39,425 bases of DNA from Oscillospiraceae bacterium (GTDB taxonomy: Bacteria > Bacillota > Clostridia > Oscillospirales > CAG-272), in the NCBI GenBank assembly GCA_015063545.1, contig SVTX01000015.1:1-39425 (forward strand). The letters run 5' to 3'. Position 1 is the stretch's first letter, and every line of letters starts with the position of its first letter. The notes below the pieces were generated by a model. The model saw only the letters and a list, made by a program, of their open reading frames with translations. It had not been told where the DNA came from and did not search any database. This document shows positions 1-39,425 of the stretch, in pieces. Made by a program: the position numbers and the translations under genes.

Positions 1-160
1 CCGCTATCGCGGTCCCCATTCCCTTGCGAGGGAAGGTGGCACGAGCCTGCGAGTGACGGATGAGTAGTCTGCGTAAAATAATAGATTGCTTGCCCTCGAT
101 TAATTATTGTATTCTACTCATCCACCGCTATCGCGGTCCCCCTTCCCTCACAAGGGAAGG
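1..160. repeat. Palindromic MITE-like intergenic repeat, copy A
   Basis: Two 36-base direct repeats (1-36 and 125-160) share the start CCGCTATCGCGG and each end in a short hairpin of the form TTCCCT..AGGGAAGG. Between them GGATGAGTAG (58-67) is the inverted complement of CTACTCATCC (114-123), so the unit folds back on itself. A related unit lies at 15146-15275. There is no open reading frame, so this looks like a non-autonomous dispersed repeat. The left boundary is cut by the window. Confidence 0.7.
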
Positions 161-186
161 CTAATTCTTAATTCTGCACTTTATGC

Positions 187-285
187 TGTTACCCCGAGCT
201 TGTCGAGGGATCTCTAAATCATTGCGGTCAAAACCTCGGAGATCTTTCGACTACGTTTGCAACACTCACTTCGCTCAAGATGACA
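187..285. repeat. Second palindromic intergenic repeat family
   Basis: This stretch begins TGTTACCCCGAGC and ends CTCAAGATGACA. It has internal inverted arms TCGAGGGATCTC (203-214) and GAGATCTTTCGA (239-250). It codes for nothing visible. The ends resemble the palindromic intergenic repeats that are common in Clostridia, but only one copy is in the window, so its repeat status rests on the inverted symmetry and general familiarity. Confidence 0.5.
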
Positions 286-321
286 AATTTCGTTGTGTCT
301 AATCATTCACCAATTTCACTC

Positions 322-350
322 TTGACATTTTCTAAAATCCATGTTAGAAT
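322..350 (+). promoter_or_regulatory. Sigma-A promoter of RNA-SLOG cassette, copy 1
   Basis: TTGACA (322-327), a 17-base spacer and TAGAAT (345-350). Transcription should start near 354-357, exactly where the conserved leader structure begins. The same -35, spacer length and -10 occur at 15289-15317, with a single spacer change. Confidence 0.85.
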
Positions 351-352
351 GA

Positions 353-580
353 AGTTGCCAAATTATTTTTATAGTTACATTTTTAAGTATATATTTTTAA
401 GTATAGGATAACTATACCTTTTTTTGAACATAATTTACACGGTGTGAATTTGACAAAATGCAGATTCTGTTCCGTGTAGATTGTGTTGAAATATATACTT
501 GAAAACATAGAAATAGTTTGGCGACTACTGGAGTCTGCGTTTTTGTGCGGCGGCTTCGGTCGTCGCACTTTTTAATTTTT
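353..580 (+). ncRNA. Candidate structured leader RNA (SLOG-associated), copy 1
   Basis: The transcript between promoter and SLOG gene folds into a compact multi-helix RNA. P1 pairs 353-372 with 507-526 (20 bp, three G-U). P2 pairs 385-391 with 494-500. P3 is a hairpin 401-406/412-417 with loop GATAA. P4 pairs 427-442 with 472-487 (16 contiguous bp). The apical region 446-467 is almost identical in both copies, and AAAATGCAGATTC (455-467) can pair with GAGTCTGCGTTTT (531-543) as a 13-bp pseudoknot. An intrinsic terminator ends it. P4 differs from copy 2 by compensatory base-pair changes, which argues for selection on structure. A 14-base tandem duplication (379-392, 393-406) lies in the P2/P3 strand. 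I match it to no known riboswitch class. It could be a cis-acting aptamer with terminator, or a free small RNA with read-through into the gene. Confidence 0.75.
545..580 (+). terminator. Intrinsic terminator between leader RNA and SLOG start, copy 1
   Basis: A 10-bp stem (545-554 with 559-568) closed by a TTCG tetraloop and followed by TTTTTAATTTTT. It lies 12 bases upstream of the SLOG start codon and only one base after the pseudoknot strand, so it would stop transcription before the gene unless overridden. Stem bases differ from copy 2 only by pairing-neutral changes (G-U to A-U, C-G to U-G). Confidence 0.85.
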
Positions 581-592
581 CGAGGTGATAAA

Positions 593-922
593 ATGAAAAT
601 CGCAATTATAGGTTCAAGAGGATTGCATGTTGAAAATTTAGAAAATTATCTCCCCGACGGTGTGACCGAGATAGTCTCGGGCGGCGCAAAGGGAATTGAT
701 ACGGACGCAGAAAACTTTGCAAATGAAAATAATATAAAAACAACTGTTTTTCTGCCCGAATATAACCGATACGGCAAAGCTGCACCAATTATGCGAAATT
801 ATCAGATAGTAGATTACGCCGATGAGGTTCTTGCCTTTTGGGACGGCAAATCAAGGGGAACAAAGAGCGTTATAGATTATTGCAAAAAGCAAGATAAGAA
901 GGTTACGGTTATTATGATATAA
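593..922 (+). CDS. Small SLOG-family (YspA/cpYpsA-like, DUF2493-like) protein, copy 1
   Basis: A 109-residue single-domain Rossmann-like protein of the SLOG superfamily. The N-terminal MKIAIIGSRG strand and loop (residues 1-10), SGGAKGID (about 29-36) and FWDGKSRGT (about 80-90) match nucleotide-binding segments of YspA/cpYpsA-related SLOG proteins. SLOG domains are thought to bind nucleotides or nucleotide-derived ligands; no reaction is assigned here. The ATG at 593 is chosen over the longer frame because GAGGTG (582-587) precedes it and upstream codons run through the terminator. It is about 92 percent identical to the copy at 15542 (9 differences in 109). It follows a structured RNA and terminator, so its expression probably depends on read-through. 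There is no transmembrane or signal segment, so it should be cytoplasmic. Confidence 0.85.
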   Translation: MKIAIIGSRGLHVENLENYLPDGVTEIVSGGAKGIDTDAENFANENNIKTTVFLPEYNRYGKAAPIMRNYQIVDYADEVLAFWDGKSRGTKSVIDYCKKQDKKVTVIMI

Positions 923-924
923 AA

Positions 925-948
925 GGGGGCAAATTGCCTCTTTTTTTT
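925..948 (+). terminator. Terminator after SLOG copy 1
   Basis: GGGGGCA (925-931) pairs with TGCCTCT (935-941) over a three-base loop and is followed by a run of T. It begins 2 bases after the SLOG stop codon and closes the cassette. Copy 2 lacks this hairpin, so the duplicated segment ends at the coding region. Confidence 0.8.
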
Positions 949-968
949 AATAATACTTATTTCCGTTC

Positions 969-997
969 TTGACATAAAAGCGACATTATTATAAAAT
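969..997 (+). promoter_or_regulatory. Promoter of the 1029 gene
   Basis: TTGACA (969-974), 17 bases, TAAAAT (992-997). Transcription would start near 1004, which excludes the longer reading frame starting at 1002 and supports the ATG at 1029. Confidence 0.75.
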
Positions 998-1028
998 AAA
1001 ATTGTATAACACCAAAAGGAGAATTTCT

Positions 1029-2174
1029 ATGAGTTATTCAACTATTGAAAAATTTAACAAGTATCACTTAATCTACAGCGCAGACGGCGCAGTGAAGGGA
1101 ACTATCAGCTACTTTGTTGACGGACAGCCTACACAGGAAGAATTTTTCCTCGCAAAGGGCGAAAATATGTCCTTTTGCAGCTTTATTGATGGATACCTTG
1201 ACGGAGTGCTTGCAGAAGGCGAAATAAGCATAGAAACAGAATTTATAGCCGATGGCTCGTTTGTTGATATAACCTCAATTGACACGACCTGTGAAAAAGT
1301 CTACGAGGGCGGTACGTATTTCTTTGAAAATGACTTTTACAAGGTCGGCGTAGAGCTTGCATGGGGCGGCGGTCTGACCGTAATAATTGATAAAAATGCC
1401 CCGGATGGGCTTGAAAACCTCTTAAATCGCTTTGACACGGGCAGACTTGTTCAGCAGTCCTACTACGGCACAAATAAGCCTCCGTTCGTCTGTGGCGAAT
1501 TTATGGGCTGCGTGTGGAGCTATAATCCCGTTCAGGGCGGCGACAGAACAAACGCAAAGAGCAAGCTCGTTGATCTTAAAATTGAGAGTGACAGAGTTTA
1601 CGTAAAATGCCGTCCGAGAGACTGGGGACATGAGGCATGGTATACTCCGTCGTATATGGAAAACACGTATATCCTTGAGGGAGACATAATACGTGTAGAC
1701 AACAAATTCACCGACTTCTCCGGCTGGGAGCACCCCTTGGCAGGTCAGGAGGTTCCCGCGTTCTATACCATAAGCTACCTTGATAATTTTTGGTTTTACG
1801 ACGGGGACAAGCCATGGCAGAACGATGAATTATCAGTCCGTCGCGACCTCATATTCTGGCCTGAAGACTGGCCGAGACACCGCTTCCCACTCCCTCAGGG
1901 AGAAAAGGAGCCTTGGTGCGCGTGGACGGATATAAATGACTGGGGTATCGGTCTTTACGTTCCTAACATTGACGGTTACGTAGGCGGCAGACACCAACAC
2001 GATGGCTCAAAAGATCCTTATTCGGGATCATGCAGTTACGTAGCTCCCATGAAGGCAATGGCTATAAAGACGTTCGTTCCTATTGAATACAGCTATCTTA
2101 TCTGCACGGGAGATCTTCAAAACATTCGTAAAAAATTTACAAGGTTAAAGGATTTCACTGAAAATAAGTTTTAA
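1029..2174 (+). CDS. Uncharacterised 381-residue protein, possible carbohydrate-active beta-sandwich
   Basis: I do not recognise a named family. The protein is rich in aromatic and acidic residues (many W, Y, D and E) and has no signal peptide or membrane segment. Recurrent patterns include AWGGGLTVIIDK (about residues 110-121), a block ENLLNRFDTGRLVQQSYYG, and NPVQGGD. These resemble galactose-mutarotase-like or carbohydrate-binding sandwich proteins, but that is an impression, not a proven match. The start at 1029 has AGGAG at 1017-1021 with 7-base spacing and a promoter at 969-997. The gene stands alone, closed by a terminator at 2186. It occupies the position where rpmH and rnpA often sit upstream of dnaA in Bacillota. 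Function is unknown; a sugar-related cytoplasmic role is a guess supported only by the aromatic composition. Confidence 0.75.
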   Translation: MSYSTIEKFNKYHLIYSADGAVKGTISYFVDGQPTQEEFFLAKGENMSFCSFIDGYLDGVLAEGEISIETEFIADGSFVDITSIDTTCEKVYEGGTYFFENDFYKVGVELAWGGGLTVIIDKNAPDGLENLLNRFDTGRLVQQSYYGTNKPPFVCGEFMGCVWSYNPVQGGDRTNAKSKLVDLKIESDRVYVKCRPRDWGHEAWYTPSYMENTYILEGDIIRVDNKFTDFSGWEHPLAGQEVPAFYTISYLDNFWFYDGDKPWQNDELSVRRDLIFWPEDWPRHRFPLPQGEKEPWCAWTDINDWGIGLYVPNIDGYVGGRHQHDGSKDPYSGSCSYVAPMKAMAIKTFVPIEYSYLICTGDLQNIRKKFTRLKDFTENKF

Positions 2175-2185
2175 TTTTAAACTTT

Positions 2186-2213
2186 AAGGCATGTATTTTT
2201 ACATGCCTTTTTA
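2186..2213 (+). terminator. Terminator upstream of dnaA
   Basis: AAGGCATGTA (2186-2195) pairs with TACATGCCTT (2200-2209) over a TTTT loop, followed by T residues. It insulates dnaA from upstream transcription. Confidence 0.85.
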
Positions 2214-2263
2214 TATTCATAAAAAATTTACATTTTTATTTTTTTATAACTTGTTTTAGGCTG

Positions 2264-2292
2264 TTTACAAACAAAAAAGTGTATGTTATAAT
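2264..2292 (+). promoter_or_regulatory. dnaA promoter
   Basis: TTTACA (2264-2269), a 17-base spacer and perfect TATAAT (2287-2292). The expected start near 2299 gives a leader of about 85 bases that contains a perfect palindrome ATCGCGCGAT (2317-2326). No clear DnaA box overlaps the promoter, so classical DnaA autorepression is not obvious here. Confidence 0.8.
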
Positions 2293-2384
2293 ATATTTAT
2301 ATTATTTATATATAGTATCGCGCGATTTTATTTTTTATAATACTTTTATGATTTATAATCAACACTTAAAGGAAAGGAAAAGCA

Positions 2385-3833
2385 ATGGACTATCTACAGG
2401 AAATAGAAGAAATTTGGGCTATGGTCAAAGAAAAGCTCAGTCAAAAAATAAGTACTACTGCCGTAAATCTTTGGTTTGGCAATTCACCCATCGTATCCTT
2501 TGAAAATAACAATCTCACCATCGCGGTAGATTCGGAATTTAAGAAAAACATAGTTTGCGAAAAATATATACCCTTGCTTGAAGAAACGTTTGAGGAATTT
2601 ATGGGATTCCATGTTTCCATAGAAATAGACGCTCTCCCGGACCCCACAACACTTGAAGAACTCGAAAGACGCATAAACGCGGCAGTTAAGCTTGCGAGTA
2701 ATCCCGACGCGTTTTCAAAAGAAAATACCGCTATTGCTTCCAAAAAGGTATTGTATGAGCTTGAGGACAGAAAAGAGCTTATGTCGGATAAAAAGACGGG
2801 TATCGGTTCAACCATGCCGTCGGTAAACTTTGAGTACACCTTTGATAACTTCATTGTAGGAAGCTCAAATAAGTTTGCTCATGCAGCCTGTTTTGCTGTA
2901 TCCGAAAATCCGGCTCAGGATTACAATCCTCTGTTTATTTACGGTCCGTCCGGACTTGGTAAAACTCACCTTCTTTACGCAGTAACGAACAAGATAAAAG
3001 AGAGAAATCCCCACACAAAGATCATTTACATAAAGGGTGAGGATTTCACAAATCAGATGATAGAGAGCCTGTCCAAAAACTCAATGGCAAAATTCAGGGA
3101 TAAATACCGCACCTGCGACGTTCTTCTGATAGACGATATTCAATTTATCGCAGGCAAGGAATCCACACAGGAAGAATTTTTCCACACATTCAACGCCCTT
3201 TTTGAAGACGGAAAACAGATAATTCTCACATCCGACCGTCCTCCCAAGGATATAAAAACGCTTGAGGACAGACTTGTCACAAGATTTGAGTGGGGACTTA
3301 TAGCGGATATCCAGCCGCCGGATCTTGAACTCAGAATAGCGATATTCAAAAATAAGATATCACAGGCAGGCATCGAGGTATCCGATGAGATAATTACCTA
3401 CCTTGCAGAAAATCTCCGTTCCCACATAAGACAGATTGAGGGCGCGGTCAAAAAGCTCGTAGCTATCCGTTTTCTTTCGGGAAGAGAAATTACTATGGAA
3501 ATAGCTAAAAACTGCATAAACGAGCTTTTGGGCGGTGAAGAACCCGTAAACGTGACTGTTGACAAAATATTCACGGCTGTGGAAAAGAGATTTGAAGTCA
3601 AAAAATCAGATCTTGTCGGAAAGTCCAGAGTAAAGGAAATAGCAAACGCAAGACATATAGCAATTTATCTTATAAGATACGTAACCGAGATGTCTTATCC
3701 AAATATAGCAAAGCTCTTTAACCGAGATCATTCCACAATAATCGCGTCCGAGGAGAGCGTTAAAAAGAAATTAAATTACGATCATTCACTTGAAGCGGTT
3801 ATAAACGATATTGTCAAGGAAGTCAAGGAATAA
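2385..3833 (+). CDS. dnaA: Chromosomal replication initiator DnaA
   Basis: The 482-residue AAA+ initiator binds DnaA boxes at oriC, melts the origin and loads the replicative helicase. Domain I (about 1-85) carries the usual helicase/regulator-interaction fold, followed by a variable acidic linker. The AAA+ domain has Walker A GPSGLGKT (187-194), Walker B LLIDDIQF (about 247-254) and a sensor region ending TRFEWGL. The C-terminal helix-turn-helix domain carries the DnaA signature around NRDHSTI (446-452). Length is slightly above the family norm of about 450. ATG 2385 has AAAGGAAAGG at 2368-2377 and a good promoter at 2264-2292. It is followed by a 461-base origin region and dnaN, the standard Bacillota arrangement. 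Confidence 0.98.
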   Translation: MDYLQEIEEIWAMVKEKLSQKISTTAVNLWFGNSPIVSFENNNLTIAVDSEFKKNIVCEKYIPLLEETFEEFMGFHVSIEIDALPDPTTLEELERRINAAVKLASNPDAFSKENTAIASKKVLYELEDRKELMSDKKTGIGSTMPSVNFEYTFDNFIVGSSNKFAHAACFAVSENPAQDYNPLFIYGPSGLGKTHLLYAVTNKIKERNPHTKIIYIKGEDFTNQMIESLSKNSMAKFRDKYRTCDVLLIDDIQFIAGKESTQEEFFHTFNALFEDGKQIILTSDRPPKDIKTLEDRLVTRFEWGLIADIQPPDLELRIAIFKNKISQAGIEVSDEIITYLAENLRSHIRQIEGAVKKLVAIRFLSGREITMEIAKNCINELLGGEEPVNVTVDKIFTAVEKRFEVKKSDLVGKSRVKEIANARHIAIYLIRYVTEMSYPNIAKLFNRDHSTIIASEESVKKKLNYDHSLEAVINDIVKEVKE

Positions 3834-4294
3834 AGTTTTTACCTAGTTTTCAACATACACAAAAGTTATAAATTTTATTTATTTTTCAATAGCTTCAGAG
3901 TTTTCAACAGGCAGTTTTTAATTTTTTATACCTGTGGAAAATCTTGAAAATTTTAAAATATAAAAAATATTCCAAAATTCAAATTAAAGCAGCGAAAATT
4001 CAAGGTATTTTTTTGAAATATCACTCAAAAAGAAAAGTTTTCCACCAATTTTAAGCATCATCCCGACAATAGAGTGTGGAAAGATTTTCTATGTTTTTAA
4101 AGATGTTTGGCTACTTTTCAACAATCAGTCCGACACTACTGCTATTACTGCTAATAATTTTATCATTCATTCACTCTCTCTTGCGCGCGAAGCGCGCCTG
4201 CGCATAAAGCGCGAAAACTTCTGCCGACAGTGGCGTAATAATCAAACAGAATTCCGTCTTTATGATTTTGTAAGCGGAAAAGAAAGGATCAAAA
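3834..4294. other. oriC: Replication origin oriC (DnaA boxes and AT-rich unwinding region)
   Basis: This 461-base gene-free stretch between dnaA and dnaN holds nonamers close to TTWTCCACA. They are TTTTCAACA at 3847-3855, 3901-3909 and 4115-4123 (+), TGTGGAAAA at 3933-3941 (-), TTTTCCACC at 4038-4046 (+) and TGTGGAAAG at 4075-4083 (-). The interval 3942-4035 is very AT-rich and is the best candidate for the DNA-unwinding element. A hairpin GCGCGC-GAA-GCGCGC at 4183-4197 lies close to dnaN, probably in its leader. The assignment rests on box density, AT content and the dnaA/dnaN position. Confidence 0.9.
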
Positions 4295-5446
4295 ATGAAG
4301 ATCACGTTTAACAGACAGCAAATAAGCAATAAGATAGCTCCCCTCATGAGCGTAGTATCATCCAAAAGCACAAATAAGGCAATAGAAGGAATACTCATAG
4401 AAGCAAAATGCCCCGATAGCTGTACTCTTACCGCATTTGACGATGAAAAGGGTATGAAAATAAGTGTTGAGTGTGAGGTTCTTGAAGAAGGCTCTTACAT
4501 AATCAACGCGCAGAAGTTTAACCAGACCTTAAAGGTAATGGACGGTGAGCTTATAAGCCTCACTGTTGACAATAAGCTCCAGGCTACTTTTGAGTGCGGA
4601 ATTTCAACTCATAAGACCGGCTCTCTCAGAGCAGAAGAATTTCCCGAAATTCCCAATCTTACAACGGAGAAGGGATTTGTAGTAAGTCAGCCCATACTTA
4701 AAAAGATGCTCTCTAAGGTTTCTTATGCTATGGGGGTAAACGATCCCAGACCTGTTCTCAACGGATGTCACATAAAGACAGAGGCAGGAAAGATAAGTGT
4801 AGTTTCTTGCGACAGCTTCAAGCTTGCTGTTTGTTCATGCCCCGCAGAAATAGAAAATATTGAAAATTCCACTAAGGGAATAGAATATTCCTTCATAGTC
4901 CCCGCAAAGTCCGTAAATGAGATAATAAAGCTTCTCTCCGATGACGAAGAGGATAAGGTTACGGTATATATGAGCTACAAGAATATGGTTCTTGCATTTA
5001 ACGATCTCATATTCTTTACAAAGCTCATTACCGGAGAGTATATAGATTATAACAGAATAATAATCAAGAACCACAAAATAGAGGTAGTTACAGATAAGTA
5101 CGATCTTATAGCTGCCCTTGAAAAGGCTTCTCTTATCACGGAGGAGAGAATTGAAAGAGCTGTTCGTTCACACGTTCGTATAGTTGCAGAGGATAATATT
5201 ATCAAGGTATCTGCAGTTTCCGCTGCGGGAAGCATTTACGACGAGGTAGAGAGTGAGCATACGGGAGATGGACTTTCTATTGCATTTAACAACAGATTCC
5301 TTCTTGACAGCGTGAGAGCTTGCTCATATGACAGAATAAAGATATCCATGACCTCCGCATTCTCAAGCATAAATATTGAGCCTGCGGATGCAGAAGAGGG
5401 AGAGAGTGAATTGTTCATGCTTCTTCCCGTAAGAACCAAGGAATAA
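4295..5446 (+). CDS. dnaN: DNA polymerase III beta subunit (sliding clamp)
   Basis: This 383-residue protein forms the dimeric ring that tethers DNA polymerase III to DNA and recruits mismatch repair and translesion partners. The three repeated clamp domains are visible, starting MKITFNRQQISNKIAP and ending with the typical C-terminal hydrophobic segment ELFMLLPVR, which forms part of the partner-binding pocket. The length matches the family (about 370-380). ATG 4295 is preceded by AGAAAGGA. The gene follows oriC and is only 3 bases from recF, so the two are co-transcribed. The S4-domain gene yaaA that normally separates dnaN and recF in Bacilli is missing. Confidence 0.97.
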   Translation: MKITFNRQQISNKIAPLMSVVSSKSTNKAIEGILIEAKCPDSCTLTAFDDEKGMKISVECEVLEEGSYIINAQKFNQTLKVMDGELISLTVDNKLQATFECGISTHKTGSLRAEEFPEIPNLTTEKGFVVSQPILKKMLSKVSYAMGVNDPRPVLNGCHIKTEAGKISVVSCDSFKLAVCSCPAEIENIENSTKGIEYSFIVPAKSVNEIIKLLSDDEEDKVTVYMSYKNMVLAFNDLIFFTKLITGEYIDYNRIIIKNHKIEVVTDKYDLIAALEKASLITEERIERAVRSHVRIVAEDNIIKVSAVSAAGSIYDEVESEHTGDGLSIAFNNRFLLDSVRACSYDRIKISMTSAFSSINIEPADAEEGESELFMLLPVRTKE

Positions 5447-5449
5447 TAG

Positions 5450-6571
5450 ATGATCTGCAAAAGGATAAGTCTTGAGAATTTTCGAAATATAGAGAAGGCT
5501 GAGCTTGAATTTTGCAACGGTACAAACATACTGCTTGGAGAAAACGCGCAGGGAAAGACAAATCTTATTGAGGCAATATATTACACCGCGCTTTGTCGGA
5601 GCTTCAGACAGGGAACGGATAAGGATCTTATCAGGTTTGGATGTGAGTATTCAAAAATTGATAATACGTATTGCGACAGTATAAGAGAAATGAATACCAG
5701 TGTTACGTTGTTTTCCGACAGAAGGCAAAAGAGAATAGAACAGAACGGACTTAAAATATCAAAAATGTCTGATATGGTGGGCGCGTTCAAGGTTGTACTG
5801 TTTTGTCCCGAGCATCTTTCAATAGTCAAAGAAGGCCCTTCTATGAGGCGGAGCTTTCTTGACGTGGCAATATCACAGATAAGACCTCTCTATATGAAGT
5901 CTCTTCAGAGATATCAGACGATACTCAAAGAGAGAAATTCTCTCATAAAAAAGGCGCAGGAAGACAGAGAGACATTTGATTTGACGGTTGACGTCTGGTC
6001 TGAACAGCTTGCAGTCGAGGCGGCGAAAATAACTGCGTACAGAGTTGAATATCTGTGTGAGATAAGAAAATACGTCTCGGATATATTTTCGGATATGACG
6101 GGAAAGCGCGAAGAACCTGAGTTTTCATATATTTCATCGTGCAAGCTACCTGAGGAGGAGCTGTGCGACGTAAAAAAAGTTGAGGATAGCTTCCGTGAAC
6201 TTTATTTTACGCGACACGACCGAGAAATCGGCGCAGAAGCGACTTTGTGGGGTACGCACAAGGACGATATAGAAATAAAATTAAACGGCAACAGCGCGCG
6301 AATTTTCTGTTCTCAGGGACAGCAAAGGTCCCTGTCGCTCGCTATGAAGCTTTCAGAGGGAGAAATAATCAAGAAAAACTGTGGCGGTGAGTACCCGGTA
6401 TTTTTACTTGACGACGTTCTGTCAGAGCTTGACGGCGCGAGAAGAAGATATCTCATCTCAAATCTGACGGACAAGCAGGTTATAATGACAACTTGTGAGG
6501 CTACGGATATATCCGGAGCTAACGTAATTGGTGTAAAAGAGGGAAAGTATTTTGAAAATACTTTACAGTGA
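5450..6571 (+). CDS. recF: DNA replication and repair protein RecF
   Basis: The 373-residue SMC-like ABC ATPase acts with RecO and RecR to load RecA at single-strand gaps. Walker A GENAQGKTN lies near residues 28-36, the signature region SQGQQRSLSLAMKL near 285-300, and Walker B FLLDDVLSELD near 318-328 (counts approximate). Length agrees with the family (about 360-375). ATG 5450 starts three bases after the dnaN stop, so expression is coupled to dnaN. The C-terminus meets the next gene with little or no gap: an alternative TTG start for that gene at 6552 would overlap recF by 20 bases. Confidence 0.97.
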   Translation: MICKRISLENFRNIEKAELEFCNGTNILLGENAQGKTNLIEAIYYTALCRSFRQGTDKDLIRFGCEYSKIDNTYCDSIREMNTSVTLFSDRRQKRIEQNGLKISKMSDMVGAFKVVLFCPEHLSIVKEGPSMRRSFLDVAISQIRPLYMKSLQRYQTILKERNSLIKKAQEDRETFDLTVDVWSEQLAVEAAKITAYRVEYLCEIRKYVSDIFSDMTGKREEPEFSYISSCKLPEEELCDVKKVEDSFRELYFTRHDREIGAEATLWGTHKDDIEIKLNGNSARIFCSQGQQRSLSLAMKLSEGEIIKKNCGGEYPVFLLDDVLSELDGARRRYLISNLTDKQVIMTTCEATDISGANVIGVKEGKYFENTLQ

Positions 6572-6575
6572 GAAA

Positions 6576-7361
6576 ATGATTACTGAAAATACAACAATCA
6601 AAATAATGTCCTTTAATATGCTTTTTGGAGGATATGAGGGCACGGATTTTTCCTTGGAAAAAAGAAAAGAAAAAATAATTGATGTTATAAAAAAAGAAAA
6701 GCCCGATATAATAGGCTGCCAGGAAGTTACAGACAGTACGCGTGATTGGCTTGAGAGCTTGCTTTTTGATGAATATTCAGTTATTGGTGTCGGAAGAAAT
6801 TCAGACTGCCGCGGTGAAGGCTGTCCCGTATTTTATAATAAAAGCAAATTTGCTTTGATTTCCTTTGATACGTTTTGGCTGTCCGACGATCCCCTTTTAC
6901 CGGGAAGCTTTGCATCAAATACAGGACAAAGTCCTTGTCCGAGATTGGCTCATATTTTATATTTGAGATGCTATGACGACGGATGTCCGATTATATTTTT
7001 GAATACCCATCTTGATAATTTTACCGAGGATTGCAGAAAATTTGAGCTTGAAATAATAGAAAAAAAACTTGGAGATATTCATGCAAATACATGCTGTATA
7101 ATGACGGGAGACTTAAATCTTGAACCTGACGCCGATTATTTCAAGGAGTTTTTGAAAAATCTTGATTGTATCGGATTAAAAGATGCAACCTCAAATATCA
7201 GCGGAACATTTCATAATTTCGGCAGACTTGAAAAACCTATGAAAATTGACTATATTCTGACTAATGCCCCGGTTATTTCTTCTCAGATAGTTGAGGATAA
7301 GTGTGATGGCGGAATATGGTATTCCGATCACTATGCCGTAACATCATTGATCAAAGTGTGA
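6576..7361 (+). CDS. Endonuclease/exonuclease/phosphatase (EEP) family protein
   Basis: This is a metal-dependent phosphodiesterase-fold protein of about 261 residues. The EEP motifs occur in order: SFNM near the N-terminus, a metal-binding glutamate in GCQEV, NTHLD, GDLN, IDYIL and the terminal YSDHY. All catalytic positions are therefore kept. The family includes apurinic nucleases, sphingomyelinases and inositol phosphatases; without close relatives the substrate cannot be named. There is no signal peptide, so it is probably cytoplasmic. ATG 6576 is used, but TTG 6552 has a better ribosome site (AGAGGGA at 6538-6544) and would add eight residues. It sits between recF and remB, which are normally adjacent, so it looks like an insertion into a conserved operon, possibly co-opted for repair. 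Confidence 0.88.
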   Translation: MITENTTIKIMSFNMLFGGYEGTDFSLEKRKEKIIDVIKKEKPDIIGCQEVTDSTRDWLESLLFDEYSVIGVGRNSDCRGEGCPVFYNKSKFALISFDTFWLSDDPLLPGSFASNTGQSPCPRLAHILYLRCYDDGCPIIFLNTHLDNFTEDCRKFELEIIEKKLGDIHANTCCIMTGDLNLEPDADYFKEFLKNLDCIGLKDATSNISGTFHNFGRLEKPMKIDYILTNAPVISSQIVEDKCDGGIWYSDHYAVTSLIKV

Positions 7362-7398
7362 TTTTAGAAATCAGGAAAATTAATTCAGGAGTAAAAAT

Positions 7399-7653
7399 AT
7401 GTTTCTCCACGCAGGTAACAACAAAAATATAAGAGAAAAAGATATAATAGGTATATTCGACGCGGACAACGCTACGATATCATCTGTGACGAGAAAATAT
7501 CTCTCCGAGGCTGAAAGAGCCAATCTTGTCATATCCGCAAAGGACGAGATACCGAAATCCTTTATTCTCTATAAAGAAAACGGAAAATATATGATCTGTT
7601 TTTCCCAGATATCCACACAGGCTCTTCTGGGCAGAACGGTTTATGGAATATAA
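7399..7653 (+). CDS. remB: Extracellular matrix regulator RemB (YaaB, DUF370 family)
   Basis: This 84-residue protein matches the RemA/RemB family in size, in the opening MFLHAGNNKNI (canonically MFLHLG with a following basic segment) and in its position just before gyrB. RemB in Bacillus subtilis affects biofilm matrix gene expression, and its paralogue RemA is a DNA-binding activator. ATG 7399 has AGGAG at 7387-7391. It lies in the origin operon between the EEP gene and gyrB. The target genes in this organism are unknown. Confidence 0.88.
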   Translation: MFLHAGNNKNIREKDIIGIFDADNATISSVTRKYLSEAERANLVISAKDEIPKSFILYKENGKYMICFSQISTQALLGRTVYGI

Positions 7654-7682
7654 AATTGATAACAGATATGTGAAATAAATGA

Positions 7683-9647
<1,965 letters not shown>

Positions 9648-9654
9648 TTTTGAT

Positions 9655-9847
9655 TGTTGAAAACTCGGTGAAAATTTTAAAAAACTTCAACGTTTTATAC
9701 AAGCTATCAAAAACTTGAAGCTATGTTTTAAATCATTGAAAAACAAAGATAAAATTATACCTTTTAAAAGTTTTCAACATAGCACGTATAATAAAAAAGA
9801 CAGTTTTCCACATCCTGTTAAAAAGTATGTGGAAAACCTGTGCAAAA
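9655..9847. promoter_or_regulatory. Second DnaA-box cluster between gyrB and mreC
   Basis: The 213-base gap 9648-9860 carries four exact TTTTCMACA-type nonamers: TGTTGAAAA (9655-9663, -), TTTTCAACA (9771-9779, +), TTTTCCACA (9804-9812, +) and TGTGGAAAA (9828-9836, -). A one-mismatch box TGTGCAAAA follows at 9839-9847. The region is very AT-rich. A TATAAT at 9787-9792 with a weak -35 sits among the boxes and may drive mreC-mreD-gyrA. The cluster could be part of a split origin, a DnaA-titrating site or a DnaA-controlled promoter. Confidence 0.75.
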
Positions 9848-9860
9848 CTAAAAAAGGGGG

Positions 9861-10721
9861 ATGAATTTGAAATTTTTTAAAAATAAATTTTTTATAAGCA
9901 TCCTCTGTATAGCAGTAGCTCTGACAATTTTTTCGGCTGTTTTTTCAATCATGGGAGTAGGTAATACGGCAAAGAATTTTATAGGTAAAATTTGCGCACC
10001 CATTGAATCCGGAATATGGAAAATGAAGGAGTCTCTTAAGGGATATTCGTTGTATTTTTCGGATATGGACAGCTTGATAGAAGAAAATAAACAGCTTCAA
10101 AAAGAAGTGGATGAGCTAAACGACAAGCTCAATGATTCACAAGTCATAAAGGAAGAAAACGACAGGCTCCGTGACTATATATCCGTAAAGGACGCTCATA
10201 AAGATTTCAAGTTTACCGAGGCGCTTATAATAGGCTCCGAGACGGACAATTACATGTCGATAATAAAGATAAACAAGGGTACGGATAACGGACTCAAAAT
10301 CAATATGCCGGTTATAGTTTCCACAGGCCTTGTGGGAAGTATATGCGAGGTTGGACCAAACTGGGCAAATATCCGTGTTATATGCGAATCGGCTTCTTCT
10401 GTCGGAGGTTACATATCAAGAAACGGAGAGACAGGAATTGTTCAGGGAGATATAACCTATAAGGACAAGGGAATATGTAAGCTGACCTATCTTGACATGG
10501 AATCCGATATAGAAATAGGAGATCTGGTATATACAAGCGGAAGCGGAAGCGTTTATCCGGGAGGACTTTTTATAGGAAAAGTGGCATCGGTTGAAATAGA
10601 CGAATATACCCGTTCAAAGGTCGCCACAGTTGAATGTGCCGTGGATTTTAATAAATTAAGCTACGTTATGGTAATAACGGACTTTAATTCCGATATTTCG
10701 GAGGGCGGCACAGATGAATAA
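9861..10721 (+). CDS. mreC: Rod shape-determining protein MreC
   Basis: The 286-residue membrane protein is a scaffold of the elongasome that links MreB filaments to peptidoglycan synthases. A single N-terminal membrane helix (about residues 10-31) is followed by a coiled coil (about 60-105, with EENKQLQKEVDELNDKL) and the MreC beta-domain, including GSETDNYMSIIKINKGTDNG and STGLVGSI. The annotated ATG 9861 is hard against the GGGGG ribosome site. TTG 9867, two codons later, has normal spacing (6 bases) and may be the true start. It overlaps mreD by 8 bases. No mreB is in the window, and a location between gyrB and gyrA is not the usual mreBCD arrangement. Confidence 0.93.
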   Translation: MNLKFFKNKFFISILCIAVALTIFSAVFSIMGVGNTAKNFIGKICAPIESGIWKMKESLKGYSLYFSDMDSLIEENKQLQKEVDELNDKLNDSQVIKEENDRLRDYISVKDAHKDFKFTEALIIGSETDNYMSIIKINKGTDNGLKINMPVIVSTGLVGSICEVGPNWANIRVICESASSVGGYISRNGETGIVQGDITYKDKGICKLTYLDMESDIEIGDLVYTSGSGSVYPGGLFIGKVASVEIDEYTRSKVATVECAVDFNKLSYVMVITDFNSDISEGGTDE

Positions 10722-11256
10722 CAGAAAAAACAGCGGCAGGTACGAGAAAAGATTTGATAAGATATTGCTTATCCGCTGTGTGATATTTTCGGTAATTATC
10801 ATCATATCGTCTCTGTTTGAGGTATCTTTTTTCAAGGTGTTTGGAAAAACTCCCGCCGTAGTTCTTTGTATAGTTTCCGCCGTAGGATTTATATGCGGTG
10901 AAAAGGCAGGCGGTATTTGCGGCATTGTCGGAGGATTTTTCATAGATGCCGTGGGAAGTGTGGGAATTTCAATTTCTCCCGTGTTTTATATGCTTATGGG
11001 CTACGGATGCGGATATTTGCTGAAAGTCTTTCTCAGACAGAATTTTCTGTCATTCATCATATATTCCGTAGCGGTAGGAGTTCTTAATTCTTGCGTAACG
11101 CTCGGACATTTCGCATTTCATACAAAATCGCTTAATATAGTACAAATATTTAAAGATACGCTTTTGCCGGAATTTGCGGCATTCATGATGTTTGTTCCGA
11201 TAGTATATTTTATGTGCTTTGGGATAGACAAGCTCATAAATAAAATCAAAAAATAA
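10714..11256 (+). CDS. mreD: Rod shape-determining protein MreD
   Basis: This 180-residue polytopic membrane protein has about five hydrophobic segments, starting with RCVIFSVIIIISSLFEVSFF near residues 21-40. It contains the MreD-like GGICGIVGGFFIDAVGS stretch, in which glycines and an acidic residue sit in a membrane helix. It acts with MreC in lateral wall synthesis. The start overlaps the end of mreC by 8 bases, which implies translational coupling. Sequence conservation in MreD is low, so the call relies on size, topology and the neighbouring mreC. Confidence 0.88.
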   Translation: MNNRKNSGRYEKRFDKILLIRCVIFSVIIIISSLFEVSFFKVFGKTPAVVLCIVSAVGFICGEKAGGICGIVGGFFIDAVGSVGISISPVFYMLMGYGCGYLLKVFLRQNFLSFIIYSVAVGVLNSCVTLGHFAFHTKSLNIVQIFKDTLLPEFAAFMMFVPIVYFMCFGIDKLINKIKK

Positions 11257-11292
11257 ACAATGTATTATCTGTCAAAGAGAGGATAGTTAAAA

Positions 11293-13821
11293 ATGGACAA
11301 GAACACACACGACAGCGACGTGTACTTATTCGAAAATCAAAAAATAGTTGATATCAACATGGAGAAGGAAGTAAAGAAATCCTTTATTGAGTACTCCATG
11401 TCTGTAATCATGTCCAGAGCTCTGCCCGATGTTCGCGACGGCATGAAGCCCGGACAGAGACGTGTTATCTATGCTATGTATGAGGATCACCTCACACATG
11501 ATAAGCCCTTCCGAAAGTCTGCAACGACCGTAGGTAACGTGCTTGGTAGATATCATCCTCACGGAGACAGCTCTGTTTACGGAACTATGGTAAGAATGGC
11601 GCAGCCCTTCTCACTCCGTTATACCCTTATAGAGGGACACGGTAACTTCGGTTCTGTTGACGGAGACCCCCCGGCAGCTTACCGTTATACAGAGGCAAGA
11701 CTTGACAAAATTGCCGACGAGATGACTCGCGATCTTGAAAAAGAGGTAGTTGAATATCAGCCTAACTTTGATAACAGACTCCGCGAGCCTACCGTTCTTC
11801 CGTCACGTTTTCCCAACTTCCTTGTAAACGGATCGGTGGGTATTGCCGTAGGTATGGCTACGAACGTTCCCCCTCACAATCTCGGTGAGGTCATTGACGG
11901 AACTATATACAGAATGGAAAATCCCGACTGTTCCGTAATGGATCTTATGGAATTCATAAAAGGCCCTGATTTTCCTACTTACGGAACTATTCACGGCACA
12001 CAGGGAATAATCGACGCTTACACGACAGGTAAGGGCCGTATTTCCGTTCGCGCAAAGGCTGAGATAGACGAAGAAAAGAGAACTATCATAATTACCGAAA
12101 TTCCTTACATGGTAAATAAATCCATGCTTTGTGAGGCTATTGCAGATCTTGTTAAGGATAAGAGAATAGAGGGAATTTCAGGTCTTCGTGATGAATCCGG
12201 CAGAGCAGGTATGAGAATTGTTATCGAGTATAAGCGCGACGCTAACGGACAGATAATTCTCAACCAGCTTTACAAATATACTCAGCTTCAGGATACCTGC
12301 GCTATAAATATGCTTGCGGTTGTAGGACAGGAGCCTAAGGTTCTTTCGCTTCCTCAGATACTTGACTATTATATTGAGCATCAGGAGTCGGTTATTCGCA
12401 GAAGAACGGAATTTGACCTTAACAAGGCAAAGGCAAGGGCTCACATATTTGAGGGCTATAAGATAGCTTTGGATAATATAGACGAGATAGTTCACATAAT
12501 GAAAACTTCTCCCTCTATTCCCGTATCAAAGCAGACCTTGATTGATAGATTCGGTCTTACCGACATTCAGTCTCAGGCTATCGTTGAAATGACTCTCGGC
12601 CGTCTCACAGGTATGGAAAGACAGAAGATACAGGATGAGCTTGACAGACTTCACGCGCTTATCGCAGAGCTTGAAGGAATACTTGCCGACGACGGAAAGA
12701 TCCGCGAGATAATCAAGAATGAAATGCTTGAGATCAAAGAAAAGTATGCCGATGACAGAAGAACAAATATTGAGATAGCCGAGGACGAAATTGACCTTGA
12801 AGACCTCATTGAAAAGCACAACTGTGTAATTACAATGACACGCGCGGGATACATCAAGCGTTTGCCTGCGGATACATATTCCGCACAGAGACGCGGAGGT
12901 AAGGGAATTACCGCCATGACGACGCGTGACGAGGACTTTATAGAAAAGGTATCTGCCGTATTCTCACACTCTTTGCTTATGTTCTTTACGAACAAGGGAC
13001 GTGTACAGACGATGAAGGCATTCAGAATTCCCGAAGCGTCAAGAACGTCCAAGGGCTCTAATATCGTAAACATGCTTCAGCTTTCCGACGGTGAGAAGGT
13101 AACTTCCATGATAAGCGTAAACGAGTTTGGCGAAGGCGAGTATCTTACGATGGTTACCCGCAAGGGCGTTATCAAAAAGACACTTCTGTCCGAGTACGAG
13201 TATCAGCGTAAGGGCGGTAAGATCGCTATAAATCTTGACGATGATGATGAGCTTCTGTTCGTTACAAAGACAGACGGAAACGCGCAGCTCATTATCGCAA
13301 CTCACGGAGGAAGCGCCGTAAGATTTGACGAGGCGCAGGTAAGACCTATGGGAAGAACCGCGCGCGGCGTTCGCGGAATAAATCTCCGTGATGACGATTA
13401 CGTTATAGGTGTTGCACAGGTAGAGGAAGGAAAGAAGCTTCTCACAATCACCGAAAACGGCTACGGAAAGAGAACGGAATACGATGACTTCAGACTTATG
13501 AAGCACCGCGGCGGTTTTGGTGTAACATGTCATAACGTGACCGAAAAGACAGGTCCTGTTGCTGGAATACTCTCTGTTGACGACAATGACGATATTATGG
13601 TTATAACAAATGAGGGTATAATCATAAGAACACATGCAAATGAAATATCCACGTACTCAAGAACTGCATCCGGAGTAATTACCATGCGTTTGCTTGAAGG
13701 TCAGTCTGTTGCTAACATAACTAAAGTTGCAAGAGAAGAAAATGAGGATGCGGATACAGAGGATATTTTGGAAGAGGCTGAGGGAACTGTTTTGGAAGAA
13801 TCCGTTACAGAGGAAAACTGA
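11293..13821 (+). CDS. gyrA: DNA gyrase subunit A
   Basis: The 842-residue breakage-reunion subunit of gyrase. The catalytic tyrosine lies in AYRYTEARL (Tyr132, equivalent to Escherichia coli Tyr122). The quinolone-resistance region reads [17 protein letters not shown] (from residue 88): Ser93 matches E. coli Ser83, but the position equivalent to Asp87 is Gly97. The coiled-coil tower, the GyrA-box-like QRRGGKG near residues 535-541 and the six-bladed C-terminal beta-pinwheel are present, ending in a strongly acidic tail typical of GyrA. ATG 11293 follows AGAGAGGA with short spacing. It is downstream of mreD by 36 bases and probably shares its transcript. Confidence 0.98.
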
Positions 13822-13839
13822 TTTTTAAAGGAATAATTT

Positions 13840-14487
13840 ATGATAATTATAGATTCCGTAAAAAAACATAAAAAACTGATTTCTATAATTCTTTGTATTG
13901 CCATACTTTTGAGTGTTGGTGGAATATTTGCATATTGCACCTTGAATAAAGCGCCCGAATTATCCGAGGTAAAGGACAGATATATTTTCCTTATAGAAAG
14001 ATCAAAGCAAATAAATGAGGTTCTTTTCGGCGCGGGATTGCCTGTTTACGAGAGGGACGGAGATCTTGATGAGGCTTTTGGAATATATATAGGCTCATCA
14101 AATCTCGGATACCGTAAGGTAATGCCTAACGCACAGTTTTTTATGATAGATCAGATGAAGCGAGAGGCGCAGCAGGTGTATTCATCGGGATATTGCGACG
14201 CGTTGTTTCAAAGCTGCTTTGACGGTGTTTTGGTTGACGGCAAAACTCTTATAGAATATACCGAAATAGCAGGTGAGCTTCACCAGAATATGTCAAGAGA
14301 GGTACTCTCTAAAAACGAGAAGATCTACCTTTATTCCACAATGGAGATAGTAAGGCCTTCAAACAAGGAATATGTAAACGTTGAGATAGACGCGTATCCT
14401 ATAAATAATCCTTCTGCTGTGAAAAGGGAGACTCTTTCGTTTTCCTTTGAGGAAGGTAACTGGTATCTTGATACTCCAACGTATTAA
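13840..14487 (+). CDS. Membrane-anchored protein of unknown function
   Basis: I do not recognise a family. The 215-residue product has a short basic N-terminus and one hydrophobic helix (about residues 13-34), then a mostly polar region predicted outside the membrane. The helix lacks a clear signal-peptidase site or lipobox, so an uncleaved anchor is likely. The extracellular part has no obvious catalytic motif. ATG 13840 has AAAGGAA at 13827-13833. It begins 18 bases after gyrA and 11 bases before the next membrane-protein gene, so it is probably the tail of the origin operon. Confidence 0.8.
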   Translation: MIIIDSVKKHKKLISIILCIAILLSVGGIFAYCTLNKAPELSEVKDRYIFLIERSKQINEVLFGAGLPVYERDGDLDEAFGIYIGSSNLGYRKVMPNAQFFMIDQMKREAQQVYSSGYCDALFQSCFDGVLVDGKTLIEYTEIAGELHQNMSREVLSKNEKIYLYSTMEIVRPSNKEYVNVEIDAYPINNPSAVKRETLSFSFEEGNWYLDTPTY

Positions 14488-14498
14488 AGAGGGTTTTT

Positions 14499-15035
14499 AT
14501 GAAAGTATTTAAAATAATCCCGAAAACAAAAAAGCTCGTTGCGTCGGTATTTGTTATGGTACTTATGGCTGTGGGAATATTCGCATTTATGATGGGCAAT
14601 ATGAAAGCAATACCCATGCCTGTTATATCGCAGTTTTTAGGCGTGATATTTATTATTACGGCAATATATATTCTTGCCACTAAAATACTCAAGGAAATGA
14701 TATATCAGGTATCTCCGACGGACAGAGTAGTAACTCAAGAGGAAATAGAGCTTTGCGGTCCGAGGGCAAGATATGATTTTATTGTAGCCCAGCACAAGGG
14801 ATTTCGTGATATAGTCATGTGCCGAGTAGGTCTTGACGAGGTCAAGGAGGCGGTAGAGATAAACCGTCTCAACAGAGCAAAATACAGAGAGATTGATAAG
14901 AAAAAGAAAAAGTATTCTTATGATACGCAGTTTGCGCCCGCGCGTCAGCTCAGAGTGGTTATAAATGATGATACTGTGGTGTTTCTGACGTATGACGAGG
15001 AGCTTTTGAAAATTCTTAATAAAACAATGAAATAA
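14499..15035 (+). CDS. Two-helix membrane protein of unknown function
   Basis: This 178-residue protein has two N-terminal membrane helices (about residues 13-32 and 42-62) and a basic cytoplasmic domain of roughly 115 residues with a run of lysines (DKKKKK). The domain ends VVFLTYDEELLKILNKTMK. The layout of two helices plus a beta-rich cytoplasmic tail is reminiscent of membrane-tethered PH-like proteins, but no motif proves it. ATG 14499 lies 11 bases after the preceding gene, and an intrinsic terminator follows at 15042. The pairing with the previous gene suggests a joint envelope role; this is inference only. Confidence 0.8.
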   Translation: MKVFKIIPKTKKLVASVFVMVLMAVGIFAFMMGNMKAIPMPVISQFLGVIFIITAIYILATKILKEMIYQVSPTDRVVTQEEIELCGPRARYDFIVAQHKGFRDIVMCRVGLDEVKEAVEINRLNRAKYREIDKKKKKYSYDTQFAPARQLRVVINDDTVVFLTYDEELLKILNKTMK

Positions 15036-15041
15036 TAAAAG

Positions 15042-15077
15042 ATCTGTTGCAGCGATGTGTTGCAACAGATTTTTTTG
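15042..15077 (+). terminator. Terminator of the origin operon
   Basis: ATCTGTTGCA (15042-15051) pairs perfectly with TGCAACAGAT (15061-15070) over a nine-base loop and is followed by six T. It ends the long + strand block that starts at dnaA. Confidence 0.9.
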
Positions 15078-15145
15078 TAAATACAGATGTTAGGAGCGCG
15101 TTCTATTGCTTGATTATTCTGTCGTATGGAAAACAACATCAAAGC

Positions 15146-15275
15146 CTTCACCTGGAGGGGATTGCACAGACTGCGCTAATGCGGAGCGAAGCTGACGGAT
15201 GAGGTGTGGACATTCAATTTACATCATACACCTCATCACCCGCTACCGCGGGAGCTTCCCCTCAAGGGGAAGCCT
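15146..15275. repeat. Palindromic MITE-like intergenic repeat, copy B
   Basis: GATGAGGTGT (15198-15207) is the exact inverted complement of ACACCTCATC (15228-15237). The outer parts, GACGGATGAG on the left and CCGCTACCGCGGG followed by a TTCCCC..GGGGAA hairpin on the right, correspond to copy A at 1-160. It codes for nothing and lies directly upstream of the second RNA-SLOG cassette, as copy A does for the first. Confidence 0.7.
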
Positions 15276-15288
15276 TCTAAATTCACTC

Positions 15289-15317
15289 TTGACATTTTCT
15301 AAAATCCGTGTTAGAAT
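15289..15317 (+). promoter_or_regulatory. Promoter of RNA-SLOG cassette, copy 2
   Basis: TTGACA (15289-15294), 17 bases, TAGAAT (15312-15317), nearly identical to 322-350. Sequence identity between the two cassettes begins a few bases before this -35. Confidence 0.85.
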
Positions 15318-15319
15318 GA

Positions 15320-15529
15320 AACTGCCAACTATTTTAACAAAATATTTGAGGGTATCAGGATAACTGTACCTTTTTTGGCATACAATTTAACAAGTTGAAT
15401 TTGATAAAATGCAGATTCTAAACTTGTTGATTGTATGTCTTGTACCCATTTCGACGTTAAAATAGTTTGGCGACTATCGGAGTCTGCGTTTTTGTGCGAT
15501 GGCTTCGGTCGTCGCACTTTTTAATTTTT
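15320..15529 (+). ncRNA. Candidate structured leader RNA (SLOG-associated), copy 2
   Basis: The architecture is that of the RNA at 353-580. P1 pairs 15324-15338 with 15456-15471 (15 bp, one bulged T). P2 pairs GGGTA (15350-15354) with TACCC (15443-15447) and competes with the P3 hairpin 15351-15358/15364-15370, whose loop is again GATAA. P4 pairs 15377-15394 with 15423-15439 (17 bp, one bulge). AAAATGCAGATTC (15406-15418) is identical to copy 1 and can pair with GAGTCTGCGTTTT (15480-15492). In P4 at least four base pairs differ from copy 1 on both strands with pairing kept. The P2 and P3 details are less certain than P1, P4 and the pseudoknot. Confidence 0.75.
15494..15529 (+). terminator. 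Intrinsic terminator before SLOG start, copy 2
   Basis: A 10-bp stem (15494-15503 with 15508-15517) with a TTCG loop and TTTTTAATTTTT tail, 12 bases before the SLOG ATG. Same design and spacing as the terminator at 545-580. Confidence 0.85.
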
Positions 15530-15541
15530 GAGGTAAACAAA

Positions 15542-15871
15542 ATGAAAATTGCAATTATCGGCTCGCGTGGACTACATGTTGAAAATCTTGAAATTTATCT
15601 CCCCGACGGTGTGACCGAGATAGTTTCGGGCGGTGCAAAGGGCATTGACACAGACGCGGAAAGCTTTGCGAACAAAAACAACATAAAGATAACTGTTTTT
15701 CTGCCCGAATATAACAGATACGGCAGAGGCGCGCCAATTATGCGAAATTATCAGATAGTTGACTATTCAGACGAAGTCATCGCTTTTTGGGACGGAAAAT
15801 CAAGAGGAACAAAGAGCGTTATAGATTATTGCAAAAAGCAAGATAAGAAGGTTACGGTTATTACAATATAG
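15542..15871 (+). CDS. Small SLOG-family (YspA/cpYpsA-like) protein, copy 2
   Basis: A 109-residue paralogue of the protein at 593, with nine substitutions, all outside GSRG (7-10), SGGAKGID (29-36) and FWDGKSRGT. Conservation of every putative ligand-binding segment suggests both copies are functional. ATG 15542 has GAGGT at 15530-15534, directly after the leader terminator. Unlike copy 1 it has no hairpin of its own after the stop codon. The next terminator, at 15918, is shared with the convergent carB gene. Function is unknown; binding of a nucleotide-like ligand is expected from the SLOG fold. Confidence 0.85.
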   Translation: MKIAIIGSRGLHVENLEIYLPDGVTEIVSGGAKGIDTDAESFANKNNIKITVFLPEYNRYGRGAPIMRNYQIVDYSDEVIAFWDGKSRGTKSVIDYCKKQDKKVTVITI

Positions 15872-15917
15872 TGTGGGGAAGGCTTACTCTTAATTGTGTG
15901 ATTTTCTCCATATATTA

Positions 15918-15955
15918 AAGCGGAGGGACACTTAATGTCCCTCCGCTTATCTTTT
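15918..15955. terminator. Bidirectional terminator between SLOG copy 2 and carB
   Basis: A perfect 13-bp stem (15918-15930 with 15936-15948) with loop CTTAA. The + side has the better T tract (ATCTTTTTATTT); the - side is T-poorer. It lies 11 bases beyond the carB stop and probably serves both converging units. Confidence 0.85.
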
Positions 15956-15958
15956 TAT

Positions 15959-18900
15959 TTAAATCTTCTTCGCACCTTCAAATGAAAGCACTGCGTTACC
16001 TGTGAGAGTAACGTTGTTTTCGGAAACGTTGACAACAAGGTCACCGCCGAGAGTTTTAACGGTAATATCGCAGTTAATATCGCAAAGACCGCGCTTTACA
16101 GCCGCAATAGCAGCCGCGCACGCGCCTGTACCGCAAGCGAGAGTTTCGCCCGCGCCTCTTTCCCAAACGCGCATTCTGATTGTACGTTTGTTGACAACAC
16201 GGATAAATTCCGTATTTGTTCTGTCGGGGAATATAGGAGCATATTCAAACTCAGGGCCAACCTTTTCCATGTCAATGTCGTCTACTCTGTCGGAAAATAC
16301 AACGGTGTGGAGATTACCGAGAGAGAGACAAGTTACGTTGTAAGTGTTATCACCTATTGTAACGGGGCAGTCAACTATCTCACTGCCGCAGTTGGGAGCG
16401 AGAGTTGTGGGAAGCTTGTCCGCAGAGAATTCATACGCGCCTACGTCAACTGTAACGGAACCAACCTCACCGCCGGAAAGTATGCAGTGAACGTTACGGG
16501 GACCACTCCATGTGTCGATAGTCATGTCTGTAACTTCAACTATACCACAGTCATAAAGATACTTTGCAACGCAACGGAGCGCATTTGCGGCAAGTTTGCC
16601 CTCAGAACCGTCACTGTTGAATATCCTCATCTTTGCATCGCTGTGAGAGGAACGTTCAACAAGCAAAAGTCCGTCAGCACCGATGCCGGTGTGTCTGTTA
16701 CAGAGCTGGAGCGCCAATGATTCGGGACAGCGGATGCTGCCGTCGCGGTTGTCAATAAGAATATAGTCGTTACCTAACGTCTCCATTTTGAGAAACTTGA
16801 GATTAAGTCTCTCGCTTCTCATGTTGTTGAGGTCAACAAGCTCGGTATTGAACTCATCCCAACGGCTTGCGATAACATCAGCCAAAGCGTTTGCCGTATC
16901 TATTGCCGTGAGCATTGCGATGTTGAGCTGAATTGCCTTTCTGTGAAGCGCGATGGACTGTTCAATAGTCGAGTCGGAAAGCGCGCCTGTGTAAACGATA
17001 AAGGAAATCTGACCGTTTTCCATGAGCTCATAAATCTTGTCGGATTCGTCAACGTTGGGAACTACCTCAACGTCAATTCCGAGACGGGCGATAGATGCTG
17101 CAGTACCGCTTGTTGCGTATATCTTCATGTTGAACTCGGAGAACTTCTTTGCTATGTTTACGATCTCGTTGTAATCGTGATCGTCAACCGAGATAAATAC
17201 GCCTGTGTTGGACTTATCCTTGATATTTACCTTAAAGCCCGCCGCTACAAGTCCCTTGTATATAGCCTCGTTAAGAGTTTTACCTATACCGAGAACCTCA
17301 CCTGTGGACTTCATTTCGGGACCGAGCTGGGTGTTTACGTCGTTGAGCTTTTCAAATGAGAATACGGGAACCTTTACGGCGTAGTACGGAGGCACCTTGT
17401 AAAGTCCCGTGCCGTAGCCGAGGCTGGAGAGCTTCTTTCCTATCATTACCTTGGAGGCAAGGTCTACCATAGGAACGTTTGTTACCTTGCTGATGTAGGG
17501 AATAGTACGCGAGGCTCTGGGGTTAACCTCTATAACGTAAAGCTCGTTGTTATAAATAAGATACTGAATGTTTACAAGTCCCTTTGTACCGAGCTTAAGT
17601 GCAAGAGTAGTTGAACAGTCAATTATCTTTTGCTCCATGTAGTCGGTAAGATTGTAGGGAGGATATACTGCTATGGAGTCACCGGAGTGAATACCCGCGC
17701 GCTCAATATGCTCCATAATACCGGGAATAAGAACATCTTCACCGTCGGAAATAACGTCTACCTCAAGCTCTGTGCCCTGCATGTACTTGTCAACAAGTAC
17801 GGGATTTTCAATGCCTGTAGAGAGGATCTTGTCCATGTATTCCTCAATATCCTTATCCTCGTGAGCGATAACCATGTTCTGACCGCCGATAACGTATGAG
17901 GGACGGACAAGCACGGGGTAGCCGAGCATATTTGCCGCATTGAGAGCTTCCGCCTTTGTCATGACGCCAACACCGGAGGGACGCTTAATGCCGCATTCCT
18001 CAAGAAGCGCCTCAAATCTTGCTCTGTCCTCAGCAAGGTCAATTCCGTCTGCCGACGTACCGAGTACGGGAATACCGTTCTTATCGAGGAAATTAGTAAG
18101 CTTTATAGCTGTCTGTCCACCAAACGCAACAACGACGCCGATGGGCTTCTCGAGCTGAATGATGTCGTACACATCTTCGGGGGTGAGAGGCTCAAAGTAA
18201 AGTCTGTCTGCAATATCAAAATCGGTGGAGACCGTCTCGGGGTTGTTGTTTATGATAGCCACGTCGTAGCCCATTTCCTTAAGAGCCCAGACACAGTGAA
18301 CTGACGAGTAGTCAAACTCAATACCCTGACCGATACGGATGGGGCCTGAGCCGAGAACGAGCACGGTGTCTTTTTCGTGGTTGAGATAGTTCTTTGCCTG
18401 GTCGTTTGCAAAGTCATCGTGAGTGCCGTAAAAGTACGGTCTCTCGGATGCAACCTCACCGGCGCAGGTGTCAACGGTCTTGTAAGCAGACTTCATATGT
18501 TCGGGAAGAGTAGCGCCCGAAATACGCGCGAGAGCCGCATCGGTATAACCGAGCTTCTTGCCGTGGATATATGTTTCCTTGTCCATAGCCTTTCCCTTGA
18601 GAGATGCTATTTCAGCTTCGAAGGCTACGAGACCTTCAAGCTTTTTAAGGAAGAAGTTATCAATTTTCGTTATATCATGTATCTGCTCTACGGTAATGCC
18701 TGCTTTAAGAGCCTGGAAAATACGGTAGAGACGGAGGTCGTCGTTCTTGTGAAGGGATTTTATAGCATCACCTTCAAGAAGCTCCTTATTGGAGTTGAGC
18801 GTGTCAATGCCTATTTCCGCACCGCGTACTGCCTTGAGAAGCGCTTCCTCAAAGGAAGGAGCGATAGACATGACCTCGCCGGTTGCCTTCATCTGTGTAC

Positions 18901-20017
18901 CGAGCTTACGGCGGGATTGCGCAAATTTATCAAAGGGCCACTTCGGAACTTTGAGAACGACGTAGTCAACGGAGGGCTCAAAGCAAGCGAAGGTCTTTCC
19001 TGTAATTTCGTTCTTTATCTCGTCAAGCGTGTAGCCGAGAGCTATCTGCATAGCGACCTTTGCTATGGGGTAGCCCGTTGCTTTGGAAGCAAGCGCGGAA
19101 GAACGGGAAACACGGGGGTTAACTTCGATTACGGCATAGTTGTCAGAATTCGGATCAAGCGCGAACTGACAGTTACAGCCGCCCTCGATACCAAGCTCCT
19201 CGATAATGTCGAGAGCCGCAGTACGAAGCATGTTATATTCCTTGGGGGAGAGAGTGAGCGCGGGAGCGCAGACTATGGAGTCACCGGTGTGGATTCCTAC
19301 GGGGTCGAAGTTTTCCATAGAGCAAACCGCGATCTTGTTACCAACGTGGTCGCGGATAACCTCAAATTCGATCTCCTTCCAGCCGTAGATGTATTTTTCA
19401 ACGAGTATCTGAGTAATGGGGGACTGTTCAAGTCCGTTTGCAGCTACTTCGTTAAGTTCTTCTTCGTTGTATGCAACGCCGCCGCCGAAGCCGCCGAGTG
19501 TGAAAGCGGGACGAATGATAACGGGATAGCCTATCTCTTTTGCGATTCTGCGCGAATCCTCAAGAGTGGTTGCAATATCCGAGGGGATAAGAGGCTGATT
19601 TATCTTGAGCATGGTGTCCTTGAAAAGCTCGCGGTCCTCTGCCTTGATGATTGCCTCGGCGTCCGTACCGATGAGACGGACGTTATGCTCCTGAAGCCAG
19701 CCCTCGTTGTAAAGCTGCATAGCGAGTGTCAGACCTGTCTGACCGCCAAATCCTGCGAGAATACTGTCGGGCTTTTCCTCGATGATTATTCTCTTTACGG
19801 TGTTGAGCGTTAGGGGCTCAAGATATATCTCGTCAGCCATCGCCTTGTCGGTCATAATGGTTGCGGGATTGGAGTTTAAAAGAACAGTGTTTATTCCGCG
19901 GCTCTTGAGTATACGGCATGCCTGTGCGCCTGCGTAGTCAAATTCTGCCGCCTGACCGATAACGATAGGACCTGAGCCTATTACGAGAACTTTCTTTATA
20001 GATGTATTGAGTGGCAT
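15959..20017 (-). CDS. carB: Carbamoyl-phosphate synthase large subunit fused to a DapF-like domain
   Basis: A 1352-residue fusion. Residues 1 to about 1070 are a complete CarB: two ATP-grasp halves (HTGDSIVCAPA in the first, HSGDSIAVYPP in the second, each with a VNPR-type motif) and the C-terminal MGS-like allosteric domain. It makes carbamoyl phosphate from bicarbonate, ammonia and two ATP. Without a stop, residues about 1074-1352 continue as a PLP-independent diaminopimelate-epimerase fold (GNDYILIDN, CNRHTGIGADG, FNSDGSEG, GAGETLACGTGACAA). The second catalytic cysteine is kept (Cys1295), but the usual MCGNG containing the first reads LAANA, with Ala1143 at the cysteine position. The extra domain is therefore unlikely to epimerise and may sense or bind a ligand. 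No internal ribosome site precedes the Met at the junction. It lies 46 bases after carA. Confidence 0.95.
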   Translation of the reverse strand: MPLNTSIKKVLVIGSGPIVIGQAAEFDYAGAQACRILKSRGINTVLLNSNPATIMTDKAMADEIYLEPLTLNTVKRIIIEEKPDSILAGFGGQTGLTLAMQLYNEGWLQEHNVRLIGTDAEAIIKAEDRELFKDTMLKINQPLIPSDIATTLEDSRRIAKEIGYPVIIRPAFTLGGFGGGVAYNEEELNEVAANGLEQSPITQILVEKYIYGWKEIEFEVIRDHVGNKIAVCSMENFDPVGIHTGDSIVCAPALTLSPKEYNMLRTAALDIIEELGIEGGCNCQFALDPNSDNYAVIEVNPRVSRSSALASKATGYPIAKVAMQIALGYTLDEIKNEITGKTFACFEPSVDYVVLKVPKWPFDKFAQSRRKLGTQMKATGEVMSIAPSFEEALLKAVRGAEIGIDTLNSNKELLEGDAIKSLHKNDDLRLYRIFQALKAGITVEQIHDITKIDNFFLKKLEGLVAFEAEIASLKGKAMDKETYIHGKKLGYTDAALARISGATLPEHMKSAYKTVDTCAGEVASERPYFYGTHDDFANDQAKNYLNHEKDTVLVLGSGPIRIGQGIEFDYSSVHCVWALKEMGYDVAIINNNPETVSTDFDIADRLYFEPLTPEDVYDIIQLEKPIGVVVAFGGQTAIKLTNFLDKNGIPVLGTSADGIDLAEDRARFEALLEECGIKRPSGVGVMTKAEALNAANMLGYPVLVRPSYVIGGQNMVIAHEDKDIEEYMDKILSTGIENPVLVDKYMQGTELEVDVISDGEDVLIPGIMEHIERAGIHSGDSIAVYPPYNLTDYMEQKIIDCSTTLALKLGTKGLVNIQYLIYNNELYVIEVNPRASRTIPYISKVTNVPMVDLASKVMIGKKLSSLGYGTGLYKVPPYYAVKVPVFSFEKLNDVNTQLGPEMKSTGEVLGIGKTLNEAIYKGLVAAGFKVNIKDKSNTGVFISVDDHDYNEIVNIAKKFSEFNMKIYATSGTAASIARLGIDVEVVPNVDESDKIYELMENGQISFIVYTGALSDSTIEQSIALHRKAIQLNIAMLTAIDTANALADVIASRWDEFNTELVDLNNMRSERLNLKFLKMETLGNDYILIDNRDGSIRCPESLALQLCNRHTGIGADGLLLVERSSHSDAKMRIFNSDGSEGKLAANALRCVAKYLYDCGIVEVTDMTIDTWSGPRNVHCILSGGEVGSVTVDVGAYEFSADKLPTTLAPNCGSEIVDCPVTIGDNTYNVTCLSLGNLHTVVFSDRVDDIDMEKVGPEFEYAPIFPDRTNTEFIRVVNKRTIRMRVWERGAGETLACGTGACAAAIAAVKRGLCDINCDITVKTLGGDLVVNVSENNVTLTGNAVLSFEGAKKI

Positions 20018-20063
20018 AGTATTTTATATCCTTTCTTTCTAACAAATTTTTTGTTTTGCGAAA

Positions 20064-21107
20064 TTACTTTTTCATAAGTTCAACAAACTTATCAAAGTGA
20101 ATATCGCTCGGATAATATTGTACCGTAAATGCCATCTGTTCTCTGTATTCTATAGCTTCTATGGAGCCATCAAGCACATTTGTTTCGGTGATGGTCGCGT
20201 TAGCGGGGAGACGTGCGGGATTTACTGTGTAGAGGTGAGCTTGAGAGGTTATCTCCACCTTGCCTGTTTCGGTGTTTTTCACGGGCTGATTTGCTCCGTG
20301 ATGACCGAACTTAAGCTTTGTTGTACCTGCTCCTGCCGCGCGAGCCAAAAGCTGATGGCCAAGTCCCATAGCAAATATGGGAAGTGCTCCGAGAAGTTTT
20401 CTTATTTCAAGGATTATTTCTACATTTTCTCTGGGATCTCCGCTGGGACCGTTTGAAAGAACTACACCGTCGTAATTTCCTTCAAGAACAATGGAAGCGG
20501 GAGTTGTCGCGGGGAGTATGGCAACGTTACAGCCTCTGCTGTTCAGCGCTTTTATCACGCTGTTTGTTACTCCAAAGTCATATACCGCTACGTTATACTT
20601 TGCGTCCTGCGTAGGGAAGAACTTAGGCTCTTCACACGTAACTGCTGAGATGCCGTTCTTTACCGAGTAAGTAATGACCTCATCGGGAACTATGGGATCT
20701 GGGAGAGTGTCTGTAATTATCGCATTCATAACTCCGTATTCACGAATAGCCTCGGTCAAAGCGCGGGTATCAACTCCGCAGATACCGACCACACCGTTTT
20801 CTTTGAGCCATGTGTCAATATCTCCGCCGCAACGGTAATTGGAGGGGTTTTGCGCCCATTCTCTTACCACGTAAGCCGAAACGTGAATTTTGTCGGATTC
20901 CAGGTCCTCGGGGATAACACCGTAGTTACCGATGAGAGGGAAGGTAGAAACGAGTATCTGTCCGTGATATACGGGGTCTGTAAGAGCTTCAAGATAGCCT
21001 ACCATACCCGTAGAGAACACGATCTCGCCGACCACATGGCCTTCTGCGCCAAATGATCTGCCTTCAAAAACCTGACCGTTTTGCAAGATAATGTAGATTT
21101 TTTTCAT
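20064..21107 (-). CDS. carA: Carbamoyl-phosphate synthase small subunit with degenerate glutaminase site
   Basis: This 347-residue CarA homologue normally hydrolyses glutamine and channels ammonia to CarB. The N-terminal domain is intact (TGMVGYLEALTDPVYHGQI, CGVDTRAL), as is the framework of the class I amidotransferase domain (YDFGV, LKFGHHGAN). The catalytic triad is gone. The nucleophile motif GICLGHQ reads AMGLGHQ (Gly248 for Cys), and QYHPE reads QYYPS (Tyr332 for His, Ser334 for Glu). NGPGDP also has an inserted serine. The enzyme therefore probably uses free ammonia, as vertebrate CPS I does after losing its cysteine. The start at 21107 has CGGAG upstream; the longer frame lacks support. 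It has its own promoter at 21245-21274 and a leader of about 130 bases in which I see no recognised attenuator. Confidence 0.95.
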   Translation of the reverse strand: MKKIYIILQNGQVFEGRSFGAEGHVVGEIVFSTGMVGYLEALTDPVYHGQILVSTFPLIGNYGVIPEDLESDKIHVSAYVVREWAQNPSNYRCGGDIDTWLKENGVVGICGVDTRALTEAIREYGVMNAIITDTLPDPIVPDEVITYSVKNGISAVTCEEPKFFPTQDAKYNVAVYDFGVTNSVIKALNSRGCNVAILPATTPASIVLEGNYDGVVLSNGPSGDPRENVEIILEIRKLLGALPIFAMGLGHQLLARAAGAGTTKLKFGHHGANQPVKNTETGKVEITSQAHLYTVNPARLPANATITETNVLDGSIEAIEYREQMAFTVQYYPSDIHFDKFVELMKK

Positions 21108-21244
21108 GCTTTTTTCTCCGTTCTTGGAATTTTTAAATTGTATTACGCTCTCCGCCGTCATCTGCCCGTCGGAAAACGCGCGAAAACACGAAATTCGAGT
21201 AATTTTTTTCAAATTCCCCTACTTTCGCATTCTACTATCATTAA

Positions 21245-21274
21245 ATTATACCTCTTTTTTCGGGTGCTTGTCAA
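21245..21274 (-). promoter_or_regulatory. carAB promoter
   Basis: On the - strand, TTGACA (21274-21269), 18 bases, TATAAT (21250-21245). Start near 21238. It lies in the 194-base gap between argF and carA (21108-21301), so carAB can be transcribed independently of the arg genes. Confidence 0.8.
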
Positions 21275-21301
21275 TAGATATACAGTAAATATATAAAATA
21301 A

Positions 21302-22204
21302 TTACTTTACAAGACTTGCAAGTATTGCCTTTTGAGCATGCAGACGGTTTTCGGTCTGGTCGAATATCATTTTGCTGTGGGCTTCAAGTACGTCTGCGCT
21401 TATCTCTTCTCCTCTGGTTGCAGGCAGACAGTGGAGAACAAGAGCATCGGGAGAAGCCAAGGATAACAGCTCTGAGTTCAACGTATATCCTTCAAAGATT
21501 TTTGCTCTCGCCGCCGCATCGTATTTTTCGCTGAGCGTGTGCCATATTCCGGTATAAACAACATCAGCGCCGTCTATTGCTGCTTTGGGATCACTTGTCA
21601 GAGTGAGGGTGTTGCTGTCAAGTCCGAGCTTTATTACGTCGTCGGCAGGGAAAAATCCTTCGGGGCATGCCATGCTGATTTGTATTCCCAGCTTTGCGCA
21701 AGCCGAAATGAGAGAGTTTGCAACGTTATTTCCGCTTCCTATATAAGCTATTTTCAAACCTCTGAAGCTTATTTTATATTCGCGTATAGTCATAAGGTCA
21801 CCTATGACCTGACAGGGATGCCATTCATCTGTAAGTCCGTTTATTACGGGAATATCCGAATGAGATGCATATTCCTCAAGCGCCGCCTGAGAGGGAGTAC
21901 GGATCATTACAGCGTCGAGAAAACGAGAGAGAACTCTCGCCGTATCTGCAACCGGCTCACCCTTGTTTATCTGGAGAGCCTCGGTAGGAAGAAACATTGC
22001 GTTTCCGCCAAGCTGATACATACCTACCTCAAACGATACTCTCGTGCGAGTGCTGACCTCGTCAAATATCATACCAAGAGTTTTCCCCTCAAGAAGCTTG
22101 TGTGGAATATTATTTTTATGTTCGTATTTCAACTGGTCTGCGGTGTTGAGAAGGTCGAGAATATCCGCCCTCGTGCAGTCCTTTATACTTAAAAAATGCT
22201 TCAT
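21302..22204 (-). CDS. argF: Divergent ornithine carbamoyltransferase-like protein (ArgF)
   Basis: This 300-residue protein of the aspartate/ornithine carbamoyltransferase family would transfer the carbamoyl group to an amine. The carbamoyl-phosphate half is canonical: STRTR, MIRT, HPCQ. The catalytic HCLP and C-terminal ENRLHAQKA are kept. The amino-acid side is altered. Canonical DVWxSMG reads GIWHTLS (Gly219 for Asp; Thr223-Leu224-Ser225 for SMG), and these residues hold the alpha-amino group of ornithine in the E. coli enzyme. It may therefore act on a different or modified substrate, or be weak. A canonical paralogue is at 28713. It ends 15 bases before argD in the same operon; carA has a separate promoter. 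At 300 residues it is slightly short for OTC (310-335). Confidence 0.85.
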   Translation of the reverse strand: MKHFLSIKDCTRADILDLLNTADQLKYEHKNNIPHKLLEGKTLGMIFDEVSTRTRVSFEVGMYQLGGNAMFLPTEALQINKGEPVADTARVLSRFLDAVMIRTPSQAALEEYASHSDIPVINGLTDEWHPCQVIGDLMTIREYKISFRGLKIAYIGSGNNVANSLISACAKLGIQISMACPEGFFPADDVIKLGLDSNTLTLTSDPKAAIDGADVVYTGIWHTLSEKYDAAARAKIFEGYTLNSELLSLASPDALVLHCLPATRGEEISADVLEAHSKMIFDQTENRLHAQKAILASLVK

Positions 22205-22219
22205 AAAACGTCCTTTTTG

Positions 22220-23395
22220 TTATGATTTTATTGCTTTTGCCGCCTCTGTCATTATGGCTATTGCTTTATCTATTGTCTCAACGCCCGTGTTGAGAGGGGG
22301 GAGAAGTCTTACCTTTGTTTTTGCGGACAGGACTAAAAGTCCGCGCTCAGCGCAAGCGTTTATGAACGCCTTTGTATCCATACCGTCCTTTAGAACAAGT
22401 CCTATCATAAAGCCAAGGCCGGATACACATTCAACAAAGTCAAGACAAGCAAGCTTGTCCCAAAGATATTTCGCTCTGTTGCAGATATCCTCAAGATAGC
22501 TGTCTGTAAGTCTGGAAATTATAGATACAGCTCCCGCGCAACAAATGGGATTTCCGCCGAAGGTCGAGCCGTGAGATGAGGGTGTGAGTGTATTTTCAAC
22601 TGTCTCGCCCAAAAGGCACGCGCCGATGGGAAGACCGCCGCCGAGACCTTTTGCGGTGGAAACTATATCGGGGGTGATTCCAAATTGACTGTACGAATAA
22701 AGTGAGCCTGTTCTGCCGTTTCCTGTTTGAACCTCGTCGCAGATAAGGAGAATGTCTTTCTCGCGGCAGAGCTTTTCTGCCTGCGTAAGATATTCCTTTT
22801 CAAGAGCGATAACGCCGCCCTCGCCCTGAACGCACTCAAACATGAACGCGCATACGTCGTCCGTAAGAGCCTCGCGGAGCGCGTCTATATCATTGGCGGG
22901 AACGTGCTTGAAGCCGTCAACAAACGGTCCGAAATACTGATGGAAAACGTCTTGTCCTGTTGCTGAAAGCGTCAGAAGCGTTCTTCCGTGAAAGCTGTTT
23001 TGAAGTGTGATAATTGTCTTCCTGCCCTCACCGTATTTGTCGAATGAGTATTTTCTTGCGCATTTTATGGCGCATTCGTTTGCCTCAGCGCCTGAGTTTC
23101 CGAAAAATACCTTTTTCATTCCCGTGCGCTCGCAGAGCATTTGCGCGAGAGAAACGCAGGGAGAGGTGTAGTAAAGGTTCGAGGTGTGAGACAGAGTTTT
23201 AGCTTGCTCTGTGACCGCCTCTACCCATTCGCTGTCGCAAGCGCCGAACGCGGTAACGCCGATTCCCGTGCCAAAGTCTATGTATTCTTTGCCCTCGCCG
23301 CAGATCTTTCCGTCTTGAACACAGTCGAGCTGAATATCAAAGCGACCGTACGTGCCGGCAACGTATTGTTTGTCAAGTTCTTTTATGTTTTTCAT
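22220..23395 (-). CDS. argD: Acetylornithine aminotransferase
   Basis: This 391-residue class III PLP aminotransferase converts N-acetylglutamate semialdehyde to N-acetylornithine with glutamate as donor. Visible motifs are NSGAEANECAIKCARKYS, ECVQGEGGV, CDEVQTGNGRTG and STAKGLGGGLPIGA, which holds the PLP lysine. The usual EPVQGEGG has Cys in place of Pro. Length matches ArgD (about 390-400). It lies between argB and argF on the same strand, with a 79-base gap after argB. Confidence 0.95.
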   Translation of the reverse strand: MKNIKELDKQYVAGTYGRFDIQLDCVQDGKICGEGKEYIDFGTGIGVTAFGACDSEWVEAVTEQAKTLSHTSNLYYTSPCVSLAQMLCERTGMKKVFFGNSGAEANECAIKCARKYSFDKYGEGRKTIITLQNSFHGRTLLTLSATGQDVFHQYFGPFVDGFKHVPANDIDALREALTDDVCAFMFECVQGEGGVIALEKEYLTQAEKLCREKDILLICDEVQTGNGRTGSLYSYSQFGITPDIVSTAKGLGGGLPIGACLLGETVENTLTPSSHGSTFGGNPICCAGAVSIISRLTDSYLEDICNRAKYLWDKLACLDFVECVSGLGFMIGLVLKDGMDTKAFINACAERGLLVLSAKTKVRLLPPLNTGVETIDKAIAIMTEAAKAIKS

Positions 23396-23474
23396 TTCTT
23401 ATCCTTTTACAAAATGGGTTTTTTATAAAAATTCCGAGAAGGCCTTTGGAAATGGTTTTCCATGCATACTCACT

Positions 23475-24326
23475 TTAATAAAACAATGTTCCTATACCTG
23501 CGTCGGTGAGCATTTCTATGAGTATAGAGTGAGGAATACGGCCGTCGATTATAGCGACCTGATTAACTCCGCGTCGAATAGCTTCTACACAGCACTGTAT
23601 TTTGGGTATCATGCCGCCGGAAATAATGCCGTCGTGAACAAGCTCCGGAACTTCGGATACAGAAAGCGAGGAAATAAGGGAGTCGGGATCATTGATATCA
23701 CGCATGAGACCTTTTATGTCTGTCATGGATATCATGGTGTACGCACCCAGCTCTCCCGCGATTTTTGACGCGGCGGTGTCTGCATTGATATTGTAGACGT
23801 TATTTTCCTTATCGCATCCGACAGTAGAGATCACGGGAATGTATCCCGCGTCAAGCACGTCAATAATGGGTTTTGTGTTTATTTTTGTTATCTCTCCGAC
23901 AAAGCCAAGCTCGTCGTTGAGTTTTTCCGCCTCTATCATGTGGCCGTCGATTCCGGAAAGACCGATTGCCTTGCCGCCGCTGTTCTCAATAAGGTTTACA
24001 AGGTCCTTGTTTACCTTGCCCGCAAGAACCATCTGGACGACGTTGACGGTCTCTGCGTCTGTCTGACGAAGACCGCCGACAAACTTCGAGGGGATGTTCA
24101 TTTTTTTGAGTGTTTCGTTGATTTCTGGGCCGCCGCCGTGAACAAGGACGACCTTTACTCCTATCTGGCGGAGAAGAACGATGTCCTGCATAACGAAGTT
24201 TTTGAGTTCGCCGTTTATCATTGCGTTTCCGCCATACTTGACGACGACGATTTTGTCATAATATTTTTTGATATAGGGAAGCGCTTCGCTGAGAACCTGC
24301 GCTTTGTCTGCGTATGAAATGTTCAT
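23475..24326 (-). CDS. argB: Acetylglutamate kinase
   Basis: This 283-residue amino-acid kinase phosphorylates N-acetylglutamate. It opens KIVVVKYGGNAM (phosphate-binding lysine and glycines, about residues 25-36), then VVLVHGGGPEINETL, VGLSGIDG-like segments and NINADTAASKIAG. Length is typical (about 290). The start codon at 24326 is preceded by AAAGGAAAAACAACC, which is identical to the argJ ribosome site because both lie at the end of the same repeat. This is the step often feedback-inhibited by arginine; I did not verify the N-terminal regulatory helix, and the start is short. Confidence 0.95.
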   Translation of the reverse strand: MNISYADKAQVLSEALPYIKKYYDKIVVVKYGGNAMINGELKNFVMQDIVLLRQIGVKVVLVHGGGPEINETLKKMNIPSKFVGGLRQTDAETVNVVQMVLAGKVNKDLVNLIENSGGKAIGLSGIDGHMIEAEKLNDELGFVGEITKINTKPIIDVLDAGYIPVISTVGCDKENNVYNINADTAASKIAGELGAYTMISMTDIKGLMRDINDPDSLISSLSVSEVPELVHDGIISGGMIPKIQCCVEAIRRGVNQVAIIDGRIPHSILIEMLTDAGIGTLFY

Positions 24327-24660
24327 GGTTGTTTTTCCTTTGTTTTATTTATTTGTGACTTTGCCAATAGCTGCAAAGTCACCAAAAAGCCACTTAAGGT
24401 GAGGTGCGTAAATCTTTTTAACGCTTGATATGATTTGCAAGCAAATCACATGCTACGCTAAAGATTTACGATCCCCTCCCCTTAAGAAACCCCACCCCTC
24501 CGCACGCGCATGCGTGCGGCTTAGGCGGTGAGATTTATTTTTTGGGGATAGATTTCAAAATTGCATTTTTTGATTACAAAATTGGGTTCTCTGTAAATAA
24601 TTCGAGGGAGTTTTTTGAGGGGGGCGGGGGAACTTTTTTGCTAAAAAAGTTCCCCCACAT
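24327..24660. repeat. Multi-hairpin intergenic repeat, copy 1 (argJ-argB gap)
   Basis: About 335 bases, closely similar in layout to 25897-26232. Parts in order: hairpin 24355-24364/24373-24382 (GTGACTTTGC, loop CAATAGCT), the tag CAAAAAGCCACTTAA, a long stem from CTTAAGG to CCTTAAG enclosing matching arms around TAAATCTTT, then CCGCACGC-GCAT-GCGTGCGG, then GGGGGAAC..GTTCCCCC. Stem sequences differ from copy 2 with compensatory changes. It contains no gene and spans from just after argJ to the ribosome site of argB. Confidence 0.8.
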
Positions 24661-24675
24661 ATCCTCTACCCAAAC

Positions 24676-25896
24676 TCACGTTCTGTAATCGCCGTTGATG
24701 CGGACGTATTCGTAAGTGAGGTCGCAGCCGTAGGCTGTAGCGGTAGCGTCGCCGTCGCCGAGGGTTATATTGATAATTATTTTGTCTTTGAGAAGAATTG
24801 TTTTTGCGAGTTCTTCGGAGAAGGGAACTCCCGCGCCGTTTTGGCAGACAGTGATAGAGCCCGCCTCGGAGATGAACTCAACGCCGACCTTCAACACGTC
24901 AACGTCCGCGCCGCTGTATCCGATAGCGCAGAGAACACGTCCCCAGTTTGCGTCCGCGCCGAATATTGCCGCCTTTGTCAGAGAGCTGCAAGCAACCGCC
25001 TTTGCGATCTTACGCGCGTTTGTCTTATCAAGCGCGCCGGAAACTCTGACCTCGATCATTTTTGTTGCGCCCTCGCCGTCTGCGGCTATCATTTTGCACA
25101 TTTCGCTTGTGAGCGCATGGAGAGCCGACTTGAAATCTTCAAAGTCTTTACCCTCGGAGGTAATTTCAGTATTACCCGCCATGCCGTTAGCCATGACGCA
25201 GAGAGTATCGTTTGTAGACGTGTCGCCGTCAACGCTTGTCATGTTGAAGGTGTCCTCAACGTCGCCGCGGAGCGCGATCTCAAGCATTTCGGGCGAGATA
25301 GCCACGTCTGTTGTAATAAATACAAGCATAGTCGCAAGGTTGGGATGAATCATTCCCGAACCCTTTGCGATACCGCCGATGGCGCACTTTTTGCCGCCGA
25401 TGGTGAATTCTACTGCAATAGATTTTTCTTTCGTATCCGTAGTCATGATAGCCTGATTTGCGTCGGAGCTGTTGTCGTAACCCAAAGCGCCGACGAGAGC
25501 GGTCATGTTATTTTCAATGGGAGAGATGTCAAGGGGCTGACCTATAACACCTGTGGATGCTACTACAACGTCGCAAGCGGGGATACCGGTATGTTTCTCA
25601 ACGAGCGCGCACATTTTCTCCGCTACCTCAATGCCGTCAGCGTTGCAGGTGTTTGCGTTTCCGGAATTGACTATTACCGCGCGAGCCTTGCCGTTTTCAA
25701 GATTCTTTTTTGTTACGTAGATGGGAGCGCCCTTAACGAGATTAGCGGTGTAGACTGCCGCTGCAGAGCAATCGCAGTCACTTACGATGAGGGCAAGGTC
25801 TTTTTTTGTTTTATTTTTGCGGATACCGCAGTGAATGCCTGCTGCGCGGAATCCGCGCGCGGCGCATATGCCTTTGTTGGAGTATGTGTAGTTCAT
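24676..25896 (-). CDS. argJ: Bifunctional glutamate N-acetyltransferase/ornithine acetyltransferase
   Basis: A 406-residue Ntn-type enzyme that recycles the acetyl group from acetylornithine to glutamate. It self-cleaves before the threonine in the motif KGSGMIHPNLATMLVF, leaving Thr as the N-terminal nucleophile of the beta chain. Length matches ArgJ (about 400). With ArgJ present the pathway is the cyclic type and free ornithine is made, so an ornithine-using carbamoyltransferase is expected. Its 5' side carries the repeat at 25897-26232, so argJ begins with the same ribosome site sequence as argB. The order argC-argJ-argB-argD-argF is common in Bacillota. Confidence 0.96.
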   Translation of the reverse strand: MNYTYSNKGICAARGFRAAGIHCGIRKNKTKKDLALIVSDCDCSAAAVYTANLVKGAPIYVTKKNLENGKARAVIVNSGNANTCNADGIEVAEKMCALVEKHTGIPACDVVVASTGVIGQPLDISPIENNMTALVGALGYDNSSDANQAIMTTDTKEKSIAVEFTIGGKKCAIGGIAKGSGMIHPNLATMLVFITTDVAISPEMLEIALRGDVEDTFNMTSVDGDTSTNDTLCVMANGMAGNTEITSEGKDFEDFKSALHALTSEMCKMIAADGEGATKMIEVRVSGALDKTNARKIAKAVACSSLTKAAIFGADANWGRVLCAIGYSGADVDVLKVGVEFISEAGSITVCQNGAGVPFSEELAKTILLKDKIIINITLGDGDATATAYGCDLTYEYVRINGDYRT

Positions 25897-26232
25897 GGTT
25901 GTTTTTCCTTTGTTTTTTATTTTTTGTTGTCACTTTGGCAACAGCTCCAAAGTGACCAAAGAGCCGCTTAGGAATGGGAGGAGCTTTGATTTTGAGAACA
26001 CCGACCTGCAAGCACGTCGCCAACCTCAAAATCTGCAGATCCCCTCACCCTTCCTAAGAACCAACCCCACCCCTCCGCACGCGCATGCGTGCGGCTTAGG
26101 CGGTGAGATTTATTTTTTTGGGATGAATTTCAAAATTGCATTTTTCGATTATAAAATTGGGTTATCCGTAAATAATTCGAGGGAGTTTTTTGAGGGGTGC
26201 GGGGGAATATTTTTTGCTAAAAAAGTTCCCTC
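25897..26232. repeat. Multi-hairpin intergenic repeat, copy 2 (argC-argJ gap)
   Basis: Same layout as 24327-24660. First hairpin 25929-25938/25947-25956 (GTCACTTTGG with loop CAACAGCT), tag CAAAGAGCCGCTTA, outer stem CTTAGGAA with TTCCTAAG, inner stem GATTTTGAG with CTCAAAATC, the conserved CCGCACGC-GCAT-GCGTGCGG hairpin and a GGGGGAAT..GTTCCCTC stem. The 3' half is nearly identical to copy 1, whereas the inner stems differ in sequence but remain paired. Confidence 0.8.
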
Positions 26233-26243
26233 GCATTCTTCCC

Positions 26244-27179
26244 TTAAACCAATCCGGTCGTCTCGTCAATGCCGAGAGAGATGTTCATGCACTGAACGGC
26301 GGCGCCGGACGCGCCCTTGCCGAGATTATCGAATATAGAGCATAGAAGTATTCTTTCGTCGTTTCCGCCTACGAATATATACATGCGGTTGTCGTTTGCG
26401 TATTTGTTTGAAGCTATAAAGCCGCCGGCGTACTCATCGAGGGGGAGAACCTTTACCATGTTCTGACCTGCGTAGAAATCGGAGAAAAATTCATGCATCT
26501 CTTTTACGGACGAAATGCCGGATAGCATGTCCGTGTAAAGGGGAAGACTGACCTCCATGCCCTGCGCGTAGTCGGACACGATGGGGGCGAATATGGGCGC
26601 GCGGGTAAGTCCCGCTACATGCTTGACCTCTTTGAGGTGCTTGTGATTTTGAGTAATTCCGTACTGACGGGGGCTGTCGAGTAAGACGTCTCTATCCTCT
26701 CCCTCGTACTCGCCTATCATTTTCTTTCCGCCGCCGCTGTATCCCGTGAGGGAATAGCAGACGAGGGGATAGTCGGGTGCTACGATTTCCTTGCTTGTTA
26801 AAGGGTAGAGAAGGGATAGAAATCCGCCTGCGTGACATCCGGGAGTGGCTATGTGTTTACCTGTCTCAATACGTCTTCGGTGTTCCGCGGAAAGTTCCGG
26901 AAAGCCGTACGCCCAGCCTTCAACTGTTCTGTGCGCGGTAGAAGCATCTATAATTACCGTGTCGGGATTGTCGCAAAGTGTTACCGCCTCGCGCGCCGCA
27001 TCGTCGGGCAGGCAGAGGAATGTTACGTCACTCTTGTTTATAAACTCGCGTCTCGCCTCGGTGTCCTTTCGGAGCGCGTCGGGGATGTTGAGGATCTCTA
27101 TATCGGAGCGATCTTTGAAACGCTCATAAATTTTCAAGCCTGTCGTTCCTTGATTTCCGTCAATAAAAACCTTAGTCAT
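26244..27179 (-). CDS. argC: N-acetyl-gamma-glutamyl-phosphate reductase, short type
   Basis: This 311-residue NADPH-dependent reductase converts acetylglutamyl phosphate to the semialdehyde. The nucleotide-binding GNQGTTG lies at residues about 8-14 and the catalytic cysteine in ATPGCHAGGF. The length and the N-terminal FIDGNQGTTGLKIYERF indicate the type 2 (about 310-residue) ArgC rather than the 340-residue type. It is the first gene of the arg operon, with a promoter at 27302-27329 and palindromic operators in its leader. Confidence 0.95.
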   Translation of the reverse strand: MTKVFIDGNQGTTGLKIYERFKDRSDIEILNIPDALRKDTEARREFINKSDVTFLCLPDDAAREAVTLCDNPDTVIIDASTAHRTVEGWAYGFPELSAEHRRRIETGKHIATPGCHAGGFLSLLYPLTSKEIVAPDYPLVCYSLTGYSGGGKKMIGEYEGEDRDVLLDSPRQYGITQNHKHLKEVKHVAGLTRAPIFAPIVSDYAQGMEVSLPLYTDMLSGISSVKEMHEFFSDFYAGQNMVKVLPLDEYAGGFIASNKYANDNRMYIFVGGNDERILLCSIFDNLGKGASGAAVQCMNISLGIDETTGLV

Positions 27180-27215
27180 GTTTTTTAACCTTTCGTTTTT
27201 TTAACCGACCGCATA

Positions 27216-27240
27216 TGCATATTTTTGCATAAATTATGCA
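27216..27240. promoter_or_regulatory. Putative ArgR operators in the argC leader
   Basis: TGCATATTTTTGCA (27216-27229) overlaps the perfect palindrome TGCATAAATTATGCA (27226-27240). They resemble ARG boxes (TGAATWWWWATTCA and Gram-positive variants with TGCA ends). They lie 37-61 bases inside the argC operator side of the start codon, downstream of the promoter, so ArgR bound here could block elongation or loop to the sites at 27380-27418. Confidence 0.5.
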
Positions 27241-27301
27241 TAAAGACCAAAAGCGATGAATTTATATGCTCAAAACAGCCGATTTTTTGCCAATATACTA
27301 T

Positions 27302-27329
27302 ATTATACCACCATTTATTTTTTTGTCAA
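27302..27329 (-). promoter_or_regulatory. arg operon promoter (argC)
   Basis: On the - strand TTGACA (27329-27324), 16 bases, TATAAT (27307-27302). Start near 27295, giving a leader of about 115 bases with the palindromes at 27216-27240. Confidence 0.8.
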
Positions 27330-27370
27330 TATTTTTAAACATTTTTTTGAGGAATTTTGAAAAAAATTTT

Positions 27371-27418
27371 AAAAGAAAAAATGCATAAATATTCGTATAA
27401 ATTGAATATTTATGCATT
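27371..27418 (-). terminator. cca terminator, also ARG-box-like
   Basis: A perfect 15-bp inverted repeat (27380-27394 with 27404-27418) spans the cca stop codon and is followed on the - strand by TTTTCTTTT. Each arm contains an ARG-box-like core; TGAATATTTATGCA (27403-27416) is the closer match. It lies about 50-90 bases upstream of the argC -35, so it may double as an upstream ArgR site. Confidence 0.75.
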
Positions 27419-28561
27419 AAATTCTGTTGCAAGAGTTAAAAGCTTATCGGGAATATTAAGCGACGGATCGCGCAAAACACAGTCGAGTAAGAAGTCCAGA
27501 GTATCGCCTATTTTGTGCGCGGGTATGTTTTGAGCGAGAAGCTGACTGCCGCCTATTTTCAGATTTTTAACTGTTGTGGGAACACCGAGAGATTTTTGCG
27601 CTTGAACAAGAGGGACAAGTTTGTCTCTGCCCTGGATGACACATGCGTCAAGTGAAAGCTCACCGTATTTTGCAAGCGCGCGGCGCGCGCCTTCGTCTGT
27701 GTCGGGAAATTCAATGGGAGATATGAGCGAATGAACAGCCTTTTGCTCGGCATTTGACAGGCGTAATTTTGAAAGATCTCTCGCGCCCGAATGCCACATG
27801 AGTGAGGCGAGACGTGTGCAAAACGAGTTGTTTTGTGTAAGAATGTCTGTTGAAATTTTTTCGGCGTCGGGCAATATATGAGGCATTACGTCGGTATCGA
27901 AAAGCAAGCTTACACCGTAATTTACGCGTTCTGAGCAGAGAATTTTTGACAGTTCGACCGTCTTTCTCTCCGCAGAGATATTTTCAAGCGTGTGAGCGAG
28001 CGTCCTGACAGCTGCAAACGTCTCTTTTTCAATTTCAAAATCGAGAACAGTCGCAAACCGCAGAGCGCGTAAAATTCGCAGCGCATCCTCTGTAAAACGT
28101 GTTTTGGGATCACCCACACAGCGTATGATTTTGCTTTTGAGATCCTCAAGACCGCCGAATCTGTCGCAAATGCCCCCTGAGGGACTTGCCGCCATAGCGT
28201 TTACGGTAAAATCGCGGCGAGAGAGATCGTCCTCAAGCCGCTGGGTGAATTCCACAAAATCAGGACGGCGGCTGTCGGTGTAGCTTCCGTCAACTCGGTG
28301 CGTGGTACATTCAAATATCTCGCCGTCAAGAAGTACAGAGACTGTGCCGTGCTTAAGTCCTGTGGGAACGGTGCGGATATTTTCCGCGCGGAATATCTCA
28401 AGAGTTGTTTCGGGAGAGCAGGAGCACGTAATATCCCAGTCCGAGGGTATCTTTCCCATAAGACTGTCGCGCACGCAACCGCCTACCGCATAAGCGCGAT
28501 ATCCGTTTTTCTCATACACTTCAATGATTTTTTTCACTTTTTCGGGGAATTTTATATCCAT
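27410..28561 (-). CDS. cca: CCA tRNA nucleotidyltransferase / poly(A) polymerase family
   Basis: This 383-residue class II nucleotidyltransferase adds or repairs the 3' CCA of tRNAs. Motif A is AVGGCVRDSLMG with the metal-binding pair in SDWDIT. The RRDFTVNAMA and flexible-loop segments follow, then EDALRILRALRFA of the head/neck region. Length is close to Gram-positive CCA enzymes (about 390-400). It has its own promoter (28601-28628) and terminator (27371-27418), so it is monocistronic. The stop codon lies inside the terminator stem. The family also includes poly(A) polymerases, so specificity is assumed. Confidence 0.92.
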   Translation of the reverse strand: MDIKFPEKVKKIIEVYEKNGYRAYAVGGCVRDSLMGKIPSDWDITCSCSPETTLEIFRAENIRTVPTGLKHGTVSVLLDGEIFECTTHRVDGSYTDSRRPDFVEFTQRLEDDLSRRDFTVNAMAASPSGGICDRFGGLEDLKSKIIRCVGDPKTRFTEDALRILRALRFATVLDFEIEKETFAAVRTLAHTLENISAERKTVELSKILCSERVNYGVSLLFDTDVMPHILPDAEKISTDILTQNNSFCTRLASLMWHSGARDLSKLRLSNAEQKAVHSLISPIEFPDTDEGARRALAKYGELSLDACVIQGRDKLVPLVQAQKSLGVPTTVKNLKIGGSQLLAQNIPAHKIGDTLDFLLDCVLRDPSLNIPDKLLTLATEFNA

Positions 28562-28600
28562 GCGCGCACTCTCCTTTCTGCGAATTGTTTTACTGTAATC

Positions 28601-28628
28601 ATTATATCACATAAAACCGTAAAGTCAA
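28601..28628 (-). promoter_or_regulatory. cca promoter
   Basis: On the - strand TTGACT (28628-28623), 16 bases, TATAAT (28606-28601), about 40 bases before the start codon, with AAAGGAGAG as ribosome site. Confidence 0.75.
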
Positions 28629-28647
28629 GACAAACTGCAAAAAACTC

Positions 28648-28677
28648 TTGACACGCAAGGGATATATAATGTATAAT
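28648..28677 (+). promoter_or_regulatory. Promoter of the canonical ornithine carbamoyltransferase gene
   Basis: TTGACA (28648-28653), 18 bases, TATAAT (28672-28677). AAGGAG (28699-28704) precedes ATG 28713. It diverges from the cca promoter within a 151-base gap. Confidence 0.75.
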
Positions 28678-28712
28678 TACTATGTATAACTATACTATAA
28701 GGAGACCTGAAT

Positions 28713-29699
28713 ATGAACCTCACAGGAAGAAATTTTTTGAAGCTTATTGACTACACTCCCGCGGAGATACTTTATCTTATCGACCTCGCGGCAGAATATA
28801 AAGAGAAAAAGAAGAACAGAATTCCCCACGATGACTTTCGCGGCAGAAATATCGCGCTGATATTTGAAAAGACCAGCACCAGAACGAGATGCAGCTTTGA
28901 GGTCGCGGCGCATGACCTCGGTATCAGCACTACATATCTTGATCCCGTGGCAAGCCAGCTCGGTAAAAAGGAAAGCGTTGAGGACACAGCGCAGGTGCTC
29001 GGTCGCATGTATGACGGTATTGAATACCGCGGCTACGGTCAGGAGATAGTTGAACTTTTGGCTGAAAAATCGGGAGTTCCCACGTGGAACGGACTTACAA
29101 ACGAATTCCACCCCACGCAGATACTCGCGGACATGCTTACCATACGCGAAAAGCTGGGCAGACTTAAAGGTGTCAACTTCGTATATATGGGCGACGCGAG
29201 ATATAATATGGGTAACTCACTCATGGTAGGCTGCGCGAAGCTCGGACTTAACTTTACCGCCTGCGCTCCCGAAAAGTATTTTCCCGACAAGGAGCTTATT
29301 GAGCTTTGTCAGGGCTATGCAAAGGAGTCGGGAGCAACTCTGACTTTTGAGAGTGATCCCATGAAGGCAACAAAGGGAGCTGATGTTATCTATACTGACG
29401 TTTGGGTATCCATGGGAGAGCCTGTAGAGGTATGGCAGGAGAGAATCGACGAGCTTTCTCCCTATCAGGTAAACAAGGCTATTATGGATAACGCAGATGA
29501 AGGCGCGATATTTATGCATTGTCTGCCCGCGTTCCATGACCATGAGACAGTCGTTGGCAAGGAAATGGGCGAGAAATTCGGCAGAGACGATATGGAAGTC
29601 ACCGACGAGGTGTTCAGAAGCGCGGCATCGGTCGTATTTGATGAGGCAGAGAACAGAATGCACACAATAAAGGCAGTAATTGCCGCAACAATAAGATAA
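28713..29699 (+). CDS. argF: Ornithine carbamoyltransferase, canonical (ArcB-like)
   Basis: This 328-residue enzyme makes citrulline from ornithine and carbamoyl phosphate, or the reverse in arginine catabolism. All substrate motifs are intact: STRTR, HPTQ, DVWVSMG, HCLPAFHD and ENRMHTIKA. HCLPAFHD and the length around 330 resemble the ArcB and long ArgF group. The name argF or arcB cannot be settled from sequence alone; no arcA or arcC is in the window. It starts a + strand unit that continues with a membrane protein, a PHP-like protein and fumC. It is the obvious backup for the divergent ArgF at 21302. Confidence 0.93.
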   Translation: MNLTGRNFLKLIDYTPAEILYLIDLAAEYKEKKKNRIPHDDFRGRNIALIFEKTSTRTRCSFEVAAHDLGISTTYLDPVASQLGKKESVEDTAQVLGRMYDGIEYRGYGQEIVELLAEKSGVPTWNGLTNEFHPTQILADMLTIREKLGRLKGVNFVYMGDARYNMGNSLMVGCAKLGLNFTACAPEKYFPDKELIELCQGYAKESGATLTFESDPMKATKGADVIYTDVWVSMGEPVEVWQERIDELSPYQVNKAIMDNADEGAIFMHCLPAFHDHETVVGKEMGEKFGRDDMEVTDEVFRSAASVVFDEAENRMHTIKAVIAATIR

Positions 29700-29708
29700 G
29701 GAAACGTT

Positions 29709-30623
29709 ATGAAAAATAACATAAAGTTTTTGCTCAAGTGCATACTTGTGTGTCTTGCGGCATGTATGCTGATACTGAGTTTTTCTTCCTGCAAAAAGGA
29801 TGAATACTCCGAGATGGATACCCGTGTGAAAAAGCTTGTTGAGCACACCATAGACGGAAATTCGCAAGGTGTGCGCGAGTATATGTCAGATGTCAGAACC
29901 GACAAAGAGATAAATGACATTTTCCCGCAGATGCACGAGACGATGTCGGGTGTGAAGTTTTACTCTGTGCAAAGAGTAGATACGGAAGAGCAGCAGAGCG
30001 AAGGCACGGGCAAGGTCATAGTAAAGTATTTTGTTTACACACTCAATCTGGAGGTGTATGAAGTTAAGGTGGCAGAGGTTGACGGGCTTGACGGCTTTGT
30101 AGGCTATACCGTTAAAAAAGTGCTTTCAGGGGATTCGGAAAATCTCGCGCCCGTGTTTGATCAGGTAATATTTTTGCTGTACACGCTGGCGTGTATCGCG
30201 TTCTGCGTAAAGATGATAATAGACTGCGCGCGCAGACAGATAGGTAAAAACAAGATAGTCAAGGCTCTTATAATGATAGGCATAATCTGCGGAGGTCTGT
30301 GCGTATTCACGTACGGCTCGGGCGGATTTAACTTCAAGCTTTTCCCATCGATCTTTTTGTCCTTCTCCGAGGAGATAGGAGTAAAGGGCTTGACACAGGT
30401 AAGACTGTTTTTACCTGTGGGCGCAGTAGTTTACTGTATTTTGCGTAAAAAATATCCCATGCCCGAAAGAGCTAAGAAAAAATCTAAGGATGCTTCCAAA
30501 GAAGATCCGGGTACGCGTCCGGAGGCGGAGCTTTTGGCGAACGGGGTAAAACAAATATCGGAAAATGACGCGTCGGGCGCGGAAGAGAGCACGGCCGAAC
30601 AAAAACAGAACTTGGAGGAATAA
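29709..30623 (+). CDS. Putative lipoprotein with three membrane helices, unknown function
   Basis: I do not recognise a family. The 304-residue product starts with a signal-like segment (about residues 8-26) ending LSFSSCKK; Cys27 or so could be a lipidation site, though the lipobox is imperfect. An extracytoplasmic domain of about 110 residues follows, then three hydrophobic helices (about 155-172, 190-210 and 230-248), and a charged, low-complexity cytoplasmic tail rich in K, E, S and A. It starts 9 bases after the OTC gene and ends 3 bases before the PHP-like gene, so it belongs to the same operon. A sensing or envelope role is possible but unproven. Confidence 0.78.
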   Translation: MKNNIKFLLKCILVCLAACMLILSFSSCKKDEYSEMDTRVKKLVEHTIDGNSQGVREYMSDVRTDKEINDIFPQMHETMSGVKFYSVQRVDTEEQQSEGTGKVIVKYFVYTLNLEVYEVKVAEVDGLDGFVGYTVKKVLSGDSENLAPVFDQVIFLLYTLACIAFCVKMIIDCARRQIGKNKIVKALIMIGIICGGLCVFTYGSGGFNFKLFPSIFLSFSEEIGVKGLTQVRLFLPVGAVVYCILRKKYPMPERAKKKSKDASKEDPGTRPEAELLANGVKQISENDASGAEESTAEQKQNLEE

Positions 30624-30626
30624 TAT

Positions 30627-31466
30627 ATGTTTGTGGATTTGATAGAAAAGACCAGAACGAGAATATGCTTGCGCAGCGGACAGCAAGAGGATCTCTGGAT
30701 GGTCGCAAATAAGTATGCAAGCGAAGGATATGACTTGGTCGCGGTAACTCATAAGGGCGGATTTGTCAGCGAGGGCGAGGGCGTGCTGTCTTCGATGGAA
30801 TGTAAAATAGGTAATCCTGAATCCACAGACGGTGAATTCACCATAGTGGGAATAGGAATGACATCAAATCCCGAGATCCCCGCGGACTGGGAAAATATGA
30901 TAAAGACATCTTCAAGTAAAGCCTCGGAAGCGGTAAAGCTCATACACAGATGCAACGGATACGCAATTCTTTGCGGATGTATTTCTCACAAAAACATTCC
31001 CGACGAGATAATGCGAATAGAAGGACTTGACGCTATTGAGATATGCAATATTGAACGCGGAGAGGAAGGAGAGGCGGCGGTGCTTTGCGACATTCTTGCT
31101 TCGATGGGCAAGCCTCTCGGAATATTCTGTTCCGGGGAGGGAGTTTTGGGCGGAGTTTGCGTTGAAGCTAAGGAAGCCGAACACCAGAGCATGATAAGAG
31201 CGTTAAAAGCAGGAAGATATTACAGCTCCGAGGGAGACGGCGAGGTACATATTTCTCAGCTTCCGTCAGGAAGAATACAGGTCAACTGTTCACCCTCATT
31301 GAGGATAGAATTCTTCACGGATTCTACCGAGGAAAACACACGCAGATTCGTGGGAAAAGACCTTGTTTTTGCGGAATACGTTCCGCTTGAAGGAGAAAAA
31401 TTTGTGCGCGCGGAGATAACCGATATAAACGGAAAGCGCGCTTGGACAAACTACATAGAGGTTTAA
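30627..31466 (+). CDS. Degenerate PHP-fold protein
   Basis: This 279-residue protein has the outline of a PHP-domain phosphoesterase. A first strand MFVDLIEKTRTR corresponds to the usual DLHTHTxxS, SEGYDLVAVTHKGGF to the usual GxDxIAITDHN, and a late ALKAGRYYSSEG to the familiar ALRAGRFYxxxG. The metal-binding HxH of the first motif is absent (IEK instead), and the second motif keeps only one histidine. It is probably not an active metallophosphatase and may be a structural or regulatory relic. A strong GGAGG site precedes ATG 30627. It is followed by fumC after 1 base. Confidence 0.65.
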   Translation: MFVDLIEKTRTRICLRSGQQEDLWMVANKYASEGYDLVAVTHKGGFVSEGEGVLSSMECKIGNPESTDGEFTIVGIGMTSNPEIPADWENMIKTSSSKASEAVKLIHRCNGYAILCGCISHKNIPDEIMRIEGLDAIEICNIERGEEGEAAVLCDILASMGKPLGIFCSGEGVLGGVCVEAKEAEHQSMIRALKAGRYYSSEGDGEVHISQLPSGRIQVNCSPSLRIEFFTDSTEENTRRFVGKDLVFAEYVPLEGEKFVRAEITDINGKRAWTNYIEV

Positions 31467-31467
31467 T

Positions 31468-32853
31468 ATGCAACCGAAAAAAACTGATTACAGAATAGAG
31501 AAGGATTCTATGGGAGAGGTCTGTGTTCCCGCGGATAAATACTTTGGCGCGCAGACGCAGAGAAGCCTTGACAATTTCAAAATCGGAGAAGAAAAAATGC
31601 CCCGCGAGCTGATAGATGCATTGGCGATCATCAAGCTTTGCGCGGCAAAGGCTAATTTTGAAATTCTGCCCGAGAAAATGACAGAGCAAAAGTTGTCTGC
31701 GATAGAGCAGGCGTGCGATGAGATAATCAGCGGCGAGCTTGATGGGAATTTCCCTTTGTCCGTATGGCAGACGGGAAGCGGTACGCAGACGAATATGAAC
31801 GTAAACGAGGTTATCTCAAACCGGGCAAACGAAATACTTGGGAAAAAACTCATTCATCCCAACGATGATGTGAACATGTCACAGTCATCAAACGACGTTT
31901 TCCCAAGCGCGATGCATGTCTCGGCGTATCTTGCAATACAGGTGCGCCTTATTCCCGCCATAGACCGACTTGTTGGTGCATTCAAAAAAATAGAGGCGGA
32001 GAATTTTGACGTGATAAAAAGCGGAAGGACACATCTTCAGGATGCAACTCCTATACGTTTTTCACAGGAGGTAAGCGGTTGGAGAGGAATGCTGGAAGCC
32101 TCAAAGGAGCAGATAACACTTTCACTCGGTACACTGAAAAAACTTGCGATAGGCGGTACGGCAGTCGGTACGGGAATAAATGCCCCGGCGGATTTCGGTC
32201 ACGTTGCGGCGCAGAAAATATCAGAGATGACGGGTGGCAAATTTGTTTCGGAGGGAAATAAGTTCCATGCGCTGACAAGTAAGGATGCTTTGGTGTTTGC
32301 TCACGGCGCAATAAAGGGACTTGCGGCAAATCTTTTGAAAATTGCCAATGACGTACGCTTACTTGCGTCGGGCCCGCGTTGTGGACTTGGCGAGATAAAT
32401 ATTCCCGCAAATGAGCCCGGTTCATCTATCATGCCCGGCAAGGTAAATCCCACGCAGTGTGAGGCGATGACGATGGTGTGCGTTCAGGTTATTGGAAATG
32501 ACACGTCTATAGGTGTTGCCGCATCGCAAGGTAACTTCCAGCTTAACGTATTCATGCCGATGATGATTTATAACTTTTTGCAGTCGGTAAGACTTATGTC
32601 CGATGCGATGGAGTCGTTTCATGAAAACTGTATTTTGGGGTTGAGTGTCAACCGAGGCAAAATGCGTGAAAATCTTGAAAAATCACTCATGACCGTAACT
32701 GCGCTCAATCCTTATATAGGTTATGAAAATGCCGCAAAGGTGGCAAAACTTGCTCACTCGGAGGGAATAACGCTCCGTGATGCGGTAGTAAAGCTGAATT
32801 TTTTGAGTGCCGAGAAATTTGATGAGATCTTTGATTTTAATAAAATGGTGTGA
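31468..32853 (+). CDS. fumC: Class II fumarate hydratase
   Basis: The 461-residue homotetrameric fumarase interconverts fumarate and L-malate. Visible motifs are SGTQTNMNVNEVISNRA, SGRTHLQDATPIRFSQE and the catalytic serine loop GSSIMPGKVNPTQCEAM. Length is typical (about 460). The class II enzyme has no iron-sulfur cluster, unlike the oxygen-sensitive class I fumarases common in anaerobes. It follows the PHP-like gene with no real gap and precedes malic enzyme by 151 bases. Argininosuccinate lyase would release fumarate during arginine synthesis, so FumC and malic enzyme could return that carbon to pyruvate. Confidence 0.96.
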   Translation: MQPKKTDYRIEKDSMGEVCVPADKYFGAQTQRSLDNFKIGEEKMPRELIDALAIIKLCAAKANFEILPEKMTEQKLSAIEQACDEIISGELDGNFPLSVWQTGSGTQTNMNVNEVISNRANEILGKKLIHPNDDVNMSQSSNDVFPSAMHVSAYLAIQVRLIPAIDRLVGAFKKIEAENFDVIKSGRTHLQDATPIRFSQEVSGWRGMLEASKEQITLSLGTLKKLAIGGTAVGTGINAPADFGHVAAQKISEMTGGKFVSEGNKFHALTSKDALVFAHGAIKGLAANLLKIANDVRLLASGPRCGLGEINIPANEPGSSIMPGKVNPTQCEAMTMVCVQVIGNDTSIGVAASQGNFQLNVFMPMMIYNFLQSVRLMSDAMESFHENCILGLSVNRGKMRENLEKSLMTVTALNPYIGYENAAKVAKLAHSEGITLRDAVVKLNFLSAEKFDEIFDFNKMV

Positions 32854-32903
32854 TTGGTGATACATCCTGCCAACAGTGACAGAAAGCAACACAGATAACC
32901 ATT

Positions 32904-32989
32904 GTAACTTTGCCATCAGCTGCAAAGTTACCAAAAAGCCGCTTAATTTGGTAGCAGCACCAATAAGTTTATTACTTTTCGAAAAGTAA
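32904..32989. repeat. Short third copy of the arg-operon hairpin repeat
   Basis: Hairpin 32904-32913/32922-32931 (GTAACTTTGC, loop CATCAGCT) is followed by CAAAAAGCCGCTTA and a small stem TTGGT/ACCAA closed by CTTA and TAAG. These match the first parts of the repeats at 24327 and 25897, with the third stem position now A-T instead of G-C or C-G. A palindrome TTACTTTTCGAAAAGTAA follows at 32972-32989. The long internal part is missing. It lies upstream of the malic enzyme. Confidence 0.75.
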
Positions 32990-33004
32990 AATAAGGAAAA
33001 AACA

Positions 33005-34180
33005 ATGAGTAGTATTTCAGAAAGATCCCTCGAAAAGCATTACGAGTGGAACGGAAAAATCGAGGTAATTACAAGGTGTGACATAGAGAGCCGAGAGGAC
33101 TTATCTCTCGCGTATACTCCCGGTGTGGCTCAGCCTTGCCTTGAAATTCAAAAAGATATTGACAAATCCTATGCCCTTACCCGACGTTCAAATCTGGTTG
33201 CGGTCATAACCGACGGCACGGCGGTGCTTGGGCTTGGTGATATAGGCCCTGAGGCGGGAATGCCCGTAATGGAAGGCAAATGCGCTTTGTTTAAAAAATT
33301 TGCAGACGTTGACGCATTCCCTCTTTGCATAAAAAGTAAAGATACAGACGAGATAGTACGTACGGTATACCTTTTGTCGGGAAGCTTTGGAGGAATAAAC
33401 CTTGAAGATATCTCCGCGCCCAGATGTTTTGAGATAGAGAGCAGATTAAAGGAAATTTGCGATATTCCCGTATTTCACGACGACCAGCACGGAACGGCAA
33501 TAGTTGTTGCTGCGGCACTGATAAATGCCCTTAAAGTAGTAGGAAAAGACATAGACAAGATAAAGGTAGTTATAAACGGCGCAGGCGCGGCAGGACTTTC
33601 TATCGGCAGACATCTTTTGAATATGGGTGTAAAAAATCTTGTCATGGCAGACAGATTCGGCATTATATATTCAGGCAAGCCCGAAAACAATCATGCTCAG
33701 GAAGAAATGTCGCAGATAACAAATCCAGACGGCGAGCGCGGCAATCTTGCCGATGCACTTGTAGGAGCAGATGTATTTATCGGAGTTTCCGCGCCCAATA
33801 CCGTAAGCGCGGAAATGATATCGACCATGGCGACCGATCCCATAGTTTTTCCCATGGCAAATCCCACGCCGGAAATAAGTCGCGACGAAGCTTTGCGCGG
33901 CGGTGCGAGAATAGTCGGAACGGGACGTTCGGATTATCCCAATCAGATAAACAACGTACTCGCATTTCCCGGAATATTCAGGGGAGCGCTTGATTGCCGC
34001 GCATCCTGTATAAATGAAGAAATGAAGATAGCTACCTCGTATGCGCTCGCCTCTCTTGTTTCGGAGAATGAGCTTTGTGAGGAATACATAATACCCAACG
34101 CGCTTGATGCGCGTGTTGCCCACGCGGTAGCCGAAGCGGTCATCCGAGCTGCAAAGAAAACGGGAGTGGCAAGAATATAA
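33005..34180 (+). CDS. Malic enzyme (NAD(P)-dependent, short bacterial type)
   Basis: This 391-residue enzyme oxidatively decarboxylates L-malate to pyruvate. The N-terminal domain has the catalytic tyrosine region SLAYTPGVAQPC and the lysine region MPVMEGKCALFKKFADVDAFPLCIK. FHDDQHGTA carries the metal ligands, and INGAGAAGLSIGRHLL forms the dinucleotide fold. Length fits the compact bacterial form without the phosphotransacetylase-like tail. The cofactor cannot be assigned safely. ATG 33005 follows a weak AAGGA. It ends one base before the MATE gene. Confidence 0.94.
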   Translation: MSSISERSLEKHYEWNGKIEVITRCDIESREDLSLAYTPGVAQPCLEIQKDIDKSYALTRRSNLVAVITDGTAVLGLGDIGPEAGMPVMEGKCALFKKFADVDAFPLCIKSKDTDEIVRTVYLLSGSFGGINLEDISAPRCFEIESRLKEICDIPVFHDDQHGTAIVVAAALINALKVVGKDIDKIKVVINGAGAAGLSIGRHLLNMGVKNLVMADRFGIIYSGKPENNHAQEEMSQITNPDGERGNLADALVGADVFIGVSAPNTVSAEMISTMATDPIVFPMANPTPEISRDEALRGGARIVGTGRSDYPNQINNVLAFPGIFRGALDCRASCINEEMKIATSYALASLVSENELCEEYIIPNALDARVAHAVAEAVIRAAKKTGVARI

Positions 34181-34181
34181 A

Positions 34182-35546
34182 ATGGAACAGACAAAGCTTT
34201 TAAACCGCAGTGACCGACAGTATGAAAAAATGGTCAACACGCCTATACCAAAGCTTGTAATATCCCTCGGAATACCCACTACGATAAGCATGCTCGTAAC
34301 GAGCATATACAACATGGCAGACTCGTATTTTGTCAGTGAAATAGGAGTATCTGCGGGTGGAGCGACAAGCGTTGTGTTCGGACTTATGTCCATAATACAG
34401 GCTTTTGGTTTTATGTTCGGTCACGGTTCGGGAAGTAAGATAAGCAGACTTCTCGGAGCAAGAAAAAATGACGAAGCGACTACTTACGCATCGACAGGAT
34501 TTTTTATATCGTTATTTACGGGAATAATCATAGCGCTTTTCGGGTTTGCGTTATTTGAGCCCATGCTAAGACTTTTCGGAAGCACGGATACCATTCTGCC
34601 TTATGCGAAGGATTACGCAAAATATATTCTTCTTGCGGCGCCTGCCATGACGGCATCGTGCGTTTTGAATAACATTCTGCGATATGAAGGCAAGGCGGCG
34701 CTTGCGATGATAGGTCTGACAAGCGGCGGTATTCTGAATATGCTGCTTGATCCGTTGTTTATATGGGGCTTTGATATGGGAATAGCAGGCGCGGGACTTG
34801 CAACCGCACTATCGCAGGTTGTGTCCTTCTGTATTCTTTTGTCCGTGTTCCTTGCAAAGAGAACACAGAGCAGAGTAAGCATACGGCATTTTACATTGAA
34901 CTTGACTGTTATAGGAAATATAGTAATGACAGGACTTCCCAGCCTCGCAAGACAGGGACTGAACAGCGTGTCAACAATGTTACTTAACGCGCAGGCAAAG
35001 GTATTCGGAGACGTTGCCATTGCCGCCATGGGATATGTAGCGCGCACGTCGCAGTTTGTATTTTGCGTGGGACTTGGAATAGGACAGGGCTTTCAGCCGG
35101 TGTCGGCATATAATTACGGCGCAAAAAAATACAGCCGAGTGAGAAAATCAGCATTGTTTACACTGTTTTTCGGCGCGGCTTTTATAGGGCTGATAGCGGG
35201 AGTATGCTTTGCGATTGCGCCTCGGATAATTGCTCTTTTCGGAAACGAGCCCGAAGTTATCAAGATCGGAGGATTTGCGCTCAGGATATATTGCGCATCG
35301 CTGCTTTTCGTGCCTATTTCTGTTGTGACGAATATGCTGTTCCAAAGTATAGGCAAAAATATTCCCGCGCTTATTTTGTCCGTGCTTCAGAACGGACTTG
35401 CGTTCATACCGCTTATAACCCTGCTTCCGAGAAAGCTCGGACTTTTGGGCATACAGCTCTCTCAGCCCTTGGCATATGTCATTTCCGCGGCGGTTTGTCT
35501 GCCGTGTCTCATAATATTCTTGAAAAGTTTGCCCGAAGATGAATAA
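34182..35546 (+). CDS. MATE family multidrug exporter
   Basis: A 454-residue transporter with 12 predicted membrane helices in two similar halves. The N-terminal PIPKLVISLGIPTTISMLVTS and the repeated-half arrangement match MATE exporters, which expel cationic drugs or metabolites using Na+ or H+ gradients. Helix 1 retains the PTTISML pattern, followed by YNMADSYFVSEIG, the common MATE segment. Substrate is unknown. Its start is immediately after the malic enzyme stop, suggesting co-transcription without an obvious functional link. Confidence 0.9.
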   Translation: MEQTKLLNRSDRQYEKMVNTPIPKLVISLGIPTTISMLVTSIYNMADSYFVSEIGVSAGGATSVVFGLMSIIQAFGFMFGHGSGSKISRLLGARKNDEATTYASTGFFISLFTGIIIALFGFALFEPMLRLFGSTDTILPYAKDYAKYILLAAPAMTASCVLNNILRYEGKAALAMIGLTSGGILNMLLDPLFIWGFDMGIAGAGLATALSQVVSFCILLSVFLAKRTQSRVSIRHFTLNLTVIGNIVMTGLPSLARQGLNSVSTMLLNAQAKVFGDVAIAAMGYVARTSQFVFCVGLGIGQGFQPVSAYNYGAKKYSRVRKSALFTLFFGAAFIGLIAGVCFAIAPRIIALFGNEPEVIKIGGFALRIYCASLLFVPISVVTNMLFQSIGKNIPALILSVLQNGLAFIPLITLLPRKLGLLGIQLSQPLAYVISAAVCLPCLIIFLKSLPEDE

Positions 35547-35586
35547 TACTTATACTCTGCAAAGGTGACGTCAAAAGGAGGTCAAT

Positions 35587-37299
35587 ATGAAATTTACAGT
35601 TAGGGGCGGAAACGCCGGATCAAAAATAATTCTCACAGAAAAAAACGTGAGCGACGGCATAATTGAGGTTGAGGTGGATTACAAGCTTGCGCAGAAGGAG
35701 ATCCCCCAAGCTTTTGTTGTGGAGACTTCAACGCCTTGTATTGAAGTTTATTCCACGTGGAGCCCCGCCATGATAAGAGACAGACTTATCGGCAAAAACT
35801 ATGATTACAGACGCACAGGCTCAAGAATAGCTGTGTGGATGCCTGTACAGAGTTTAATTTCCTGCCGGGGAGACAATAAGGTGTGCGTAGCGGTTTCCGA
35901 TGCGGCAACACCTATAGAAATAGCCTCGGGAATAGCGGAGGAGGATGCGGAGATAAAGTGGATGATCACGTTTTTCACCTCGCCCACTACCGCAATATCC
36001 GACTATAAAGCCACAATACGCATAGATACAAGAGAAATCCCTTTTTATGACAGTATTTACGACGTGGCAAAATGGTGGGAGGATGAGTGCGGATATACTC
36101 CTGCACCCGTGCCGGAGCACGCAAGACTTCCGATGAATTCTCTGTGGTACAGCTTCCACCAGGTGCTTGTTCCCGATGAAATAGTCAGACAGTGTGAGCT
36201 TTCAAAGCCCTTGGGTATGGAGAGCGTAATAATCGACGACGGCTGGCAGACCAACGACTCAAACCGCGGATACGCGTTTTGCGGAGACTGGGAACCCGTA
36301 CGTATGCCCGACATGAAGGGGCTTGTTGACCGCATACACAATGTCGGTATGAAGGTGATGATCTGGTATTCCGTGCCTTTTATCGGAAGATATGCGAAAA
36401 GATACGATGAGTTCAAGGACTTCATTCTCAACCCCGACAGCAAAGATAACGTTTACTGTCTTGATCCCCGATACAGTCACATCCGCGAGTATCTTATACA
36501 GTCATACGCAACCGCGGTAAAAGAATGGGGACTTGACGGATTGAAGCTTGACTTTATCGATAGCTTTGCGCTCACACCTCATTCCATAAAACCCGATCCG
36601 AGACGCGACTATGAATCGCTTGAAGACGCGATAGACGCGCTCATGATTGGCGTTATGGAAAAACTAAGAGAAATAAACCCCGATATTATGATAGAATTCA
36701 GACAGTCCTACGTAGGACCGTCAATACGCAAATACGGAAATATGCTTCGCGTAATGGACTGTCCGGGAGACGCGCAGTTCAACTGTCGAGGCGTGGTGGA
36801 TCTCCGTCTTACGTCAGGCAGGACTGCTGTCCATTCGGACATGCTCATGTGGAATGTTACCGACACAAAAGAGAGTGTCGCTTGTCAGCTTGCGGCTGTT
36901 ATTTACGGAGTTCCGCAGATATCCATGAAGATAGACGCGCTTCCCAAAGATCATTACGATACTCTTAAATATTATCTTTCCTTCTGGAGAGAGAACAGAG
37001 AGGTGCTGCTTGACGGCAAACTGACGGCAAAAAATCCTGAATCTTATTACAGTCAGGTCTGCTCATGTCTTGACGGCAAGGCGGTAATTGCCGTCTATAG
37101 CGACGCGGTCGTGTCCGGAGAGTACCAAAAGCTTGCCGTAGTTAACGCAGGCGCGCGGGAAGCGGTGTATTTGAAGGGCATGTCGGGCAAGTCATACCGT
37201 ACTGTAGACTGCACCGGCAAGGAGACCTCGCGCGGTGTAGTGCTCGCAGATATTTGTGAGATTGCCGTTTCTGCCGGAGGAATGATCTTTGTCGGATAA
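35587..37299 (+). CDS. GH36-like alpha-galactosidase (clan GH-D)
   Basis: This 570-residue glycoside hydrolase has an N-terminal beta-sandwich (about 1-150) and a TIM barrel. Barrel motifs are IIDDGWQ (about residues 217-223), the nucleophile aspartate in GLKLDF (Asp322) and RVMDCPGD, whose Asp391 is the likely acid/base. The pattern matches GH36 and the related raffinose-synthase-like proteins; alpha-galactosidase is the likeliest activity but specificity is unproven. At 570 residues it is shorter than typical GH36 (about 700). There is no signal peptide, so it is intracellular. A strong AAGGAGGT precedes ATG 35587, and a GH2 gene follows. Confidence 0.85.
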   Translation: MKFTVRGGNAGSKIILTEKNVSDGIIEVEVDYKLAQKEIPQAFVVETSTPCIEVYSTWSPAMIRDRLIGKNYDYRRTGSRIAVWMPVQSLISCRGDNKVCVAVSDAATPIEIASGIAEEDAEIKWMITFFTSPTTAISDYKATIRIDTREIPFYDSIYDVAKWWEDECGYTPAPVPEHARLPMNSLWYSFHQVLVPDEIVRQCELSKPLGMESVIIDDGWQTNDSNRGYAFCGDWEPVRMPDMKGLVDRIHNVGMKVMIWYSVPFIGRYAKRYDEFKDFILNPDSKDNVYCLDPRYSHIREYLIQSYATAVKEWGLDGLKLDFIDSFALTPHSIKPDPRRDYESLEDAIDALMIGVMEKLREINPDIMIEFRQSYVGPSIRKYGNMLRVMDCPGDAQFNCRGVVDLRLTSGRTAVHSDMLMWNVTDTKESVACQLAAVIYGVPQISMKIDALPKDHYDTLKYYLSFWRENREVLLDGKLTAKNPESYYSQVCSCLDGKAVIAVYSDAVVSGEYQKLAVVNAGAREAVYLKGMSGKSYRTVDCTGKETSRGVVLADICEIAVSAGGMIFVG

Positions 37300-37351
37300 A
37301 AGACGGTTTTACGGTGCACAGCAAGATTTTAACTAAAAGGAGCCCCTGTTT

Positions 37352-39097
37352 ATGAATAGTATTCCCAAAAACAAACATCCACGTCCCGACAGAATGCGAA
37401 ATGATTGGCTTTGCCTCAACGGTGAGTGGGACTTTGAAATAGACAACGAAAAGCTTGGAACAGATAGGGAATTTTTCAAAAGAGAAAGCCTTGACGGAAA
37501 AATAACAGTTCCGTTCTGCCCGGAAAGCAAACTTTCGGGAGTAGAGCACAAGGATTTTATGAAATCCGTATGGTACAGAAAAAACATTTCTCTGCCGCAG
37601 GAGTGGTCGGATAAGCGTGTCATTCTGCATATTGACGCTTGCGATTTTGAAGCGGTAGTTTACGTCAACGGCACAAAGGTTGGAACTCACCGCGGAGGAT
37701 ATACGTCTTTTGAGTTTGACATAACCGATTATCTTTGCGACAGCAAAAATTATATTACAATAAACGCAAATGACGATATTCACTCATGGCGTCAGGCGGC
37801 GGGAAAGCAGTCACACGAGCAGGAATCCTTCGGATGCTTTTATACAAGAACTACGGGTATTTGGCAGACGGTCTGGCTTGAAGCAGTTGAGCAAGCTCGC
37901 GTAGTCTCATATAAAGTATTCCCAAACATCTCGTCACCCTCAGTTTCTCTTGACGTAAAGACTGCGAACGCTATCGGCGCAAAGCTTTCCGTCAAGGCAT
38001 ATTACGAGGGCAGACTTGTAGGGCAGTCTGACAGCGAGGTGTTTTCAAATATCACGACGCTTAATATTCCTCTTTCCGAGACACATTTGTGGGAGTGCGG
38101 ATGCGGAAGACTTTACGACCTTGAATTCACGCTTGAAAATGGCGGCAAAGTCGACAAAATGTCAGGTTATTTCGGTCTGCGAGAGGTTTCAATTACAAAG
38201 GAAAAGGGCTTGCAAATAAACGGGAAGACTGTTTTTGGAAGATTTATTCTCGACCAAGGCTTCTATCCCGACGGCGTCTGCACAGCCCCGGATGATAACG
38301 CGCTGATTTTTGATATTGAAGCGTCCATGGCGTGCGGATTTAACGGCGCAAGACTTCACCAAAAGGTATTTGAACCGAGATTTTTGTACCATGCCGACAG
38401 ACTTGGTTATATGGTATGGGCAGAGACAGGCAATTGGCATCTTGACCACACCTATTCCGATGCGATATATTGGTTTTTGCCCGAATGGCTTGAGGAAATA
38501 GAGAGAGATTTTTCGCACCCATCGGTCATCGGCTGGTGTCCGTTTAATGAGACGTGGGAAATGAACGGCAGACCTCAGTGTAATGAGTTCCTCGATACCG
38601 TATATGACATTACAAAGGCAATAGATCCCACTCGCCCCGTTATCACGGCAAGCGGCTCATTCCCGACCGAGCGAACGGATATTCACGACGTCCATGATTA
38701 CGAACAAAACCCGGAAAGCTTCAAGAGCTATTATTCCGAGATAGATAAGGGAATAGTCCGTGACCAGATATACAGACAGTTTCCGGGGCTTCAGAGATAT
38801 AATCCCGAATTGCCTGTATTTGTCAGCGAGTATGGCGGAATAAAATGGGTTGCAGACAGTGCCGATTCCGGATGGGGATACGGTAACAGTGTGGACTCCG
38901 AGGAGGAATATTTCTCAAGACTCAAGGGGCTTACCGACGTGCTTCTTGACAACGGTAAAATTTTTGCCTTTTGTCTGACACAGCTCACGGACGTTGAGCA
39001 AGAGGTCAACGGGCTTTTGACTTACGATCGAAAATTTAAATTCGAGCCCGAAAGATTTAAAGAAATATTTGCAAGAAAATCTGTAATAGAAGAATAA
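37352..39097 (+). CDS. Glycoside hydrolase family 2 protein (beta-galactosidase/beta-glucuronidase type)
   Basis: This 581-residue three-part GH2 enzyme has a sugar-binding jelly roll (about 15-180, with LCLNGEWDF and VYVNGTKVGTHRGGYTSFEFDIT), an immunoglobulin-like domain (about 185-280) and a TIM barrel. The acid/base glutamate lies in WCPFNETW (Glu400) and the nucleophile in VSEYGG (Glu493). Length fits the short GH2 group. The aglycone and sugar are not determinable here. It has no signal peptide, so it probably acts on imported oligosaccharides with the GH36-like enzyme next to it. AAAAGGAG precedes ATG 37352. Confidence 0.9.
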   Translation: MNSIPKNKHPRPDRMRNDWLCLNGEWDFEIDNEKLGTDREFFKRESLDGKITVPFCPESKLSGVEHKDFMKSVWYRKNISLPQEWSDKRVILHIDACDFEAVVYVNGTKVGTHRGGYTSFEFDITDYLCDSKNYITINANDDIHSWRQAAGKQSHEQESFGCFYTRTTGIWQTVWLEAVEQARVVSYKVFPNISSPSVSLDVKTANAIGAKLSVKAYYEGRLVGQSDSEVFSNITTLNIPLSETHLWECGCGRLYDLEFTLENGGKVDKMSGYFGLREVSITKEKGLQINGKTVFGRFILDQGFYPDGVCTAPDDNALIFDIEASMACGFNGARLHQKVFEPRFLYHADRLGYMVWAETGNWHLDHTYSDAIYWFLPEWLEEIERDFSHPSVIGWCPFNETWEMNGRPQCNEFLDTVYDITKAIDPTRPVITASGSFPTERTDIHDVHDYEQNPESFKSYYSEIDKGIVRDQIYRQFPGLQRYNPELPVFVSEYGGIKWVADSADSGWGYGNSVDSEEEYFSRLKGLTDVLLDNGKIFAFCLTQLTDVEQEVNGLLTYDRKFKFEPERFKEIFARKSVIEE

Positions 39098-39148
39098 GTT
39101 CTATTATTGCTTCACAGAAAATGAAAGGCGTATAAGCAAATTGCAAAT

Positions 39149-39196
39149 AAAAAAGCAGACATACAAGATTTTGATATCTCGTATGCCTGCTTTTTA
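39149..39196. terminator. Bidirectional terminator
   Basis: A long imperfect hairpin, AAAAGCAG..CTGCTTTT outermost with CATAC/GTATG and AGAT/ATCT inside, has an A tract on the left and a T tract on the right. It lies between the convergent GH2 gene and the zinc-ribbon gene, so it can end both. Confidence 0.85.
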
Positions 39197-39233
39197 TTTT
39201 AATATATGAATACAGAAACTGTATAAACGCAGA

Positions 39234-39425
39234 TTACTGCTCTACAGCTGTACCGCAATTGTTGCAGAACTTCGCGTCGTTTGCAAGCTGTGCACCACAG
39301 TTTGCACATGTCTTAGCTTCTGCGGGAGCAGCCTCTGCGGGATTCTGAACAGGAGCCTGCTGAGGAGCCTGCTGAGGAGCCTGCTGGTAGGGCGCCTGCT
39401 GAGGAGCCTGCAGGCTCCTCAGCAG
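39234..39425 (-). CDS. Zinc-ribbon protein, C-terminal part (5' truncated)
   Basis: The - strand frame reads to TAA at 39234. The visible part has a Gln/Pro/Ala-rich low-complexity segment of repeated QQAP units, then a zinc ribbon CANCGAQLANDAKFCNNCG (two CxxC pairs), ending TAVEQ. Such C-terminal ribbons are common in small membrane or SPFH-type proteins of Clostridia. The N-terminus lies outside the window, and the first dozen or so codons here may be artefactual because 39396-39425 is a perfect palindrome. Function cannot be named. Confidence 0.8.
   Translation of the reverse strand: MLRSLQAPQQAPYQQAPQQAPQQAPVQNPAEAAPAEAKTCANCGAQLANDAKFCNNCGTAVEQ
39396..39425. repeat. Perfect 30-base palindrome at the window end
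   Basis: CTGCTGAGGAGCCTG (39396-39410) is the exact inverted complement of 39411-39425. It overlaps 12-base tandem repeats that encode QQAP units. A fold-back at the end of an assembly contig is the simplest explanation. Confidence 0.7.

Follow-up and report, generated by a model that had tools for sequence, protein, structure and literature searches.

A candidate riboswitch-like transcription attenuator in the leaders of diverse genes of Clostridia

The 39,425-nucleotide stretch of DNA that we analysed (the window; contig SVTX01000015.1 of an Oscillospiraceae bacterium) carries two copies of a compact cassette. The original prediction described a promoter, a leader RNA, a terminator and a short SLOG open reading frame (ORF) in succession, and we find this arrangement at positions 322-922, with a second copy at 15289-15871. 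The copies agree at 155 of 198 aligned positions in the RNA and at 284 of 330 in the gene. Against the Pfam family YAcAr, the gene of copy 1 scores 27.8 bits, slightly below the cut-off of 28.2. The features of both copies, with the basis for each, are as follows (R1 is a covariance model introduced below).

322..350, + strand: promoter of copy 1, with TTGACA at 322-327, a 17-nt spacer and TAGAAT at 345-350 (sequence)
357..573, + strand: leader RNA of copy 1, long subtype (A), 217 nt (fold z -10.9; R1 150.8 bits)
357..372, + strand: P1 5' strand of copy 1, at the predicted transcript start (MFE fold; P1 tests)
427..442, + strand: P4 5' strand of copy 1 (MFE fold)
446..467, + strand: P4 apex of copy 1, GAATTTG / ACAAAATG / CAGATTC, whose 3' half is the candidate pseudoknot strand (sequence)
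455..468, + strand: candidate pseudoknot strand a of copy 1, AAAATGCAGATTCT, the complement of 530-543 (sequence)
472..487, + strand: P4 3' strand of copy 1 (MFE fold)
507..522, + strand: P1 3' strand of copy 1, ending in GTTTGGC at 516-522 (MFE fold; P1 tests)
525..533, + strand: putative antiterminator 5' strand of copy 1, CTACTGGAG, sharing GGAG with pseudoknot strand b (swap tests)
530..544, + strand: candidate pseudoknot strand b of copy 1, within the tail, GGAGTCTGCGTTTTT (complementarity, swap tests)
545..573, + strand: intrinsic terminator of copy 1, with a TTCG loop and U-run (sequence; family covariation)
554..562, + strand: putative antiterminator 3' strand of copy 1, CTTCGGTCG, within the terminator hairpin, forming 8 of 9 pairs (sequence by eye; family tests)
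593..922, + strand: short SLOG-fold protein gene behind copy 1, 109 aa (Pfam YAcAr E 2.3e-6)
15289..15317, + strand: promoter of copy 2 (sequence)
15324..15522, + strand: leader RNA of copy 2, long subtype (A), 199 nt (fold z -7.8; R1 148.7 bits)
15377..15394, + strand: P4 5' strand of copy 2 (MFE fold)
15406..15419, + strand: candidate pseudoknot strand a of copy 2, AAAATGCAGATTCT, the same letters as in copy 1 (sequence)
15423..15439, + strand: P4 3' strand of copy 2 (MFE fold)
15474..15482, + strand: putative antiterminator 5' strand of copy 2, CTATCGGAG, partner at 15503-15511 (sequence by eye; family tests)
15479..15493, + strand: candidate pseudoknot strand b of copy 2 (sequence)
15494..15522, + strand: intrinsic terminator of copy 2 (sequence; MFE fold)
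15542..15871, + strand: SLOG-fold gene of copy 2, 109 aa (Pfam YAcAr E 7.1e-6, below the cut-off)

The end of leader copy 1 lies about 1.8 kb upstream of dnaA, and the block from dnaA to gyrA, which both leader copies flank, resembles a replication origin region (window 1-14000); dnaA and gyrA were assigned by Pfam, and dnaN, recF and gyrB were picked out of the ORF list by eye. Short palindromic repeats (CCGCTATCGCGG..., CCTTCCCTCACAAGGGAAGG) are found 5' of both leader copies (window 1-60, 121-165 and 15230-15275), and similar ones occur 5' of leaders L003 and L004; these are perhaps a dispersed repeat element. Beyond copy 2, one unbroken 1352-aa ORF (15959-20017, minus strand) contains carbamoyl-phosphate synthase large-chain and then diaminopimelate epimerase domains by Pfam, an apparent CarB-DapF fusion for which an assembly error is possible. 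Carbamoyltransferase-like genes at 21302-22204 (minus strand) and 28713-29699 (plus strand), recognised by eye in the ORF list, look like the boundaries of a putative arginine biosynthesis cluster.

Both leaders fold with high predicted stability: copy 1 reaches -89 kcal/mol (z -10.9) and copy 2 -72.8 kcal/mol (z -7.8), and none of 200 shuffles equalled either value. The P4 arm is formed by AACATAATTTACACGG and CCGTGTAGATTGTGTT in copy 1 and by GGCATACAATTTAACAAG and CTTGTTGATTGTATGTC in copy 2. When the copies are aligned at AATTTA and double changes are scored by eye, four neighbouring P4 pairs differ on both strands with pairing retained, as claimed: G-C to A-T, C-G to A-T, A-T to C-G and C-G to A-T. 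P1 had been put at 20 and 15 bp; the second figure stood, with 15 pairs in the MFE outer helix of copy 2 up to the first interruption, whereas that of copy 1 has 19 pairs (16 pairs, a one-base bulge and 3 pairs). The folds relative to shuffles and the P4 double changes together bear out the proposed selection on RNA structure. The predicted product is a terminated transcript of about 200-217 nt.

The element extends well beyond the window. We used two covariance models, R1 (built from 53 sequences) and R2, for a short form (built from 44 sequences). R1 matched 15 distinct places in the source genome at E up to 2.5e-4, four weaker matches being opposite-strand shadows, and R2 added one place (C45), giving about 16 copies in a 1.8-Mb genome; this count includes three that failed the P1 test (L192, L305 and L196, the last truncated at a contig end). 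Because only 8-10 candidates per genome were scored in the large samples, under strict filters, the genome counts there are lower bounds: 91 of 295 genomes of the order were positive with R1, and 71 (R1) and 80 (R2) of 291 genomes of the class, the source genome counted in each case. Across a phylum sample of 299 genomes, including some of the same class, the source genome was the sole positive with either model. A blastn search with the RNA matched 19 of 98 neighbourhood genomes, the source genome among them. An exact 29-base tail pattern occurred in at least 117 stretches in named genomes and had no match in viral contigs; among the matches listed, its carriers are mainly uncultured Clostridia from animal guts, one named carrier being Pumilibacter intestinalis CLA-AA-M10 (class Clostridia).

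Two sets of members were assembled for analysis: (i) a first set, in which 137 of 144 motif hits were kept and 131 of these used to count apex-tail pairs; and (ii) a second set of 275 sequences, of which 261 were kept, representing 253 distinct cores. Sequences dropped from the 275 either failed the P1 test (L192, L196, the first copy at L264, and L305) or were identical to others or shorter than 140 nt. The loci of 98 of the 253 members were picked by the exact tail pattern, so tail conservation in those members is partly a selection effect. The remaining members came from blastn or the models, which reward tail sequence, not pairing of the tail with the apex or the terminator loop.

The original prediction could name no RNA class with this fold, and none emerged from Rfam. 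At the gathering score the window matched no family of Rfam 15, and in 28 further loci the only matches were two tRNAs. Low-threshold scans of three members gave only matches far under the gathering score. In window 300-960, at E up to 10, the top match was SraG at the gene end (24 bits, threshold 50), and the best within the copy 1 leader was MIR6140 (21 bits, threshold 140). A known Rfam class is accordingly rejected for the window and the members scanned, and with 253 non-redundant members the element is not confined to the two copies first noticed. In the literature searched, including parts of PMC11109978 and PMC8040213 (supplementary tables lay outside the search), no description of the leader RNA was found.

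We divided the 253 members purely by length, at 184 nt, into 203 long (A; 187-243 nt) and 50 short (B; 149-184 nt) forms. Members share one order of parts: promoter, P1, often AAUA, a P4 arm with an A-rich apex, the P1 3' strand, tail, terminator and gene; most long members have a further side hairpin. The AATA string adjoining P1 (within bases 9-28) occurs in 179 of the 203 long members and in 39 of the 50 short ones, as raw counts without a chance control. A promoter (-10 and -35 boxes each matching at least 4 of 6 positions, spacing 15-19) was recognised in 176 of 251 members versus 56 of 251 shuffled sequences, and in 152 members the -10 box ends 6 nt upstream of the start of the RNA and P1. 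At the 3' end, 131 of the 137 first-set members carry a terminator pattern.

In alignments A2 and A7 every cell of the main P1 helix is paired (100%), and a column shows as many as four pair types. In the first set, complementarity to the 3' strand had helped to place the P1 5' start, and this makes its pair counts lean upward; we therefore repeated the search without prior placement. This unbiased search (145 nt, 12-nt 3' strand) found 12 of 12 pairs in 179 of 209 tail hits, compared with 1 of 209 shuffled windows, and the own strand outscored swapped strands in 198 of 209. A tree-aware null model, in which substitutions were redistributed on the tree (60 replicates; 179 distinct rows from 211 long members), left exactly five column pairs at E<0.05: three belong to P1 and the other two to the terminator. 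Among these 179 rows, no column pair of the apex-tail or antiterminator helices was significant; both sets of strands show little variation in long members. Default MAFFT/RNAalifold on 137 sequences recovered little other than P1, because the variable arms misalign.

The tail has two candidate partners. The first is the 3' strand of the P4 apex: of 131 members examined, 95 allow all 15 pairs, 34 allow 14 and 2 allow 13. When partners were swapped, with donors limited to sequences with a different tail and with statistics that ignore kinship, the mean advantage of the own tail was 2.7 kcal/mol for the short form, where it paired better in 43 of 50 members (p 2e-10), and 0.6 kcal/mol for the long form, where it did so in 152 of 203 (p 4e-11). 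The lengths of the apex A-run and the tail U-run agree in part: among the 203 long members, 99 have 5A/6U, 37 have 5A/5U, 34 have 4A/5U and one has 4A/6U, with other combinations in 18 and no motif in 14. When substitution events are counted on the tree, apex-tail pairing survives 135 of 178, versus 89 of 205 for the local apex hairpin, a comparison in which wobble pairing eases the apex-tail figure.

The second partner is the terminator loop region: the tail stretch CUAUCGGAG is also complementary to CUUCGGUAG, and the own partner was better than swapped ones in 175 of 203 long and 43 of 50 short members. This tail-terminator helix is incompatible with the terminator, and it shares GGAG with the apex-tail pairing. 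Two source-genome members, L197 and L307, diverge from the family in apex, tail and terminator loop together, and both retain the two pairings. Their own apex-tail pairing outscores swapped ones, and their own tail-terminator pairing outscores 39 of 49 (L197) and 35 of 49 (L307) swaps; the antiterminator gain over swaps is clear in L197 and small in L307 (-11.0 vs -10.2). Computed stabilities are -14.6 kcal/mol for the terminator and -13.3 kcal/mol for the tail with a truncated terminator, a value that may include other folds. Alternatives this close are what a switch requires, and with such similar stabilities the outcome would depend on kinetics or on a signal. The support for the apex-tail and tail-terminator pairings comes from partner-swap tests, run-length agreement and concerted changes, and the mutually exclusive complementarities, which persist across the family, are those expected of an expression platform.

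The leaders are positioned before genes. A strict rule counted only ORFs of 45 aa or more that begin with ATG, have an RBS core and start no further than 130 nt away. By this rule a same-strand ORF follows 176 of 239 members; for ORFs pointing away on the other flank the figure is 23 of 153, and for randomly chosen points it is 123 of 1195. The 63 members that fail the rule make up about a quarter. A lenient picker found an ORF in 130 of 137 members, an RBS before 124 of the 130, and a start within 130 nt in 220 of 253, but it preferred ATG and RBS and its counts lean upward, so the strict rule provides the controlled count; all gene calls are heuristic. We conclude that the element is placed as a 5' leader of same-strand genes.

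These genes are diverse, including lipoproteins, BspA repeat proteins, acyl-CoA ligases, AbrB and SLOG proteins; those behind the copies found by blastn encode lipoproteins, zinc-ribbon proteins, BspA repeats, an ABC ATPase and others. Our Pfam census covered 121 of 130 ORFs in the first set and 99 of 135 in the second, with duplicates and doubtful ORFs omitted by choice. Among the first 25 families listed per set, LRR_5 is carried by 13 ORFs in each (of 121 and of 99), AMP-binding by 5 of the 121, and MazE/AbrB-type domains by 4 of 121 and 3 of 99; zinc ribbons, Cu_amine_oxidN1, CHAP, an EcoRI-type methylase and SLOG were also listed. No single pathway emerges from these 121 and 99 ORFs, only a bias toward export. 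Of the unique downstream proteins, 218 start no more than 130 nt away; 118 of these have an N-terminal hydrophobic segment versus 58 of 278 ORFs in the background (p 2e-14), and 42 versus 12 of 278 have a lipobox (p 1e-7). The background consists of heuristic ORFs from 80 named loci and export was called by a hydrophobicity rule, not a trained predictor. A PADLOC scan of 99 downstream proteins matched 15 families, each found with only one or two members, without a defence theme. The downstream genes suggest control of the cell envelope and of accessory genes.

Among the 245 members with an ORF, 9 have a gene for a small cysteine-rich protein (CLGNGE...ECCCDEC) downstream of the RNA (L030, L037, L127, L182, L204 and L253, and L190, L191 and L307 in the source genome).

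On balance, the element is probably an mRNA 5' leader acting as a riboswitch-type transcription attenuator, and our best reading is a new class of such riboswitch-like leaders. Transcription would start at the first base of P1 or nearby, and P1 with the P4 arm would form the sensor domain. Pairing of the tail with the P4 apex, in its 3' half (a pseudoknot of 13-15 pairs), would hide the antiterminator strand; the terminator would then form and transcription would stop at about 200 nt. If the apex is instead kept as a local hairpin, the tail could pair with the terminator loop and 5' half, allowing readthrough into the gene. A signal bound to the sensor domain would shift the balance between the two folds. 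We infer that the folds form and switch, that the pseudoknot is the off state and that a small molecule, not a protein, serves as the signal. A fuller version of this reading, which we hold tentatively and at somewhat less than even confidence, is a riboswitch class, occurring in long and short forms, whose members sense a signalling molecule not yet recognised; its proposed four-strand relay (apex hairpin, pseudoknot, antiterminator, terminator) would control a wide range of accessory and surface-lipoprotein genes in gut Clostridia.

The same attenuator might answer to an RNA-binding protein, an RNA polymerase factor, or temperature or growth state, not a small ligand. Functionally mixed genes with an exported-protein bias are closer to what a global physiological signal would control than to the targets of one metabolite, and the AATA string adjoining P1 could be a protein site; however, the domain is longer and more elaborate than simple protein-binding attenuators generally are, and we regard such a signal as rather unlikely.

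Less likely again is a free-standing terminated small RNA, with the downstream gene read by leaky readthrough or present by chance. The promoter-like 5' end and the frequent terminator pattern would suit such an RNA, but a same-strand ORF lies close downstream far more often than in controls, and the better complementarity between a tail and its own terminator would be needless for a free RNA.

We also considered a mobile DNA hairpin element whose folding matters at the DNA level. Genomes carry multiple copies, and in two of five cases of tandem leaders (L254 and L245) promoter, RNA and gene were locally duplicated and the first gene has decayed. The other three tandem cases show no clear remnant. 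Tandem leaders had also been considered as support for regulation, and were set aside. Against a mobile element stand the non-random orientation and gene distance, the presence of promoter and terminator, and the divergence of the window copies, and we consider it very improbable. Window copy 1 had no match to phage and plasmid records at E 0.01, and two tail patterns had no exact match in viral contigs; a phage or plasmid element is not supported at the sensitivities used.

The suggested link between the RNA and SLOG ligand binding did not survive a wider survey. The model finds the RNA upstream of 2 of 31 SLOG loci (29 from other genomes, 2 from the source genome), namely L055 in another genome and L011 in the source genome, and conversely 6 of 245 downstream ORFs contain a rough SLOG motif. 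Blastn had matched the RNA in 19 genomes, and 9 of them lack a SLOG match at E up to 0.001. The source genome has six SLOG matches, the sixth cut by a contig end, and the RNA precedes all five that have upstream DNA. Although every testable SLOG gene of the source genome thus carries the leader, a SLOG-specific RNA, regulated for example by the SLOG protein or its ligand, is largely refuted by occurrence at 1 of 29 loci elsewhere and by the scarcity of SLOG motifs downstream, and we give it hardly any credence.

Found in roughly one in four sampled genomes of the class, and in many copies in several of these, such a leader would count as a common regulatory RNA among gut Clostridia. It offers practical handles: a ligand to seek, a testable switch and candidate regulon members in otherwise unannotated genomes.

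Several known systems resemble this leader. Attenuators based on upstream ORFs, such as ilvB-II, likewise have a leader with a terminator and an antiterminator, as described in PMC11109978. The sole recurrent AUG of the present RNA, at the apex, is not conserved, unlike what an upstream ORF would need: its U is replaced by C in 35 of 179 aligned long members, and we rejected an attenuator based on it. T-box leaders also choose between terminator and antiterminator and are multi-copy in Clostridia, whereas the present leader reaches no Rfam family at the gathering score and its genes are not mainly amino acid genes. The c-di-GMP riboswitches of Clostridia occur in several copies per genome before surface-protein genes; models of both classes were presumably part of the Rfam set scanned, and the present leader reached no family there. 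Transcription-terminating riboswitches share the 5' leader position, a closing P1, a terminator just 5' of the RBS and a mutually exclusive antiterminator. The present leader differs from them in that the members scanned have no Rfam match, in that its genes lack a common pathway, which is unusual for a metabolite riboswitch, and in that a candidate apex-tail pseudoknot would set the choice between the two folds.
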